Origin: Halotia branconii CENA392
GTDB taxonomy: Bacteria > Cyanobacteriota > Cyanobacteriia > Cyanobacteriales > Nostocaceae
DNA length: 64,000 nt
Assembly: GCF_029953635.1 (NCBI RefSeq)
Contig: NZ_CP124543.1
Coordinates: forward strand, 2,831,455-2,895,454
Direction: 5' to 3'
Each line of letters begins with the position of its first letter. Within the stretch, counting starts at the first letter, position 1. Below, piece after piece: positions 1 to 64,000 of this stretch. The position numbers were made by a program, and so were the translations under genes. The notes beneath the pieces were generated by a model. That model saw only the letters and a program-made list of their open reading frames with translations. It did no database searches and was not told the origin of the DNA.

Positions 1-62
1 TATCATGTCCGCGTAATTAGTCATAATTCCCGCATCTATGAAAAAAGCATGAAACCCTGTTT

Positions 63-92
63 CCCCCTGCTCCCTGCCCCCTGCCCCCTGCG
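63..92. repeat. short C-rich STRR-like repeat
   Basis: A run of CCCCTG/CTCCCTG-like heptamers lies in the gene-free left edge (1-124). The same class of degenerate 7-bp tandem repeat recurs in many gaps of this window. No gene is visible between the window edge and the insertion sequence. Confidence 0.6.
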
Positions 93-128
93 GTCTTAAT
101 GACAAGTATTTAACCGGACACGATATAA

Positions 129-1587
129 CCCTCTTCTGTCACTTTCCGGGTATTCTAAATAAAAGAATTAAAAGAAAAAACTCTCTTCAGGTAAGCAGAG
201 CAATGGATGTAGAATTACAAATCCTGAAACATTTGTCGAGAGATGCCCACCCAACAGTTGCGCTCATAGATGAATATTGTGCAGAGTATAAAGACCTGTT
301 CAAAGAGGTAAGAAATTATGAATGCTTTAAATATTTACATTTGGGGATAATATCAACGATAAAAAGAAAATCGTTACCAGAAATAGCTAAAGTAGTAAGT
401 ATAAACTCTGCTCAGTCATTACATCATTTTATAGCCTATTCAGATTGGTCAGTAAAGAAATTAAAGAGCCGAAGATTAAATAAATTAAAGAGAGCGTTAA
501 ACGATCAGGCGATAACCGTAGTAATAGATGAAACAGGAGACAGGAAAAAAGGTAAAAAGACAGATTATGTGGCTAGACAATATTTAGGGAGCGTAGGAAA
601 AATAGATAATGGAATAGTGACAGTCAATGCTTATGGAGTTTATGACAATATAACATTTCCCTTAAGTTTCAAAGTATTCAAACCAAAGGGGACTTTAAAA
701 GAAGGAGATAAATATAAAACTAAAATAGAATTAGCGTCAGAAATTATTACAGAATTAATTAGTGAAGGCTTTAATATTGAGTTGGTACTGGCGGATAGTT
801 TATATGGTGAGAGTAGCGAATTCATCAGAAAATTGAATGAATATGAATTAGCTTATGTTGTGGCAATAAGAAATAATCACGGAGTCTGGCTACCAGCCAA
901 CCAGAGCGTTAGAGCGAATAAGTGGTGTAAATTTAAAAGAACATTTAGCAATCAAAAATCAGAGACTAGATATATTCGAGAAATAATTTATGGAAAAAAA
1001 AGAACCATAACTTATTGGGAAATAACTACTGACCCAGAAACCATGCCGGAAAATTCTACTTCTTTCGTGATGACAAATCTTCAAGGTAACTTGAAGAAGA
1101 TTTTAGGCGACTTATATGGATTAAGAACCTGGGTTGAATATGGTTTTCGGCAGTGTAAACAGGAACTGGGCTGGACAGATTACAGGTTTACAAATTTCCA
1201 ACATATTCAGAGATGGTGGGAGATTATTTTTTGTGTCTACACAATGATTAGTTTAAGTTCTCCACCTTTCTTATCCTTAAATCAAGCTCCTCAAATTGAA
1301 ACAGAGGTACAAAACAGTGTTTGTATTGATTGTGTAGATTTTTCTAATCATAAACAATGGAATCATGATTATGGATGGAAGAATACTTTAAATAATCTTC
1401 GCTTAATTGTTCAACCTCTCTTATTATTTTGGTTGATTTATCCCTGGCTAGATGTTTTTCCCAATTCCGATTTATTGCTTGGATTTAATCACCTAATTTG
1501 TACAATGAACCAATTTAAACCTTTTTTCTCTTCTGGATAATTTCAGTTATTTACTACTTGCTTATTTCGGAAAGTGACAGAAGAGGG
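129..1587 (+). mobile_element. complete IS701-family insertion sequence
   Basis: The element is bounded by 20-bp perfect terminal inverted repeats at 129-148 (ccctcttctgtcactttccg) and 1568-1587 (its exact reverse complement). The bases just outside are ataa on both sides (125-128 and 1588-1591), a 4-bp target duplication; IS701-family elements make 4-bp duplications. One full-length transposase ORF lies between the ends, so the copy looks intact and possibly active. It sits 23 bp downstream of the stop of the neighbouring sugar-binding protein gene, which it does not disrupt. What lay further downstream in that operon cannot be judged because the window begins here. Confidence 0.93.
203..1540 (+). 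CDS. IS701-type DDE transposase
   Basis: A 445-residue transposase with an RNase H-like DDE (DDE_5 type) catalytic domain. Visible catalytic motifs are D109 in VVIDETGDRKKGKK, D198 in LVLADSLYG, and E312 within a textbook Y(2)R(3)E(6)K signature (Y305, R308, E312, K319). The length is normal for the family and there is no frameshift or internal stop. The ATG at 203 is about 55 bp inside the left inverted repeat, leaving room for a weak promoter. It would cut and paste the element carrying it. The 5' half is rich in AAA/AAT codons and has no HIP1 site, unlike the chromosomal genes around it, which fits a mobile origin. Confidence 0.95.
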   Translation: MDVELQILKHLSRDAHPTVALIDEYCAEYKDLFKEVRNYECFKYLHLGIISTIKRKSLPEIAKVVSINSAQSLHHFIAYSDWSVKKLKSRRLNKLKRALNDQAITVVIDETGDRKKGKKTDYVARQYLGSVGKIDNGIVTVNAYGVYDNITFPLSFKVFKPKGTLKEGDKYKTKIELASEIITELISEGFNIELVLADSLYGESSEFIRKLNEYELAYVVAIRNNHGVWLPANQSVRANKWCKFKRTFSNQKSETRYIREIIYGKKRTITYWEITTDPETMPENSTSFVMTNLQGNLKKILGDLYGLRTWVEYGFRQCKQELGWTDYRFTNFQHIQRWWEIIFCVYTMISLSSPPFLSLNQAPQIETEVQNSVCIDCVDFSNHKQWNHDYGWKNTLNNLRLIVQPLLLFWLIYPWLDVFPNSDLLLGFNHLICTMNQFKPFFSSG

Positions 1588-1610
1588 ATAAGTCCTGTTG
1601 CTGATTGAGC

Positions 1611-2924
1611 TTATTTATCACTCCAAAATAGCTCTGCACGCTCTTGAGATGTTTCAAGAGCTTTTTTAGGAGATTCACCTAATAGCGTTGCTTCGATCGC
1701 TCTGCCCAGACTATCAGATAAGCGGTTATATTTAGTAATTATTGGTCGAGCGCGTGCCGTAGGTATTTGCTCTAAAAACACTTTTAAAACTGGTTGTTGC
1801 TTGATGAATTGTTGATAAGTGTCACTTTCAGCAGCTTTGATGTTTACTGGCAAAAAACCCGTTCCTAAACTCCACTCTGTTTGAAATTGTTGACTCAAAA
1901 CATACTCTAAAAACTTGAGTGCTGCTTGCTCTCTTTTGGGTGTAGTCTTCATTAAATAAATGTTTCCACCAGCGGTTACCGTAGATTGTTCGACATTTCC
2001 AGGTATAGGAAACACATCGTAATCAACATCAGACTTTATAATGTATGTCCAAGGGCCAGTAATCTGCATAGCCACTCGACCTGCAAGAAAACTATCTTCC
2101 TCATAACCTCGTTCTGGAGCAGAAAGCATGGCTGAACCATCTTTTAAGAAGTCTTGCCAATATTGCAATGCTGCGATCGCTCCTTTGTCCATTAAATTCG
2201 GCTGATTATTGCTTAATATATCTCCACCAGCATTAAATAAAAAAGGAAACCAACAAAAAACAGTCCATTCTCCCTTACCGAAAGGTAGCAATATTCCATA
2301 TTGTTCGGGGCGGCGATCGCCATCACGGTCTATAGTTAGTTTTTTCGCAGCTTCTCGCAATTCTGACCACGTTTTGGGTATTTGTGTAATACCTGCTGCT
2401 TGAAACAGCTTTGGTCTATAGAAAATACCAAGATTGCCAGTATAAAGAGGAATTGACCAAATATGATTGTTAAACGTCAATTCGTCAAAAAGGTTAGGGA
2501 AGATTTCTGACTTAATTGGTAATTGATCCAGCCAATCTTCTAAAGGTTCAATGGCTCCTAATTCTACAAACTGTCCAGTGATTTGAGGGTAAAAAGCCAA
2601 AAGATCTGGAGGTACATTACCAACAACTGCTGTTAAAACTTTAGGCAATTGTTGGTCAAGCTGACCTGCATAGATAGATTCTACATAAATATCGGGATGG
2701 CTTTGATTGAATTTATCTATCAGTTTTTGAAAAACATCCCGATTTGCAGGGGGATTAATTCCCTGCCAGAGTGTTAAATGAATAACTCCATCGTCTTTTT
2801 CTGATGTTACTTGACAGCCAGATAAAAAGAGTAGGCATGAACTCAGGAGTAAACCTAAAAGTAAAATACGCCCAACATAGCGAAACCAACTTGTGATTTG
2901 GGATAGAAAAACAATAATATCCAT
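1611..2924 (-). CDS. ABC sugar transporter substrate-binding lipoprotein (family 1)
   Basis: A predicted extracellular solute-binding protein of the maltose/sn-glycerol-3-phosphate type (SBP family 1), anchored to the outer face of the plasma membrane. The N-terminus has a hydrophobic segment ending in a lipobox (LFLSGC; C37 from this start). The mature part has typical SBP_1 blocks such as HLTLWQGINPP near the start and GPWTYIIKSDVDYDVFPIPG in the second half. The reading frame is open to a TTG at 2948, but the ATG at 2924 is preceded by AGGGG and is preferred. No permease or ATPase gene is adjacent, so it is an orphan here. An IS701 element lies just beyond its stop. Substrate is not predictable beyond a sugar or polyol. 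Confidence 0.85.
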   Translation of the reverse strand: MDIIVFLSQITSWFRYVGRILLLGLLLSSCLLFLSGCQVTSEKDDGVIHLTLWQGINPPANRDVFQKLIDKFNQSHPDIYVESIYAGQLDQQLPKVLTAVVGNVPPDLLAFYPQITGQFVELGAIEPLEDWLDQLPIKSEIFPNLFDELTFNNHIWSIPLYTGNLGIFYRPKLFQAAGITQIPKTWSELREAAKKLTIDRDGDRRPEQYGILLPFGKGEWTVFCWFPFLFNAGGDILSNNQPNLMDKGAIAALQYWQDFLKDGSAMLSAPERGYEEDSFLAGRVAMQITGPWTYIIKSDVDYDVFPIPGNVEQSTVTAGGNIYLMKTTPKREQAALKFLEYVLSQQFQTEWSLGTGFLPVNIKAAESDTYQQFIKQQPVLKVFLEQIPTARARPIITKYNRLSDSLGRAIEATLLGESPKKALETSQERAELFWSDK

Positions 2925-3022
2925 GCCCCTAAAAATGTTGTTGGTCAATCACAAACTACTAGTACAGTACAGCAGAAATAAACCAACTATTTCAAACACC
3001 TAAAAACCTTGTCAAAAGTGAA

Positions 3023-3140
3023 TAGGACTTACGCAAGAACTCTCTGAAATCCTCTTAACTTTGTGTCCTGCCCTGCGGGAAGCCGCAAAGCATCTATGTG
3101 TCTTTGTGGTTAGTTTTTCCATGATTTTGCGTAAGTCCTA
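3023..3140. mobile_element. 118-bp MITE-like element with target duplication
   Basis: Perfect 14-bp terminal inverted repeats, taggacttacgcaa at 3023-3036 and its complement at 3127-3140, enclose 90 bp with no coding potential. The flanks are a perfect 5-bp direct repeat, gtgaa (3018-3022 and 3141-3145), as expected for a target-site duplication. The interior includes a fragment like the tgtgtctttgtggtt repeat seen again near 15793 and 30440. No transposase is inside, so it must have been mobilised in trans. It lies between the sugar-binding protein gene and thrC. Confidence 0.8.
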
Positions 3141-3145
3141 GTGAA

Positions 3146-3200
3146 TTACGAATTACGTTAGCGTAGCGGGACGTAGCCCATTACGAATTACGAATTACAC
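3146..3200. repeat. attacgaattacg dispersed repeat cluster
   Basis: Several copies of attacgaatt flank a gtagcgtagcgggacgtagccc segment. Related sequence recurs at about 29310-29365 between hepA and hepC. This is a common type of intergenic dispersed repeat in Nostocales. It carries no gene. Confidence 0.55.
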
Positions 3201-3212
3201 ATAGCGGTACTC

Positions 3213-4304
3213 TTAAAATCCCATTGCTGCGGCTACTGCTTTGATTTCTGCCTCAATACCCTGTTGAAATTGACTTTCACTGTACTTAATAGCTGTGTCT
3301 GGGTCTTTGAGACCATTGCCAGTCAGGACACAAACTACGGTTGCTCCTGTGGGTATTTGGTCTTTAATTTGTAATAATCCGGCGACAGAAGCAGCACTAG
3401 CAGGTTCACAAAAAACACCTTCAGATGATGCTAAAAGCCGATAAGCATCTAGAATTTCTGTGTCAGTCACAGCATGAAAATTGCCCTGACTGGCTGATTG
3501 GGCGGCGATCGCTTTTTCCCAACTAGCGGGGTTGCCAATACGAATCGCTGTCGCTACAGTTTCAGGATGGGCTACTGGTTTGCCATTCACAATCGGGGCT
3601 GCACCTGCTGCTTGGAATCCCATCATTTTGGGTAGGCGATCGCATTTACCTAATTGATGATATTGACAAAATCCCATCCAATATGCTGTGATGTTTCCCG
3701 CATTACCTACTGGGATACACAACCAATCTGGAGCGTTACCCAAAGCATCAACTATTTCAAAGGCTCCAGTTTTCTGTCCTTCTAAGCGGTAAGGATTAAC
3801 CGAGTTCACCAAAGTTATGGGATAGCTTTGAGCCATCTCGCAGACAATTTCTAATGCTCGGTCAAAATTACCTTTAATTGCCAGTACCTCTGCGCCATAT
3901 AACAAGGCTTGGGCTAACTTACCTAGGGCTACATATCCATCGGGAATCAAGACAAAAGCACTCATGCCTCCACGTTTAGCATAAGCGGCTGCGGCTGCCG
4001 AGGTGTTGCCTGTGCTAGCACAAATTACTGCTTTTGCCCCAGCTTCCTTTGCTTTAGAAATCGCCATCGTCATCCCCCGATCTTTGAAGCTACCAGTGGG
4101 GTTAAGACCATCGTATTTCACAAACACACTTACTTGTCTGCCAATGCGTTCTGCGATCGCTGGCACTGGAATTAAAGGAGTGTTACCCTCTAACAGAGTC
4201 ACAACAGGCGTTTTTTCACTAACAGGCAAGTACTCACGATAGGCTTCTATCAGCCCTGGCCAGGGTTGGCGATAAGATTTAGCAGCAGACAAGCTCACAG
4301 TCAC
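3213..4304 (-). CDS. thrC: threonine synthase
   Basis: A 363-residue PLP enzyme converting O-phospho-L-homoserine to L-threonine in the cytoplasm, the last step of threonine biosynthesis. The PLP-binding lysine is K74 in [11 protein letters not shown]. The phosphate-binding glycine-rich loop is visible as [14 protein letters not shown], and the fold-type II block [16 protein letters not shown] follows the lysine. The length matches bacterial short-form threonine synthases. The start appears to be GTG (4302-4304); a second in-frame GTG two codons later is equally possible. It is transcribed alone, with no other threonine gene nearby. Several HIP1 sites lie in the frame, typical of a resident cyanobacterial gene. 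Confidence 0.95.
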
Positions 4305-4505
4305 AGTGTTTAAAAGTTTTTCACTAAGGATTGGGGATTAGGGAAGAGTAAAAAAGTAACTTTCTGATTTTCTGTTCCCATTTTGCATACTCTTCATTTC
4401 AGAAGAATATTATCTCTTTGATTGCAGGTGTCTTAACTTGCAGGTTTTATTTTGTGTAAAATGTCAGTTTATCATAATCCTTAAACAGAACTGACTTTCA
4501 CCAAC

Positions 4506-4553
4506 AGGAGGTTATAAATGGAACATAAACAACATAATCGCAGTCACTTATGA
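4506..4553 (+). CDS. possible 11-residue leader peptide or microprotein with strong SD
   Basis: A near-perfect Shine-Dalgarno, aggaggt (4506-4512), lies 5 nt ahead of an ATG at 4518. That opens an 11-codon frame, MEHKQHNRSHL, ending in TGA at 4551-4553. Three of the eleven residues are histidine. The stop overlaps another ATG (ATGA) that begins a 7-codon frame. A 10-bp perfect hairpin follows at 4576-4603. Such a strong SD is unusual in a cyanobacterial gap without a gene, so I annotate it as a candidate. It could be a leader for the small gene at 4673 or chance. No function is inferred. Confidence 0.35.
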
Positions 4554-4575
4554 CAACACCCGTAACCTATTAGAG

Positions 4576-4603
4576 TAAATGATTGAAAGTATACAATCAT
4601 TTA
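4576..4603 (+). promoter_or_regulatory. 10-bp hairpin between short ORF and small gene
   Basis: Arms taaatgattg (4576-4585) and caatcattta (4594-4603) are perfectly complementary around an 8-nt loop. No T-run follows, so it is not a standard terminator. It sits between the 11-codon frame and the gene at 4673 and could be an attenuator-like or stabilising structure, or an operator dyad. Confidence 0.4.
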
Positions 4604-4672
4604 ACGAGTCTTAAACTTGCATTAGTATAATGTTTACTAACGGTGTGAGTTGAGTTATAGATTAATAGAGCG

Positions 4673-4867
4673 ATGCCTACTTATTCATCTAGTGTTTGTG
4701 AACGCTACTCCCAGACTATCTGGGTCAGTGAATTAACCAAGTCTGGTTATCAAGACGATCAGCAAGTTAAGCTGAAACACCTGCAAGCAGAGGTAGACTC
4801 TTTGTTGCAGCAATTACAAAACCTCAAAGAGCAACGCCTAGCTGCCATCAACGAAGAAAAGAAGTAA
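4673..4867 (+). CDS. small coiled-coil hypothetical protein
   Basis: A 64-residue frame of unknown function. The N-terminal third is polar and uncharged. Residues 29-64 form a charged, leucine-rich helix (LKHLQAEVDSLLQQLQNLKEQR) with heptad spacing, so a short coiled coil is likely. Codon use and the coherent amphipathic helix support a real gene. No clear SD precedes the ATG, as is common in cyanobacteria. It stands alone between thrC (opposite strand) and the 2-oxoglutarate decarboxylase gene. I do not recognise a named family. Confidence 0.6.
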   Translation: MPTYSSSVCERYSQTIWVSELTKSGYQDDQQVKLKHLQAEVDSLLQQLQNLKEQRLAAINEEKK

Positions 4868-5077
4868 AATTTTTTTCACAGCGATCGCCAGGACTGTTAC
4901 AGTCTAAATTTTAGTAGGGGGCTACTATTCAAAACGCTGGTTTTTGTTTGACCATCGTTGAAAACTGTAACAATTAGCATGTTTTATCAGCAAGCTTGGC
5001 GATCGCTATACTTATAAAAAATCAGTTTATTCCCTGAATTTAGATACTGTTGGTTAAGTCAATACGATTCATTTAAG

Positions 5078-5113
5078 AAAAAAGTAGGTTGGGTTTCCTA
5101 ACGTCAACCTACC
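5078..5113 (-). terminator. rho-independent terminator of the decarboxylase gene
   Basis: On the minus strand a stem built from gtaggttg and caacctac is followed directly by a run of six T (read from 5082 down to 5077). It lies about 100 bp beyond the stop of the gene ending at 5215. The rest of the 4868-5214 gap shows only two HIP1-like sites and nothing else recognisable. Confidence 0.65.
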
Positions 5114-5214
5114 TACTTTAGTCTTAAGTTTTAGCCTTATCTGAACCGTATTGCTGTATGAGCGAGTTTTTGTATTGTCGCAACTTGTAGTTACAGCTAG
5201 TCGCCTAATAGTGA

Positions 5215-6858
5215 CTACAGTTCACAACTTAATTCGCCAGCTTTCTGCGTAAAGCGGTGATTTTCGCGGTAGTCTACCGGACAATCGATGACAGCAGGTA
5301 CATCTTGAGCTAATGCTTCTTTAAGTATAGGTATTAAATCAGTCGCAGATTCGACACGATAGCCTTTTAGACCCATGCTTTCAGCTAATTTGACGAAATC
5401 AGGATTGCCAAAATGTACAAAGGATGAATTTCCCTTACCAAATTGATTTTCTTGTTTCCATTCAATTAAACCGTAGCCGCCATCATTGAAAATCAAGGTG
5501 ACAAAGGGAGTACCAACACGCAAAGCAGTTTCTAATTCTTGGCAATTCATCATAAAACCGCCATCGCCAGTTACAGCGACGACTTTACGGTTAGGATAAA
5601 CGAGTTTTGCTGCTAAAGCCCCAGGAATCGCAATACCCATTGCAGCAAAGCCGTTAGAAATAATGCAAGTATTGGGACTATGGCAATGATAATGACGGGC
5701 AATCCACATTTTATGAGCGCCCACATCAGAAATCACAATATCATCTGGTCCCATGACCTGCCGCAAGTCATAAATTAACTTTTGTGGCTTAATGGGAAAG
5801 CCATCATCATGAGCGTGTTCTTCGTAATTAGCACGAATGTTGGCTCTTAAGCTGATTGCATAAGGATCAGGTTTAGCATGGCGGTCTGCTAATTTTAAGA
5901 TTTCATAGAGGGAATCAGAAATATCTCCCACTACTTCTGCATAGGGAATATAACTACTATCAATTTCTGCTGGACTTAACCCAATATGCACTATAGGAAT
6001 TTTGCCGTCGGGATTCCATTTTTTCGGGGAAAATTCAATTAAATCATAGCCAATAGCGATTACTAAATCTGTATTATCAAAACCACAAGTAATAAAGTCT
6101 TTTTGCTGTAACCCTACTGACCACAAAGCTAATTGATGAGTGTAGGGAATTACACCTTTGCCCATAAAAGTATTGGCAATAGGAATATTCATTTGGGTGG
6201 CAAATTGCGTTACCGCATCACTAGCTTCAGCGCGAATTGCTCCATTTCCTACTAAGATTAATGGGTTAATTGCCTGAGAAATTGCCGCTGATGCTGCCCG
6301 AATACTAGCAAAAGATGCGTATGTTTTTTCGCTATTATCCTTACGTAAAGGTTTGCCTTCTACGGGCATAGCAGCAATATTTTCTGGTAAATCGATGTGT
6401 ACTGCACCTGGTTTTTCGCTTTGCGATCGCTTGAATGCTTTTCGCACAACTTCTGGTGTAATACTTGGTCTAACAATTTGTTTATTCCACTTAGTCACAG
6501 GAGCAAACATCGCTACCAAATCTAAATATTGGTGAGATTCGATGTGCATTCGATCTGTTCCCACCTGTCCAGTAATCGCCACTAAAGGCGCACCATCCAA
6601 GTTAGCATCCGCAACCCCAGTCATCAAATTCGTAGCTCCAGGCCCAAGAGTCGAAAGACACACTCCGGCTTTGCCTGTAAGACGACCGTAAACATCCGCC
6701 ATGAATGCTGCACCCTGTTCATGACGAGTAGTAATAAATTGAATCGAAGAATGTTTTAGTGCTTCTAAAACGTGCAAATTTTCTTCGCCAGGGAGTCCAA
6801 ATACATATTGCACCCCTTCATTTTCCAAACACTGTACTAGTAGATCTGCTGTATTCAT
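5215..6858 (-). CDS. 2-oxoglutarate decarboxylase (acetolactate synthase-like, TPP enzyme)
   Basis: A 547-residue thiamine-diphosphate enzyme of the acetolactate synthase superfamily. The three expected domains are visible: N-terminal pyrimidine-binding domain with catalytic E47 (ITTRHEQGAAFMA), central domain, and C-terminal PP domain with the GDGGFMMN...FNDGGYG cofactor motif. Automated annotation would say acetolactate synthase. The next gene in the operon is a succinic semialdehyde dehydrogenase, and the sequence strongly resembles, from memory, SynPCC7002_A2770. That protein was shown to decarboxylate 2-oxoglutarate to succinic semialdehyde, replacing 2-oxoglutarate dehydrogenase in the cyanobacterial TCA cycle. 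I infer the same role. It is 153 bp downstream of the partner gene, and the gap is filled with STRR repeats. Confidence 0.85.
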   Translation of the reverse strand: MNTADLLVQCLENEGVQYVFGLPGEENLHVLEALKHSSIQFITTRHEQGAAFMADVYGRLTGKAGVCLSTLGPGATNLMTGVADANLDGAPLVAITGQVGTDRMHIESHQYLDLVAMFAPVTKWNKQIVRPSITPEVVRKAFKRSQSEKPGAVHIDLPENIAAMPVEGKPLRKDNSEKTYASFASIRAASAAISQAINPLILVGNGAIRAEASDAVTQFATQMNIPIANTFMGKGVIPYTHQLALWSVGLQQKDFITCGFDNTDLVIAIGYDLIEFSPKKWNPDGKIPIVHIGLSPAEIDSSYIPYAEVVGDISDSLYEILKLADRHAKPDPYAISLRANIRANYEEHAHDDGFPIKPQKLIYDLRQVMGPDDIVISDVGAHKMWIARHYHCHSPNTCIISNGFAAMGIAIPGALAAKLVYPNRKVVAVTGDGGFMMNCQELETALRVGTPFVTLIFNDGGYGLIEWKQENQFGKGNSSFVHFGNPDFVKLAESMGLKGYRVESATDLIPILKEALAQDVPAVIDCPVDYRENHRFTQKAGELSCEL

Positions 6859-6879
6859 TTGATTTTCTCACTAGCGATA

Positions 6880-7011
6880 ACTAGGGACTAGGGACTAGGG
6901 ATTAGGGGGAGCAGAGGGCAGTGAACAGTTAACAGCGAAAACTGATAACTGGTAACTGATAACTGTCTATTCCCCATGCCCAATGCCCAATGCCCCATGC
7001 CCAATGCCCAA
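6880..7011. repeat. heptameric STRR block between the two TCA-bypass genes
   Basis: Three tandem gggacta units (6880-6900) are followed by imperfect aactgataactg units. Then come alternating gcccaat/gccccat units running up to the stop codon at 7012. Heptanucleotide STRRs are characteristic of heterocystous cyanobacteria. The block lies inside what is probably one transcription unit. Confidence 0.8.
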
Positions 7012-8379
7012 TTACTTCACCCACACAGTTTTAACATTGACAAATTCATGTATACCCTGAATACTTAACTCTCTGCCGTATCCAGAACGTTTAATGCCAC
7101 CAAAGGGTAATCGGGGATCGGATTTAACCATGCCGTTGATAAATACTGCACCTGCTTCAATTTCTTCAACTAGGCGATCGCGTTCTTGGTTATTGGTTGT
7201 CCAAGCACTTGCACCCAAGCCAAAGGGTGTAGCATTAGCGAGTTTAATCGCAGCATCAATATCCGCAACTCGAAATAACAGCGCCACTGGGCCAAAAAAC
7301 TCCTCTTGAGCAATGGCACTCTCAGGGGGAATATCTGTGATGATGGTTGCGGGATAAAAGTTCCCAGAACGCTCTTTTAAAGGATGTCCACCTGTGAGGA
7401 CTTTACCCCCACTAGTTACCGCAGATTGCACTTGCTGGTCTAAATCCTGAAGAATATCGGGGGTTGCTAGTGGGCCTAAATCAGTATCTGGTTGCATGGG
7501 ATCGCCAACTTTCAGTGCCAGAAATTTATCTAAAAGTAATTTTTCAAATTGATCGGCGATCGCCTCTTCGACAATAAAACGTTTCGCTGCTATACAAGAT
7601 TGCCCGTTATTCAACATCCTTGCTGTAGTAGCTGTGACAACTGCTGCTTCTAAGTCAGCACTTGCTAACACAATAAAAGGGTCACTTCCTCCCAATTCCA
7701 GAACGGTTTTTTTGATTTGTTTACCAGCAGCAGCAGCTAAAGAAGCACCGGCTGGTTCACTTCCCGTTAAGGTGGCTGCTTTAACTCGGTCGTCAGTCAT
7801 TAAATTGGCAACTTTGGCAGCACCAATTAACAAAGTTTGAAATCCACCTTGAGGAAAACCTGCCCGTCGGATAATGTCTTCAATTGCCAAAGCGCACTGC
7901 GGCACATTAGAAGCATGTTTGAGTAAACCAACATTTCCTGCCATTAATGCAGGCGCAGCAAAACGAAAAACTTGCCAAAAGGGAAAATTCCACGGCATGA
8001 CTGCGAGAATGACACCTAATGGTTGATAACAGACAAAACTATGACTGGCATCTGTATTTACACTGACATCAGCTAGGAAGCCAGCAGCGTGTTCGGCATA
8101 ATAACGACAAACGAGCGCACATTTTTCTACTTCTGACACTGCCGCTTTCAACGGCTTGCCCATTTCCAAAGTCATTATTTGGGCAAAGTTTGCTTTTTCT
8201 TGCTCTAAAATGTCAGCGGCTTTTTGCAGCCATTGCGATCGCTCAGAAAAACTAGTCTTGCGGTACTGTTCAAAAGTTTTACCAGCTAAATCTAGTTTAG
8301 CGGCAATTTCTGTATCATTGAGTGGCTCAAAAGTTTTGAGCGTCTCCCCAGTGGCGGGATTAATGGTGGCGATAGCCAT
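7012..8379 (-). CDS. gabD: succinic semialdehyde dehydrogenase, NAD(P)+-dependent
   Basis: A 455-residue aldehyde dehydrogenase oxidising succinic semialdehyde to succinate in the cytoplasm. The catalytic cysteine is C262 in [11 protein letters not shown] and the general base is E228 in [10 protein letters not shown]. The oxyanion-site asparagine lies in MPWNFP (128-133), and the C-terminal signature [13 protein letters not shown] is present. The ATG at 8379 has a good SD (ggagg, 8 nt upstream). Downstream in the same direction lies the 2-oxoglutarate decarboxylase gene, so the pair should together run 2-oxoglutarate to succinate. This matches the SynPCC7002_A2770/A2771 pathway. A role in the GABA shunt is also possible for this family, but no GABA transaminase is adjacent. 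Confidence 0.9.
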
Positions 8380-8570
8380 TGCCCTGACCTCCCGTTAAAA
8401 AATAGCTTGAAGTAGCTCCTTAGTGTTACACACATTAATTTTGGAAGCTACCATCCAAATTTTAGTCTTTTGGACAAGGCTTGGTTATGTTTTTGTCACG
8501 ATTAATTGCTGAAGTTTGTAAATTCAGACACCATAGAATCAGAGCAGGGGAGGCAGGGGAGCAAGAATCC

Positions 8571-9038
8571 TCATTCCTCAATCGGATCGCATCGAATCTC
8601 AATCATAAAGCCATCGGGATCGTAAAAGTATACACCTTTACCAGTAGGGCGGGTGACTGGCCCATGAGCGATCGCAATTTGATTGTCTCTAATGACTGCT
8701 ACTGCTTGCTCAAATAACTGTGGATCTATATCAAAAGCTAGATGATATGCTCTAGTAAAGCTTTTTTCTGGATTTGGATCTGGTGGTGTTAAATCAGGTG
8801 TCCCAAATAAGTCTAAAATTGTCCCATCAGGAGTAATAAAATTAGCTACCTTCCCTGCTGCGACCAGTTCAACCAAAGTTGCAGGTACTTCATCGCCAGA
8901 AAGTTCATGCAAACCCAAAATAGTACCATAAAAATAGCGTGAAGCTTGCATGTCTTGGACGTTAATAGCAATGTGATGTACCTTACGCAGGTTTCCTGGT
9001 GCAAGAAAATTGTTTATTGAGGTGGTGCTAGATAGCAT
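8571..9038 (-). CDS. VOC (glyoxalase/dioxygenase-fold) family protein
   Basis: A 155-residue protein with two beta-alpha-beta-beta-beta modules of the vicinal oxygen chelate fold. Module one begins at KVHHIAINVQDMQASRYFYGTILGL (residues 19-43). Module two begins at AYHLAFDIDPQLFEQAVAVI and ends in the typical GKGVYFYDPDGFMIEIRCDP. Candidate metal ligands are the histidines in HHIAI and YHLAF and the final glutamate in MIEIR. Members include glyoxalase I, extradiol dioxygenases and resistance proteins, and the substrate cannot be told from sequence. It is a single gene, divergent from the DUF4385 gene at 9115. Confidence 0.85.
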   Translation of the reverse strand: MLSSTTSINNFLAPGNLRKVHHIAINVQDMQASRYFYGTILGLHELSGDEVPATLVELVAAGKVANFITPDGTILDLFGTPDLTPPDPNPEKSFTRAYHLAFDIDPQLFEQAVAVIRDNQIAIAHGPVTRPTGKGVYFYDPDGFMIEIRCDPIEE

Positions 9039-9114
9039 GGCTAAATAAAATTTACCTACATGGGTGGTAGTTAAACTTTAGAGAAAAGTTTATTATTGAT
9101 AATAAAAATCTAAC

Positions 9115-9585
9115 ATGTCTTTTGATTATTCTTTAGACTTTCAAAATATTGATTTCCGTCAACATCCTGAACTTTATCGTATTGGCAAAGGTGAGCAGGG
9201 TGTACTTTTGGTAGAACCATACAAATCAGAAATCTTACCTCATTGGCGATTCAAAACTCCTGATATCGCTAAAGAATCTAGTGAACAAATCTATAGTTTA
9301 TTTCTGGAATATTTAGCACAAGATGATTTTGTTGGTGCAGATATGGCAAGGAAATTTATTCAAATGGGTTATACTCGCTCCCGTCGTTATGCTAATCATA
9401 AAAGTGGCAGAAAATATAAAAAAACTTCTTCAGAAACAGGTGATAAAAAAGAAATTCTACCATACGAAGTAGACCATATAAAAGCCGAATCAGCAGCAAT
9501 ATTTAAAGCAAAATGGATACAAGCTAAAACAAATGAAAAATATCTCCAGCTTTTAGCTAAACATAAACAATTGTATGAAAAATAA
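9115..9585 (+). CDS. DUF4385 family protein
   Basis: A 156-residue protein matching the conserved DUF4385 pattern from memory: FDYSLDFQNIDFRQHPELYRIG, then GEQGVLLVEPYKSEILPHWRFKTP. These are followed by a helical stretch and a basic segment SGRKYKK. Function is unknown. Members occur in bacteria, algae and phages. The first 90 residues carry the conserved core and the C-terminal third is lysine-rich. It is monocistronic and ends just before a strong palindromic terminator shared with the convergent gene. Confidence 0.8.
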   Translation: MSFDYSLDFQNIDFRQHPELYRIGKGEQGVLLVEPYKSEILPHWRFKTPDIAKESSEQIYSLFLEYLAQDDFVGADMARKFIQMGYTRSRRYANHKSGRKYKKTSSETGDKKEILPYEVDHIKAESAAIFKAKWIQAKTNEKYLQLLAKHKQLYEK

Positions 9586-9600
9586 CAGTTCAGGAACAAC

Positions 9601-9635
9601 AAGATCCCCGACTTCTTTGAGAAGTCGGGGATCTT
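9601..9635. terminator. bidirectional palindromic terminator / dispersed repeat
   Basis: Two perfect 16-bp arms, aagatccccgacttct (9601-9616) and its complement (9620-9635), surround a 3-nt loop between convergent genes. A near-identical hairpin lies at 49894-49926 after vapC. The family is therefore dispersed and probably serves as a terminator in both places. Confidence 0.8.
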
Positions 9636-9656
9636 AGCCTCTTAATTTTTAATAGA

Positions 9657-10046
9657 TTAGTAGGGAGTATTAAAAGCTTCCCAAGCGGCTTTAGCAGCCC
9701 TTTGAAAGCGATCGCCAAAATCTGTAATTTCTTTCATTAACAAATGCCAATTTCTCTCGGTTTCGTTTTGCATTACAGCCCAAGAGTGTTCTAAGCGATC
9801 GCGCTCAATGAGTTTTTCTCTTTCAATTGCTTCTCTGGCTTGACGCACAGCATTTAAATAAGTTTCACGAGTTAAAGTACCTGCTGACTCTGCCTCAGTT
9901 TGGGCGCGTCTTTTAAGCGCTTCAATTAAGGCTTTGGTTTCGCGTTTAACTTCATCTGTTTCGCCAGCCATTTCGGTTTCTACCATTTCGTTGGTTTGAG
10001 AACTGATTTCTACTACTACTACGGGTTCAATATTGTGATCAGTCAT
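9657..10046 (-). CDS. helical hypothetical protein next to htpX
   Basis: About 129 residues, starting at the ATG at 10046 (MTDHNIEP), which has aggaag 8 nt upstream. A longer frame begins at a TTG at 10064 but that would bury the SD. The N-terminal 30 residues are acidic and disordered. The rest is an alpha-helical, Arg/Glu/Lys-rich coiled coil (RETYLNAVRQAREAIEREKLIERD) ending in FQRAAKAAWEAF. No domain is recognised. It lies 67 bp downstream of htpX in the same direction, so it may be co-expressed with this membrane protease. Confidence 0.75.
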   Translation of the reverse strand: MTDHNIEPVVVVEISSQTNEMVETEMAGETDEVKRETKALIEALKRRAQTEAESAGTLTRETYLNAVRQAREAIEREKLIERDRLEHSWAVMQNETERNWHLLMKEITDFGDRFQRAAKAAWEAFNTPY

Positions 10047-10113
10047 AGTTAAAACTTCCTGCAATTACAAAATTTTCTATTGGATCTGCACCTTTGGTTG
10101 ATCTATTAAATAT

Positions 10114-10986
10114 TTAGTAAGCTGTTGTCGGTAATTGTTGTTCTAACTTCAATAATTCTTCAATTCTAACTTCGGTAGGAGGGTGACTAGAGAACAAGTT
10201 ACCCATAAATTGTCCAGAGATGGGATGAATAATTAATAAGGGTTCAAAGGCCGGGTTAGCATTCAAAGGCATTTGTCGCGCTGTCGCTTCTAGTCTTTGC
10301 AAAGCCCTAGCTAAAGCGCGGGGATTACCAGTTAATTTAGCAGCACCAGCATCAGCAGAAAATTCCCGTGTGCGCGAGATTGCTAACTGAATCACTGTAG
10401 CGGCTAATGGTGCGAGAATTACTGTTAACAATACTCCTAAAGGATTTCCACCTCTATTGTTATCTCGTGATCCTGCACCACCAAACCACAAACTATAACT
10501 CAGCATTTGTGCCAAAAAGGAAACAGCACCTGCAACTGTAGCAGCAACAGCTTGGGTTAAGGTGTCACGATTAATAATGTGGGTGAGTTCATGAGCAATA
10601 ACGCCTTCTAGTTCATCCTCTGGCAAAATATTTAAAATGCCTTCGGTGACTGCAACAGCCGCGTGTTCTGGATCGCGCCCTGTGGCAAAAGCGTTAGCAT
10701 TTTGACTAGGAACAATATAAATTCCTGGCATAGGAATATTAGCGCGATCGCTCAATCTCTGCACGATGCGATAAAGTCCCGGCGCTTGTGCTTGAGTCAC
10801 AGGTTGAGCGCGGTAAACTCCTAAGGCAATCTTATCTGATTGATACCAAGAAAATAGATTGGTTACTGCTGCTAAACCAATTCCTATAACCAAGCCACCA
10901 GTTCCACCTATTACCCAGTAACTAATGGCAATCAAAAGACCACTCAGCGCAGCTAACAAAGCAGCTGTTTTCAATTGATTTGTCAT
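10114..10986 (-). CDS. htpX: HtpX-like zinc metalloprotease (M48)
   Basis: A 290-residue integral membrane endopeptidase for membrane protein quality control. The zinc motif is HELTH at 132-136 (VIAHELTHIINRD), with a downstream glutamate in the EFSADAGAAKLTG segment. Two hydrophobic stretches lie at residues 8-46 and another pair around 145-200, consistent with plasma or thylakoid membrane insertion and a cytoplasmic active site. Length and motif spacing match bacterial HtpX. It sits in a minus-strand run of stress-related genes with an M50 protease upstream and a helical protein downstream. Confidence 0.92.
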   Translation of the reverse strand: MTNQLKTAALLAALSGLLIAISYWVIGGTGGLVIGIGLAAVTNLFSWYQSDKIALGVYRAQPVTQAQAPGLYRIVQRLSDRANIPMPGIYIVPSQNANAFATGRDPEHAAVAVTEGILNILPEDELEGVIAHELTHIINRDTLTQAVAATVAGAVSFLAQMLSYSLWFGGAGSRDNNRGGNPLGVLLTVILAPLAATVIQLAISRTREFSADAGAAKLTGNPRALARALQRLEATARQMPLNANPAFEPLLIIHPISGQFMGNLFSSHPPTEVRIEELLKLEQQLPTTAY

Positions 10987-11178
10987 ATTTTCGCTCTCCT
11001 ACTAATTAACAGTAAACAGTTATCAGTTAACAGTTAACAGTGGTAATTAATTTAATTGTATATAACTAAACTAAAATGCATGGTGCAGAAAACATGTAAT
11101 CTCAAGTACGGTTTCCCCACTCTATTTGTAAGAATACAATTGATTTTAGTTTTAGAGATACTTTGATATTTAAAGATC

Positions 11179-11211
11179 CAAACCTCCCTCAGCAATTTTG
11201 AGGAAGGTTTG
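11179..11211 (-). terminator. hairpin after the M50 protease gene
   Basis: An imperfect stem caaacctccctca / tgaggaaggtttg lies just beyond the stop at 11240 on the minus strand. A weak T-rich tail follows. The remaining gap to htpX holds a tcagttaacag-type repeat. Confidence 0.5.
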
Positions 11212-11239
11212 AAAGGAAATCTTGTTGAGTGGAGATAAC

Positions 11240-12364
11240 TTATGCCGGGTTAGGTTGATATCTATTTTGCAGTAGTTTGATCACCGCAGCTTTTTCTAAA
11301 ATTCCCACTAGAACACCATTGTCACGAATTACAGGCAGGGCAGATAACTTTTGTTGTTCGAGTAGTTGCACTACTTCTAATAAAGGTTGGTCTGATTTTA
11401 CTGTAGTCGATTGAGCGATCGCTCGCATAACTTCTCGAACTGGAGTTTCTGACCACATTGTGGGAGAAATATTTCGCAAATCATCAACAGCGATCGCACC
11501 TACTAATTGTCCATCATCATCTGTGACTAAGAAACGTCGCCAGTCTTTGCCACTGGTAATTTGAGCATCAGCAAACTCTCTCAGGCTGATGTTTGCAGAT
11601 ACAATTGGACTGTTGAGTGTTACAGCATCTGCTGCTGTCAAACCTGTAAGTTGTTCTTGGACTCTGGCATATTGAGCTGCATTGCCAGCGTTTTGCAACA
11701 GAAAGAAACCAATTAACAAGTTCCAAAAGTTAGCGAAGCTACCAAAAAATAGTAGCGGTAGTAAGCCAGAAGCGATCGCTACCCAACCAAATATTTGTCC
11801 AACTCGACTAGCAAAAGTCACACCTTTATAAGGATTTCCTGTAATTTTCCAGACAATGGCTTTGAGGATATTACCGCCATCTAAAGGTAAGCCAGGAATC
11901 AAATTAAATAGTGCTAAGGCCAAGTTTACAGCAGCTAAAACACCAAGTATTGCAGCTAAGGGGCCTGATGCAGCACTAGCGATACCAATCCCTGTAACGA
12001 TTCCGCTAAGTAATAAACTAACTAAAGGCCCAGCGATCGCTACCCAAAACGCTTCTGCTGGGGTTTTCGATTCTTTTTCTAAACTTGCTAAACCGCCAAA
12101 TATAAATAATGTGATCGATTTTACATCAATTCCTTGGCGAATCGCGACAAAGCTATGTCCTAATTCATGGGCGACGACAGAGGCAAACAATAACAACGCT
12201 GTCATCAATCCCAGTAGCAAAGTTACTCCCCCAGCTAATTGAGGAAATTGTGCCGCCAGTCCACTGCTATAAGTCCAAGCTACTAAGCCCAGAACTAAAA
12301 ACCACGATGGATGGATATAGAAGGGAATCCCGAAGAGATTACCAACGCGAATTGTGCCATTCAT
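11240..12364 (-). CDS. site-2 type intramembrane protease (M50) with CBS pair
   Basis: A membrane metalloprotease of the S2P family, about 374 residues. HELGH (residues 66-70 from this start) provides two zinc ligands within the second hydrophobic segment, and NLIPGLPLDGG (about 155-165) provides the distal aspartate. At least five hydrophobic segments precede a C-terminal pair of CBS domains (about 235-365), which usually bind adenosyl ligands and could couple activity to energy status. The start at 12364 (MNGTIRVGNLFGIPFYIHP) has aaaggtg 5 nt upstream and is preferred over the ATG seven codons earlier. Substrate is unknown; S2Ps often cleave anti-sigma factors. Confidence 0.88.
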   Translation of the reverse strand: MNGTIRVGNLFGIPFYIHPSWFLVLGLVAWTYSSGLAAQFPQLAGGVTLLLGLMTALLLFASVVAHELGHSFVAIRQGIDVKSITLFIFGGLASLEKESKTPAEAFWVAIAGPLVSLLLSGIVTGIGIASAASGPLAAILGVLAAVNLALALFNLIPGLPLDGGNILKAIVWKITGNPYKGVTFASRVGQIFGWVAIASGLLPLLFFGSFANFWNLLIGFFLLQNAGNAAQYARVQEQLTGLTAADAVTLNSPIVSANISLREFADAQITSGKDWRRFLVTDDDGQLVGAIAVDDLRNISPTMWSETPVREVMRAIAQSTTVKSDQPLLEVVQLLEQQKLSALPVIRDNGVLVGILEKAAVIKLLQNRYQPNPA

Positions 12365-12638
12365 GTCGTACACCTTTAATTTCATTTGCGAGAGTTTTGC
12401 ATTTACCTCTCTCTCTATGTTCTTATTGTAACGGAGTGTTAAGGGATTTTAATCTTTGTCATGGTCGTAGTCTCCGTCCGCTAAGGTACGGTTATTGATA
12501 CTAATTTGGGTTCTATTGTAGTAGTTCAAGGTTGATGAGATTGCTTCCTTCCACTTTGTTCTAGTCGCAATGACGGAAGGAATACCATATTTGACTGCAA
12601 CTTGGTATGAGAATAGAATACAGGCTTAAAAAACCATA

Positions 12639-12669
12639 AAGTGAGTCAGGAAGTTAAAACCGACTCACT
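12639..12669 (-). terminator. probable terminator of the Mn catalase gene
   Basis: Arms gtgagtcagg (12641-12650) and ccgactcac (12660-12668) form a stem. Read on the minus strand it is followed by ttta and then a run of six T about 10 nt on. The rest of 12386-12735 shows no gene. Confidence 0.55.
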
Positions 12670-12735
12670 CATTTTTCTCAAGATTGAGAGTTATTCTAGA
12701 GAATTAAAAGTTAAAGTAACTTTCACTCTCAAAAA

Positions 12736-13428
12736 TTAGGATTTGCTTTCAGCTGGATTTGCAATATATTTAAACGTTGGCTCCGAGTTCCAAGGGCCGC
12801 GTTCATCTTTACCGTTACCGTTTGTAGATAAGTTGTAGTAAATATCTACAGTTTCATCTGGTTGAATATTGCCAAATAGCGGGTCGGTTAATTTACCCAG
12901 TGAATCTAGAGCCTTCATAAACATCTGGGTGTGAGAAATTTCTCTAGTTAATAGATGAACTAAAGTCTCTTTAGTTTTTTGGTCGGCTGCTAGTTTAATT
13001 AACGATTCGTAAGTCTGACGAGCGCCAGCTTCGGCTGCAATGTTAGCTCTCAAATCACGCACTACATCGCCGCCTTCATTCAAATAATTCGCTGACCAAG
13101 CACTACCCTGACTGTCTAGAAAATGAGGACCCATTCCTCGCACAGCAAACAAAGTACTCTTATAAGCATCTGTTTGATCCACATTTTTAGTGTGAGCTTC
13201 AATCAACTTACCAACCATTTCTAAGTGGCCAAACTCCTCAATGGCTATATCTTGGAGCATGTCTTTAATGCCAGGATTTTCGATATGAAATGATTGTACC
13301 CAATACTGAAGAGCCGCTGATAACTCTCCAGTCGCTCCACCAAATTGCTCAAGTAGTAATTGAGCAAAACGAGGATCTGCATCACCTACATCCACGACAT
13401 GAATTGGCTCTTTCTTATGGAAAAACAT
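12736..13428 (-). CDS. manganese catalase
   Basis: A 230-residue four-helix-bundle di-manganese catalase that dismutates H2O2 without heme. Ligand residues expected from the family are visible: E35 in GATGELSAALQYW, E65 and H68 in IEEFGHLEM, and later E and H residues in AAEAGARQTYE and REISHTQMF. It is the short form typical of cyanobacteria, without a long C-terminal tail. It is single-cistron with a hairpin terminator. It lies beside membrane proteases and a GlsB-type protein, suggesting an oxidative or membrane stress neighbourhood. Confidence 0.93.
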   Translation of the reverse strand: MFFHKKEPIHVVDVGDADPRFAQLLLEQFGGATGELSAALQYWVQSFHIENPGIKDMLQDIAIEEFGHLEMVGKLIEAHTKNVDQTDAYKSTLFAVRGMGPHFLDSQGSAWSANYLNEGGDVVRDLRANIAAEAGARQTYESLIKLAADQKTKETLVHLLTREISHTQMFMKALDSLGKLTDPLFGNIQPDETVDIYYNLSTNGNGKDERGPWNSEPTFKYIANPAESKS

Positions 13429-13677
13429 ACAATCTCACTTCAATTATTTTCAACACAATATTGGGTTATGGGATTTAATAAAATCTCAAACATCTCCCAT
13501 TTAATTAACCCAAATTTTTATGCAACACTTTTAAGATACTTTTGAGTAGAAGTAGTAGAAGTATCAGTGCGCTATTTTCAAAAATTGGCTCTCACCAATA
13601 TAAATAAAAGCCTTTTAGCTTTTTATTACTTACAAACTTTGCTCAAGACAAAAAGAAAAGATAGTTGGGGTATAGTA

Positions 13678-13715
13678 TCTAGTAGATGCTTTCCCTGTTT
13701 AACACAGCTACTAGA
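13678..13715. terminator. weak hairpin after the GlsB-like gene
   Basis: Arms tctagtag (13678-13685) and ctactaga (13708-13715) could pair downstream of the minus-strand stop at 13737. There is no T-run, so terminator function is uncertain. Nothing else is seen in the 13429-13736 gap. Confidence 0.3.
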
Positions 13716-13736
13716 CATCACTTTTTATTAAAGAAA

Positions 13737-14009
13737 TTAGGCGTTGCTGCTTCTAGACAGTAATCCCCATAGAAAGATAGCAATCATTGCACCAATAATA
13801 GCCACGACTAAACCACCAATACTTAAACTAGCAGCTGTTAGTTGCAATGTACCCGTCTGTAGTAATGTAAATACGCTACCACCAATGAAAGCACCTACAA
13901 TACCTAGGATCATTGTGGATAAAATTCCACCACCTTGTCTTCCTGGATAGATAGCTTTACCAATCGCACCAGCTAAAAGTCCCAAAATTATCCAAGCAAT
14001 AATATTCAT
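13737..14009 (-). CDS. GlsB/YeaQ/YmgE family membrane protein
   Basis: A 90-residue protein with three hydrophobic helices and conserved glycine patterns: IILGLLAGAIGKAIYPGRQGGG, ILGIVGAFIGGSVF and GAMIAIFLWGLL. This is the transglycosylase-associated / GlsB stress-response family of small inner-membrane proteins, whose biochemical role is unknown. The length is slightly above the usual 80-85. It is monocistronic. The 347-bp gap upstream (14010-14356) is AT-rich and shows no further gene. Confidence 0.88.
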   Translation of the reverse strand: MNIIAWIILGLLAGAIGKAIYPGRQGGGILSTMILGIVGAFIGGSVFTLLQTGTLQLTAASLSIGGLVVAIIGAMIAIFLWGLLSRSSNA

Positions 14010-14356
14010 ACAGTTTCCTCAAAAATTTATTTTGCTTTCATCTGTATCCACAATACCAATACTTCTTAGCAATTCTTTCTACCAGATGAGAGAGATATGA
14101 AAACCAAAAGGTAGATAAAATGTTGAGGTTAATTAGAAATTTGAATTTTAGCATATTTACAAGCTGAAAATAAAAATTTATGTCTATATTAAATCTGTAT
14201 TTAATGTCTTTTACTTTTTATTAATAGATTAAAATTTATGTTTTATGGCTAAAAAAGTTCGTAGTAAAAACTTTAGTCCTAATTGTTTTAAGCATTAAAG
14301 TCTTAATTTTGAACTTTGAGAACTAACTTGACAAATTAATAGTTGTCAACCTGGAC

Positions 14357-15742
14357 TTAAATCGCACGGGAAAATTGTTTATCCCGATTTTGATTATGCA
14401 TATCAAATACTACAGCAATATTTCTAACTAACAGCCTACCTATATCTGTAATTTGGATATGGTTACTTGAGGTACTAACGAGTCCATCGGCTTCTAATGG
14501 CTTTAACCCTTCTATTTCGTGAGTAAAATAATCATCAAAATTAATCTGATATTTATCCTCTATCTCTTGCTTGTATAGATGAAAATGAGACATTATACAC
14601 ATAATCACGTCACGTCGGATCATGTCATCTTGGGTCAAGTTGATGCTTTTACTAATGGGTAAAATAGCTCCAGCGATCGCCTGATAGTAATCTTTTAACT
14701 GCTTGTGGTTTTGGAAATAAGCGTCATTTAACATACTGATCGATGAAACACCAAACCCCAAAAGTTCTGTACCAGCGTGGGTAGTGTAGCCCTGAAAGTT
14801 ACGCTGGAGAGTGCGATCGCGTTGGGCGATCGCCAGTTCATCGTTAGGTTTGGCAAAATGATCCATACCAATAAATACATACTGACTATTGGTCAATTCC
14901 TCAATAGTCATTTTCAGAATTTCTAACTTTTCTTGCGGTTGAGGCAATGCTTCTTGAGGAATATTTTTTTGTGCTGGCTTTAGCCACGGTACATAAGCAA
15001 AGTTAAAAACAACTATGCGGTTAGGATCTAATTGAATTGTCTTTTTCACTGTCTCCTGAAATGTCTGGAGATTTTGATATGGTAAACCATAGATGAGATC
15101 TACATTTACACTGTCAAACTTAGCTGCTTTAACCCAACTCATTACATCAAACAGCATTTCTTCTGGTTGTACGCGATTCACAGCTACTTGTACTTCGCGA
15201 TTAAAATCTTGGATACCAAAACTAATGCGGTTAAACCCAATTTCTCTGAGAAAGAAAATATAGTTTTTATCAACATAACGAGGATTTATCTCAATTGAGA
15301 TTTCTGCTTGTGGATCAACATTAAAGTAGCGATTGATGTTTTTCCATAAAAATTGTACTTGGTCAAGATCTAAGTAATTAGGTGTACCGCCACCCCAATG
15401 AATTTGCAGCACTTTTCTCTCTGAATCAATCAAGCTTGCCATATTCTTGATTTCTTCAACCAAGTACTCTAGATAAGGTTCAGCAATACTCTTGTTATTA
15501 GAAATTACCGTATTACAACCGCAGAAGTAACAAGCACTCTGACAAAAAGGAATATGGAAATATAAAGATAATGGAGATTTTCTGTGATTTGAGGCAGCGA
15601 TCGCAGCTTGAAAATCAGTGATACTAAACCCTTCTTTTAACTCTGTAGCAGGCGGGTAACTAGTGTATCTGGGTGCAGGAGTATCATACTTTTCGATCAT
15701 ATCTAGATCAAATTTGACACTAGGTAGTAGAAAAACCATCAA
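14357..15742 (-). CDS. hemN: oxygen-independent coproporphyrinogen III oxidase
   Basis: A 461-residue radical SAM enzyme converting coproporphyrinogen III to protoporphyrinogen IX without O2, for heme and chlorophyll synthesis. The cluster-binding cysteines are C67, C71 and C74 (PFCQSACYFCGC) with the extra HemN cysteine C76. The N-terminal YDTPAPRYTSYPPATE is the hallmark that separates true HemN from HemW-like homologues. The C-terminal HemN domain is present and length is normal. In cyanobacteria this form works at low oxygen or in heterocysts. It is monocistronic and no clear regulator site is seen upstream. Confidence 0.94.
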   Translation of the reverse strand: MMVFLLPSVKFDLDMIEKYDTPAPRYTSYPPATELKEGFSITDFQAAIAASNHRKSPLSLYFHIPFCQSACYFCGCNTVISNNKSIAEPYLEYLVEEIKNMASLIDSERKVLQIHWGGGTPNYLDLDQVQFLWKNINRYFNVDPQAEISIEINPRYVDKNYIFFLREIGFNRISFGIQDFNREVQVAVNRVQPEEMLFDVMSWVKAAKFDSVNVDLIYGLPYQNLQTFQETVKKTIQLDPNRIVVFNFAYVPWLKPAQKNIPQEALPQPQEKLEILKMTIEELTNSQYVFIGMDHFAKPNDELAIAQRDRTLQRNFQGYTTHAGTELLGFGVSSISMLNDAYFQNHKQLKDYYQAIAGAILPISKSINLTQDDMIRRDVIMCIMSHFHLYKQEIEDKYQINFDDYFTHEIEGLKPLEADGLVSTSSNHIQITDIGRLLVRNIAVVFDMHNQNRDKQFSRAI

Positions 15743-16293
15743 AACCTCTTGGTAGTTGGTTGTATAGGTAATAGCAAAAAAACTACTTTCATCTTTTTGT
15801 CTTTGTGGTTAAAAATACTTTTTGCACCACCAAGACACTCAAAAAAATAGGGTTACTGCTGTTTAGTTTAAAGATCAGCAGCAATCCATGATGTGTTGAT
15901 TTCAACCAAACAGCATTATTTGCAAAAAATTAATTTACTGTAGCGATTTCGATACCAACCAATTTTCACTTTATTGTTCATCCTTTACACTTCATACTTC
16001 TGAGAATCTGTATCATTACTATCCAGCAAGTAACACTGCCGATACAAAATCCAGTCATTTTTATTTTTCTCTCACAGAATCATTTAACTATCAATCTTCG
16101 TATAGTTATAAAGCTATTAATATTTCTTTATATTTTTCAGTTAAGATCCAGGCTTTGCAAATCTAGGTTACTAGGTTATCTATGCCAATTTTCTTTTCAA
16201 GAATTTAACTGATATGCCACAAAAGCGCTTTCTGCTTTTATAGATATAAAACGATACAAGCAAGTTTCATGGTTAAGTCTCTCGAAACCTCTC

Positions 16294-16433
16294 ATACCGT
16301 TTCACTTTAAAGTTGATACATTTGGGCAAGCAGGGGGAGCAGGGGGAGCAGGGGAGGCAAGGGAGGAAAGAGGGTTATTATTTAATTCTTCTCTCCCCCT
16401 GCCTGAGAACAGCCTACCTCAACCAAACGGTAT
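16294..16433. repeat. MITE-like inverted repeat with internal STRR
   Basis: The 9-bp ends ataccgttt (16294-16302) and aaacggtat (16425-16433) are perfect inverted repeats around 122 bp. That interior holds a tandem gcaggggga-type array (about 16328-16365) and its pyrimidine-rich counterpart. The ends resemble those of the element at 60457-60717. No target duplication is evident here. The remainder of the 15743-16560 gap is AT-rich with no gene that I can support. Confidence 0.55.
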
Positions 16434-16562
16434 TGACATTGAACTTACTAACAATGAGTCAAAATAACTGTAGTATCTAGTTGAAAAATAGCTTAACAAA
16501 TTTCTGTAAAACTACATCAATAAAATATGCCCAATATAAAAATTTTATATGCCTAACTAAAT

Positions 16563-16727
16563 TTACCATAGGATAATTGGTAAACCTGCAATAAAAGATG
16601 CAATACTTGTCCAAAGAGTGAATCTCTCCAGATTTCCTTCATCTAAAGCAAGACTCATTTGCTTAATTGCTGATAATAGCGCGGCTAACAGTAGTATAAG
16701 AAATGCCAAATATTTCCAAGCAATCAT
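16563..16727 (-). CDS. small membrane protein, 54 residues
   Basis: A short frame in a 1.2-kb gap otherwise without genes. ATG at 16727 is preceded by aggg at 6 nt spacing and the stop is TAA at 16563. The product has a hydrophobic helix (residues 6-20, LAFLILLLAALLSA), a short polar middle with LDEGNLERF, and a second hydrophobic helix (40-54, ending GLPIILW). The two-span layout with a charged loop is the pattern of a real small membrane protein. It does not overlap another gene. The family is not recognised. It could belong to the many small cyanobacterial photosynthesis-associated membrane proteins, but nothing here proves that. Confidence 0.55.
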   Translation of the reverse strand: MIAWKYLAFLILLLAALLSAIKQMSLALDEGNLERFTLWTSIASFIAGLPIILW

Positions 16728-16980
16728 ACTTTGCCCTATTTTACTGTCAAGGTAAACATAATAGGTTTTTAACAGGCTATACCATGTTTTTCTGTTATCT
16801 ATTTAGCATTTAAAGATATCAGTTTTGATCGACAACTAAATCGGCGTTTTAGTGAAGTTGAGACTTCGCTAGCTAGGCAAATCTGAGAATTGTCGTACTT
16901 GTGTACCACAAAATATTTTTTTACTAAAAGTACCAAATAAATTTAAAATAATTTTTATAATAAGTGTTATTTCTAAACTT

Positions 16981-17418
16981 ATGCCAATTTATAACAAATT
17001 AATTGAAATTCGCACTCAACCGGGGATTAATATTCATAACATTACATCTCATATTAAAGATTTTATAGCAGCTAGTACCATTCAAAATGGTCAAGTTCTA
17101 GTATTTTCTCGTCATACAACAACTGCACTGGTTATTAATGAAGATGAAGTTAGACTACTAGAAGATATTAAAGTATTCTTGCGAAAATTAGCTCCCGAAT
17201 CAGACCGTTATTTACATAATGATTTGCATTTAAGAGTTGTACCAGAAGATGAGCCTATAAATGCTCATTCTCACTTAATGGCAATGATGCTGACTACTAG
17301 CGAAGTTATTCCTATTATGGATGGAAAACTAGGTTTAGGAACTTGGCAATCAGTATTATTTTTTGAGTTGGATGGCCCTCGTCAAAGAACTGTATGTTTA
17401 CAAATTTCTGGGAATTAA
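16981..17418 (+). CDS. YjbQ/UPF0047 family protein (secondary thiamine-phosphate synthase)
   Basis: A 145-residue protein of the UPF0047 family. The conserved SRHTTTALVINEDE block (about 43-56) supplies a metal-site histidine. NDLHLRVVPEDEPINAHSHLMAMML carries the conserved histidine pair, and LGTWQSVLFFELDGPRQRTV closes the barrel. E. coli YjbQ has weak thiamine phosphate synthase activity, and the physiological role is open. It is a single plus-strand gene convergent with the GCS2 ligase gene and ends 41 bp from it. Confidence 0.88.
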   Translation: MPIYNKLIEIRTQPGINIHNITSHIKDFIAASTIQNGQVLVFSRHTTTALVINEDEVRLLEDIKVFLRKLAPESDRYLHNDLHLRVVPEDEPINAHSHLMAMMLTTSEVIPIMDGKLGLGTWQSVLFFELDGPRQRTVCLQISGN

Positions 17419-17459
17419 TAATATCGAGCTTACAGGCAATTTATTTGTGGCTAAGATTG

Positions 17460-18821
17460 TTAAAAATGGTATGACAAGCGTTCGTCAATATCTAATGCTG
17501 CTAAAGGATTTTCTGTGTCTATCCAGGAAACTTGGGCTTCTAATTTGTCACAACACTCGCGTACTAAACGTAAGCCTGCATCTAATGAAAGTTGAGTTGT
17601 AGTAGGAGTCAACTCTTGTAATATTTCAGCTTCTATCGTCTGATAGTGATCTAATTGTTGGCTTAGTGTTGCTAAAAAATTTGCTCCTTCATTAGCATCT
17701 GCGGTGTCCGTGGGCGTAGCCATCGCAAACTGTAAAATGGAATCGACGTAAGCCTTAACTTTGGGATTTTTAACTCCCTCTGTAACTGAGGTATAAAGTA
17801 ACTCACCATTTAAATATGCAAAATCTGGTACATAAAGGCGATCGCCTCTTAATTCAAATATCTGCATTCCTTTAGCTGGTCTAACTGTTAACTTCTCACG
17901 CCTGACTCGATTCGCCGCATTTTCCAGCAGTACAATTACAGCCAAAGTCACCGATGGATAGTTACTATCTATACATCTAATTTCAACTGTGCCGAGTTTA
18001 TTGAGTCTAATTGGATTCCAGGCTGACTTGAGTAAACTTCCTCCTGCTTCTAAGAACAGGTGAGATTCAATTCCGGCTTTTTCCATCGCTTGCAGCCAGG
18101 CATAATACCGAGCAAATTGCTGCTCAACTAAACCTTCTATACTCTCGGCATAAGGCATGAGTCCACCGACAGGCTGTAAATTAGTATAAACTCCTTCCCA
18201 GCCAAAGGTTTCGCTACCTCGATAACGAATTGTGTGTGCAGCTAGGCCGATCGCTTGTCCTTCATAAAAAGGACATGCCCGCGTCAGAGAAATGAGTGCT
18301 GAGTCGCAAGCTGTAGCTAAATTGTAGATATTTAGTAGTTCTTCTCGCTCGGCTGATGTGGAGTTATAAGAGACTGCCACACGAGGATCAATTACTCCAG
18401 GTGAGACTTCTAAATGTAAATGTGTACCCGTGCATTTCCCGGCGTGCAAAAACTTCTCATAGCCAACAGTCCGCGCTTGGATATGATAATTAGAGCGATC
18501 GCGCATGACTGGCATGATATGCAGAGGGTAGCTAGACAGAGGATAAAGGCGTAAACTCATCTGTCGTGCTACAGAAAGCGCTAATTTGAGATTTTTGAGA
18601 TATTCTCTTGCTAGTTCTGTAACAGTGTAGGCTGGCGGTGTATTAATTTCAACTATACTTTTGACAAACTCCGGCACAAAGTAACTTGGGTTTAAACCTT
18701 GTGCTTGTGCCATTAAATGACAACCCTGTAAAAACTCATCAGCGCGATCGCTGAGATGACCAGTCTCATCTACTAAAAAAAACTCTTGCTCAAGACCGAT
18801 ACGACGCTTGAATACATCCAT
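17460..18821 (-). CDS. glutamate-cysteine ligase-like (GCS2) carboxylate-amine ligase
   Basis: A 453-residue ATP-dependent ligase of the GCS2 superfamily, which joins the gamma-carboxyl of glutamate to an amine. The Mg-ATP motif GLEQEFFLVDE is at residues 9-19. Further conserved blocks are GTHLHLEVSPG (about residue 130) and the C-terminal half LGTVEIRCIDSNYPS. It could be a true glutamate-cysteine ligase for glutathione or a paralogous ligase of the YbdK/EgtA type. The sequence alone does not decide, so no symbol is given. It is monocistronic. Confidence 0.8.
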   Translation of the reverse strand: MDVFKRRIGLEQEFFLVDETGHLSDRADEFLQGCHLMAQAQGLNPSYFVPEFVKSIVEINTPPAYTVTELAREYLKNLKLALSVARQMSLRLYPLSSYPLHIMPVMRDRSNYHIQARTVGYEKFLHAGKCTGTHLHLEVSPGVIDPRVAVSYNSTSAEREELLNIYNLATACDSALISLTRACPFYEGQAIGLAAHTIRYRGSETFGWEGVYTNLQPVGGLMPYAESIEGLVEQQFARYYAWLQAMEKAGIESHLFLEAGGSLLKSAWNPIRLNKLGTVEIRCIDSNYPSVTLAVIVLLENAANRVRREKLTVRPAKGMQIFELRGDRLYVPDFAYLNGELLYTSVTEGVKNPKVKAYVDSILQFAMATPTDTADANEGANFLATLSQQLDHYQTIEAEILQELTPTTTQLSLDAGLRLVRECCDKLEAQVSWIDTENPLAALDIDERLSYHF

Positions 18822-18944
18822 GTCGCCAATAAATGCTCTAGCTTTGATCGTCAGAATAAACTGATAGGGGTAACATACCCCTAATACTATTTACAAAAAT
18901 TTTTGCTCCCAAGAACATTAACTATAAAAGTGAGCATCTATACT

Positions 18945-19004
18945 CTTTCTCCCCCTGCTTCCCCTGCCTCCCCTGCTCCCCCTACCCTTGAAAGGCTCCC
19001 CCTG
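18945..19004. repeat. STRR: cccctgc-type tandem repeat
   Basis: Tandem heptamers of the type tcccctgc lie just downstream of the Wzy-like gene. A purine-rich counterpart (ggggagca/ggggaagca units) fills about 20497-20560 upstream of the same gene. Confidence 0.7.
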
Positions 19005-20462
19005 TCATTTCCAAGTTGACAGACCACTAGTACTTATTCCTTGGTGTTGATAATATTTATGAGCTGCCATCGCCATTGCCAAAAATCCCCACAGAATCAT
19101 GCCAGCAATACTCAGCATTCCGCTACTGATAATTAGCTGGGCGCAAGAAGTAATACCAATAGCACGGGCAGCACTGACAAAACTATCAAAACGAGCTTCA
19201 GTGCATCTAGTTACGCTAATTAAAATTAATATTAATCCACCCATATATGGAATCGCTCCAAACCAGCCCAGGGTGAAAAACATGTCTAAAATGCCACTGT
19301 CAACTACAAATACTTCGATTTGACCAGTTTTTTCGTTTACTTTCCAAGTATTGCCTAAACCGCTACCCAAACCACTAGTTAAAGCTAGACTAAGATTTCG
19401 GTCATAGTTTCCCGATCTATCTTTAAAGCTACTATCGTCTTGTAAATTAGAAAAACTTTCTAAACGCTCGGCTACAACTCCAGAAATTGGCTCAATAGTT
19501 GTCAATGGAACGACACACATAGCCATTACCAAAATTATAGTAATTAAACGCATTTGTAAACGTGTCTTCACCGACACAAAAATCATCAGTACTCCAAATA
19601 ACCAGCCCCCCCAATTAGTCCGGGCTTGGGTAAGTAAAAATGATAAATAACCAACTGCTGAGGCGGGAAAAGTTAACAATCCTTGGCTACTAGTAAACAT
19701 TAATAAAAGACCAGTTTGCAGCACAGCTGCATAAGGGCCGACAGAGTGCATAGTACTCCAAACGCGCATCCCAAAGGGTTCGGGATCTCCAGAACTAGTA
19801 AACAATTTTGATTCTATTAGCCAAAAACGATCCCACTCAGGAGCGACTACAAATTGGTAGACACCATAAGCTCCTGTCAGTAATACACACCAAAAAAATA
19901 CGCGTTGCATATTCTGGCGATAGCTGGGATAATCTCGCCAGTTCATATATAAATGAAAAGCAAAAATAATCGGACTAAGCCAGTCCAAAAGACCACGGGC
20001 TACGGGTAGAGGGGCGTTGAAAATCAGTCCTATAAGAAAACTATAAAATACGCCTAAAGCAGCCAAAATAAAAGGTAGACCTCCCTGACGAGAAGCATTA
20101 GGAAAGTAGCGTAAGAAGGTCGCAATGCTCACAAAAGAGACTAAATAAGGTGCTACTAAAATTTGACGGGTAGGGTCCCAACCGACACGATAATCTATTA
20201 AACGAGCAACTAGGGCTGATAAAAACCACATCCACCAGTTAAAGCCGATGTAAAGGATGGGATGACGCAAGTATAAAAATATGGCTACTACTAAAGCAGC
20301 TGCGGGATAAATGATACGCAGCATGGCCGCAGCACCTGCAAAATAGCAAGCGATCGCCAGTAATATAAAGCCAAGAATAACTATCCAACCTTGTAGCGAT
20401 CGCTCTCGCGGTGAAAAGTGGGCTTTTAAAAAACTATTAAAAAGTATCTGCTGAGAAATCAC
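19005..20462 (-). CDS. O-antigen ligase/polymerase-like membrane protein (Wzy/WaaL type)
   Basis: A 485-residue polytopic membrane protein with about 11-12 hydrophobic segments. A large loop between residues about 320 and 390 contains the SGLGSGLGNTWKVNEKTG segment, typical of the periplasmic loop of O-antigen ligase / Wzy polymerases. Such proteins join lipid-linked repeat units into a polymer or transfer them to an acceptor. It is the last gene of the minus-strand polysaccharide run, separated by about 200 bp of STRR from the upstream glycosyltransferase. A polymerase role in HEP synthesis is inferred from context. Confidence 0.75.
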   Translation of the reverse strand: MISQQILFNSFLKAHFSPRERSLQGWIVILGFILLAIACYFAGAAAMLRIIYPAAALVVAIFLYLRHPILYIGFNWWMWFLSALVARLIDYRVGWDPTRQILVAPYLVSFVSIATFLRYFPNASRQGGLPFILAALGVFYSFLIGLIFNAPLPVARGLLDWLSPIIFAFHLYMNWRDYPSYRQNMQRVFFWCVLLTGAYGVYQFVVAPEWDRFWLIESKLFTSSGDPEPFGMRVWSTMHSVGPYAAVLQTGLLLMFTSSQGLLTFPASAVGYLSFLLTQARTNWGGWLFGVLMIFVSVKTRLQMRLITIILVMAMCVVPLTTIEPISGVVAERLESFSNLQDDSSFKDRSGNYDRNLSLALTSGLGSGLGNTWKVNEKTGQIEVFVVDSGILDMFFTLGWFGAIPYMGGLILILISVTRCTEARFDSFVSAARAIGITSCAQLIISSGMLSIAGMILWGFLAMAMAAHKYYQHQGISTSGLSTWK

Positions 20463-20496
20463 TATGGTATATGCCTTATAAAAAAGAGAACAGGGA

Positions 20497-20570
20497 AGAG
20501 GCAGGGGGAGCAGGGGAGGCAGGGGAAGCAGGGGAAGCAGGGGAAGCAGGGGAGCAGGGAGCAGGGGGAA
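20497..20570. repeat. STRR: ggggaagca-type tandem array
   Basis: About eight imperfect copies of a gcaggggaa-like unit lie in the gap between the Wzy-like gene and the upstream glycosyltransferase. The array is low-complexity and non-coding. Confidence 0.75.
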
Positions 20571-20661
20571 AAAGAGTTTTCAGGTTTTTGCACAGATGCG
20601 GGATTCATAACTAATAAGCCGGACATGAATAATTTAAAAAATCAGTGGCGGATTCAAGCCC

Positions 20662-21678
20662 CTACATCGATATATGGGGTTCTCCCCCTGGCTCCTGCTC
20701 CCTGCCCCTTGTCCTCTTCACTGACTTCTGTTTTTTAAATTGTTGATATGTCTGCCATCCTTGCCAACGTCCTTGCCAAGATGCCAAACATTTTTTAGTT
20801 GCGAGTTGTCCTTGGCTGGGTAAAAATCTCAGCCCTTGTACTAAACCAAAACTATCCCTGGTTCCTACTAATACAGCCCAGAGCAAAAATATAACCTGAC
20901 GTAGAGGTGGCAAATGTTCTAGTAAAGCGAGAGTTTCATTATGAACTAAATTAATAAAAGCAATTTGATTAAAATTGTGACGCTGATCTTCATCAAAACG
21001 TTGGGCTGGATAGTGATCTACAGCAATGCTGGGATCATAAACAAGCTGCCAACCTGCTCGTTTGAGAGCAAAAGTAAATGCCATTTCAAAGTGAACTTGC
21101 GCTCCTGTGCCCCGCATTCGCTCATCAAAGCGTAATTGTCCGATATTTAGACCGGGTTTCGCTAAAGCCTGGGTACGAAAACTCATGTTCACACCTTTGA
21201 GAACATCGACTTTTCGGGGTTCTCCTACTCCTAAGTGATGGTTGCCAATCACACGTCCAAACCATTGCAATTTACCAACTACTTGACAAGAGCCATTTTC
21301 TAACTTGTTGTTTTGGTAGATCCAATCGCGTCCACCTACTCCACCAATGCAACTATCCAAATTAAAATAAGCATTAATTTTTTCTAACCAATCAGGATGA
21401 GGTGCAGCATCATCATCGGTAATCGAAACAATATCTCCTTCCACTGCTGCTAGTCCAGCGTTGAGGGCAGCGACAACTCCCGGTTGTGTCACCTTAATAG
21501 TATGCAGTGGCAAATTGTCTGAGTTGAATTGGTTGAGAAATTGCCAAGTTTCAGTATCTGTATCTCGAACAACCACTATCACCTGATCAACTAATTTGGT
21601 TTGCACCTGTAGCGCCGCAAGGCAGCGTGATAGATCTAGAGGACGGCGATAGGTGGGGATGAGAACTGTGTTCCTCAT
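20662..21678 (-). CDS. family 2 glycosyltransferase
   Basis: A 338-residue GT-A fold enzyme. The N-terminus TVLIPTYRRPLDLSRCLAALQ is the canonical GT2 start. The metal/nucleotide motif SITDDDAAPHPDWLE is at about 90-105, followed by GGVGGRDW. The C-terminal part is basic with one hydrophobic stretch (VIFLLWAVLVGT) that may associate with the membrane. Donor and acceptor are unknown. Its start lies 92 bp inside the upstream gene's 3' end, with gaggag 10 nt before the ATG, so the two are probably translationally linked. Confidence 0.88.
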   Translation of the reverse strand: MRNTVLIPTYRRPLDLSRCLAALQVQTKLVDQVIVVVRDTDTETWQFLNQFNSDNLPLHTIKVTQPGVVAALNAGLAAVEGDIVSITDDDAAPHPDWLEKINAYFNLDSCIGGVGGRDWIYQNNKLENGSCQVVGKLQWFGRVIGNHHLGVGEPRKVDVLKGVNMSFRTQALAKPGLNIGQLRFDERMRGTGAQVHFEMAFTFALKRAGWQLVYDPSIAVDHYPAQRFDEDQRHNFNQIAFINLVHNETLALLEHLPPLRQVIFLLWAVLVGTRDSFGLVQGLRFLPSQGQLATKKCLASWQGRWQGWQTYQQFKKQKSVKRTRGREQEPGGEPHISM

Positions 21679-22798
21679 GCTTAATTAACTCCTCGAATAG
21701 ATCTATATAAGTTTGTGCCATAGTTGTCCAGCTATGTTGTTGCGCGACTAAACGAGCTGCTTTACCCATTTGCTGCATTAATAAACAATCGCTTACTAAT
21801 GACAACAACGCCTTTGCTAAAGCATCAGCATTGTCTGAGTCGGATAAAACAATGCCACATTCTGGTGTCACTAACTCTGCACCTCCTGTAGTGGTGGCAG
21901 TAATCACGGGTAATCCCGAAGCTAGGGCTTCTAGTAAAACCAATGTGCAAGCTTCGTAACGCGAAGGAAAGACAAACAAATCTGCTGCCCGCATAATCTC
22001 GGCAATATCACGGCGATATCCTAAAAAATGCACGCGTTCGCTTAAGCCTAGGGAGGCTGCTAACTCTGGGAAGGGGCTACCTTCGGTACTACCCACCACT
22101 GCCAAATGTAAATCGGGAACTTTTGCCAAGGCATGTAGTACTGTATCTAAGTTCTTCCTGGGTGTGCGGATATCTCCGGCAAATAAAGCTAAAGTTACAT
22201 CTTTCGGTAGATTTAATTTTTGGCGATCGCTTGTGCCTGGGGTAAATTCTTGTGTATCAACGCCATTGACAATCACGCGAATGCAAGAACGAGGTACGCC
22301 GATGTTGACTAATTCCTCAGCTACTTTCTGGGATACCGCGACAATTACTCTTGCTTTTTGGAAAGCTTGTTTTTCCCAACGAGCATTTAAAGCTGTATAT
22401 ATCCACTGGTAAAAACCGTAAAAATCACGGCGGAGGCGGGAAATATGAGCAGGCGATCGTAGCCAAGAACTGTGAACAAAATGTACAGCGTTGACATCAG
22501 CTGCTGCTGGAGTAATTGCTCCGTTGACTTTGACTAAATCAAATTCAGAGCGATGTTGATGCAACCAATTGGCACTTTTTTGAGCAAATATGTAATTACG
22601 AATAAATTCAGTAGGATAGCTTTGAACTGGAATTTTGATCCAATTTACTTGACTATTTTGCTCTAATTCTGCTGTAACTTCACTCGCTATTAATGTCAGA
22701 TGATGACCGCGACGAATGGCTTCTTGAGCAACTTCATAGTTGACTCTACCTTGACCATCGCCTTTTTTTACTTTATGGGTAACAATACAAAGTTTCAC
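21587..22798 (-). CDS. family 4 glycosyltransferase
   Basis: A 403-residue GT-B enzyme. It has an N-terminal acceptor domain (VKKGDGQGRVNYEVAQEAIRRGH) and a C-terminal Rossmann domain with RTPRKNLDTVLHAL, LFVFPSRYEACTLVLLEALASGLPVI and the EX7E donor-phosphate motif. The last 30 residues (after about 373) are Ser/Pro/His-rich and overlap the next gene by 92 bp in another frame. This tail is not part of the GT4 fold and looks like a read-through extension after a lost stop. It lies in the HEP-like cluster. Confidence 0.88.
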   Translation of the reverse strand: MKLCIVTHKVKKGDGQGRVNYEVAQEAIRRGHHLTLIASEVTAELEQNSQVNWIKIPVQSYPTEFIRNYIFAQKSANWLHQHRSEFDLVKVNGAITPAAADVNAVHFVHSSWLRSPAHISRLRRDFYGFYQWIYTALNARWEKQAFQKARVIVAVSQKVAEELVNIGVPRSCIRVIVNGVDTQEFTPGTSDRQKLNLPKDVTLALFAGDIRTPRKNLDTVLHALAKVPDLHLAVVGSTEGSPFPELAASLGLSERVHFLGYRRDIAEIMRAADLFVFPSRYEACTLVLLEALASGLPVITATTTGGAELVTPECGIVLSDSDNADALAKALLSLVSDCLLMQQMGKAARLVAQQHSWTTMAQTYIDLFEELIKHEEHSSHPHLSPSSRSITLPCGATGANQIS

Positions 22799-22875
22799 AC
22801 ATCACCTACCTTTAATAGATTAGGGTTGAATGCTACGCAAGTCAGTTATCAGTTGTCAGTTGTTAGTTGTTAGGT

Positions 22876-22947
22876 GTAGGTTGGGTTGAGCAAAGCAAAA
22901 CCCAACACTAGCCAGAATGTTGGGTCTCATTCTTCGACCCAACCTAC
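22876..22947. repeat. gtaggttgggt inverted dispersed repeat
   Basis: The 11-bp ends gtaggttgggt (22876-22886) and acccaacctac (22937-22947) are perfect inverted repeats. An inner aacccaaca/tgttgggt pair gives a compound hairpin. The type is a common cyanobacterial dispersed repeat. Adjacent sequence (about 22840-22873) is tcagttgt-type STRR. Confidence 0.65.
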
Positions 22948-22988
22948 TAACTACTAACTGTTGCCTGTTGCCCGTTCCCTGTTCCCTT

Positions 22989-23987
22989 TTATATATTTTT
23001 TGATACTCCCAAAAATTGATTGGCTAAGAGTTGTGGTGTAAAACTGATAGTCAATGCGACTAAAGTTCGTAAATTAAACTTTTGTTGACTTAATGCTTGC
23101 CAAAGATAAGGGCGGGCTGCTGTTATTTGTTTATTACGTAGCAAACCAATTGCTAAAGTTGTATGAGCCTCCAAGTATTTTTGCTGAAAATATGATCTAA
23201 ATTGTCTTAAACGTAGATCTTCAGCAAAGATTTGGTAGCAAAACATTTCGCTTTGAGCTTTGCGGATTTTTGCTTGAGCATTGCGACTACCACTGAGCAT
23301 GGTATCAGTTTGTTCATGATTGCGATAACGCGTCAATCTTTCAGGATGATAGTAAGCACCACGACCAGATATACAACAAAGATAGGCTAAATATAAATCC
23401 CACATGCCACCAACTTCTGAAGGAATACTATGCCAATCAATAAAATCATTGCGAATTACACAAGCAGCAGCGGTAGGTATGCTTTTATCAACTAAGCCAA
23501 TTTTGTAAAAGTTTTGATAAATTCCTTGGGCAAGTTGATCTCGCTTGTAAGCTCGTGTATTTTCTTCAGTTGCAGCCTGATTAATTTTGCTCTTTGTATC
23601 GATAATATAGTGGTCACAAAAAGCTAAAACTAATCCAGAATTTGCTTCTAAATGTGGTACAAGCTTGGCTAAAAAGTCCTCGTTCCATATATCATCATCA
23701 TGGAGGCTAGCAAGGTATTTACCCTGTGCCATATTAAAGGCGGACATCTGATTTGCAAGCATCCCAATGTTTTGCTGTTGTCGCCAAAACTTAATGCGTG
23801 GATCTTGAAAAGATTCGACAATTGCTTGAGGATTTTCCGGACTACAATTATCAGAAACAATAATTTCAATATTTTGATAAGTTTGTTGAACAGCGCTAGC
23901 GATCGCTTGCTTAAGATACTCTGGTCTATTATAAGTAGGTATGATAACGCTGACTAAAGGCTCTAATAATTGTACGTTGTTTGGCAC
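22989..23987 (-). CDS. family 2 glycosyltransferase
   Basis: A 332-residue GT2 enzyme. SVIIPTYNRPEYLKQAIASAVQQTYQNIEIIVSDN opens the GT-A domain, and the metal motif is LASLHDDDIWNEDFL (about 92-106). The C-terminal region beyond 230 is helical and could bind the acceptor or membrane. It lies 30 bp downstream of the next gene in the run, so it is co-transcribed. Specificity unknown. Confidence 0.9.
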   Translation of the reverse strand: MPNNVQLLEPLVSVIIPTYNRPEYLKQAIASAVQQTYQNIEIIVSDNCSPENPQAIVESFQDPRIKFWRQQQNIGMLANQMSAFNMAQGKYLASLHDDDIWNEDFLAKLVPHLEANSGLVLAFCDHYIIDTKSKINQAATEENTRAYKRDQLAQGIYQNFYKIGLVDKSIPTAAACVIRNDFIDWHSIPSEVGGMWDLYLAYLCCISGRGAYYHPERLTRYRNHEQTDTMLSGSRNAQAKIRKAQSEMFCYQIFAEDLRLRQFRSYFQQKYLEAHTTLAIGLLRNKQITAARPYLWQALSQQKFNLRTLVALTISFTPQLLANQFLGVSKNI

Positions 23988-24017
23988 GGATTTTACTAAT
24001 TCTACTTTGAGGTTGAT

Positions 24018-25172
24018 TTACACTTTACTTACAGTTTTTACTTGGGAAGTATCAGTTACTTTTTGTTGAGAAATTGTCTCTAAAAAACGTCGTGCTGTCG
24101 GTACAGGACTATAGTTTTCTAGCGCCCAAATTCTGCCTTGAATAGCAACTCTTTTCAGAATTTCTGGGTCATCAGCTATTTTATCTATAGAAGCTTGGAC
24201 ATTGTCTAAATCTATACCAATATAGTGTTGCCAATTTTGCGGCATTACAGGTAAAGAAATGCCATATTTTTCAAAATCTATATGAAAGGTGGCACATCCA
24301 GCCGCTAATGATTCCCAAAATCGCCAACTATCCCATTGCACAATTGTTTTAGTTTTTAATCTCAGACGGCTTAAAAGATGTTTGCCGCTACGATTAATTA
24401 AGTTACCTGGATTCTGAGGCCAAGCAGGAACAAAAAATCCACCAAAACAAGCACAAGCCATTGAATTTTGGAGACGTTGATAATAAGTTGGGTAGTGACG
24501 ACCGCCAGTTTGTAACCATTGTAGATAATGATATGAATCTTCTGAAATATTATGAGGATTATCTACACTATTATCAATTTGTAGTATTTTGCTAATTTGA
24601 GGCATAAATGAACTACAACTAATATTTCTGACTGGATGACCAGTCCTCCAATGTCGAAAATTAATCAGTATTTGTCTTTTTCTTTGTTGAAAACTTGGTA
24701 CTGCATTCACTTGTTGTAATATACGGTTACTCAGACCAAAAGACCAAGGATAAAAGTTATGACCATAATTTAGCTTTTTATTAAAATGATTTCTAAATAT
24801 AAAATCAAATTGCCTAAACTCTGGTTTGTCAATGTATGTTTTATCACTGTCATCTCCATCTAAATATACAGTTTTGTATTGACGTTGAGCATGAAATAAT
24901 CTAGTTGGTAAAGGCTCTTTTATATTAAACCAATTATTGGTTAATACTACGATAGAACAATCATCAGCAGTAATGTCTGGGCGGTGATTAAACAGATATT
25001 CTTCTTTTTCAGGTGACTCTTGCCAGTAGTTTATATTTGAGAAAAAAGGTATTCCTAGTTCTCGAAAACCTTCTGCCAAACAAATTAATAAATGTTGGAA
25101 TTTGTCTCCTGTGGGAATCCCCTTTCTGGGGTCACAATAAAAATATATTGTGTCTTTAAAACTATTAATCAT
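24018..25172 (-). CDS. glycosyltransferase-like protein, exostosin/GT1 type
   Basis: A 384-residue protein with a C-terminal glycosyltransferase-like segment, WRFWESLAAGCATFHIDFEKYGI (about 290-312). That pattern is seen in exostosin-like and CgeB-like transferases and is followed by DDPEILKRVAIQGRIWALENYSPVPTARRFLE. The N-terminal half contains FYCDPRKGIPTGDKFQHLLICLAEGFRELGIPF. I do not recognise a precise family. Position inside the polysaccharide run supports a glycosyltransferase role. It lies 67 bp downstream of the GT4 gene at 25239. Confidence 0.65.
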   Translation of the reverse strand: MINSFKDTIYFYCDPRKGIPTGDKFQHLLICLAEGFRELGIPFFSNINYWQESPEKEEYLFNHRPDITADDCSIVVLTNNWFNIKEPLPTRLFHAQRQYKTVYLDGDDSDKTYIDKPEFRQFDFIFRNHFNKKLNYGHNFYPWSFGLSNRILQQVNAVPSFQQRKRQILINFRHWRTGHPVRNISCSSFMPQISKILQIDNSVDNPHNISEDSYHYLQWLQTGGRHYPTYYQRLQNSMACACFGGFFVPAWPQNPGNLINRSGKHLLSRLRLKTKTIVQWDSWRFWESLAAGCATFHIDFEKYGISLPVMPQNWQHYIGIDLDNVQASIDKIADDPEILKRVAIQGRIWALENYSPVPTARRFLETISQQKVTDTSQVKTVSKV

Positions 25173-25204
25173 ATTTTTGAATTTAGTGTTTATTGACGCT
25201 ACGC

Positions 25205-25262
25205 GGATCAGTTACTACTGACAACTGACCACTGACTACTAACCACTGACTACTGACCACTG
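25205..25262. repeat. STRR: actgacc/actaacc heptamer array
   Basis: Degenerate heptamers (ctactga, ccactga, ccactaa) run from the gap into the 3' end of the upstream GT4 gene. The last five residues of that protein (CQWSVVSG region) are therefore repeat-encoded. Confidence 0.7.
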
Positions 25263-26411
25263 GCAAGACTCTATGCTCTTGTGGTTTTTATGATGAAAAT
25301 CAGCGATAGTTTGGGCATAAATCTTTTTCAGTCGTTGGACGTGAATATCAATAGTAAATTCTTGCTGAAACCAAGCTTGAGCTTGTTCACCCATCAATTG
25401 GCTTTTTTGATAGTTTGTAGCTAATTCATTGATAGCAGCAGCTAATTTTTGAATACTATTTAATGGAACTAGAATACCTGTTTTGCCATTTCGCACATGT
25501 TCAGGAATGCCACCAACAGCGCTAGCAATGATTGGTCGATAGTGAGTGTATGCTTCTAGAGTCACAAGACCAGCAGGTTCAGGCCAAAGGCTAGGAAACA
25601 CCACCGCTAAGCATTGTTGATAAAGTGCAGCTAATTTGTCACGATCGCACCAACCATGCCAAGTAATGCGATCGCTTAACCCCATCTGATGTGCTAATTT
25701 TTCCATATTGGGTTTACCCCAACCATCACCAGCAATATCAAGATGAATTTGTGGATCAGTTTTTGCTAAGGCTTTAATTAGCCATTCAATGCCTTTGTAA
25801 GGAACAATCCGACCAGCAAATAAAATTCGCTGATTTTGATGAATTTCTCGACTTAGAGGTGCAGTAGCGCTTGTAGCTGGTTGAACGCCACAGCGCAGTG
25901 TAATTACACGTTCTGGTGATAGACCACTACTAATGATTTGCTGACGCACATAATCACTATTAGCAATCACCGGAATTTGCAGTTTTTTGAGTGTCTCTAA
26001 AGAATGATCAGCATTCTCCCAATTTTGTAGAATATTTTGGGGGCGGCGACTTCCACAGCCATCTATTAAATGTCCCCAAGCACATCCTAGAGGATTCATC
26101 GGGCGATCGCAAAGTCTACCACGATCTGCTAAATACTTTGTACCACTAGGACAGTAAATAGAGTGATTATGCAGAGTAAATACTACCGGACACTCTGACC
26201 GTAAATCCATTAACATCTCTAAATCATGCACATGAAGCAACTTAAACTGACTTTGATCTACATTTTTCAAATCAGTGATTACACCATTGCTTACACCTGA
26301 AAGTCGTGACTGTACCAAGGAAGCTACATAAGTTTCAATACCACCACCTCCTGTAATGTCAGCTTGAGAGCAGTGATAGATCATTTTTGTATCAACTACT
26401 GAATTATTCAT
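25239..26411 (-). CDS. family 4 glycosyltransferase
   Basis: A 390-residue GT-B transferase. HCSQADITGGGGIETYVASL is the glycine-rich acceptor-side loop. RILFAGRIVPYKGIEWLIKAL, HGWCDRDKLAALYQQCLAVVFPSLWPEPAGLVTLEAYTHYRPI and GKTGILVPLNS make up the donor domain, with E...E spacing intact. The final residues SCQWSVVSG are encoded by STRR sequence, suggesting that the original stop was lost to repeat insertion. Family role: transfer of a sugar from a nucleotide donor. Confidence 0.9.
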   Translation of the reverse strand: MNNSVVDTKMIYHCSQADITGGGGIETYVASLVQSRLSGVSNGVITDLKNVDQSQFKLLHVHDLEMLMDLRSECPVVFTLHNHSIYCPSGTKYLADRGRLCDRPMNPLGCAWGHLIDGCGSRRPQNILQNWENADHSLETLKKLQIPVIANSDYVRQQIISSGLSPERVITLRCGVQPATSATAPLSREIHQNQRILFAGRIVPYKGIEWLIKALAKTDPQIHLDIAGDGWGKPNMEKLAHQMGLSDRITWHGWCDRDKLAALYQQCLAVVFPSLWPEPAGLVTLEAYTHYRPIIASAVGGIPEHVRNGKTGILVPLNSIQKLAAAINELATNYQKSQLMGEQAQAWFQQEFTIDIHVQRLKKIYAQTIADFHHKNHKSIESCQWSVVSG

Positions 26412-26456
26412 TGTTTAACTTGTGTTTGACTTTAGTTATAGAAGTATTCAAGTTAG

Positions 26457-27299
26457 TTAAGATTTACCTACACTCAACCAAAACTTATGTCTAACATCGC
26501 TGACATAATGTCTTAAACTGATTTCTTTTTTTGCAAGTTTATCTAAATAAATAAACTGATCTTCGACACTAAGAACATATTTTTGAGAACAGAGAGGTTT
26601 ACCATGATTGTGATGAATTGTCAAATGTACAATTGTTTGTTCTGTAAAATAAATCGCAGGTTCTTGAAGATTTGCCAAACGTTCAATAGCAAAACTCCAA
26701 TCTAGTTCCTGCTTAAATAAAATAAATCCCCCATTAACTGGATTCAACTTTTCAGAATTGTGGTAAATCAGCCGTTCATCCAAAGAGCTAGAACAATCAG
26801 GTAAATAACGAGAATATTGATCATCTGAACTACTTACACCAATTAAGTCAAGCCCACCGGGAAAAAACAAAATATCTGAGTCTGTATAGATAGTTGCACC
26901 ATTCACAGGAATTGACATTAATGCAGCTAATTTTTTACCCATTGGATGTAACTGGGCATAATCCCAAACGCATTGAGGTAAATCCGTTCTCAGAATTTTT
27001 GTTAAAGGTATCACCTCAACACAAGGATGAATGCGACGCAATAAACTAGAGCTAAATTCAGTGTAGCTACCATCAGAGATAACAGTGAATGTTTGGGGAA
27101 TACCAACATGACGAATAAATGAGCGAATACTGGCAACTTGTTCTGGTAAGTCACGCTCACAAGATAACGCGTAGACACTTATCGGTACTTTTTGAGTTAC
27201 TTTGAGGGGAAAACTAACTATTTGATTCAGCGCTGCTTTATATAGATGACGATGAGCTTTTCCTTGAATTTTGGCGGTATGATAACCTACATTTACCAT
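26457..27299 (-). CDS. GT-A-like hypothetical protein with DxD motif
   Basis: A 280-residue protein with a probable metal-binding DxD in ATIYTDSDILFFPGG (around residue 140). An N-terminal beta strand VPISVYALSCERDLPEQVASIRSFIRHVG lies earlier and an EQTIVHLTIHHNHGKPL block is in the second half. The layout resembles family 8-like or nucleotide-diphospho-sugar transferases, but I cannot assign a family. It lies between hepA and a GT4 gene in the same direction, so a role in HEP assembly is likely. Confidence 0.6.
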   Translation of the reverse strand: MVNVGYHTAKIQGKAHRHLYKAALNQIVSFPLKVTQKVPISVYALSCERDLPEQVASIRSFIRHVGIPQTFTVISDGSYTEFSSSLLRRIHPCVEVIPLTKILRTDLPQCVWDYAQLHPMGKKLAALMSIPVNGATIYTDSDILFFPGGLDLIGVSSSDDQYSRYLPDCSSSLDERLIYHNSEKLNPVNGGFILFKQELDWSFAIERLANLQEPAIYFTEQTIVHLTIHHNHGKPLCSQKYVLSVEDQFIYLDKLAKKEISLRHYVSDVRHKFWLSVGKS

Positions 27300-27371
27300 T
27301 GATTTTTCCTCAAAAACTATTAATAATTAAGCCTCGTTGAACAGATAATTTGTAATTATTAACGATTACAA

Positions 27372-29231
27372 TTACGAATTACTTTGACCCATTTCGTATT
27401 GCATTTGGTGATATTTCCAAAGCTTGCCTTGCAATTCCAGTAGTTCTTGATAATTGCCCTGTTCTACGATCCGACCTTGTTCTAGGACTACAACTTTATC
27501 TGCTTTGGCAATGGTAGAAAGACGGTGAGCGATCGCAATTACTGTTCGACCGACAGCCAGTTTTTCTAAAGATTCTTGAATTAGACGCTCGGTTACAGAA
27601 TCTAAGGCGCTGGTGGCTTCGTCTAAAATTAGAATTTCTGGGTCACGTAGCAAAGCACGAGCGATCGCTATTCGCTGGCGTTGTCCTCCAGATAACCGTA
27701 CACCCCGATCTCCCAGTTGCGTATTAAAGCCTTCGGGCATTTGTTGAATAAATTCCAAGGCATTGGCTAATCGCGCCGCTTCTCGAATTGATGACCCATG
27801 TGCGCTTGGTGTGCCGTAAGCAATATTATTCCAGACGGAAGTGTTGAAAATAAATGTATCTTGACTAACAACAGCAATTTTGCGTCGCAGTGAGTTGATT
27901 TCAAAGTTCCGGACATCAACTCCATCAATTAAAACGTTACCTTCTATCGGGTCGTAAAAGCGAGGAATTAAATCTATTAATGTACTTTTTCCTGCACCAG
28001 TTGCTCCGACTAATGCCGTCGTCTTACCATTTTCAATGCTGAGGGTAATATTATTTAAAACCAAATTATTGGCATTGTAACCAAAATCTACAGAGACTAT
28101 ATCAACTGAATGCTTTAATCCAGTAAATTGCAATTTGCCGTTTTGTAAATAATGTTTGTTGTCAGTTCTCACTAATTCTTTAATATTATCTGCTGCTCCT
28201 TGTAGTGTACTCAAATGCGCTCTAGTACCATTGATATCTTGAACGATTGGCACAACTCTAAACAATACAAAAAAGAAAGTCAATAAAGAAGCTACTTGTA
28301 ATGTTCCATTGACTACAAAAACAGTAAAGGCAAAAACAATCATCCCGATGAGAATTGTACTTGCGATCGCTTCAGCTAGAGGTCTAACTAACGCCCACGT
28401 TAATACAACATTAGTGGAAGTGCTAACTACTTTATTACTAGCATTATAAAAACGCTGCCGTTCAAAGTCTTGAGTCGCAAATGCTTGTACTGTTCTGATG
28501 CTGTTAATAAATTCTATTGCTGTTGAGGTAAAGTGGCCATTAGCAATGGAAGTAGTAAAACTCGTTTCTCTAGCTCTAGCATTTAACGTTGATAATCCCA
28601 CTCCTACAAGGGTAAATAATAGCAAAGAAGCGATTGAAAGCTGCCACGATAGCAAAAACATCGAAATAAAATAGACTGTGGCTGTCATGGCTCTAGTCAT
28701 CAAAAATGCTGTGCCGCTGAACCACTGTTTAATTCTTTCAATTTCTGTAGTAATTGTATTAATCAGTTCACCAGAACGAGTTTGCACAAAGTAGCTAAGT
28801 GGTAGTCCTTGCAACTGTTCAAAAATTTGCTTACGTAGGCGATCGGCTAAATGCAGTTGAGTTATTTCTGTATATACCTGGGCTAAATAATTGAAACCAG
28901 CCCGCATCCAAGTACTCAATAAAATCAGAATGGATATGCGATACAATCGATTAATTGCTGAAGTATTAGCAGCTAACACTAAAGTATCAAACCATTCAAC
29001 TCCTATGCGAATTGGTGCAGCATCAGGATTTGTTAAACTTTGTAAAAATGAAAGTAAAAAACCGATACTAAAACCTTCAAATGTGGCTGCTAAAAATGAA
29101 AATATTAACGCTAAAATAGTGACTTTTCGGAAGTGTTTAAACTCACGCAATATTAAGTAGTTTTTTTGCCAAAAGCTAGTAGCCTTAAACTGATTACGGA
29201 GTGGTTGAGTAAATTGGAAAATCATGGGCAT
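27372..29231 (-). CDS. hepA: HepA-type ABC exporter for heterocyst envelope polysaccharide
   Basis: A 619-residue half-transporter: membrane domain (about 35-330, six hydrophobic spans) fused to an ABC ATPase. Walker A is GATGAGKST, the signature is LSGGQRQRIAIARALL, Walker B is ILILDEATSALD, and the switch His lies in AIAHRLSTI. In Anabaena PCC 7120 the homologous HepA (alr2835) is needed to deposit the heterocyst polysaccharide layer and lies beside hepC in the HEP island. The gene order here is the same. I infer transport of lipid-linked glycan units across the plasma membrane. Homologous lipid A/PglK-type exporters are the main alternative. Confidence 0.85.
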   Translation of the reverse strand: MPMIFQFTQPLRNQFKATSFWQKNYLILREFKHFRKVTILALIFSFLAATFEGFSIGFLLSFLQSLTNPDAAPIRIGVEWFDTLVLAANTSAINRLYRISILILLSTWMRAGFNYLAQVYTEITQLHLADRLRKQIFEQLQGLPLSYFVQTRSGELINTITTEIERIKQWFSGTAFLMTRAMTATVYFISMFLLSWQLSIASLLLFTLVGVGLSTLNARARETSFTTSIANGHFTSTAIEFINSIRTVQAFATQDFERQRFYNASNKVVSTSTNVVLTWALVRPLAEAIASTILIGMIVFAFTVFVVNGTLQVASLLTFFFVLFRVVPIVQDINGTRAHLSTLQGAADNIKELVRTDNKHYLQNGKLQFTGLKHSVDIVSVDFGYNANNLVLNNITLSIENGKTTALVGATGAGKSTLIDLIPRFYDPIEGNVLIDGVDVRNFEINSLRRKIAVVSQDTFIFNTSVWNNIAYGTPSAHGSSIREAARLANALEFIQQMPEGFNTQLGDRGVRLSGGQRQRIAIARALLRDPEILILDEATSALDSVTERLIQESLEKLAVGRTVIAIAHRLSTIAKADKVVVLEQGRIVEQGNYQELLELQGKLWKYHQMQYEMGQSNS

Positions 29232-29299
29232 TTTTTAACAGACTTTAGGTGATTCAGGCAAATAGCTACGGGGTAATTAGGTGGCGCAAATAAAGTTAA

Positions 29300-29365
29300 C
29301 TAGTACTGCTGTGCGTAATGACGCTCCTGCGTCACTACCGCTGCGCTAACGTAATTCGTAATTAC
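29300..29365. repeat. dispersed repeat between hepA and hepC
   Basis: A compound of cgtaatgacgctcctgcgtca and gcgctaacgtaattcgtaattac elements matches the type seen at 3146-3200. It occupies the 231-bp gap where a hepA-proximal promoter might otherwise be sought. Confidence 0.55.
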
Positions 29366-29462
29366 AAATTTGTATTAGGATAGTCGTTTGTCATTGATCA
29401 ATACAAATAACCAGTGACAAATGACGACCCTCACAAAAACAACACAATACCTTGGTGGTAGA

Positions 29463-30224
29463 TTATAGTGTTGGGCTATCTAAATGCAACAGATTAGAAT
29501 CTGTCTGTACATCCCATGAACTTGTAATTACTGGTAGTTTGTTGAGTTGTTTTTGTCCGACTAAGCCAAGATATATTGCATCTTCTAAAGTCCAACAATG
29601 AGAGTTTAACAAACTCATTTCACCCCGTAGCACATTGAATAACTGAGGCAGATTGTCCAAACCATATTTACGCATCCAACGCCCTAGGATTGCTCCTTTA
29701 TGCTTTGCTGTTGTGTCAAACTTGATGGCTCTAAAGAGTCTACCTCGTTCGCCTACATGCCACTCACGGGAGAAAATTGACCTTGGCGATTTCATTCGCA
29801 TCAGTATCATCAATCCTAGAATTATTGGACTTGTTAACAACAACAATACAGACGCTAAAATCCCATCAATTAATCGTTGCAGCCACATTAAAGATTTGCT
29901 ACTTTGTTTAGGCAGTTTCTTACCTGAAGGTATGCGGAGAAATATTGGTTTATGAGCTTGTTCACATGCCTCAGCCCAAAACCGCAACCAAGTTTCACCA
30001 AGTTTTGGGTTTATGCTGACTAAGGTTATAGGTGAATGTTTTAAACATTCTATTAATAATTGCTCGTTATCTACAGAAGGTAAATATAGTTGATTTGCTT
30101 GAGTTGTGGACTTCACTAATAACTGACCCCGTCGCCATTGGAGAATGCAATATGGAGAGCGATGGTCTTGGGGTTGTTGGGGCGCTTTATAATTCTGTAT
30201 AGTGCGAATTATTGAAACTGTCAT
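29463..30224 (-). CDS. hepC: HepC-like sugar transferase (phosphoglycosyl transferase fold)
   Basis: A 253-residue protein. Its C-terminal half has the membrane re-entrant helix and core of the bacterial sugar transferase family (LQRLIDGILASVLLLLTSPIILGLMILM, then SREWHVGERGRLFRAIKFDT and LDNLPQLFNVLRGEMSLL). The family starts glycan assembly by moving a sugar phosphate to a lipid carrier. The stretch between KF.T and G.W.R is much shorter than usual, where the catalytic Asp-Glu pair should be. DELPQ is DNLPQ and the closing GPRP is absent, so activity is doubtful. In Anabaena 7120 hepC (alr2834) lies next to hepA and is required for the polysaccharide layer. Confidence 0.8.
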   Translation of the reverse strand: MTVSIIRTIQNYKAPQQPQDHRSPYCILQWRRGQLLVKSTTQANQLYLPSVDNEQLLIECLKHSPITLVSINPKLGETWLRFWAEACEQAHKPIFLRIPSGKKLPKQSSKSLMWLQRLIDGILASVLLLLTSPIILGLMILMRMKSPRSIFSREWHVGERGRLFRAIKFDTTAKHKGAILGRWMRKYGLDNLPQLFNVLRGEMSLLNSHCWTLEDAIYLGLVGQKQLNKLPVITSSWDVQTDSNLLHLDSPTL

Positions 30225-31028
30225 ATTTCTTGAGATTTATACAATAGTAAGTTGCTGAGTTGATATCAAAGGCTATTAATGCCAAAGACTCTGATCCGAT
30301 TTTTGTTTGGTTTCCAAAGATATTTTGTCAAGTTACTGAAGTGGCAACTATACATCTTGGGATTTTTTCGACTTGACAAAAATACTGATTAGCGGTTATG
30401 AACTTGTTACATCAGAACGAATGAAAGTTATTTTTCTCTTTGTGTCTTGGTGCGGGCAGTCCGTTCAAGTCGGGAAACCCGCCCACACGGCTGCCCTCGT
30501 CTCTTTGGTTCAAGATTTTTTCACCACTAAGACACAAAGACACAAAATTTTTTCAAGTCCGATGGCTAGCAATTAACCTTTATGAAAAACTTGTGGGGAG
30601 AACCAATCCACTCTTGTTGTTTAGCTATTTAGGATAAGTTTCAATATCTAGGATATAAGACTCTGTAGAACTGACTATATGCTTCAATGGATTCTTTATT
30701 TACTCTTTAAAGAGCTGTGGCTTTTACCAGCTAATTATAAAGGTCTCGTAAACATACTTAATTATAAATGATGATCACGCGATTAATTTTAACCATAAAA
30801 AAGTTTAATTATTACAATTCAATTTAATACTTGTTTCTGGAAAATTATCCTGTTCAAATCAAACGCAACTATGTATTTTATTTAACTAAAAATCCTAATT
30901 TTCCAAAGATTCTCTCTCTATAGATTGTTGCCGGAAAATTCCTGTATAAAATATCTGTGCGATCGCACCTGCTAAAATGCGATCGCACAACTTGGCATTG
31001 CTAATTTTTTGCCCTATGCCCTCATTAC
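30225..31028. other. 804-bp gene-free region upstream of hepC
   Basis: This is the longest gap in the polysaccharide run. It holds a structured repeat (30437-30540), then AT-rich sequence, then two close HIP1 palindromes near 30960-30988. It should contain the hepC promoter and leader. I find no gtaN8tac (NtcA) site by reading. Plus-strand frames of 65-67 codons here run through the repeat and are not supported as genes. Confidence 0.5.
30437..30540. repeat. MITE-like structured repeat upstream of hepC
   Basis: The ends tctttgtgtcttggtg (30437-30452) and caccactaagacacaaaga (30522-30540) are imperfect inverted repeats. The interior has nested pairs gggcag/ctgccc and cggg/cccg, giving a cruciform-like fold. 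Partial relatives occur at 3096 and 15793. Confidence 0.6.
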
Positions 31029-33260
31029 CTACTTTTCCACCGCTTGTTGCAGGGCAAGTTGATATTGCTTTTGAGGATATGGTACGTAAGTGCTACTGGA
31101 GTTGGAAACTCCGTTGGCTACAACCCCAATCAAATTTAACTTACTAAGCATAGCTGTAGCTTGGGCAAGCTGGGTACGAGTCACTATGCCAATGCTGGCG
31201 ACCATGACTACACTCCGACAAGATGAGGCTGTGAGCATAGCATCTACCAAACCCAAAACAGGAGAGGCATCGATGAGTACTAAATCATAGTTCTCTTCAA
31301 ATGTTGCCATTAATTGCATCATGCGTGGAGAACTCAAAAGATTTGCTGGGTCAGCAGGTCTAGGCCCGGCGGTCAAAATATCAATGTAGGCTGAACCATA
31401 AGATTGAATCCCCACTTGATTGGGCAGGGTGATATCGCTTGCCAACAATGTTGAAAGTCCTTGCTCGTTAGGCAGATTCAGCTGTTCATGTAGACTCGGT
31501 TCGCGTAAATTGGCATCAATCAATAGTACTCGTTTGTGTAAACGCGCCGCACTCATCGCTAAACCTAATGCCAAAGCTGACTTACCATCATCGGTTAAAG
31601 CCGAGGTAATCATCAAAGATTTCAAGCTGGCGACAGAGTTGAGTAACTCAATATTTTTGTAAATCAGATCCAACGATTCCCAACGCGGCGAGGATTGTAA
31701 TACCTCGACTGTCCAGGGGGCTAATACTTCTGGCTTACCAAAAGGCAATTGAATCACTGATTCTTTGGTTTTAGCAGGTGGCAGTTTGGGAGTTGTACCC
31801 AACAAAGGTAAGGCAAACTGCTTCTCCAATTCAGCAGTAGTGTGAACAGAATCATCAGATGCTTCGCGAATGAAAGCAGCAACGCCTCCCAACATTAACC
31901 CAACGACTGCGCCTAATAAAAGATTCTGTTGGAGATTCGGCCCCATCTTTGCACCTTTTTGAGGTTCTTCTACAACTTCCCAATTAAATCCACCCTTGGC
32001 CAGTTCTTGACGTAATTGCTGTTCTGCTCTCAATAGTTGCTCTAACCGTTCACGGCTAAATTGTAACTGTGGCAGGATGCGGTTGTAGTAAGCCAACAAA
32101 GGGGGAAAGCGTTTGATTTCAAAACGTAGCTGATTTTCTTTTTGGGCTAGAGTTTGATCGCGCGCACCTAAAGCCACTATGGTTGTTTGGGTCTCCACCA
32201 ACTGGCCAGCCAGATTCAGGTCGATTTCACCGAACTGTCCTTGTTCTAAAAGAGGCATTTTAGAAGCGAATACACCCGCAGACTGGATACCTAAAGTCCT
32301 ACCTACCTCTTGTTGCAATAACTCCTTCTGACTTTGGAGTTGTTCTCTGAGCTTTTCTACACTCGGAGTTGCATCTGTAAAACGTAAGCGTTCTTGAGCT
32401 AGTGCTAATTCTGTTTTTTGAATTTCGTTAAGTAAGCCTTGGTAGCGAGTCGATTGACTCAGACGAGAAGCAACCAAAGCATTTTTTGGAGAACGATTAA
32501 GTTGTTCTTGCAAAGATTTCTGGCGTGCTAAAGCTTCTTCGTATAGAGAACGAGTATTACGGCGCTCTTGCTCAATATTGTTCAAAGCATCTTCAAGGGC
32601 TTTAGCTTGTGACACCGGGTCGATTAAATTCTGGTTTCTGCGGAACCGTTGGAGGTTAGTCTCAGAGGCATTAACTTCTTCACTAGCCTTACTTAACTGT
32701 TCTCTGATTACTTGCAGACCTTTTTGTAGACGTGAATCTTGTTGCTGCTTGTTATAGTCCACATAAACTTGACGAATGGCAGCCAGAACCTTTTGAGTCT
32801 TTTCTGGATCTCCATCGCTATAGTCTACTTGGAAAATTTTTGTAGCGACATCATCTTGTTTTGTTCTTAACTGATTTAAGACCAAAGTATTTTTAATATC
32901 GGTCACAGTCATATCAGGATAGTCAGATTTCAGGAGATCAACAGCTTTTTGAATCAATCCTGAACTCTGCATCAGGTTAAGTTGAGTTGCAGTATCTATT
33001 TGAATATCAGGCTCTGTAAACTGATTTTCTATACCAACTCCTTCTTGTTTGCCTTGATAGTTAGGTTCTACTAGCAACTGCATTGAGCTTCTGTAGGTAG
33101 GTTTAGTTCTAACAGTCACAAAAGCGGCGATCGCAATTGAAGCAATAAATGCTGCTAAAAACCAAGGAAATCTCCGCACGAACACTGAAAACATTTGCCC
33201 ATAGCTTGGCTCTGGATCAGAAACGGGATTTATATGAGGATTTAGACTAGTTTGAACCAC
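31029..33260 (-). CDS. Wzc-like polysaccharide co-polymerase / tyrosine autokinase
   Basis: A 743-residue fusion. It has an N-terminal Wzz domain (first TM at about 30-50), a long coiled coil (about 170-430) and a second TM near 450. A cytoplasmic BY-kinase domain follows, with Walker A (ALTDDGKSA), Walker A' (RVLLIDANLREPS) and Walker B (LVLIDASPVLG). The C-terminal tail carries three clustered tyrosines (TYVPYPQKQYQ), the usual autophosphorylation sites. Such proteins set chain length and couple polymerisation to export. It lies between the GT4 gene and hepC in the HEP-like run, as in Anabaena 7120. Confidence 0.9.
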   Translation of the reverse strand: MVQTSLNPHINPVSDPEPSYGQMFSVFVRRFPWFLAAFIASIAIAAFVTVRTKPTYRSSMQLLVEPNYQGKQEGVGIENQFTEPDIQIDTATQLNLMQSSGLIQKAVDLLKSDYPDMTVTDIKNTLVLNQLRTKQDDVATKIFQVDYSDGDPEKTQKVLAAIRQVYVDYNKQQQDSRLQKGLQVIREQLSKASEEVNASETNLQRFRRNQNLIDPVSQAKALEDALNNIEQERRNTRSLYEEALARQKSLQEQLNRSPKNALVASRLSQSTRYQGLLNEIQKTELALAQERLRFTDATPSVEKLREQLQSQKELLQQEVGRTLGIQSAGVFASKMPLLEQGQFGEIDLNLAGQLVETQTTIVALGARDQTLAQKENQLRFEIKRFPPLLAYYNRILPQLQFSRERLEQLLRAEQQLRQELAKGGFNWEVVEEPQKGAKMGPNLQQNLLLGAVVGLMLGGVAAFIREASDDSVHTTAELEKQFALPLLGTTPKLPPAKTKESVIQLPFGKPEVLAPWTVEVLQSSPRWESLDLIYKNIELLNSVASLKSLMITSALTDDGKSALALGLAMSAARLHKRVLLIDANLREPSLHEQLNLPNEQGLSTLLASDITLPNQVGIQSYGSAYIDILTAGPRPADPANLLSSPRMMQLMATFEENYDLVLIDASPVLGLVDAMLTASSCRSVVMVASIGIVTRTQLAQATAMLSKLNLIGVVANGVSNSSSTYVPYPQKQYQLALQQAVEK

Positions 33261-33280
33261 GTTTATTATCCTTTAATTGA

Positions 33281-34369
33281 TTAATTTACACTAGAAGGTT
33301 GATTAATAACTTGCTCAACCTTATTAAAAAAAACTGGTTCCGAAAAATTGTTTACTGCATGATTACGAATATTTTCATAATTCCAATTGATTTGTCCGGA
33401 ATGTAGTAATGCAGCTTGCAAAGATTCGGGTGTTTGTCTTTTAAAAAACACACCTGTCTGACCATGTATTTGAGTATCTAATACTCCACCTGCTCCGTAA
33501 GCAATGACTGGTGTACCACTAGCATTTGCTTCTACTGGTACTAATCCATAGTCTTCTAAAGCTGCGACAATAATCGATTTTGCTTTAGAAAACAAATCTT
33601 TGCGCTGGCGATCGCTTACATGTCCTAAAAATTCAATATTATTTAATGCTTTAGATTTTAAACGTGCTTTTTCAGGGCCATCACCTGAGATTAATAATCG
33701 CCAACCCAACCAATTAAAAGCCTCAACTATAATATCAAGACGTTTATAACTAATCATTCTGGCTGAGGCCAGATAATATTCATCTTTTTGATCTGAAAAA
33801 ACAAAGTTACTGGTATCAATTGGATAATTAACTACAATTGCTTGTTTGCCATAAACGCTTTGAATCCGACGAGCCACAACACTAGAATTGGCAATGTAAA
33901 GGTCAGGTTCCTGAGCATATTTCAGGTCTACATTTCTCATCATTTGAAAAACGTGTTCAATTAAAGGAGCAAAATATCTATAGTCTCCGTACTCCTTTAA
34001 ATAAGTTTCTGTATCCCACAAGAAACGAGTTACATTATGGCAAAAGCAAACATGTCTTGCATCTGAGCGTTTGCGTACTGCTTTGGCGAAGCTGGTACTA
34101 CTGCTAACAATCAAATCGTAGTCTTGCAAGTCTAGCGCCCTAAAAGCAGGAAAATAAAAGGGAGCCATCAATCTAAAATACTTAACTGCGCCGGGAATTT
34201 TTTGCAAGTAAGTTGTTTTGACTATGCGCTCACCCATCTCAATAGTTTTTTGCGGATCGTATAAAGAAGTGAAAACATCCGCTTGGGGGTAACGCTTACA
34301 AAGCAGCTCAAATACGCGCTCTGCTCCACCGCGCTGGGTTAAGTAATCATGGACTAGAGCAATTTTCAT
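33281..34369 (-). CDS. family 4 glycosyltransferase
   Basis: A GT-B transferase of about 362 residues. The start chosen is the ATG at 34369, since MKIALVHDYLTQRGGAERVFE is the conserved GT4 N-terminus. The open frame continues 21 codons upstream without similarity. The donor domain has SARMISYKRLDIIVEAFNWLG, ISGDGPEKARLKSKA and SIIVAALEDYGLVPVEANASGTPVIAYGAGG, with the EX7E region intact. Only 20 bp separate it from the Wzc-like gene downstream, so they are co-transcribed. Confidence 0.9.
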   Translation of the reverse strand: MKIALVHDYLTQRGGAERVFELLCKRYPQADVFTSLYDPQKTIEMGERIVKTTYLQKIPGAVKYFRLMAPFYFPAFRALDLQDYDLIVSSSTSFAKAVRKRSDARHVCFCHNVTRFLWDTETYLKEYGDYRYFAPLIEHVFQMMRNVDLKYAQEPDLYIANSSVVARRIQSVYGKQAIVVNYPIDTSNFVFSDQKDEYYLASARMISYKRLDIIVEAFNWLGWRLLISGDGPEKARLKSKALNNIEFLGHVSDRQRKDLFSKAKSIIVAALEDYGLVPVEANASGTPVIAYGAGGVLDTQIHGQTGVFFKRQTPESLQAALLHSGQINWNYENIRNHAVNNFSEPVFFNKVEQVINQPSSVN

Positions 34370-34521
34370 AAGCTTTAACCACAGTTTATCTAAATTTTGT
34401 GTGAACACTTCCCAGCAAGTTGCAATCAACAACTTAAGTGTTCAGTTAAGAATTACTTGTCCAAAATAATTCTGATAAATATTTGTACTTGTTATGTTTA
34501 TGCCTGAATGATGAGATGTCA

Positions 34522-34601
34522 GTAGGGTGCGTTACGCCACAGGCTAACGCACCATCCTAGATTTGCGGTGCGTTAGGACTAACATCCATAATGCACCCTA
34601 C
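34522..34601. repeat. gtagggtgc inverted dispersed repeat
   Basis: Perfect 9-bp ends gtagggtgc (34522-34530) and gcaccctac (34593-34601) surround gcgttacgcca/ctaacgcacc type units. It is a common cyanobacterial palindromic repeat lying in a 250-bp gap between two co-oriented genes. Confidence 0.65.
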
Positions 34602-34617
34602 TTACTACTACTTGCTA

Positions 34618-35931
34618 CTAACCAACTGTTGCCAATATTTTGGCTGGGACAAAATAAGCGTTTTGCTCAGCTCGTAGTTGGTCGCAAAGTCTACCTTCAG
34701 GTAACTCTACATCATCGTAAGTTAGGACTTGATCTTGAGGAATATCTCGTTTGAGACGACAACCTTCAGCTAAACCCATTGGTAAAAGTTGTTGTTCTTG
34801 AACGATGGGAGAATTTTCACATTGACCATAAGTCATGTAATAACCGATACCATCAAGGGTTTCTCCGGCTTTGAGGTCTATTTTGGCTGTGGTGACTACA
34901 TCTACTAACGGACCAGCTAGGGGAGATAAAACAGCATCACCGAATAAGACGGCACGAGCAACAGATAGTGGAACTTCAAAATGACAAAGATGATAAGGAG
35001 TATAAAAGCTGTAAAGAGGGCCTTCACCTAATTTGTACAAGTTGAGGTAATGACGTTGCTTGGGGTCGTCGTGAGTAGCATAGACAAATACACCGGGGCC
35101 TGGTTTTGCGCCTACTACATAATCGACAATGCCGCCTAGTTGCTGGAGTTGTTCGACATCATACATTTGGGTCATCTCATCGACATGACCGTTGAAGTCG
35201 TATCCTAACATACCTCTTTTGGCAACTTGCATCCCTGTGGCATTAGCAACGATCGCCTGCTCGAAGGAAATTTTTGTCCCGTCGGCAAAACTAGTTACCA
35301 TGTGAGCTTTTTGACCCCAACGCTTGGCAAATGCTTCTTGAGTCGTAGGATTACGATAGGGGTCTTGGAGTCCTTTAATGTTACCGCACAACAACGGAGT
35401 CAGACCAATGCTTTTGACAAATCGGTAAAGATTCATTTCCACCCCTGGCTGATCGCCATCACAGGCGCTGAGAATCACGCCAGCTTTGTCGGCATAGACT
35501 TTGAGGATAGGACCAATTGTGCCGTCAAGTTCGGCATTCATCATAATTACATGTTTGCGATGAGCGATCGCTTCCATGACAACATGAGCGCCAAATTCGA
35601 CTGCGCCTGTAACTTCAATAATTGCCTCTATGCCTGCGGCTTGGCACAATAACATAGCATCTTCGGTGACTGCATATTTATCGTTAGCGATCGCATCTTC
35701 TAATTCACTGCGGGTGGAGACGATTTGTATATCTTCAATTCCCGCCTCCATATAAGCTTTTTTGGCTGCATCTATCTGACGGTTGAAGATTGCAACTAAT
35801 TCCATCCCCGGAACAGAATTGATGATTTGATTGGCAATACCTCTACCCATAAAACCAGCACCAATCATCCCGACTTTAATGGGATTACCTGCGGCGGCGC
35901 GTGCTTGTAAGGCGCGATCAATAATAATCAT
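34618..35931 (-). CDS. NAD(P)-dependent oxidoreductase with SAF domain
   Basis: A 437-residue protein. The Rossmann motif GMIGAGFMGRGIANQI is at about 20-35. A homoserine dehydrogenase-like catalytic region follows, and a C-terminal SAF domain covers about 355-420 (GETLDGIGYYMTYGQ, AEGCRLKRDIPQDQVLTYDDVELPEG). SAF domains occur in sialic acid synthases and related sugar-acid enzymes. The family is found in polysaccharide clusters, where it may make or modify a branched or acidic sugar. The substrate is not known. Homologues lie in the HEP island of Anabaena 7120. Confidence 0.82.
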   Translation of the reverse strand: MIIIDRALQARAAAGNPIKVGMIGAGFMGRGIANQIINSVPGMELVAIFNRQIDAAKKAYMEAGIEDIQIVSTRSELEDAIANDKYAVTEDAMLLCQAAGIEAIIEVTGAVEFGAHVVMEAIAHRKHVIMMNAELDGTIGPILKVYADKAGVILSACDGDQPGVEMNLYRFVKSIGLTPLLCGNIKGLQDPYRNPTTQEAFAKRWGQKAHMVTSFADGTKISFEQAIVANATGMQVAKRGMLGYDFNGHVDEMTQMYDVEQLQQLGGIVDYVVGAKPGPGVFVYATHDDPKQRHYLNLYKLGEGPLYSFYTPYHLCHFEVPLSVARAVLFGDAVLSPLAGPLVDVVTTAKIDLKAGETLDGIGYYMTYGQCENSPIVQEQQLLPMGLAEGCRLKRDIPQDQVLTYDDVELPEGRLCDQLRAEQNAYFVPAKILATVG

Positions 35932-35950
35932 TGTTAATTCCTTTATTTAC

Positions 35951-36108
35951 CAGTTGTCAGTTGTCAGTTGTCAGTGGTCAGTGGTCAGTTGTCAATGGTC
36001 AGCTGCTACTTAATTCGTTTAATTTATTTAGGATAAATGACCTTGTTGTTAGTTATTAATTGTCAATTGTCAGTTGCTACTGACAACTAACTACTGACCA
36101 CTGACATT
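35951..36108. repeat. STRR: tcagttg / tcagtgg arrays
   Basis: Two blocks of tandem heptamers (gtcagttgtcagttgtcagt at about 35956-36000 and ctgacaactaactactgacc at about 36068-36105) occupy the gap between the epimerase and the SAF oxidoreductase genes. They are opposite in orientation and could pair. Confidence 0.75.
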
Positions 36109-36111
36109 TTA

Positions 36112-36681
36112 TTAAACAGTTACTTCTAAAGGGTCAGGACTACCAATAGGCATCGTTTCCAACAAAGGCCAATTTAAATCTTTCTCGGAAATCACCGTTA
36201 CTTCTAGAGGCCATTCAATATTAAAAAATGGATCGTCGTAGCGTAGACCTCGTTCATATCCTGGTGTGTAAAATTCACCCACTTGATACACTACTTCAGT
36301 TTCATCTGTGAGTGTTTGATAGCCATGAGCGAACATTTCGGGAACATATAAAGCGCGACGATTGGCTGCGGTTAGTTCTACACCAATATGTGATAAAAAA
36401 GTAGGCGATTCTGGACGCATATCAATAATTACGTCATAGATAGCACCTTTAGTACAGCGAATTAATTTTGTTTCTGCTGCTGGGGCAAGTTGATAATGCA
36501 TTCCCCGCAATGTGCCTTTTTTGTAGTTAAAAGACAAGTTACATTGAGCAACTATTGGTTTTAATCCGTGTGCTGCAAATTCTTGAGCGCAGAAAGCACG
36601 GGCAAAAAAGCCACGGTGGTCTGACTTTTCTTCTAAATCAATGATGAATGCGTCTTGGAGTTCTGTAGTAGTAAAAATCAT
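36112..36681 (-). CDS. rfbC: dTDP-4-dehydrorhamnose 3,5-epimerase-like protein
   Basis: A 189-residue cupin-fold epimerase. The conserved core is GTLRGMHYQLAP (catalytic histidine in this block), then KLIRCTKGAIYDVIIDMRPESPTF, then YVPEMFAHGYQTLTDETEVVYQVGEFYTPGYERGLRYDDP. It inverts C3 and/or C5 of a 4-keto-6-deoxy sugar nucleotide. No rfbA or rfbB lies nearby, and the upstream sugar-nucleotide gene is a CDP-glucose synthase. The true substrate may thus be a CDP-linked 4-keto sugar rather than dTDP-4-dehydrorhamnose. Confidence 0.85.
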   Translation of the reverse strand: MIFTTTELQDAFIIDLEEKSDHRGFFARAFCAQEFAAHGLKPIVAQCNLSFNYKKGTLRGMHYQLAPAAETKLIRCTKGAIYDVIIDMRPESPTFLSHIGVELTAANRRALYVPEMFAHGYQTLTDETEVVYQVGEFYTPGYERGLRYDDPFFNIEWPLEVTVISEKDLNWPLLETMPIGSPDPLEVTV

Positions 36682-36740
36682 GATTAAACTCTGGTAAATG
36701 TTAACTACATAAATAAAATTATTTATGCAAAATTGTGCAA

Positions 36741-37574
36741 TCAGCTTGATAAGGTTTCTAACTCTGGTCTTGGATATGTATTATCCCAATATTGGTTGCA
36801 TAAATCTGGCTTTTTCGGCGGATTGGCAGTATATGCAAAAAATAAAGTTGCTCTTTCTTGTGTGCGGATCGTTCCATGATGCAAAGCAATTTTCGGGTCT
36901 ACTATAATTACTGTACCTGCTTCACCTGGACAGGATTTCCAAGCAGATTCGGGAATAATTTTTTTTAGTTCTTCATCTGTAATGCCAACGTAACCTGCCT
37001 GCCAAAGTTTATAGTAAATGCGATAATAATTCAAACTCCATAGGGAAGTTAAAGATATTGGTAAATATTCAAAAGGTCCATGTTTTTTTTCTACATCTGT
37101 CAAATAGATGATAATTTTAATCATCCGTCGATCTTCAGAATCTTTATGCCATAGCAACGTGCCAAACTGTTGCTCATTAGGAAAATCTTTGCGTAAATGT
37201 ACGCCGTGAAAAATAATGGGAAGACCAATATATTTTTCGATGATATTGAGTAACCTTGGTTCATTTCCCCAGTTAGAAAATTCTGGTAAATCTGTGACTT
37301 GATAAATATGTGGCAATTTTTGGTTAAAATTGTCGTGATTTACCTTGGTCATTATGGATAATTGTTTCAATGCAGCTTGAAGTAATTCTGGAGTAGAATT
37401 TAAACCTAAATCTGCTAGTGTTGTAATATGAACACCCGATTTTTTGAGATTGTCTAAAATCAAGCGATCGCCTGACTCCAAAACAGGTAGTTTTTTGGCA
37501 TGATGCCAAAGTTTTTTTCTATAAACTAACTCAGAATTGAGTGCCGATAGTTTGCCTGTAATAGTTTTTAGCAT
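36741..37574 (-). CDS. phytanoyl-CoA dioxygenase (PhyH) family protein
   Basis: A 277-residue putative non-heme Fe(II)/2-oxoglutarate oxygenase. The iron-binding HxD is LLWHKDSEDRRM (about 140-151). The distal histidine lies in KIALHHGTIRT, followed by the 2-oxoglutarate arginine in QERATLFFAY. Family members hydroxylate small molecules, lipids or sugars. In this cluster it may tailor a sugar or lipid carrier. It lies 7 bp downstream of the GT2 gene and 59 bp upstream of the epimerase gene, so it is part of the same transcript. Confidence 0.82.
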   Translation of the reverse strand: MLKTITGKLSALNSELVYRKKLWHHAKKLPVLESGDRLILDNLKKSGVHITTLADLGLNSTPELLQAALKQLSIMTKVNHDNFNQKLPHIYQVTDLPEFSNWGNEPRLLNIIEKYIGLPIIFHGVHLRKDFPNEQQFGTLLWHKDSEDRRMIKIIIYLTDVEKKHGPFEYLPISLTSLWSLNYYRIYYKLWQAGYVGITDEELKKIIPESAWKSCPGEAGTVIIVDPKIALHHGTIRTQERATLFFAYTANPPKKPDLCNQYWDNTYPRPELETLSS

Positions 37575-37581
37575 GGCATGG

Positions 37582-38628
37582 CTACCTTGTTTTAATTATC
37601 GATTTACTATGAGGCGATCGCTTATGATAGTTAGTTCGCAATTCTTGTGCAGATGGCTCACTATTATCAAAGATTTGAAACTCTTTAAAAGCCACAATAT
37701 CAAAAGCCGAAATACTGACTAAAGTCAAAAAAGGAACTAATGTTTTGATGGCAGAAACAGGCCATCTTCTCAAAGCACCTAAAAAGACTTTTATGCTAAC
37801 TTCTTTAGAGTTGTGTAAAAGCATTTGCCTACAAAACTGCTTAGAATATCCGGCTTCTTCAAGTTTCAAAATAACTTCAGGGATGTGTTTGTATTGCATT
37901 AACAGTGCAGATTTAGGCTCTTTTTGCCAATAACTCACACCAACAATACATTCTAGATAAGTTTCCTTAGTGACAATTACATCACCATTGGCAGCACAAT
38001 AACCAGCTAAATATGCCAATGATATCCAATTGTTGGCAGCGTCTGGCCAAGATTGTAGAGCGCGTTTTACTAAGTCAGTACGATAAACAGTAGCAGTCAG
38101 AAAAATCACAGCACCAACACTTTTAGCAAAACAGTGTTCAAATATAGTTTTACCATCACTACTAGCATCTTCAATATCGGCATCAAACCAGCGATTACCA
38201 GTTATTGTTGGTGGATGTACTGGTTCACCAGTAATTTTATTTCTCCCAGAGAAGTTGAGAAATAATAATGATAATTCTTCATTTTCTTTGAGCTTATTAA
38301 TTACATAATTAACGGCTCTATCTTGAATAGGATCATCATCTCCAATTGTCCAAACATATTTTGTAGTTGCGGAATTTAGGCAGTACATAATATTTCTCAT
38401 TACGCCTAAATTTTCCGGATTTCTATTAGTTTTAAAAGAGATATCGCTCAGGTGTTGTTGCCACTTACTGATTACTTCTTGAGTATGATCAGTAGAACAA
38501 TTATCAGAAATTAAAATTTCGCAATCCAATTCAAAACCTTTGATAGCTTGAGCCAGCCATGCCAACTGTTTATCAAGTAACTCAGCACGATTATAAGTAG
38601 GTATGGCAATGGTCAACAATTTGTTCAT
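37582..38628 (-). CDS. family 2 glycosyltransferase
   Basis: A 348-residue GT-A enzyme. LTIAIPTYNRAELLDKQLAWLAQAIKGFELDCEILISDNCSTDHT gives the nucleotide-binding start. The metal motif is VWTIGDDDPIQDRAVNYVINKL (about 93-114). The second half is helical, with a hydrophobic segment near the C-terminus. The next gene (PhyH type) begins 7 bp downstream. Sugar specificity unknown. Confidence 0.88.
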   Translation of the reverse strand: MNKLLTIAIPTYNRAELLDKQLAWLAQAIKGFELDCEILISDNCSTDHTQEVISKWQQHLSDISFKTNRNPENLGVMRNIMYCLNSATTKYVWTIGDDDPIQDRAVNYVINKLKENEELSLLFLNFSGRNKITGEPVHPPTITGNRWFDADIEDASSDGKTIFEHCFAKSVGAVIFLTATVYRTDLVKRALQSWPDAANNWISLAYLAGYCAANGDVIVTKETYLECIVGVSYWQKEPKSALLMQYKHIPEVILKLEEAGYSKQFCRQMLLHNSKEVSIKVFLGALRRWPVSAIKTLVPFLTLVSISAFDIVAFKEFQIFDNSEPSAQELRTNYHKRSPHSKSIIKTR

Positions 38629-38713
38629 TTTTAAACCAACAGCTTGTTAAGTAACTAAACAGAATTAATTACACACCTTGTTTATCTGTTCTCTGTTCAC
38701 TTCTATGAGATGC

Positions 38714-38747
38714 TTCTTCCGAGTCAAAGTTTTTTGACTCGGAAGAA
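38714..38747. terminator. 15-bp perfect hairpin in HEP-like run
   Basis: Arms ttcttccgagtcaaa (38714-38728) and its complement (38733-38747) pair around a 4-nt loop, between the epimerase gene and the downstream GT2 gene. There is no T-run on the minus strand. It may be a processing, partial-termination or repeat element. Confidence 0.5.
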
Positions 38748-38787
38748 AGAACCAAATAAATTCGAGACTGCTAATCAGATAACTAAA

Positions 38788-39816
38788 TTACTTTTTCTTC
38801 CAAAAAAAATCTTGGTCAATTTGCTCAGTCCGAATTAGATACTCTAGCTGTTTTAACCGTGTGAAACCTCTAAATAAGAAAGTATCCTCAGTCATATCAA
38901 TTTGATTGAATAACTCAAATAGCTGTTGAGCGCCAAGTTGAGCATTCCAATCACACTTGAATCCAGGTAAGATAGTGTTGATTTTCTCGAAGGATACTCG
39001 ATAGCTGCGATTGTCTGCACCGTTATCACCAAAAGACAATTTACAACCAGGGAAACTATTGGCAATAATTTCGGCAATTTCTTTCACCCGATAGTTATTC
39101 GCCGTATCTCCGACATTGAAGATTTGGTTGTGAACAATGTCACGGGGTGCTTCAATCGCACACACGATTGCTTTACAAATATCTAATGCATGGACTAAGG
39201 GTCGCCAAGGCGTACCATCACTGGTCATTGCGATTTCTTTAGTAGTCCATGCCAACCCTGCCAAGTTGTTTAACACAATATCAAACCGCATCCTGGGGGA
39301 AGCGCCAAAAGCAGTAGCATTCCGCATAAAGGTAGGAGAGAAATCATCATCAGCTAAGAGTTTGACATCTCGTTCTACTAAAGTTTTACAGTCTGCGTAA
39401 GCTGTTTGGGGATTAATTGGAGATGTTTCTGTGACATCGCCTTCAGTCGCAACACCATAGACACTGCACGAAGACATATATATAAAGCGCCGCACACCCA
39501 TTGCTTTAGCTAGGTTTGCCAGACGCACTGAACCTAGATGATTAATTTCATAAGTGATATTAGGTGCTAATTGTCCGGTGGGGTCGTTGGAGAGTTCCGC
39601 CATGTGTACTACAGCTTCTACACCAGCCAACTCTTCAGGAGCAATATGGCGGATATCTTTATTAAGAGTTTTAGCTGTCACTTCAGTACCGTTGTACAGC
39701 CAACCAACTTTATAAAAACCAGTATCTACGCCGATAACTTCGTGTCCTCGTGCGATTAATAAAGGAGGTAATAATGAACCTAAATAGCCTTCTGTGCCAG
39801 TGACTAAGATTTTCAT
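38788..39816 (-). CDS. NAD-dependent sugar epimerase/dehydratase (extended SDR)
   Basis: A 342-residue extended SDR. The cofactor loop is VTGTEGYLGSLL at the N-terminus, with D31 (VIGVD) ending strand 2. The active site is SSCSVYG with the Y-x3-K motif in QTAYADCKTLVE. It acts on a nucleotide-linked sugar as epimerase, dehydratase or reductase. The C-terminal substrate domain differs from GalE and RmlB. It is co-oriented with the sugar genes of the cluster, with 97 bp (repeat-containing) to the acyltransferase gene upstream. Confidence 0.88.
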   Translation of the reverse strand: MKILVTGTEGYLGSLLPPLLIARGHEVIGVDTGFYKVGWLYNGTEVTAKTLNKDIRHIAPEELAGVEAVVHMAELSNDPTGQLAPNITYEINHLGSVRLANLAKAMGVRRFIYMSSCSVYGVATEGDVTETSPINPQTAYADCKTLVERDVKLLADDDFSPTFMRNATAFGASPRMRFDIVLNNLAGLAWTTKEIAMTSDGTPWRPLVHALDICKAIVCAIEAPRDIVHNQIFNVGDTANNYRVKEIAEIIANSFPGCKLSFGDNGADNRSYRVSFEKINTILPGFKCDWNAQLGAQQLFELFNQIDMTEDTFLFRGFTRLKQLEYLIRTEQIDQDFFWKKK

Positions 39817-39913
39817 GCTTGTAAATTTTTGTGTGGCGATTAGTATCAGTCATCAGTTATCAGCCATCAATCAAAAGACACTTGATAACTGTTCACTGTT
39901 CACTGTTTACTGT

Positions 39914-40612
39914 TTAATGATTTCGTTGACCAATTACCTTAGCAGGTACACCAACTGCTATGGAGTAAGGAGGAATATTTTTATTGACAACTGCTCCTGC
40001 GCCAATGACACTACCGCGACCAATAGTGACACCATCTATGACTGTAACTCCATGACCCAGCCAACAATCATCCTCGATGACAATCCCTTTTCTAGTAACT
40101 CCTTGGTCAGCAATTGTCCGCAACGGATCTGCAAAAATGTGACCGTTACCATAGATGCCAGAATGAGCTGCAATCAGACAATTCTTGCCGATTTTGATGT
40201 TACCGTAACCAGTAATACAGGTATATAAACCGATGTATGTACCTTCACCAATTTCAATACAAGAATTTTGGAGTGTACCTAAATCGACACCACGTTCTAA
40301 AGTTACTCCAGAACCGAGAGAAATCCGATTGTTGGCTTCACCAAGTGTATTCAGCCGCACACCACTACAAATTTTGACTCTATCTCCGATTTCGATGCCA
40401 GCAGTACCGTAAAGTTTGACATCGGTTTCGATGCAAACAAATTTGCCGAACTGAGCAAAAATCTGTGGATAAAAGAGTTTTCTTAAGTGGACTCCTAAAG
40501 CAATTGTTGGTAGATATCCTAATAGTGTAGTTACAAAGACTTCTTTTAGGCGTGCCAATTTGGCAGGAATCATTAATAAATCACGATTCCATTTACCTGC
40601 TACGCTATTCAT
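39914..40612 (-). CDS. left-handed beta-helix acyltransferase
   Basis: A 232-residue hexapeptide-repeat transferase (WbbJ/maltose acetyltransferase type). Imperfect hexapeptides run from about residue 70 to 220 (IEIGDRVKICSGVRL, ISLGSGVTLERGVDLG, CIEIGEGTYIG, VIEDDCWLGHGVTVIDGVTIGRGSVIGAGAVV). The catalytic histidine is probably in WLGHGV or in LIAAHSGIYG. It should acetylate a sugar hydroxyl or amine of the polysaccharide or a precursor. STRR blocks flank it on both sides. Confidence 0.88.
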   Translation of the reverse strand: MNSVAGKWNRDLLMIPAKLARLKEVFVTTLLGYLPTIALGVHLRKLFYPQIFAQFGKFVCIETDVKLYGTAGIEIGDRVKICSGVRLNTLGEANNRISLGSGVTLERGVDLGTLQNSCIEIGEGTYIGLYTCITGYGNIKIGKNCLIAAHSGIYGNGHIFADPLRTIADQGVTRKGIVIEDDCWLGHGVTVIDGVTIGRGSVIGAGAVVNKNIPPYSIAVGVPAKVIGQRNH

Positions 40613-40654
40613 AGTATTTATTTTCAGCAGTAATGCTATGTATACGCTACGCGG

Positions 40655-40872
40655 GTCAGTTGTTAGTTGTCAGTTGTCAGTTGTCAGCGATGCACTGAGT
40701 TTCGACACTTCGACAGGCTCAGTGCGGCGCTGCGCGGTAATCGAAGTGTTGTCAGTTGTTAGTTGTTAGTTGTTTTTGATCTGGTTTAATACCCTATTTC
40801 TTTGTGGTTGGGGGGTAATTTTAAAACATTTTTACCACTGACCACTGACTACTGACCACTAACCACTGACAA
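40655..40872. repeat. STRR arrays interrupted by a second repeat
   Basis: Heptamers of the gtcagtt/gttagtt type (40656-40686 and 40751-40772) are interrupted by a unit beginning gcgatgcactgagtttcgac and ending cggtaatcgaagtgt (about 40687-40750). A reverse-type array (ctgaccactgactac) lies at 40837-40870. Confidence 0.7.
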
Positions 40873-40876
40873 AATT

Positions 40877-42106
40877 CTATCCCCTGTCCCCTGCTGTAAT
40901 TACTACAGTCTCAAGATGTGACTGGTGAGGAATTTGAGCAACAATTGCTGTACCAATTTCTAAGGAAGAGGTAGCAGCTGGAGAAGGAGCATTGCAAACA
41001 TGGATAGAATTTTGACCAGGAACGATCAAAAAATCGTCTACCAAAGAGCCATCGTTCTTTAAAGCTTGAGCGCGAACTCCTGCATGGGTGGGTACTAAAT
41101 CTTGCGCTTGGACTTCGGGAATTAGTTTTTGCAAACTTCTGGTGAAGGCTGCTTTACTAAAAGAACGAATAATTTCTTGAATGCCTTCGTCAGCATGTTT
41201 TGCAGCTAGTTTCCAAAAACCGGGATAGGTGATGACTTCGGCAAGATCTCCTAAATTAAAGTCGGTTTTTTTGTAACCTTCGCGTTTGAAGCTAAGAACG
41301 GCGTTTGGTCCTGCATGAACGCTGTTGTCAATCATCCGGGTAAAGTGGACACCCAAAAAAGGGAAATCTGGGTTGGGAACCGGATAAATGAGAGTTTTCA
41401 CCAAATAACGTTTTTCTGGGGTGAGTTCGTAGTATTCTCCCCGGAAGGGAACGATTTTCGCTTGGGGTTCTGCCCTACCTAATTTAGCAACGCGATCGCT
41501 ATGCAATCCGGCACAATTGATCACAAAGCGAGTTTCAAAGCTGCCATTGTTTGTTTCTAATACCTGATTTTGACCGCTAGGAGAAATTTTTAGCACCTTT
41601 GTATTCAGGCGTAATTCTCCTCCTTGTTGTTGAATTAATTCAGCGTATTTGAGACAAACTTGCTTATAATTAACAATGCCAGTTGAAAAAACCCTAATTC
41701 CACCTACACACCTGACATGAGGTTCAATTTCTTTAACTGCTTCTGGGCTAATTTTTTGAACCTTAATACCATTCTCTAAACCGCGTTTATAAAGGTTTTC
41801 TAGACGTGGTAGTTCTTGTTCTTCAGTTGCCACAATTACTTTGCCGCAAACTTCATGGTCAATACCATGTTCTTGGCAAAATTCTACCATTGAGCGACTA
41901 CCGTCACGGCAGAATTTAGCTTTAAAACTCCCTGGTTTATAGTAAATACCAGAGTGAATTACTCCGCTATTGTTGCCGGTTTGGTGAAATGCCCACTGGT
42001 TTTCTTTTTCTAATACTAAAATGCGGGCATGAGGATAGCGTTTACCCAAAGCTAGCCCTGTAGATAGTCCGACGATTCCTCCACCGACAATAGCAAAATC
42101 AAACAT
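40877..42106 (-). CDS. lhgO: FAD-dependent oxidoreductase, L-2-hydroxyglutarate oxidase-like
   Basis: A 409-residue DAO-fold flavoprotein. The FAD-binding loop is DFAIVGGGIVGLSTGLALG at the N-terminus, and GNNSGVIHSGIYYKPGSFKAKFCRDG is the LhgO signature. Near the C-terminus HAGVRAQALKNDGSLVDDF and HVCNAPSPAATSSLEIG complete the fold. The family oxidises L-2-hydroxyglutarate to 2-oxoglutarate at the membrane. Here it sits between the CDP-glucose synthase and acyltransferase genes, so a sugar or hydroxy-acid substrate used in the polysaccharide is also possible. The Anabaena HEP island has a gene of the same type in the same position. Confidence 0.85.
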   Translation of the reverse strand: MFDFAIVGGGIVGLSTGLALGKRYPHARILVLEKENQWAFHQTGNNSGVIHSGIYYKPGSFKAKFCRDGSRSMVEFCQEHGIDHEVCGKVIVATEEQELPRLENLYKRGLENGIKVQKISPEAVKEIEPHVRCVGGIRVFSTGIVNYKQVCLKYAELIQQQGGELRLNTKVLKISPSGQNQVLETNNGSFETRFVINCAGLHSDRVAKLGRAEPQAKIVPFRGEYYELTPEKRYLVKTLIYPVPNPDFPFLGVHFTRMIDNSVHAGPNAVLSFKREGYKKTDFNLGDLAEVITYPGFWKLAAKHADEGIQEIIRSFSKAAFTRSLQKLIPEVQAQDLVPTHAGVRAQALKNDGSLVDDFLIVPGQNSIHVCNAPSPAATSSLEIGTAIVAQIPHQSHLETVVITAGDRG

Positions 42107-42176
42107 TGGTATTATTACACTTGAAATTACAAAAAAGTTAAAAATTAAGAATTATATTTAATTCATAACTTTCTTT

Positions 42177-42950
42177 CTACCATACTTTCCAAGGGGCGCG
42201 ATCGCTTTTCCAGAGATCTTCTAAATAGTTTTTATCTCGTAAAGTATCCATAGGTTGCCAAAAGCCTTGATGTTTAAACGCCGATAACTGTTCCATATCA
42301 GCTAGCTTTTCTAATGGTTCTTTCTCCCAAACTGTGGAGTCATCAGCAATTAAGTTGATTACTTCTGGTTCCAAGACAAAATAACCACCATTAATCCAAG
42401 CGCCATCACCTTCAGGTTTTTCTCGAAAGCTGTGGATTTTTGTTTGTTCTTGTCCTAAAGAAATTGCCCCAAATCTTCCTGCTGGTTGAACTGCTGTCAG
42501 TGTTGCTAAAGACTTTTGTTCTTTATGAAAGTTAATTAACTCTGTGATATTGACATCACTCACACCATCACCATAAGTAAAGCAAAAGGTGTCATTGCCA
42601 ACATGCTCCCAAACACGTTTTAAACGTCCACCTGTCAGGGTGTGATCACCTGTATTGACTAAGGTGACACGCCAGGGTTCGGCATATCCAGAATGCACAT
42701 TCATTTGGTTAAATCGCATATCAAATGTGACATCTGACATGTGTAAAAAGTAGTTAGCAAAGTACTCTTTAATGATGTACCCTTTGTAACCGCAACAGAT
42801 AATGAAGTCATTAATGCCGTGGGCAGAATAAATTTTCATTATGTGCCATAAAACTGGCTTACCGCCAATTTCAACCATCGGCTTTGGTCTGATACTAGTT
42901 TCTTCACTGAGGCGTGTACCAAGACCTCCAGCCAAAATCACCGCTTTCAT
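42177..42950 (-). CDS. rfbF: glucose-1-phosphate cytidylyltransferase
   Basis: A 257-residue nucleotidyltransferase making CDP-glucose from CTP and glucose 1-phosphate. AVILAGGLGTRLSEETSIRPKPMVEIGGKPVLWHIMKIY gives the nucleotide loop and the catalytic lysine region. FCFTYGDGVSDVNI supplies the metal aspartate, and GRFGAI and INGGYFVLEPEV follow. It is the first gene of the minus-strand polysaccharide run, 71 bp ahead of lhgO. CDP-glucose is the entry point to CDP-linked 3,6-dideoxy or branched sugars. The Anabaena 7120 HEP island begins with the same enzyme. Confidence 0.93.
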   Translation of the reverse strand: MKAVILAGGLGTRLSEETSIRPKPMVEIGGKPVLWHIMKIYSAHGINDFIICCGYKGYIIKEYFANYFLHMSDVTFDMRFNQMNVHSGYAEPWRVTLVNTGDHTLTGGRLKRVWEHVGNDTFCFTYGDGVSDVNITELINFHKEQKSLATLTAVQPAGRFGAISLGQEQTKIHSFREKPEGDGAWINGGYFVLEPEVINLIADDSTVWEKEPLEKLADMEQLSAFKHQGFWQPMDTLRDKNYLEDLWKSDRAPWKVW

Positions 42951-43294
42951 GCAATTACCTCGGAGATTTGCAGGGAATTATTATTTTGAATCAATCGGGA
43001 TGAAGAGGATGCACATGGATGAGCGAAAACTCAGTTTTAAATGTAGTTTTCTTCGTACATAATCTAACGGAAATTTTGAGCAGTTTTATAAAGTATAGGT
43101 AAATAAAAATCTGGGATGTGTAAAAGCTTTATGAATATCTCTAAAATGTCAAATTGCCTAAATTTAATAAATCAAAATGTTACCTAAAAAACAAATAGGA
43201 TTAGCTGGTGCTAACCCTATTTAAGAATACTTTCTACAATTTAAAGCAACAAACTACCAGTAATAAACTAGTGGCAAAGTTTACTAGTTTGTAA
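42951..43294. other. presumed promoter region of the polysaccharide operon
   Basis: This 344-bp gap separates the first polysaccharide gene from the end of the kinase-TPR gene. Apart from the terminator at 43194-43222 it is AT-rich with no gene. I found no perfect gtaN8tac site. The closest is gta-N10-tac at about 43032. Confidence 0.5.
43194..43222 (-). terminator. rho-independent terminator of the kinase-phosphatase-vWA operon
   Basis: A stem of about 13 bp (aaataggattagc / gctaaccctattt, one mismatch) with a 4-nt loop. On the minus strand it is followed at once by tttgtttttt. It lies about 70 bp after the stop of the kinase-TPR gene. Confidence 0.75.
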
Positions 43295-45502
43295 CTAATT
43301 GGTTTCTTTACTGTTCCAGATGTTAGAGTTGGGGAATAAAGCACTACATCTGGTTTCTACCATTACACACATACTACTAAGTGCTTGTTGGTAATTTTCT
43401 GTATCCTTTTGTTCCAGAGAAAGCTTGGCAGCTAATTGTAAATCTTCGATGGCTTTGCGATTATTTTGGTCTGATTCACTACCGCCATATTGCGAAAGTT
43501 CATAACGAAGCATACCGCGTTTGAGATAAACTTTAGCCAATTTATCATTGAGCAGTAATGCTTGGTCAAAGTCATTGATCGCTTTTTGGTATTCTTGAGC
43601 GTAATCGCTGCTATATTGAGCCATTTGATAGCGTACAGAGCCACGCTGAAAATAAGCTTCGACTTTGGCTGAATTGAGGTCAAGTGCCTGAGTAAAATCA
43701 GCAACTGCTAGTTTGTAATCTTTTAAAGATTCGCTGCTGTATTTAGCCATTTGCGATCGCACAACACCTCTTCTGATATAAGCTTCTGCTTCTTGATTGT
43801 TCAAGTACAGAGCTTTATTAAAGTCAGCGATCGCTTGTTTATATTCTCGATCAGGATCGTTACTATAATCAGCCAGCATGTAACGAGAATTACCTCGATT
43901 CACATAAGCTTTGACTTCTTGGGGATTGATTTGCAAAGCTTGGTTATAGTCTGCAAGCGCACCTTCATAATCTTTGAGGTTATAGCGAGCATTGCCGCGA
44001 TTAACATAAGCTTTGGAATTTGTCGGCTCTTGTTTGATGGCTTGGCTAAAATTTTCTACTGCTTGGTCATAGTCGCGTATTTGGTAAGCTGCATGTCCCT
44101 GTTTATAATAATCAGCAAAGCTGAGAGTAGGAGTTTTAACCTTGGGACGAGCAATCAAGGTTTGTTGGGTGTATGCATTTTGAGAAACAAATGGACGAGT
44201 AAATTTAACCATTACGTCCAAATAGCCCAACAACCCAAAACCTAGCAAGCAAAAAATCGCCGGGTAAACCTTCGCTTTGTGAGAACGTTTGTAAGGAGCA
44301 TAATTAGCGGTATTTCCTCTTTGCCAATAATTCCAGTGGTGCAACGGCATGACTGGTTGTGGCAAACGCGCAGGCTGGGGAACGTAACGCCTTTTTGGGA
44401 CTCTGCGCGGCTTGAGATGTTCTCTATTGGCGATCGCTTGTGGCGATGGGAATGGATCGCGTCCACCTAATCGGACGGTACGTTCACACCAAGGACAAGT
44501 GTTTAGGTGGTTGTTATAGCGATGTTGAGGATTGGTGGTGCAAGTAATTAGACTATCTTCTGCTTCTGCTAATGCCGACAGCCAATTTTGAGCGCTAGGA
44601 CGCAGTTGGGTATCGCTGTGACCATCTTCAAAACAACGCAAAAACAATTCTTGCAACTTAGGATGGAGAATTTCCCAAGCTGGGGCAATGGGAGTAGGGA
44701 GGTAAGGAACTTGCCGCTTACGACTGTAAGTAAAATGCCCCGCTGCAATTCGGGCTTCGTAAGGCGGTGGCTCAGGAATACCTTGAAATATTCCTGAAAA
44801 TGGGTGTGTACCTTCCATGAGAAGTTGAAATACCAGTACCCCTAAACCAAACAAGTCGTGAGCAATTTCGCGATCGTGTTGAGCAAAAATTTTGTTTTGC
44901 AGTTCTGGTGGGGTAAACTCTGGTTTACCCACTGGACAACGATAAACAACACTGTTGTCTAAGTCACGTACTTGAAAGGAGTCTGTGTCTACTAAGGTTA
45001 CAAGTGCTGTGTCACTAACCAAGATATTGGACTCGTTGACATCACCAACACAATAGCCACTGCTATGCAAAGCTGCAAAAGCGGCTGCTAAATTGCGAGC
45101 CGTGCGGAGTAGGTATTGATAATTGAATAAAGGGCAATGTTGGCGGCGAGTTCTGGGGTTGTAAAAATCGATGACAGGACGCATCCCGCGAATCCGCGGC
45201 ATGAGAAAGCCGATAATGCGATCGCTATTATTATCAGCAAACTCATCGCTAATATCTGCCGCCCGGAGTAAATCGAGAGGCCAAGCAATAGAAATATGCC
45301 CCAAGCTAGCCGTAGGATTTTCTGGCGGATTAGCCAGCATTGCCTGGAGTTTATAGGCGTGGGCAACGGTGGGCTTGTGATAAATTTTTGCTACTAGCTC
45401 ACTATCTGAGGGCAGAGCATAAATACAAGCTTCACCGCCACGACCTAAACTGACGCTGAGGTTGATGATTTCTGGGTTGGGAAGACAACGTAGTACCTGC
45501 AT
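43295..45502 (-). CDS. TerY-P type Ser/Thr kinase with zinc knuckle, TM and TPR repeats
   Basis: A 735-residue fusion. Residues 15-315 are a divergent protein kinase: GRGGEACIY glycine loop, K39 in VAKIYHK, catalytic loop CVGDVNESNIL in place of HRD, and VDTDSFQV (D172 or D174) in place of DFG. C321, H327, C336 and C339 (LNTCPWCERT) form a probable zinc knuckle seen in TerY-P triad kinases. A basic low-complexity linker and one TM helix (about 413-432) follow, then about six TPRs (455-700) with AYVNRGNARYNLKDYEGALADYN-type units. It forms an operon with the PP2C and vWA genes. The TPR part would lie on the other side of the membrane from the kinase. Confidence 0.85.
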   Translation of the reverse strand: MQVLRCLPNPEIINLSVSLGRGGEACIYALPSDSELVAKIYHKPTVAHAYKLQAMLANPPENPTASLGHISIAWPLDLLRAADISDEFADNNSDRIIGFLMPRIRGMRPVIDFYNPRTRRQHCPLFNYQYLLRTARNLAAAFAALHSSGYCVGDVNESNILVSDTALVTLVDTDSFQVRDLDNSVVYRCPVGKPEFTPPELQNKIFAQHDREIAHDLFGLGVLVFQLLMEGTHPFSGIFQGIPEPPPYEARIAAGHFTYSRKRQVPYLPTPIAPAWEILHPKLQELFLRCFEDGHSDTQLRPSAQNWLSALAEAEDSLITCTTNPQHRYNNHLNTCPWCERTVRLGGRDPFPSPQAIANREHLKPRRVPKRRYVPQPARLPQPVMPLHHWNYWQRGNTANYAPYKRSHKAKVYPAIFCLLGFGLLGYLDVMVKFTRPFVSQNAYTQQTLIARPKVKTPTLSFADYYKQGHAAYQIRDYDQAVENFSQAIKQEPTNSKAYVNRGNARYNLKDYEGALADYNQALQINPQEVKAYVNRGNSRYMLADYSNDPDREYKQAIADFNKALYLNNQEAEAYIRRGVVRSQMAKYSSESLKDYKLAVADFTQALDLNSAKVEAYFQRGSVRYQMAQYSSDYAQEYQKAINDFDQALLLNDKLAKVYLKRGMLRYELSQYGGSESDQNNRKAIEDLQLAAKLSLEQKDTENYQQALSSMCVMVETRCSALFPNSNIWNSKETN

Positions 45503-45558
45503 GATAAAATCACGGTTAACGGGGGTTATTTAAAATACCAAACTTGCAAAATCCTGGC

Positions 45559-46341
45559 TCATGTGTTGTTGAAGGCAGCAATAATTAGTGTTAAATCATC
45601 ATCAGTACGTTGCGTAATTCGCTCAGAACCTAGAAATCTGACTAATTGCTCTTTGGCAGCTGTCTTATCCTCAGCATTCTTGACAAAGTCAAATAAAGGA
45701 AAAAAGAATGGTTTGTGAGGTTCACCAACAACCATATTTAAAGCCAACATTTGTAGCCCATCTGTGAGGAGTGCAACATTAACTATAGTTTCACGCCACA
45801 ATCTCATCTGGGCTGTATCTAAAGCACCTGGTGAAGTCAAAAAAGTTGTTTCATTGATATATTCACCATTGTCAGGCAAGGTGAGTGCTAGTAAGTTGCC
45901 TTGATTATCTTTGGCGACTGCCAAACCATCACCTATTTGCACCGCTGCGGCCATTTCTGGTGTAGCGATCGCAATAATTAAGGTAGTTGCTAAATCTTGG
46001 GGCTGTTGTCTAACGGCTGCGGCTTCATCTTCCACAGCTTTTTTAGCGGCTAATAAGGCCTCATTTAACAGCGTTTGGACAAGCTGATCATCAGCGAGGG
46101 AGTCTCTGGTGATTTGTCTGATTGAGAGGCTTTCTATTGCTGCTTCTACAGCCACCATTGCTCCCACTTTTCCCTGACTAGCAGAACCCGCACCATCCGC
46201 AGCCGCCGCCACCAACACATTGCCAGGCAATAACTGCCAGTGGTGGGCATCTTGACACAGCTGCTTATTTTTGATGTGGCTAGTACCACATATAGATGCG
46301 GCGACTACCCGCCAATGAGTGATCAATTTTGATGTTTTCAT
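45559..46341 (-). CDS. PP2C family protein phosphatase
   Basis: A 260-residue PPM/PP2C phosphatase. The metal-site motif AAADGAGSASQGKVGA (about 48-63) carries the first aspartate. VQIGDGLAVAKDNQGNLLAL provides the second motif, LLTDGLQML the third, and TQRTDDDLTLIIAAF the last. GTSHIKNKQLCQDAHHW at the N-terminus is the usual PP2C start. It probably reverses phosphorylation by the kinase encoded 56 bp downstream, with the vWA protein encoded 60 bp upstream as scaffold or target. Confidence 0.9.
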   Translation of the reverse strand: MKTSKLITHWRVVAASICGTSHIKNKQLCQDAHHWQLLPGNVLVAAAADGAGSASQGKVGAMVAVEAAIESLSIRQITRDSLADDQLVQTLLNEALLAAKKAVEDEAAAVRQQPQDLATTLIIAIATPEMAAAVQIGDGLAVAKDNQGNLLALTLPDNGEYINETTFLTSPGALDTAQMRLWRETIVNVALLTDGLQMLALNMVVGEPHKPFFFPLFDFVKNAEDKTAAKEQLVRFLGSERITQRTDDDLTLIIAAFNNT

Positions 46342-46401
46342 AGAGTAGGTGTTTTCTATCAGCTAGCTGTGTGCATATTAAGCTGCGATTAAAGGCACAA
46401 T

Positions 46402-47076
46402 TTAGATAGTTCCCCAGCCAATGGGCGGTAGTGCTACCTGTTCGTCTACTTGCGAATGGGAAACAGCTGACATACTAGCTGAGAGCCAAACAAACATCTC
46501 AATAAAATTAAGTCCTTTGAGCTTTAGTGGAGTACGCACAGCTATTTGATTTAAGCGCACCATATTAGCGTTTTCTACACCTACTGAGAAGAAAGCTACA
46601 CGTTTATTGGTTTCATCTCCTTGTAAGCGCTGCGCTGCTTGCTCTACTACTTGGTCTAGTTCGCCTTGTGGTTCTCCATCAGTAATCATGAATACCCAAG
46701 GCCGATAGTAAGCAATACCATTAGCACGATACAGAGATTTGCGCTCTTGAACCATGTCCAACGCCTTATGGATTCCCGACCCCATAGTCGTTAGTCCCTG
46801 TGCTGTCAAAATTGGCGGATTGAATTGATCGGCAGTCACGAAGTCTTGTACAACATTCACATGACTGTCAAACGTGACGATCGCCACTTCTACCCGCCTA
46901 GCTGCTAAGGAATTTTTTACCAGTTCATCTTTCAAACTCAGCAAGCCCTGATTTAAAGCTTCTATCGCCTCTCCTTGCATGGAACCAGATGTGTCTAGCA
47001 ACAACACACAAGGACAACGTGGTTCTGGGTTTTCAGCAAACTCCACTACTTCATCAAGACTTAAAGTATCGTGCAT
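46402..47076 (-). CDS. TerY-like von Willebrand factor A domain protein
   Basis: About 224 residues from the ATG at 47076 (MHDTLSLDEVVEFAENPEPR); an in-frame TTG 9 codons upstream is less likely. The MIDAS metal site is DTSGSM (28-33) with the distal T in TTMGSG and D in ITDGEPQGE. TerY proteins are cytoplasmic vWA modules of the tellurite/phage-resistance Ter systems. They also occur in a stand-alone triad with a PP2C phosphatase and a kinase, as here. It is the first gene of the triad operon. Confidence 0.88.
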   Translation of the reverse strand: MHDTLSLDEVVEFAENPEPRCPCVLLLDTSGSMQGEAIEALNQGLLSLKDELVKNSLAARRVEVAIVTFDSHVNVVQDFVTADQFNPPILTAQGLTTMGSGIHKALDMVQERKSLYRANGIAYYRPWVFMITDGEPQGELDQVVEQAAQRLQGDETNKRVAFFSVGVENANMVRLNQIAVRTPLKLKGLNFIEMFVWLSASMSAVSHSQVDEQVALPPIGWGTI

Positions 47077-47720
47077 AACTTTTTGTGTTATGTTATAGTC
47101 CAAAGCTTTATTTTCCTTTGTTCAAAGTATATAGTTTAATTTCCGGAGTCTACGAGACTAAAGGTAGATGTTTGACGGTAGTTAGTCCCAATCTTTATTA
47201 AATAGATTGTTTTTACCAAATTATTTACAAGATTTAAGATAATCTTCATCATGGTCTAGTTAAGGAATCTATCAGGGATCAACATTGTTTGATTAGTAAA
47301 TCTACTAACATTTATTATAGACAAAATACGAATTGTATTATAATAATACGCAGATTCACTGACCTAAAACTTTAAAGATTCTGTGTAGAAAGTTTGTTTT
47401 TTTATAAAAGAAACCGATTTAATTGCAATTAACTTTGTCAGCATGACAATTCTACCTGTGTAACTAAAACTTAAAATTAAAATTGCATGGTAAATGTTAG
47501 TCCCAGGAGGATTTTGCTAAAAAACGTAACAAACTAGTAACGTTGCATAAATACTCACCAAAGACAAAAAATTAACTACGTAATCGCTTCTGTAAAAGGA
47601 TTTCAGACATTTTTGATGGTGGTTTATTTTTGCCTGACTATACTAATTAGATTTTTAATATATGTACATATTATCCAAATAGTAATAATTTTTTTTTAGA
47701 GAAATATTAAAACTAATAAA
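47077..47720. other. divergent promoter region
   Basis: This region lies between the vWA and PATAN-REC genes, which are divergent. It is AT-rich. A dyad aatac-gaatt-gtatt lies at 47335-47349. No gene, tRNA or recognised riboswitch is seen. Confidence 0.45.
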
Positions 47721-49169
47721 ATGTCGCATGACCATACTTATTTTTCGGATAACTTTTTCAGAAAACTCCTAAACATGAAGAATTTCGGTACATTTACAGT
47801 ACTACATCCTCAGAGTTTATTACGACAGTTATCTAATAGCTCTGAAACTACTTGTCTGCAAGCCTTTAGCAATTCTGTAACTTGGACGATTTATCTAGAG
47901 CAAGGAACAATAACTTATGCCACCCATTCAGTAGAGCCTTTTGATCGATTAGAACGCCATCTGCGTCGCTTCAGCCAACAAATTCCCCAGTTGACTAGTG
48001 AAACTCGTGTGCAATTGCGCTTGATATTTGAAACTGACTCACAAAGTCAGTTCATAAAAGATCACAGCGTTCAAGATAGCCAACCTCCTGATTATCAAGC
48101 TATTTACTGGTTAATTGAGCAAGGACATTTAGATGCTGCACAAGCTACGATGCTCATTCAAGAATTGGTTAAAGATGTGATGGAATCATTTCTATTAATC
48201 AAAACAGGTACTTATAAATTAAGTGATTCTCAACAAAAAGTACTAAAAATTTGCAGACTAGATATAGAAAAAATTATTGACCGCTGTCAAATACAATTAC
48301 AGCGTTGGCAGTCTTTCTTACCCCAAATTTCTTCTCCCTATCAGCGTCCGTACCTGTTACTTAATAGCAAAAATTCTCTAGACATTCAGCCAAATTTAAC
48401 TGCCTGGATGAAAGGTTTTAGTCTACGTCATCTTGCCATAATTATGAATCAAGATGAAATCCAACTGGCTAAAAATTTATATCCTTACATTCTCCAAGGA
48501 GGGATTATTCTACATGAACCAGACCCACCTTTTGATAAATTACCCAAGATTTTGCTGGAATCGTCATCATTTCCTCAATATACAACAGTATTCTTTAACA
48601 AAGAATTTGCTGACACAGAAGTAGTAGAAGTAAATAGCAATATCACTCCAATTAACGTTGAGCTTCCTGTCGAAAACATAGCCACTGTAGAGGAACTATC
48701 ACAGGTGTCTGCTCCTTTAACAGAAAATCTTCAGGAATTACCAATACCAGATAACATAAATTCTCCAACGCAAAGAGTAACGGCTGCTACTGTAACCACT
48801 AAAAAGACTTATAAAATCGTTTCTGTAGATGATAGCCCAACAATTCTTAAAGAAATTAGTCGTTTTTTAGAAAGTGAAAATTTTACTGTAGTCGCCATTG
48901 ACGATCCACTCAAAGCTGTGATGTCAATTATTAGGCATAAACCCGATTTGATTTTGTTGGATCTGAATATGGCAGGGATTGATGGATATGAATTGTGTCG
49001 AGTTATACGTAATAATTCAATGTTTAAATATACTCCGATTATTTTTGTCACAGGATATAAAGGAATAGTTGATAAAGTAAAAGCTAGATTAGTTGGTGCA
49101 TCTGGGTATTTAACTAAACCTTTTAGTCGTGCAGAATTACTTAAAATCGTTTTTATGCATTTGACATAA
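47721..49169 (+). CDS. PATAN-REC response regulator (PatA-like)
   Basis: A 482-residue protein. The N-terminal PATAN/DUF4388-type region (about 15-280) has TWTIYLEQGTITYATHSVEPFDRLERHLRRF and CRLDIEKIIDRCQIQLQRW. A variable linker (280-355) follows, then a C-terminal receiver with KIVSVDDSPTIL, phospho-acceptor D in LILLDLNMAGIDGY, T in FVTGY and K in YLTKPFS, all canonical. This is the architecture of PatA, needed for normal heterocyst pattern in Anabaena 7120, and of PixG/PilG-type regulators of motility. No CheY, CheW or MCP genes follow it, so it is an orphan. PatA itself is not claimed, because Nostocales have many paralogues. Confidence 0.85.
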   Translation: MSHDHTYFSDNFFRKLLNMKNFGTFTVLHPQSLLRQLSNSSETTCLQAFSNSVTWTIYLEQGTITYATHSVEPFDRLERHLRRFSQQIPQLTSETRVQLRLIFETDSQSQFIKDHSVQDSQPPDYQAIYWLIEQGHLDAAQATMLIQELVKDVMESFLLIKTGTYKLSDSQQKVLKICRLDIEKIIDRCQIQLQRWQSFLPQISSPYQRPYLLLNSKNSLDIQPNLTAWMKGFSLRHLAIIMNQDEIQLAKNLYPYILQGGIILHEPDPPFDKLPKILLESSSFPQYTTVFFNKEFADTEVVEVNSNITPINVELPVENIATVEELSQVSAPLTENLQELPIPDNINSPTQRVTAATVTTKKTYKIVSVDDSPTILKEISRFLESENFTVVAIDDPLKAVMSIIRHKPDLILLDLNMAGIDGYELCRVIRNNSMFKYTPIIFVTGYKGIVDKVKARLVGASGYLTKPFSRAELLKIVFMHLT

Positions 49170-49285
49170 TTACGTATAAATTTACGAATTACGAATTATA
49201 AAGGTATTTGCTGGGTAACGCTAACTCTGTACTCAGCCTACAATTATTCTTTTATCTGCATACGATTTTGTGCAACAATATTCAC

Positions 49286-49486
49286 ATGGAGACTAATATA
49301 GAAATCGTTAACAGTTTAATTCAAGAAGCCCTGGAACTGGGCGGTCATATCAGTAGACGTGCTGTGATTGAAGAGGCTTTAAAAGAGTATGTGCAGCGTC
49401 GAAAGCAATTGAAAGTTTTAGAGCTATTCGGCACAATTGAATACGAAGATAATGATGACCATCAGCAACAGCGCCAGAGAGAATGA
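49286..49486 (+). CDS. vapB: VapB-type antitoxin
   Basis: A 66-residue protein starting at the ATG at 49286; upstream in-frame codons are not conserved-looking. METNIEIVNSLIQEALELGGHISRRAVIEEALKEYV is a ribbon-helix-helix fold of the VapB/DUF2191 type, and an acidic disordered tail (YEDNDDHQQQ) should wrap the toxin. Its stop overlaps the toxin start by 4 bp (ATGA), the usual coupled arrangement. It is expected to autorepress the pair by binding its own promoter. Confidence 0.85.
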   Translation: METNIEIVNSLIQEALELGGHISRRAVIEEALKEYVQRRKQLKVLELFGTIEYEDNDDHQQQRQRE

Positions 49487-49887
49487 AAGTTATTGTTGAT
49501 ACCTCGGTCTGGTCTTTGGCTCTGAGAAGCGATCAAAAAGTTAGTAACTCACACTATGTTGCATTGTTTCGAGAACTAATTACAGATAATCGAGTTATTT
49601 TGCTGGGTGCTATTCGCCAAGAGATACTGTCGGGGATTCGTCAGCCTCACCAATACAATCAACTAAAAAATTATCTCAGCGGCTTTCCCCATTTGGAATT
49701 AGATATTAAAGATTATGAGGTTGCTGCTGAGTTTTATAATACTTGCCGACATCAGGGTATCAAAGGTGCAAACACAGATTTTCTAATTTGTGCCGCAGCC
49801 GTTCGTAGAAATTACAGTATTTTGAGTACAAACAAAGATTTTGAGAATTTTAGTCAGTATATTTCGATAAGTTTGGTTAATGCGTGA
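49483..49887 (+). CDS. vapC: VapC-type PIN-domain toxin
   Basis: A 134-residue PIN ribonuclease. The four acidic metal ligands are visible: D6 (VIVDTSVW), E47 (AIRQEILSG), D99 (GANTDFLI) and D119 (STNKDF). VapC toxins cleave tRNA or rRNA and slow growth when the antitoxin is lost. It is translated with vapB through a 4-bp overlap and is followed by a strong hairpin. All key residues are present, so the toxin is probably functional. Confidence 0.92.
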   Translation: MKVIVDTSVWSLALRSDQKVSNSHYVALFRELITDNRVILLGAIRQEILSGIRQPHQYNQLKNYLSGFPHLELDIKDYEVAAEFYNTCRHQGIKGANTDFLICAAAVRRNYSILSTNKDFENFSQYISISLVNA

Positions 49888-49893
49888 ACAATA

Positions 49894-49926
49894 AGATTCC
49901 CGACTTCTTAAAGAAGTCGGGAATCT
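49894..49926. terminator. palindromic terminator / dispersed repeat after vapC
   Basis: Perfect 16-bp arms agattcccgacttctt (49894-49909) and its complement (49911-49926). It has the same core (cccgacttct) as the hairpin at 9601-9635, with different closing bases. Confidence 0.75.
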
Positions 49927-50381
49927 AAGTCTATAGTTTGCATAGATAATTATTGATAGATATTTGAAAAAATTGTATTTATACAATTTAGGCATCATAT
50001 AAAGCTAATTATTATCATAGAAAACTTTCTATGCATTAGGAATATTCTTTAATTTAATTGGCTATCATAAACTTTTACTTATACCATCAATATAATATTT
50101 ATTTAAGAATTAGTAGCTCAGAGTTAACCAATTTGACTTTAAAACCTGTAAACTAAATTTCAACGAATTAATCGAACTCCAAATAACGTCTTAAAGCCCA
50201 ACTAATTTAAGCAATCTATTTACTTTTCAATTAGTCACATTAGCCTTTTACAAATGGTAATTGGCTGGATTTGATTTGTTTAAATGTAGCTCGAAGTCAT
50301 TCTGGGGTTGCCACAAGCAGAATTATATTCTACTTGCGTGAATTTTCATGCTTAATAAAAAATCACATCTGAGGAGATATT
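49927..50381 (+). promoter_or_regulatory. cmpA: leader region of the cmp-flv cluster
   Basis: A 455-bp AT-rich region without genes ahead of cmpA. It should hold the promoter and any CmpR or NdhR sites. I see several loose tta...taa half-sites but no clear pair with the expected spacing, and no perfect gtaN8tac. A good SD (gaggag, 5 nt from the ATG) precedes cmpA. Confidence 0.5.
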
Positions 50382-51767
50382 ATGTCAGATTTTTTTAATC
50401 AAATTTCTCGCCGTAAATTTATTTTGACAGCTGGAGCATCTACGGGTGCTGTATTTCTTAAAGGCTGTTTAGGAAATCCTCCAGAAAACCTTAGTAGTGG
50501 TGGTAGTACGCAGTCTGCGCCAACTGCTCAACCTGTTGCCAATATTAGCCCTGAACAAAAACCAGAAACTACAAAAGTCCAGTTAGGATATATCCCAATT
50601 GTAGAAGCTGCACCATTAATTATTGCTAAAGAAAAAGGCTTTTTTGCGAAGTATGGCATGACCGATGTGGAGTTAGCAAAACAAGCTTCTTGGGGTGCAG
50701 CTAGAGATAATGTAGAAATTGGTGCTGCCGGTGGTGGGATTGATGGTGGTCAATGGCAAATGCCAATGCCACATTTGATTACTGAAGGTTTGATTACTAA
50801 AGGTAATAAACCAATTCCCATGTATGTATTATGTCAGTTAATTACACATGGAAATGGAATTGCGATCGCCAACAAACATCAAGGTAGCGGTATCGGCTTA
50901 AAATTAGCTAGTGCTAAGTCTTTATTCTCCAAACTCAAAGCTTCACCCACACCCTTTACCGCCGCCCAAACATTCCCCGCCGTTAACCAAGATTTTTGGA
51001 TTCGCTACTGGTTAGCAGCCGGTGGTATCGACCCTGATACAGAAGTGAAATTGCTGACAGTTCCATCAGCACAAACCGTCGCCAACATGAAAACGGGAAC
51101 AATGGATGCCTTTAGTACTGGCGACCCCTGGCCTTTCCGCATCGTTAAAGACAAAATCGGCTTCATGGCTGCATTAACAGCAGAGATTTGGAAGAATCAC
51201 CCCGAAGAATATTTAGCTATGAGGGCTGACTGGGTTGATAAAAACCCCAAAGCTACGAAAGCACTGTTAAAAGGCATTATGGAAGCTCAACAATGGTGCG
51301 ATAACTTTGATAATCGCAAAGAAATGTCAGAAATTGTGGCACAAAGAGCTTATTTTAACGTACCAGTTGATGTTTTGCTTGACCCATACATGGGTAAATA
51401 CGACATGGGTGAAGGTCGTCAAATTGATGATAAATCAATGGCAGCTTTGTATTGGAAAGATGAAAAAGGTAACGTTTCTTATCCTTATAAAAGTCATGAT
51501 TTATGGTTCATCACTGAAAGCGTGCGCTGGGGATTTTTGCCTAAAGATTATATTGTGAATAATGCTGCTAAGGCTAGAGCATTAATCGATAAAGTTAACC
51601 GCGAAGATATTTGGAAAGAAGCTGCAAAAGAAGCCGGAATTGCTGCCGGTGATATTCCGACAAATACATCTCGTGGCGTAGAAGAATTTTTTGATGGGGT
51701 AAAATTTGACCCCGAAAACCCAGAAGCATATCTGAAGAGTCTGCAAATCAAGAAAGTTAGTGTTTAG
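50382..51767 (+). CDS. cmpA: bicarbonate-binding lipoprotein of BCT1 transporter
   Basis: A 461-residue substrate-binding protein of the CmpA/NrtA family. [21 protein letters not shown] is a twin-arginine lipoprotein signal with C29 as the anchor. The mature start is [26 protein letters not shown]. Assignment to bicarbonate rather than nitrate rests on [13 protein letters not shown] and [11 protein letters not shown]. From memory these match CmpA ([16 protein letters not shown]) and differ from NrtA (CVGEPWN). The low-CO2 genes downstream agree. It binds HCO3- in the periplasm and delivers it to CmpB. It is the first gene of the cluster, with a strong SD. Confidence 0.88.
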
Positions 51768-51855
51768 TCAAGAGTCAAGAGTCATTTGTTAATTCTATCG
51801 ACAAACACCAAGCATCCAAAATCCAACACCAAATACCAAGAGGAGATAACAGTTT

Positions 51856-52695
51856 ATGACACTCGCGCAACGCAGGTCAGCTAGCCCTAAATTAGATAAC
51901 AATTTCATATCTCGATTGCAAAAACAGTTTCCTAATATTATCCCGCCAATAATTGCGATCGCAATTTTTCTAGTTATCTGGCAATTATTTTCTTGGACTC
52001 CTGGCGCAACTTTACCAGGGCCAGTTAAGGTTATACAAGATACTTGGGTTTTGATCTTGTATCCCTTTTATGACAAAGGCGGCATTGATAAAGGACTCTT
52101 TTGGCAGATTTGGGCTAGTTTGCAACGGGTAGCTATTGGTTACTCTTTGGCTGCTGTAGTTGGTATTGCTTTAGGCATTGTCATTGGTATTAATAAAACC
52201 ATGTCTAAGGCTTTAGATCCTTTATTTCAGTTATTGCGAACAGTACCGCCCTTAGCTTGGGTTCCTATTTCCTTAGCAGCATTGCGCCAAAATGAACCTG
52301 CTGCTTTGTTTGTAATTTTTATTACTGCAATCTGGCCGATTTTAATTAACACGGCTGTAGGTGTCAAAGAAATTCCCCAAGACTATAACAACGTCGCCAA
52401 AGTGCTGCAACTTTCCAAAAAAGACTATTTCTTAAATATTCTTATTCCTGCTGCCTTACCCTACATTTTTACAGGTTTGAGAATTGCGATTGGTTTAGCT
52501 TGGTTAGCAATTATCGCCGCCGAAATTGTGATGTCAGGTATTGTCGGTATTGGTTTCTTCATCTGGGATGCTTACCAAAACAATTACATCAGCGAAATTA
52601 TCTTGGCATTAGTTTACATCGGTGCAGTGGGTTTGTTACTAGATAAACTCATGGCTTGGATTCAAAACCTGATTTTACCAACAGAACAAAAGTAG
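51856..52695 (+). CDS. cmpB: bicarbonate ABC transporter permease
   Basis: A 279-residue permease with about six hydrophobic spans. The EAA loop that contacts the ATPase is visible in AKVLQLSKKDYFLNILIPAALPYIFTGLRIAIGLAWL (about 180-216). The family covers nitrate, taurine and bicarbonate permeases, and context makes this CmpB. It lies 88 bp downstream of cmpA with its own SD (gaggag, 11 nt from the ATG). In known cmp operons cmpC follows directly, but here three genes intervene. Confidence 0.88.
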   Translation: MTLAQRRSASPKLDNNFISRLQKQFPNIIPPIIAIAIFLVIWQLFSWTPGATLPGPVKVIQDTWVLILYPFYDKGGIDKGLFWQIWASLQRVAIGYSLAAVVGIALGIVIGINKTMSKALDPLFQLLRTVPPLAWVPISLAALRQNEPAALFVIFITAIWPILINTAVGVKEIPQDYNNVAKVLQLSKKDYFLNILIPAALPYIFTGLRIAIGLAWLAIIAAEIVMSGIVGIGFFIWDAYQNNYISEIILALVYIGAVGLLLDKLMAWIQNLILPTEQK

Positions 52696-52967
52696 TTAAC
52701 AGTTATCAGTTATCAATTACAGCAAATTTCATTTGAATCAAGTACATTTCCCTAGCCCCTAGTCTCTAGTCCCTCTCTTTTTCAAATCGAGAAACGCTGT
52801 AACTGATAACTATTCAATGGTAAACATAGATTTATTTCGATGATTAATAAACAATAAAATTTACTAATCAATAGCCTCAGAAATTGGCATTTTACTAATT
52901 TAAACTTTCGCGTAAATATAAGAGATAAGAACACGCCCTGCACATAATATATTTTTGGATAAAACTA

Positions 52968-54701
52968 ATGGTCGCACTCACACAGCTTAATCAAGTTATA
53001 CCTAACCCAGGACGTTTGACAGTTGAAACTGTAGAAATTGCTCCACAAACAACTGCTATTCGTTGCCTCGATTGGGATAGAGAACGTTTTGATGTTGAGT
53101 TTGGTTTACGGAATGGAACCACTTATAATTCTTTTTTAATTCAGGGTGAAAAAGTTGCCTTAGTTGATACTTCTCACCGCAAGTTTGAACAGTTATATCT
53201 GGAAATAATTACAGGATTAATTGATTTAAATAAGATAGACTACTTGATTGTTAGTCACACTGAACCAGACCATAGTGGTTTAATTAAAGACATTTTGCAA
53301 TTAGCTCCTTCTATTACCGTTGTTGGTGCTAAGGTAGCTATAAAATTTTTAGAAGATATGGTTCACCAGCCTTTTAAATCAAGGCTGGTAAAAAGTGGAG
53401 AACGCCTAGATTTAGGCAACGGTCACGAATTAGAATTTATTTCTGCACCTAACTTACATTGGCCAGATACAATCTTCACCTATGACCATAAAACCACTAT
53501 TCTTTACACCTGTGATGTGTTTGGAATGCATTACTGTGACGATCACACTTATGATGAGAATTTCACCGTAATAGAAGAAGATTTTGCATATTATTATGAG
53601 TGCCTAATGGGGCCGAATGCGCGGTCTGTGTTGGCAGCTTTAAAGCGGATTGAAAAATTAGCAATAAAAACAGTTGCGACAGGACATGGACCTTTATTAC
53701 AACATCATATTTCCGAATGGATTGAACGCTATCAAAATTGGAGTTTAGAGCAAACTAAAACAGAGACATTAGTGGCTTTATTTTATGTTGAAGATTACGG
53801 TTATAGCGAGAATTTAGTCAGAGCGATCGCTCATGGTAGTGCAAAAACAGATGTAGCTATAGAATTAGTAGATCTTAATAGCGCCGAACCTCAAGAAGTC
53901 CGAGAATTAGTTACCCAAGCCGCTGGTTTAGTGATTGGGATGCCTCCTCAATCTTCAGCTGTAGCTCAAACTGCTTTAAATACTATCTTGGCTGCGGCTC
54001 ACAATAAGCAAGCAATTGGTTTATTAGAGTCGGGAGGAGGAGAAGACGAACCTGTTTATCCCTTACGTAATAAATTTCAAGAACTAGGATTAACTGAAGC
54101 TTTTCCTCCTATTTTAGTTAAGGAATCTCCCAGCAAAGTTACAGAACAACTTTGTGATGAAGCGGGTACAGATTTAGGGCAATGGTTAAACCGCGATCGC
54201 ACAATTAAACAAATCAAATCCATTAATAACGAATTAGAAAAATCCTTAGGGCGGATTAGCACAGGACTATATATTATTACCGCCAAAAAAGGAGACGTTC
54301 AAAGTGCAATGCTAGCTTCTTGGGTGACGCAAGCGAGTCTTAACCCCTTAGGAATAGCGATCGCAGTTGCCAAAGACAGAGCCATAGAATCATTAATGCA
54401 CGTAGGCGATCGCTTTGTTTTAAATGTTTTAGAAGAAGGCAAATATCAAGGATTAATGAAACATTTCCTCAAGCGTTTTGCTCCTGGTGCAGACCGCTTT
54501 GCTGGAGTCAAAACATATCCTGCTGCCACCAACGAGTCTCCGATTTTAGCTGAAGCTTTGGCTTATATGGAGTGCGAAATCACTAGTCGCATGGACTGTG
54601 GCGATCATTGGGTAGTTTATAGCACTGTCCAAACCGGAAGAGTTGCCGAAGTAAATGCCCTAACCGCAGTCCATCACCGCAAAATTGGCAATCATTATTA
54701 A
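52968..54701 (+). CDS. flv4: flavodiiron protein with canonical iron ligands (Flv4 type)
   Basis: A 577-residue class C flavodiiron protein. It has a metallo-beta-lactamase-like domain (about 35-265), a flavodoxin domain (about 270-410) and a C-terminal flavin reductase domain (about 430-577). The diiron ligands are all present: H97, E99, D101, H102 (HTEPDHSG), H164, D183 and H240. In Synechocystis Flv4 pairs with Flv2 to take electrons from the photosystem II acceptor side at low CO2. Being first of two and canonical fits Flv4; Flv3 is the alternative. The 272-bp gap from cmpB contains STRR and could hold a secondary promoter. Confidence 0.85.
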   Translation: MVALTQLNQVIPNPGRLTVETVEIAPQTTAIRCLDWDRERFDVEFGLRNGTTYNSFLIQGEKVALVDTSHRKFEQLYLEIITGLIDLNKIDYLIVSHTEPDHSGLIKDILQLAPSITVVGAKVAIKFLEDMVHQPFKSRLVKSGERLDLGNGHELEFISAPNLHWPDTIFTYDHKTTILYTCDVFGMHYCDDHTYDENFTVIEEDFAYYYECLMGPNARSVLAALKRIEKLAIKTVATGHGPLLQHHISEWIERYQNWSLEQTKTETLVALFYVEDYGYSENLVRAIAHGSAKTDVAIELVDLNSAEPQEVRELVTQAAGLVIGMPPQSSAVAQTALNTILAAAHNKQAIGLLESGGGEDEPVYPLRNKFQELGLTEAFPPILVKESPSKVTEQLCDEAGTDLGQWLNRDRTIKQIKSINNELEKSLGRISTGLYIITAKKGDVQSAMLASWVTQASLNPLGIAIAVAKDRAIESLMHVGDRFVLNVLEEGKYQGLMKHFLKRFAPGADRFAGVKTYPAATNESPILAEALAYMECEITSRMDCGDHWVVYSTVQTGRVAEVNALTAVHHRKIGNHY

Positions 54702-54704
54702 ATT

Positions 54705-54840
54705 GGGCATTGGGCATGGGGCATGGGGCATGGGGCATGAGTGATTAATTATTATTTGTGTTCTCCCCTGCCCCGATCACTGAGCGTAGTCTAAGTGCTC
54801 CCCCTGCCTCTCCTGCTCCCTAATCCCTAGTCCCTAACCC
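54705..54840. repeat. STRR block between flv4 and the psiE-like gene
   Basis: Tandem gggcatg units (about 54705-54740) are followed by ctcccctgc-like units and cctagtccctaa units up to the next ATG. The block is almost the whole gap. Confidence 0.8.
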
Positions 54841-54850
54841 ATAGTTATTC

Positions 54851-55378
54851 ATGCGTAATTATACTGGAAATACCTCAGAATCTATGTATGAAATAAACCG
54901 GGGGCGCGTCGTGCGAACCTTGGAATTTATTCAAGATGTGATTGTTATTTGTTTGTGTATCGGTTTATTTAGTTTCATGGTGCTTCAAGTGAGAGATATG
55001 TTTCTCTCCCTGCTGCCACCGCTGGATTTTAATGCTGTTACGGCCGATATTCTCTTTTTACTGATTTTAGTTGAGTTATTTCGACTGCTGATTATTTACC
55101 TCCAAGAACATCGAGTATCCATTGGAGTAGCTGTAGAAGTTTCAATCGTTTCCGCGTTGCGAGAAGTCATTGTTAAAGGTGTTCTAGAAACAAGTTGGAG
55201 TCAAGTTTTAGCAACTTGCGCCTTTTTATTAGTGCTAGGAGTACTATTAATCCTGCGAGTTTGGCTACCCCCCACCTTTGACGGCATTGATCCAGAACAG
55301 GCAATAACTAAGCGCTATAAAAATCGAGTCAAATCAGAACTAGTCGAAGCTAATGGGCAATTAGGTAATAGGGATTAG
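54851..55378 (+). CDS. PsiE-family-like membrane protein (Sll0218 position)
   Basis: A 175-residue protein with four hydrophobic spans (about 26-50, 60-84, 95-112, 118-140) and short polar termini. The pattern resembles phosphate-starvation-inducible PsiE-like proteins. It lies between flv4 and flv2, exactly where sll0218 lies in the Synechocystis flv4-sll0218-flv2 operon. Sll0218 is a thylakoid-associated membrane protein that supports photosystem II. I infer the same role by position. The start could be the ATG at 54851 or the one 11 codons later. Confidence 0.78.
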   Translation: MRNYTGNTSESMYEINRGRVVRTLEFIQDVIVICLCIGLFSFMVLQVRDMFLSLLPPLDFNAVTADILFLLILVELFRLLIIYLQEHRVSIGVAVEVSIVSALREVIVKGVLETSWSQVLATCAFLLVLGVLLILRVWLPPTFDGIDPEQAITKRYKNRVKSELVEANGQLGNRD

Positions 55379-55515
55379 GGGCTAGGGGCTAGGAACTAGG
55401 GACTAGAGATTAGAAAGCAGAGGGGCAGTGAACAATGAACAGTTAACAATTAACAATGAAAACTGATAACTGTCTATTCCCCATGCCCCATGCCCCATGC
55501 CCCATGCCCAATACA
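55374..55515. repeat. STRR block between psiE-like gene and flv2
   Basis: Units of ggggcta/gggacta, then aacagttaacaatt, then gccccat units (four in tandem) fill the gap, overlapping the last bases of the upstream gene. Confidence 0.8.
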
Positions 55516-55530
55516 TAAATAGAGGTTACT

Positions 55531-57267
55531 ATGTCTACTAATACTTTAACTACCAATCGTCAAAGAGATGTCCAGGTTGCTGAAATTGGTAGAGATACAT
55601 TAATTCTGCGATCGCGGACTTGGGAGCGACTAAAATTTGAGGTGGAGTATTCCCGTCAAAAGGGAACTACAGCCAATTCTTATCTGATTCAAGCTGATAA
55701 CAAAGCTTTAATTGACCCCCCTGGTGAATCTTTTACGGAAATTTATCTCCAGGAACTAGCACAACATCTGGATTTCTCCACCTTAGATTACATTGTTCTC
55801 GGTCATGTCAACCCCAATCGGAGAGCGACTTTGCAAGTATTGCTCTCTCAAGTTCCGCAAGTTACCTTAATTTGTTCTCGCCCTGCGGCTAATGCGCTGA
55901 AAACTGCTTTTCCTGAATGGGAGTCACGTATTCAAGCTGTGCGCTCAGAGGATACTTTAGATTTAGGACAAGGGCATCATTTAACATTTGTGAATGTACC
56001 TACTCCCCGTTGGCCAGATGGACTTTGTACTTATGATTTTGCGACAAAGATTCTCTATACAGATAAATTTTTGGGCGCTCATATTTGCGAAGATACTCTG
56101 TTTGATGAAGACTGGAAAAGATTAGATGCAGAACGTCGTTACTATTTTGACTGTCTCCATGCGTCCCAAGCCAAACAAGTCGAAGTTGCCTTAGATAAGT
56201 TTTCGGTTTTCCCAGCAAAATTTTATGCCCCTGGACATGGGCCAGTTGTGCGTTATAGCCTCAGCCGATTTACTTATGATTACCGTCAATGGTGTCAAGG
56301 GCAAAAATCTCAAGAGTTAAGTGTGGCGTTGCTTTATGCTTCTGCTTATGGGAATACAGCAGTTTTGGCAAATGCGATCGCTCAAGGTTTAATTGAAAAT
56401 AAAGTCAATGTCGTATCCATTAACTGTGAATTAGCAGATACTGCCGAAATTACCCGCATTGTAGAAGCAAGCGATGGATTGATTATTGGTTCACCCACTT
56501 TAGGCGGACATGCACCTACTCAAATTCAAACTGCTTTAGGAATTATTATTTCCACAGCCGCTAAAACCAAATTAGCAGGGGTGTTTGGTTCCTACGGCTG
56601 GAGTGGAGAAGCCATTGATTTGCTAGAAAACAAGCTCAAAGATGCCAACTATCGTTTAGGATTTGAATCAATTCGAGTTCGTTTTACTCCTACACATGAA
56701 ATTCTGCAACAATGTCAACAAGCAGGTGCAGAATTTGCTCAAAACTTGAAGAAAACCAAAAAACTAAGAACTCCGCGCCAAGTTGTTACAGAAACCCATG
56801 TAGATCGTACCGAACAAGCAGTAGGGCGGATTATTGGTTCCTTATGTGTAGTGACAACTCGCGATCGAGACACCCACAAAGGCGTTTTAACTTCTTGGGT
56901 ATCTCAAGCCACCTTTAACCCTCCAGGAATCATGATTGCGATCGCTGATGAACAGAACGCAGATTTAATGCGTCATCCCGGCGATCAATTTGTGCTGAAT
57001 ATTCTCAAAGAAGGTAGAAATGTCCGCCGTTATTTTTCTCGTCAAAGTACTTTAGGAGATAATCCATTTATTAATCTTTCTACCAAAACCGCTGTTAATA
57101 ATTGTCTGATTTTGACTGAGGCATTGTCCTATTTAGAATGCACAGTAAAAAATCAAATCAAATGCGGTGACAGATGGTTAATTTATGCCGTAGTTGATAA
57201 CGGTGAAGTCTTAGAAAATGAAGGTTTAGCCGCCCTCGAACACCGGAAATCCGGCAGCTATTTTTGA
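55531..57267 (+). CDS. flv2: flavodiiron protein lacking canonical ligands (Flv2 type)
   Basis: A 578-residue class C flavodiiron protein with the same three domains as the gene at 52968. The diiron site is degenerate: HVNPNRR (H92, N94, N96, R97) replaces HTEPDHS, R160 replaces the histidine of HWPD, and K179 replaces the bridging aspartate. Only H92 and H236 remain. This is the known Flv1/Flv2 pattern and, placed after flv4 and the Sll0218-like gene, indicates Flv2. It probably acts as heterodimer partner of Flv4, with the flavin domains intact. SD gaggt lies 4 nt before the ATG. Confidence 0.87.
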   Translation: MSTNTLTTNRQRDVQVAEIGRDTLILRSRTWERLKFEVEYSRQKGTTANSYLIQADNKALIDPPGESFTEIYLQELAQHLDFSTLDYIVLGHVNPNRRATLQVLLSQVPQVTLICSRPAANALKTAFPEWESRIQAVRSEDTLDLGQGHHLTFVNVPTPRWPDGLCTYDFATKILYTDKFLGAHICEDTLFDEDWKRLDAERRYYFDCLHASQAKQVEVALDKFSVFPAKFYAPGHGPVVRYSLSRFTYDYRQWCQGQKSQELSVALLYASAYGNTAVLANAIAQGLIENKVNVVSINCELADTAEITRIVEASDGLIIGSPTLGGHAPTQIQTALGIIISTAAKTKLAGVFGSYGWSGEAIDLLENKLKDANYRLGFESIRVRFTPTHEILQQCQQAGAEFAQNLKKTKKLRTPRQVVTETHVDRTEQAVGRIIGSLCVVTTRDRDTHKGVLTSWVSQATFNPPGIMIAIADEQNADLMRHPGDQFVLNILKEGRNVRRYFSRQSTLGDNPFINLSTKTAVNNCLILTEALSYLECTVKNQIKCGDRWLIYAVVDNGEVLENEGLAALEHRKSGSYF

Positions 57268-57348
57268 TAGGGCATGGGGCATGGGGCATAATTACTCATC
57301 TCCTCATTTTTTACAATTTTCTAACCAAATTATCAATACCAAATTACT

Positions 57349-59352
57349 ATGTCTACATTTGTTGCTGTCGATCAAATTGAAAAGGTTTTTAACTTAACAG
57401 GTGGTGGTCAATATATCGCCCTAAAAGGAATTGATCTACAAATTAAAAAAGGCGAATTTGTTTCACTAATTGGTCACTCTGGTTGCGGTAAATCTACTTT
57501 ATTAAATATGATTGCAGGTCTAGATTTACCAACAGAAGGTATTGTCACCTTAGAAGGACAAAGAATCATCAAACCAGGTCCCGATAGGATGGTAGTGTTT
57601 CAAAATTATTCACTATTACCTTGGCGGACAGTTAGAGAAAACATTGCTTTGGCTGTAGATTCAGCCATGAAAGGTTTACCTGCCGCTGAACGTAAAGCCA
57701 TTGTCGATAAACATATAGATATGGTGGGTTTGCGTCCCCATGCTGACAAACAGCCGGGAATGTTATCAGGTGGACAAAAACAGCGAGTTGCGATCGCTCG
57801 TGCTTTAGCGATTCGTCCCAAGTTACTATTATTAGATGAACCATTTGGGGCGTTGGATGCACTCACACGCGGTAATTTGCAAGAACAGCTCATGCAAATC
57901 TGCGAAGAAAACCAAGTTACCGCCGTTATGGTGACACACGATGTAGACGAAGCGGTGCTGTTATCTGACAGAATCGTCATGCTAACCAACGGCCCAGAAT
58001 CTAAAATTGGTGACATTCTCGAAGTCGATATTCCCAGACCCCGTAAGCGCATGGAAGTTGTAGAACATCCCAGCTACTACAGCTTGCGGAGTGAGATGAT
58101 TTACTTTCTCAACCAACAAAAACGGATTAAGAAAATTCGGGCGCGGAAAACCGCCGATATTGCCCGTCATGGCTTAGAAAAAATTAACTTAGAAATTGGC
58201 TTTTTACCCCTTACAGCTTGCGCCCCCCTAGCCATCGCTAAAGAAAAAGGCTTCTTTACCAAACATGGTTTAGATGAAGTTAACTTAGTCCGTGAGAGTA
58301 GCTGGCGGGGTATAGAAGATGGCATCACTAATGGTTATTTAGATGCGGCTCAAATGCCTTCCGGGATGCCAATGTGGCTGACTTTGGGAGGACATAATAA
58401 CCAACCTTTGCCAGTTGTCACCGCCTTGACTATGACTCGCAACGGTAACGCCATCACCTTAGCCAAACGTTTTTACGACCAAGGCGTACAAACATTATCA
58501 GACTTCAGAAATTATCTACTGCGTACACGCGACCAACGGCACATAATGGGGGTAGTGCATCCCGCATCTATGCACAATTTGCTACTGCGTTACTGGCTAG
58601 CCGCCGGCGGAATTGACCCCGATGGCGATGTGGACATGAAGACGATTCCTCCAGCGCAGATGGTAGCCGACTTGCAAAATGGCAGTATTGATGGTTACTG
58701 TGTCGGTGAACCGTGGAACTATCGCGCCGCCGTTGAAGGTGTTGGCTTTACCATCGCCACCGACTTAGAAGTTTGGCTAGGACATCCCGGTAAAGTTTTG
58801 GGTGTGCGAGAAGATTGGGCGCAGAGATATCCTAATACCCACATTGCCTTAACTAAAGCATTGTTAGAAGCTTGCCAATACTGTGCTAATCCCGAAAATA
58901 CCCTAGAAATTCGGCAAATTTTAGCAGGACGAGAATATGTCAGCACAGATGTAGAATACATCCAACTCGAAGACCCCAATAGTTTAGTTTGTGACTTAGA
59001 CCATCCACTGCGAGATTACGCCCATCACCAGTTTTATTCTGAGTCTGCCATTAATCGCCCCAGCCGCACCGAACAAATTTGGATCATGAGTCAATTGGCA
59101 CGTTGGGGTGATACTCCCTTCCCTAGAAACTGGGTAGAAGTTGTCGAAAGAGTCAGCCAAGTACGTGTTTTCAGCACCGCCGCCCGTGAACTAGGTTTAG
59201 ATATCAGCTACACTCGCCAACCCATTCAGCTATTTGATGGTACACCCTTTAACGCCGATGACCCCATAGCCTATCTCAATAGTTTAGATATTAAACGCGA
59301 CTTCTCCATTGCCGAAGTCATCCTCGATGCGCCAAGAAAAAAAGTTGCGTAA
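57349..59352 (+). CDS. cmpC: bicarbonate ABC transporter ATPase fused to binding-protein domain
   Basis: A 667-residue fusion. The N-terminal ABC ATPase (about 1-255) has Walker A GHSGCGKST, the signature LSGGQKQRVAIARAL and Walker B LLLLDEPFGALD. The C-terminal domain (about 275-660) resembles CmpA/Nrt[35 protein letters not shown] and YCVGEPWNYRAA. In NrtC/CmpC this domain acts as a regulatory sensor on the cytoplasmic side. Full length is typical of the family. It lies 81 bp after flv2, so the transporter's ATPase is separated from cmpB by three genes. Confidence 0.9.
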   Translation: MSTFVAVDQIEKVFNLTGGGQYIALKGIDLQIKKGEFVSLIGHSGCGKSTLLNMIAGLDLPTEGIVTLEGQRIIKPGPDRMVVFQNYSLLPWRTVRENIALAVDSAMKGLPAAERKAIVDKHIDMVGLRPHADKQPGMLSGGQKQRVAIARALAIRPKLLLLDEPFGALDALTRGNLQEQLMQICEENQVTAVMVTHDVDEAVLLSDRIVMLTNGPESKIGDILEVDIPRPRKRMEVVEHPSYYSLRSEMIYFLNQQKRIKKIRARKTADIARHGLEKINLEIGFLPLTACAPLAIAKEKGFFTKHGLDEVNLVRESSWRGIEDGITNGYLDAAQMPSGMPMWLTLGGHNNQPLPVVTALTMTRNGNAITLAKRFYDQGVQTLSDFRNYLLRTRDQRHIMGVVHPASMHNLLLRYWLAAGGIDPDGDVDMKTIPPAQMVADLQNGSIDGYCVGEPWNYRAAVEGVGFTIATDLEVWLGHPGKVLGVREDWAQRYPNTHIALTKALLEACQYCANPENTLEIRQILAGREYVSTDVEYIQLEDPNSLVCDLDHPLRDYAHHQFYSESAINRPSRTEQIWIMSQLARWGDTPFPRNWVEVVERVSQVRVFSTAARELGLDISYTRQPIQLFDGTPFNADDPIAYLNSLDIKRDFSIAEVILDAPRKKVA

Positions 59353-59453
59353 TCAAAAAAGAAGCAGGGGGCAGGGAGCAGGGAGCAGGGGCGAAATACC
59401 AATCCCCAATCCCCAGTCCCCAATCCCCAATCCCTTACTATAATTAAATCCCC

Positions 59454-60308
59454 ATGCAAAACCGCAACTCAACAATTACCGACATCGCCAGAAACCCGCT
59501 AGCAAATGCAAGCAGCGGCAGACCTTTTCTAGAAATTCAAGACGTTACCAAAGTCTACCCAACAAAGAAAGGCCCCTTCACCGTACTAGACGGCGTTAAC
59601 CTCAACGTAGAACAAGGTGAATTTATTTGTGTCATTGGTCACTCTGGTTGTGGCAAATCAACCCTGCTAAACATGGTGTCAGGTTTTAACTTTCCCACCT
59701 CCGGGCAAGTATTACTCGAAGGTCAACCCATCACCAAGCCAGGCCCAGACAGGATGGTTGTTTTTCAAAACTATGCCCTGCTTCCTTGGCGGACTGCTTT
59801 TGAAAATATCTACTTAGCTGTTAACTCCGTTTACCCTAATAAAATGGAAGCAGAGAAAAGGTCGATTGTCCGCGAACATTTGGCAATGGTAGGACTAGCT
59901 GACGCGATGGAAAAGAAACCCATGCAAATGTCTGGTGGGATGAGACAGCGAGTTTCTATTGCCCGTGCGTTGGCAATTCGTCCTAAGGTCTTAATTTTAG
60001 ATGAACCTTTTGGGGCGTTAGATGCAATTACCAAAGAAGAATTACAAGAAGAACTGCTAAAAATTTGGAACGAAAACCGCTGTACAGTGCTGATGATTAC
60101 CCACGACATCGATGAGGCGCTATTTTTAGCCGACAAATTAGTAATGATGACCAACGGCCCCCACGCTAAAATCGGCGAAGTCATGGAAATTCCTTTTTCT
60201 CGTCCACGCGATCGCGCCCGGATCATGGAAGATCCACAATACTATAAACTGCGTAATTATGCCTTAGATTTTCTCTTTAACCGCTTTGCCCATGATGATG
60301 TTGGTTAA
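59454..60308 (+). CDS. cmpD: bicarbonate ABC transporter ATPase
   Basis: A 284-residue single-domain ABC ATPase with Walker A GHSGCGKST, signature MSGGMRQRVSIARAL and Walker B LILDEPFGALD. It is clearly paralogous to the first 260 residues of CmpC. It partners CmpC in driving HCO3- uptake through CmpB. NrtD of nitrate transporters is the close alternative. It is the last gene of the cluster, 101 bp after cmpC. The gap contains ggagcaggg and caatcccc heptamers. Confidence 0.88.
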   Translation: MQNRNSTITDIARNPLANASSGRPFLEIQDVTKVYPTKKGPFTVLDGVNLNVEQGEFICVIGHSGCGKSTLLNMVSGFNFPTSGQVLLEGQPITKPGPDRMVVFQNYALLPWRTAFENIYLAVNSVYPNKMEAEKRSIVREHLAMVGLADAMEKKPMQMSGGMRQRVSIARALAIRPKVLILDEPFGALDAITKEELQEELLKIWNENRCTVLMITHDIDEALFLADKLVMMTNGPHAKIGEVMEIPFSRPRDRARIMEDPQYYKLRNYALDFLFNRFAHDDVG

Positions 60309-60345
60309 TGGGGCATGGGGCATGGGGTATGGGGCATAGGTTAAT
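60309..60345. repeat. STRR: gggcatg units after cmpD
   Basis: Four tandem ggggcat/ggggtat units lie directly after the cmpD stop. They are the same unit as in the flv4-psiE and flv2-cmpC gaps. Confidence 0.8.
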
Positions 60346-60456
60346 GTCTTCCATCCCCCCTTCCTTATGCCTACGGTGTACATACAAGTCATCTAAAACT
60401 GCCCCATTAACTAACAATGGGATTGTATCGACTGACAATACCAATGTCTCGACTAA

Positions 60457-60717
60457 TACCGTTTCTTTGTGAAGCTGCGCTAAACTCTCTTAAACTCTTA
60501 TCTTGGCGTACTTGGCGTACTTGGCGGTTCGTTTTTGATTTCTTAGAGTACTACAAGTAAAAAAATGCCCAATTGTCATTGCGAGCGAAGCGAAGCAATC
60601 GCAAAGACTGGGATTGCTTCGCTTCGCTCGCAATGACGGGTTTCGGATCATTTATTTTTTGGAACACTCTTATACTAAGTCTGAGATAATTGGGCGCATC
60701 TTCATACAGAATTGGTA
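60457..60717. mobile_element. 261-bp MITE with TAA target duplication
   Basis: The ends taccgtttc (60457-60465) and gaattggta (60709-60717) are inverted repeats matching 7 of 9 positions. They are flanked by taa on both sides (60454-60456 and 60718-60720). Removing the element and one taa restores a perfect 21-bp repeat junction (cgac-taa-caat), so the insertion site is unambiguous. The interior has lines of cttggcgtacttggcgg repeat and a long palindrome, but no ORF. Confidence 0.8.
60575..60637. repeat. 26-bp-stem palindrome
   Basis: Perfect 26-bp arms (60575-60600 and 60612-60637) around an 11-nt loop. The arms contain gcgagcgaagcgaagcaatc. It is nested in the MITE and is of a known, widely dispersed Nostocales/bacterial repeat type. 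Confidence 0.85.
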
Positions 60718-61154
60718 TAACAATGGGATTGTATTGACTGACAGTACCGATGTCTCGACTAACAATGCGATTGTATCGACTGACAATACAAATGTCTCGA
60801 CTAACAATGCGATTGTATCGACTAACAATACCAATGTCTCGACTAACAATGGGATTGTATCGACTAACAATACCAATGTCTCGACTAACAATACCAATGT
60901 CTCGACTAACAATGCGATTGTACTGGCCTGCAAAAATTAACCCACCTGACGTTACACAGCAACTCTAAAAGACTTGTGTGTACACGGTAGCTTCCTTATG
61001 CAGGGCTGTTTCATAGAAAGCGGCGAGAAACTTCATTCCTGTATGGGTGGTTAAATCAGTTATCAGTTAACGGTAAACAGTGATAATTGATAACTTCTTC
61101 CCAATGCCCCATACTTCGGCTACGCTCAGTACAAGTGCCCTATTCCCTATGCCC

Positions 61155-61186
61155 AAAAACTCCACCCACTAGTGGGTGGAGTTTTT
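61155..61186. terminator. bidirectional terminator between cmpD side and cupA
   Basis: A perfect 32-bp palindrome with 16-bp arms (aaaaactccacccact and its complement). It carries A/T runs at both ends, so it terminates in either direction. Its right edge coincides with the last base of the cupA stop codon. Confidence 0.85.
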
Positions 61187-62499
61187 TATCTATAATCTTG
61201 ACTTTGAATATCTCGCAGGCGGGCAGCATCACGCATCCCATAATCAGCACGAGTAAAGCGATTTAGCTGAGACTCATAGAACTCTCGATTAGCTTGTAAA
61301 TGCTGCGGATCTTCATCATCTAAAGGATGTAAAAGTACAGTTCTTAAAGCTTGAATGACAGCAGAAGTAACATTGTACATTGACCGTTGGAAACTAACAC
61401 CCAACTGAATCAACATATCATCTTGACCACGACAATGTTTGCTGTAGTAATCAACAAGATATTGAGGCAAAAAATGCAGCATATCTTGCATTAATAATGT
61501 GGGTGGAATACCAGCCGTACCTACGGGAAACACATCAGCATAAAGAATGCCATAGTGGAAGTCTTTTTGATCTACAGGTACTTGACTTGCTTGAGCATTA
61601 TAAGACTTTGTACCTCTAAAGGGAGCAGTACGGTAAAAAACTGCTTCTACATAAGGTAAAGCTGCTTCGTGTAGCCAAGTAAAACCTTTGGATTTGGGAA
61701 CGATTTCGTAGCATTCCCCACGAATATAAACATGATGGTAAATTGGACGTTCTGCAACTGCAAATATACCATTAACTAAAAAATTCATGGCATCTGGGAC
61801 ACCTTTGAATCCACCTTCATCATAGATATCCGACATTTCAAAGAACACGGGAGCCATGACTTCCCAGAATAAGCCGAGATTAGAGTAATAAGACATCTGG
61901 CGGCACTGTTCTAAAAACATGTCTGGGAACAGTTGATAAAGTCCCAACATTAATGGATTGCCTCTAAAGTAAGCTTTGATTGCTCTATCAGCATTGGCTT
62001 TATATTCTTCAGTGTCTAAGTAAGGGTCAAATTTCCCACCCATACCTCTATGCCAAAGCATTGCTCGCATACAAGCTTCGGCAAATTCCATATTAATGCG
62101 ATCGTGAAACCAGTGATGTAATAATTTGGGCATTTTGAAGGTTTCACCTTTCTTCATAAATGCCAAAAGTTCGGGGTGGGCTGTTGCTTGACCACGCCAA
62201 ACTCGTAAATCAGCATCATCGCCAGCATAATGATTATGGCGATTTAAATACTCTTGGGGTAAGAAGTATTTAAAGAAGGGAAAAGGATCTAAAAATACTT
62301 GTTCGGCAATATAAAGTAAGTCGCGCCAGTAAAAATCCATCGGCACAGCATAGGCTTTATATAAACCGATGATTTGCATCAGGTTTTCTGGAGTATCGGG
62401 TAACATTGAACCACCTGCTTCGAGGCGATGAATAACTTCGGCAAATTCATGCTCGGAAGGTGGTAGCTTTGTATCAGCTTTTTCTGGAGTTTGTACCAT
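61186..62499 (-). CDS. cupA: CO2 hydration protein of NDH-1MS (CupA/ChpY)
   Basis: A 437-residue member of the ChpX/ChpY (Cup) family. Such proteins bind the cytoplasmic side of specialised NDH-1 complexes and convert CO2 to HCO3- using photosynthetic redox energy. The family-wide pattern includes MPDFYWRDLLYIAEQVF-like, WLHEAALPYVEAVFYRTAPFRGTKSYNAQ and YADVFPVGTAGIPPTLLMQDMLHFLPQYL blocks. Adjacency to ndhD, in the order ndhD then cup, indicates the low-CO2-inducible CupA (with NdhF3/NdhD3) rather than constitutive CupB. It is preceded by 169 bp containing caaaggcg and agcaacgcc repeats. Confidence 0.88.
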   Translation of the reverse strand: MVQTPEKADTKLPPSEHEFAEVIHRLEAGGSMLPDTPENLMQIIGLYKAYAVPMDFYWRDLLYIAEQVFLDPFPFFKYFLPQEYLNRHNHYAGDDADLRVWRGQATAHPELLAFMKKGETFKMPKLLHHWFHDRINMEFAEACMRAMLWHRGMGGKFDPYLDTEEYKANADRAIKAYFRGNPLMLGLYQLFPDMFLEQCRQMSYYSNLGLFWEVMAPVFFEMSDIYDEGGFKGVPDAMNFLVNGIFAVAERPIYHHVYIRGECYEIVPKSKGFTWLHEAALPYVEAVFYRTAPFRGTKSYNAQASQVPVDQKDFHYGILYADVFPVGTAGIPPTLLMQDMLHFLPQYLVDYYSKHCRGQDDMLIQLGVSFQRSMYNVTSAVIQALRTVLLHPLDDEDPQHLQANREFYESQLNRFTRADYGMRDAARLRDIQSQDYR

Positions 62500-62668
62500 T
62501 TTGATTCCTTAAGATTTTTTATTTCACGCAAAGGCGCAAAGGCGCAAAGGTTAAGAGTTTTTTATTTTGAATTTTTCAAGTTCATACCTCGATTCAGCAA
62601 CGCCAGATTTTTAAATTTCAGTACATAAAATTTCGGCGTTACTGATTGGTTTAGCAACGCCAGAAATA

Positions 62669-64000
62669 TTATTTCAAAGTTGCTTGAGAGATTACGGTTT
62701 TATCGGCAGGGAGAATTGTGGCTACCATTGCTGTAGTTGTGGATTCACTCCAACGTACTAACCAAGTGGGTTGTACTCCCAAAAAGATGATTAGTAATGC
62801 CAAAATTAAAGCGGGTATTTTTTCAGACCATATCACTTGGGGATAGTAGGCTATATTTTCCAGTTTGCCAAAGCAGGTGCGGTTGAGGAGAATCACAAAA
62901 TAAACTGCGGTTAAACCTGACGAGACTACACATAATAGTGTTGGTAAGGGAAAGACGGAGAAACTGCCTTGAAATACAATAAATTCGGCAATGAATCCTG
63001 TTAAGCCGGGAATACCGGCGCTAGCCATACCACTGAGAACTAATAAGGCGCTAACTAAGGGTAAACCTCGGATGGGACTCATTAAGCCGTTAAGTTTATC
63101 TAATTCGCGGGTTCCAACTTTCGCTTCTACGACTCCCACTAAATGAAAGAGAATTGCTAGGATGATGCCGTGGCTGAACATTTGGGCGACAGCACCAACT
63201 AACGATAAAGAAGTACTAGCAGCAGCAGCTAACAAGACATAGCCCATGTGACCAATCGAACTGTATGCTACCATGCGCTTGATATCTTTTTGAGCGATCG
63301 CAATTACTGCTCCATATATAGTGCTAATTGCTCCCCAAATTGCTAATGTCGGTGCAATAATGCTCCAAGTGTCGGGAAACATCCCCATACCAAATCGCAA
63401 TAATCCATAAGTTCCCAATTTGGCTAGTACGCCACCGAGAAGAATGGCAATTGGTGCTGAAGCCTCTACATAAGCATCTGGCAACCAAGTATGGAAAGGA
63501 ATGAGAGGAATTTTAATGCCAAAACCTATGACTACTCCTACCAGTAAAAGTAGTTGTTTTGCTGTGGAAAGGTTTTCAGTAGAGACTGCATCAAAAGCAA
63601 AATCAGTCGAACCAGTTAGCCACACCATACCTAAAAATGTGGCTAAAATTAAGGCTCCCGAAACGGCAGTATAAATTAAAAACTTGATGCCTGCATAGGC
63701 TCGTTTTTCTCCTCCCCAAATGGAAATTAGTAAATAAAAGGGAATTAATTCTAGTTCATAAAACAAGAAAAACAACAACAAGTTTTCTGCCAAAAAAGCA
63801 CCAGCAACGCCACCACTTACTAACAAAACCATCGAATAGAAAAGCTTGGGGCGTTCAGTTTGTTTGCTACTGCTATAAATAGCAATCCAAGTGAGGAGGC
63901 TATTTAATACCAACATCAAAATTGATAATCCATCAGCCCCAAGTTGATAATTTAAACCCAGGGTTTCATTCCAAGGAAGATATTCTTGAAATTGCATCCC
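62669..64000 (-). CDS. ndhD3: NDH-1 subunit NdhD3 (partial, 5' end outside window)
   Basis: At least 443 residues of a proton-pumping antiporter-like subunit (subunit 4 of complex I). About 12 hydrophobic spans are visible. Key features are FFLFYELELIPFYLLISIWGGEKRAYAGIKF with the conserved glutamate and lysine, PLIPFHTWLPDAYVEASAPIAILLGGVLAKLGTYG, and KDIKRMVAYSSIGHMGYV. NdhD proteins are about 500 residues, so roughly 60-80 N-terminal residues lie beyond position 64000. The D3 form is inferred from the cupA neighbour; D4 is the alternative. Confidence 0.85.
   Translation of the reverse strand, partial: GMQFQEYLPWNETLGLNYQLGADGLSILMLVLNSLLTWIAIYSSSKQTERPKLFYSMVLLVSGGVAGAFLAENLLLFFLFYELELIPFYLLISIWGGEKRAYAGIKFLIYTAVSGALILATFLGMVWLTGSTDFAFDAVSTENLSTAKQLLLLVGVVIGFGIKIPLIPFHTWLPDAYVEASAPIAILLGGVLAKLGTYGLLRFGMGMFPDTWSIIAPTLAIWGAISTIYGAVIAIAQKDIKRMVAYSSIGHMGYVLLAAAASTSLSLVGAVAQMFSHGIILAILFHLVGVVEAKVGTRELDKLNGLMSPIRGLPLVSALLVLSGMASAGIPGLTGFIAEFIVFQGSFSVFPLPTLLCVVSSGLTAVYFVILLNRTCFGKLENIAYYPQVIWSEKIPALILALLIIFLGVQPTWLVRWSESTTTAMVATILPADKTVISQATLK

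Follow-up and report, generated by a model that had tools for sequence, protein, structure and literature searches.

What might a TerY-P triad, a gene set that the parts of the literature consulted discuss as a component of stress response or phage defence, be doing in a heterocyst-forming cyanobacterium, and what would its kinase, drawn out into a membrane helix and a repeat tail, be there to sense? The window, the whole stretch of DNA analysed here, covers 64,000 nucleotides of Halotia branconii CENA392 contig NZ_CP124543.1. A preliminary description had proposed, at 43295–47076, a vWA protein, a PP2C phosphatase and a divergent kinase, the last with a C/H/C/C knuckle, a transmembrane helix and about six TPRs; each of these elements was recovered, the genes by open reading frames and Pfam, the knuckle by residue alignment, and the helix and repeats by Pfam, hydropathy and AlphaFold2.

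43295–45502, minus strand: divergent Ser/Thr-type kinase gene, 735 aa (Pfam, residue alignment, AlphaFold2); alr2824 equivalent by gene order
45559–46341, minus strand: PP2C-family phosphatase gene, 260 aa (Pfam PP2C_2, E 7e-59); alr2823 equivalent by gene order
46402–47076 from its ATG, minus strand: vWA protein gene (Pfam VWA, E 1.4e-12); alr2822 equivalent by gene order
44486–44542, minus strand: C/H/C/C knuckle, C321/H327/C336/C339, kinase residues 321–339, a candidate metal site
44201–44266, minus strand: predicted transmembrane helix, kinase residues 413–434 (hydropathy, AlphaFold2)
43412–44119, minus strand: six TPRs, kinase residues 462–697 (Pfam, AlphaFold2, Foldseek)
43346–43369, minus strand: C712-x6-C719, the sole two cysteines beyond the transmembrane helix (comparison of family loci)

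The three genes are separated by 56 and 60 nt. Of 80 named loci, 79 have a kinase open reading frame, and in 78 of these vWA, PP2C and kinase follow one another without interruption. Within the kinase, Pfam recognizes the tail as TPR_11 (E 4.6e-25), and the Pkinase match (E 1.4e-07) lies exactly at that model's cut-off; the kinase domain is a single copy in the genome at a threshold of E 0.001, and the vWA protein is recognized by generic VWA models and weak matches, neither Pfam nor NCBIfam returning a TerY model for it. Judged by alignment, the catalytic, MIDAS and knuckle residues are all intact and conserved: kinase K39, D154, N159 and D172, like the four knuckle residues, are unchanged across all 72 aligned kinases, and the knuckle pattern recurs in 100/100 Nostocaceae loci. 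All five vWA MIDAS residues (D37-x-S39-x-S41, T105 and D142, counted from the TTG at 47103, where the ORF tool starts the frame) occur in 112/112 aligned distinct proteins, and PP2C D31, D49, G50, D138, D194 and D249 in 125/125, accessory proteins included in both sets.

By its parts, then, this set is a TerY-P triad, which Anantharaman et al. (2012), as described in the consulted sections of PMC11090510, define as a vWA protein, a PP2C and a kinase with a zinc ribbon; according to the same sections, association with Ter or DNA-processing genes is a usual setting but stands outside the three-gene definition. The locus matches that description in that its three gene kinds adjoin and a Cys/His cluster follows the kinase domain, whereas the window kinase adds a transmembrane helix and a TPR tail, its scanned neighbours include no Ter or DNA-processing genes, and the locus is core and lies beside the HEP island, the gene cluster that makes the polysaccharide coat of the nitrogen-fixing heterocysts. 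GAP1-N2 systems, in the consulted part of PMC7159879, combine the same three gene kinds, and their kinase carries a fused zinc ribbon or fused transmembrane helices, but they are tied to GTPase conflict systems, and that paper calls them actinobacteria-restricted.

The surroundings of the triad were compared, by order and annotation, with the Anabaena PCC 7120 gene list in PMC4390870, and its counterparts there, matched by gene order, would be alr2822–alr2824.

27372–42950, minus strand: HEP island genes, from the alr2825 equivalent to an ABC transporter (hepA equivalent), downstream of the triad
47721–49169, plus strand: divergent response regulator, DUF4388 plus REC (Pfam), a conserved neighbour
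43192–43223, minus strand: terminator-like hairpin, 14 pairs plus a T run, 3′ of the kinase gene, between triad and HEP genes
47077–47720, no strand assigned: intergenic region between vWA gene and regulator, with TCCGGA at 47142–47147 and a widely kept TATATACT at 47126–47133

Downstream of the triad the gene order is that of the Anabaena HEP island, with which the Anabaena triad is co-regulated; the products of the triad are signalling types and not sugar enzymes. This arrangement is nearly fixed in the family: the alr2825 equivalent lies no more than three open reading frames downstream in 73 of 76 named loci, the response regulator is divergent and upstream in 73 of the 75 named loci with room for it, and a first family set, which includes the window and overlaps the 76 loci, showed HEP linkage in 19/21. 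The kinase is present in 144/145 Nostocaceae genomes and the alr2833 equivalent, a HEP gene, in 145/145; because both are nearly universal, co-loss of the two within the family is uninformative. The TerY-P and membrane-TPR reading of the preliminary description stands, and its transmembrane sensor acting on the vWA protein would be a candidate function; the setting it missed is this one: the head of the HEP island, near-universal presence in the family and published co-regulation.

That co-regulation comes from Anabaena, where alr2822–alr2824 are listed as hypothetical proteins (PMC4390870). Beside HEP genes, the three have relative ratios of −1.48, −1.58 and −2.24 in a sigC mutant and −1.42, −1.60 and −1.93 in a sigE mutant (PMC4390870; base-2 log scale, taken from the footnote of a sister table), alr2822–alr2841 show a fold change of −2.5 in a cse mutant, and the alr2816–2838 region is up by 12 h after nitrogen step-down. 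Published spans of the island differ in where they begin, at alr2825 in PMC4390870 and at alr2822 in PMC7065334, both ending at alr2841. Our literature search found no mutant or assay of alr2822–alr2824, and alr2824 occurs nowhere in the main text of a 2007 survey of cyanobacterial kinases. TCCGGA falls at one position (±1 base) in 22 of 101 upstream regions, against a shuffle expectation of 2.3, and anywhere in 143 of 4,333 comparison stretches of 400 nt; because the motif is missing in the other 79, it lends a putative DIF1 promoter ahead of the triad weak support. A sigma-70 scan returned 13 sites, against 11.4 in shuffles.

We consider it most likely, at a probability of roughly 45%, that the locus encodes a TerY-P phosphorylation switch with a TPR receptor kinase at its centre, tuning HEP polysaccharide synthesis or deposition. 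The kinase would sit in the cytoplasmic membrane, with catalytic domain and knuckle facing the cytoplasm and the TPR domain, held by a disulfide, on the outer side, where the ligand of the repeats may be a protein of the envelope or a folding intermediate. Ligand binding would alter kinase activity; the kinase would phosphorylate the vWA protein and perhaps itself, the PP2C would return the switch to its starting state, and the vWA protein, via its MIDAS, would relay that state to a target. In Nostocaceae such a switch, heading the HEP island and co-expressed with it in heterocyst differentiation, would most likely tune how envelope polysaccharide is made or laid down. Gene content, intact residues, the conserved hydrophobic helix, conservation and synteny were computed here, co-regulation is published for Anabaena, and from these we infer topology, disulfide, substrate, ligand and output, as well as the link to HEP biology.

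Co-expression with the HEP island is not function, and the observations against a HEP switch include the hairpin between triad and HEP genes, a negative FurC binding result at alr2822, and the genome G135, in which, on one 7.1-Mb contig, the kinase lies at least 1.7 Mb from the alr2833 equivalent. A terminator-like hairpin stands behind 58 of 100 kinases of the family and in 8 of 180 random stretches of 300 nt; the scan of the window overall found 4 hairpins, with 4.1 in shuffles. A membrane receptor-kinase switch that serves the general upkeep of envelope or filament in cyanobacteria with hetR, and whose HEP adjacency reflects shared expression timing and not HEP control, is a serious if doubtful alternative. 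It draws on G135 and on relatives outside Nostocaceae, where core-clade kinases occur in 17 sampled genomes, 16 of which carry hetR; that is 16/32 hetR-positive against 1/227 hetR-negative genomes (Fisher p 8e-16, kinship ignored). None of the window's set of HEP genes lies beside the core-clade kinase in the 16 of these outside genomes whose kinase loci were inspected, several of those loci ending at contig ends, and the strongest relatives of the alr2833 equivalent outside the family (E <1e-180) are distributed unlike the core kinase (1/8 genomes has it). Since the kinase is kept there apart from HEP genes, its older role was probably not HEP, and a HEP-only role for the triad is weakened because the kinase clade predates its linkage to HEP genes. 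Against general upkeep stand the near-fixed HEP synteny within the family and the co-regulation of the triad with the island.

In the proposed switch the TPRs would lie outside the cytoplasm, and indirect signs in the protein sequences favour this. The best 19-residue hydropathy after the knuckle is 1.74–2.27 in 100/100 family loci; Lys and Arg average 4.3 on the N-terminal side of the helix against 2.4 on the other and are more numerous there in 89/100; and the tail has exactly two cysteines, as C-x6-C, in 99/100, that is in 99/99 full-length loci, the exception being truncated at 461 residues, a pattern that fits export. Cysteine makes up 0.68% of the tail against 1.82% of the kinase part, although it is not clearly depleted in the f6 kinases (0.57 versus 0.60) or in second f2 copies (1.06 versus 1.20). 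The layout would match that of PASTA receptor kinases (PknB, 5u94), with a cytoplasmic kinase, one transmembrane helix and an outer repeat domain, although that domain differs from TPRs; PknB-type kinases have a PP2C partner but are not known to have a vWA partner or a knuckle. It is improbable, by contrast, that the helix anchors the protein as a hairpin or at the membrane periphery while the TPRs stay in the cytoplasm and bring partners there to the kinase, as in Mycobacterium PknG, given the conserved hydrophobic helix, the charge bias and the cysteine pattern. What speaks for that arrangement is that PknG, a soluble kinase with TPRs, ranks among the best structural matches (2pzi, E 1.5e-9), that the hydropathy peak is moderate and contains an Asp, and that the AlphaFold2 model (mean pLDDT 85.6, six TPR helix pairs at 462–697) is only moderately sure of helix 413–434 (block means 63 and 73). 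In the model that helix is flanked by two linkers below 50, and confidence is low around the tail cysteine pair. The TPR part itself matches a consensus TPR protein (9qhb, E 4.5e-11); PknG is not known to belong to a triad, and its metal site is located before the kinase.

The core of Ter stress systems is TerC, TerD and TerB. The preliminary description saw none of these adjacent, which holds for the 25 window proteins scanned with Pfam (on the right side up to the divergent regulator): they include no Ter gene and no restriction, helicase or nuclease model match, and TerD is absent from the genome as a whole. By context the triad is neither a Ter nor a defence system. An anti-phage or restriction-linked module is very unlikely, even though the consulted sections of PMC11090510 describe other TerY-P triads that accompany CoCoNuT restriction systems and credit TerY-P-like modules bearing an OB-fold with defending alone, and although PADLOC weakly matches the kinase to defence proteins that contain a kinase (mad6 the best, E 3e-09); neither vWA nor PP2C has a PADLOC match, and we rejected a mobile or defence island on the triad's core, syntenic status. 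The parts do fit the TerY-P description with its hypothesized metal sensing (PMC11090510, consulted sections), but a tellurite or metal stress module is scarcely credible and was rejected on the lack of Ter genes among the scanned neighbours and of TerD in the genome.

Set against that literature, a triad that is core to a whole family, near-fixed beside the HEP island and expressed with it, yet listed as hypothetical, looks like a so far unstudied switch that the heterocyst-forming family has retained throughout; should it control the assembly of the envelope, both TerY-P signalling and the control of HEP deposition could be tested directly and cheaply in Anabaena. Among the kinases examined, tails differ (TPR, WD40, GUN4, multi-helix) within one well supported clade, the close relatives outside the family carrying those other than the family's own, which is what sensor parts would be expected to show; by sequence, then, the kinase resembles a receptor whose outer part can be exchanged. 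A bolder and rather unlikely extension is that in heterocyst formers the TPR receptor reads the state of the envelope as it grows and, through phosphorylation, gates the assembly of polysaccharide, a checkpoint tying envelope completion to differentiation, and that an exchangeable-sensor TerY-P switch was so taken into a multicellular cyanobacterial developmental programme. At one locus (L078) a GUN4 tail follows the transmembrane helix, and such a tail is hard to place outside the cytoplasm. A secreted TPR protein, c33, lies near f6 kinases at three loci of one genus, at one of them not adjacent, raising the idea of a split version.

The preliminary description had taken three adjacent minus-strand genes for a vWA/PP2C/kinase triad, and each has the corresponding Pfam match; they are transcribed in the order vWA, PP2C, kinase, with gaps of 60 nt and then 56 nt:

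46402-47076, minus strand: vWA gene (Pfam VWA, E 1.4e-12)
45559-46341, minus strand: PP2C gene (Pfam PP2C_2, E 7e-59)
43295-45502, minus strand: kinase gene (Pfam TPR_11, E 4.6e-25; Pkinase, E 1.4e-07)

Because its Pkinase match barely reaches the model cut-off, we regard the kinase as divergent. The triad is probably a separate transcription unit. A terminator scan places a 14-pair hairpin with a T run 3' of the window kinase gene, and such hairpins lie 3' of the kinase in 58/100 loci from the window's family, Nostocaceae (two overlapping collections in which some genomes occur twice, used also for the hydropathy and cysteine counts below), versus 8/180 random stretches; the same scan of the window as a whole gave no excess (4 found, 4.1 in shuffles).

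Judged from their residues, the vWA, PP2C and kinase proteins all look active. Kinase residues K39, D154, N159 and D172 are invariant in 72 aligned kinases, as are C321, H327, C336 and C339, which bears out the proposed C/H/C/C knuckle; the alignment holds 39 family sequences (what remains of 99 full-length kinases once those at least 90% alike are removed), one full-length relative from family f3 and, for 32 further sequences, just the kinase part, with loci L078 and L129 excluded. The vWA MIDAS residues are kept in 112/112 distinct proteins, and PP2C residues D31, D49, D138, D194 and D249 in 125/125, both counts including more distant, accessory TerY-P-like sets. In these protein families, such positions are the catalytic and metal residues. 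The triad is a real, conserved and apparently intact TerY-P-type set in an unexpected setting.

Within the family the kinase behaves as a core gene, its kinase domain and knuckle being matched in 144/145 sampled genomes (139/139 good genomes, 56/56 genera); the sole genome without a match is 88% complete. Leaving the window aside, the top match in each genome shares 71-96% identity, and the open frame spans 728-785 aa in every genome but G067 (partial match, 654 aa), with one copy in the Halotia branconii CENA392 genome. Among the best 80 of 110 loci, which cover Nostoc, Anabaena, Calothrix, Scytonema, Nodularia and their kin, the nearest relative is 96% identical (Atlanticothrix silvestris), the kinase ORF is present in 79/80 and the three genes are contiguous in 78 of those 79. 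An equivalent of Anabaena PCC 7120 alr2825, assigned by gene order, follows within three ORFs downstream in 73 of the 76 such loci with enough sequence, is fourth in one and was not seen in two; in a first family set, window included, it was found in 19/21 loci, G020 and G048 being without it. Upstream, in 73/75 of the best 80 of 110 loci, lies a divergent DUF4388-REC response regulator (window 47721-49169), whose domain order resembles that of PatA. Several genes of alr2825-alr2841 were reportedly required for the polysaccharide layer, and alr2822-alr2824 were reportedly not named among them (Huang et al., 2005).

In the window, the genes 3' of the triad encode, in order, a nucleotidyl transferase, an FAD oxidoreductase, an epimerase, a glycosyltransferase and a protein without a Pfam match, then a dTDP-sugar epimerase, an oxidoreductase, a glycosyltransferase, a 743-aa protein without a Pfam match, a sugar transferase and an ABC transporter (matches down to 1e-5 were taken for the farther downstream genes). 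This order and these gene kinds parallel alr2825 to hepA (alr2835) of the heterocyst envelope polysaccharide (HEP) island in Anabaena PCC 7120, where alr2822-alr2824 lie immediately 5' of alr2825; one window gene is missing from the Anabaena list as excerpted from that source (PMC4390870):

39914-40612: extra hexapeptide-repeat transferase (Pfam), amid the HEP gene order

The equation of the window triad with alr2822-alr2824 rests on gene order and one FurC-site check. A FurC site is predicted 286 nt before alr2822 (PMC10406281), and counterparts with at most three mismatches occur in 28/48 distinct upstream regions, where shuffling expects 0.2, all of them 280-320 nt ahead of the vWA start; the alr2822 fragment was not bound by FurC in the excerpted text of the same study (PMC10406281). 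Relative ratios for alr2822, alr2823 and alr2824, read as base-2 logarithms from the footnote of a sister table, are -1.48, -1.58 and -2.24 in a sigC mutant and -1.42, -1.60 and -1.93 in a sigE mutant, alongside HEP genes (PMC4390870), and alr2822-alr2841 show a fold change of -2.5 in a cse mutant (PMC7065334). The alr2816-2838 region is raised by 12 h after nitrogen step-down (PMC3141674). TerY-P triads elsewhere have been linked with CoCoNuT restriction systems and stress (PMC11090510, PMC4978471). Among the matches listed in openly licensed literature, partly as excerpts, we found no publication calling alr2822-alr2824 a TerY-P triad or testing them, an absence that is weak evidence; 'alr2824' is likewise absent from the excerpted main text of a 2007 cyanobacterial kinase survey (PMC2176072).

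The best reading of the triad is a TerY-P switch with a receptor kinase serving envelope building in Nostocaceae. The kinase would be a receptor with its TPR part outside, the vWA protein its substrate or adaptor and PP2C the off-switch; a ligand, a phosphate acceptor and a target are steps that we infer. Its main competitor is a more general role in the envelope or filament, in which the HEP link would reflect shared timing.

In a phylum sample of 291 genomes, a core kinase (match E below 1e-90) occurs in 32/32 family and 17/259 other genomes, and all 49 also have a vWA match at E 1.5e-78 or better, judged on match scores. Of the 17 non-family genomes, 8 have the two genes no more than 10 kb from each other; the other 9 keep both, farther apart or on separate contigs (in G321 maybe through a contig break). 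PF03574, which we take to be the HetR family, is present in 32/32 family genomes, 16/17 non-family genomes with the core kinase and 16/242 remaining genomes; outside the family, the core kinase thus occurs in 16/32 hetR-positive versus 1/227 hetR-negative genomes (Fisher p 8e-16, uncorrected for relatedness). The hetR-negative exception, G149, is the family's nearest relative in a midpoint-rooted tree of 52 of 135 kinases, which places the core clade of close relatives to one side of a branch (support 96/95, 98% of bootstraps) and carries long-branch warnings among accessory rows. The kinase loci read in 16 of the 17 non-family genomes have no neighbouring HEP gene from the window's set, several of them ending at contig ends. 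The alr2833 equivalent is present in 145/145 family genomes and, with scoring limited to three candidates in each genome, in eight others at E below 1e-180, among which only G149 has the core kinase; in G135, a single 7.1-Mb contig, kinase and alr2833 equivalent are at least 1.7 Mb apart.

The transmembrane helix and roughly six TPRs first proposed for the kinase are recovered in an AlphaFold2 model built on the 72-row alignment (mean pLDDT 85.6). After the kinase domain come a linker (384-412), a predicted helix spanning 413-434 whose block means are 63 and 73, and a second linker (435-456); residues 462-697 then form six helix pairs, and a short end closes the chain. Both linkers fall below pLDDT 50. 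Foldseek matches include kinases, PknG and PknB among them, as well as consensus TPRs. Hydropathy, charge bias and cysteine pattern, all indirect signs, on balance point to export of the tail beyond the helix. Peak hydropathy C-terminal to the knuckle is 1.74-2.27 in 100/100 family loci, and outside the helix region the window kinase tops out at 1.38, within the kinase domain; K/R averages 4.3 before the helix versus 2.4 after, the former being greater in 89/100. The tail has exactly two cysteines, spaced C-x6-C, in 99/99 full-length family loci (the 100th kinase, truncated at 461 residues, is left out), and family cysteine content is 0.68% in the tail versus 1.82% in the kinase part. Tails from families f2, f4 and f20 have no cysteine in 8/8, whereas the tail is not clearly poorer than the kinase part in f6 (0.57 versus 0.60) or second f2 copies (1.06 versus 1.20).

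Non-family core-clade tails, scanned with Pfam as single members, vary: WD40 in L077 (f2) and L071 (f4), GUN4 in L078, which is the second copy in an f2 genome, and in L085 (f20) a match to the kinase alone, with a multi-helix tail in f6 from the L072 sequence and hydropathy. The G149 tail (L070) is read as TPR from a TPR pattern, the C-x6-C spacing and a full-length alignment at 53% identity. The differing tails and the lack of HEP neighbours outside the family suggest that the kinase core is old, that its tail changes and that the HEP join arose in the family.

Several further features were observed. The f6 core kinases L072, L073, L074, L076, L079 and L082 have what looks like a glycine-rich, multi-helix membrane tail instead of TPRs, and a DUF4388-REC regulator also lies near the triad in G149. 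Upstream of vWA (around window 47126-47147), TCCGGA, the DIF1 hexamer, occurs at one position in 22/101 regions and is missing in 79, and the adjoining TATATACT box is kept more widely; at window 49208-49887, translations read by eye resemble those of a small VapBC-type toxin-antitoxin gene pair. Six family loci (L110, L111, L113, L115, L116, L120) hold accessory TerY-P sets with a kinase about 40% identical, share flanking gene groups c12 and c13 and, in five, adjoin an atp-like cluster; c12 resembles apcE. A vWA ORF was looked for at L113 and not found. Accessory tails are WD40 in L110, TPR in L113 and short in L116 and L120, and the accessory kinases L125:7538-9523 and L118:8042-10336 have an internal twin-arginine-like motif, which could direct Tat export of the tail, followed by an FGE-sulfatase or GUN4 domain.
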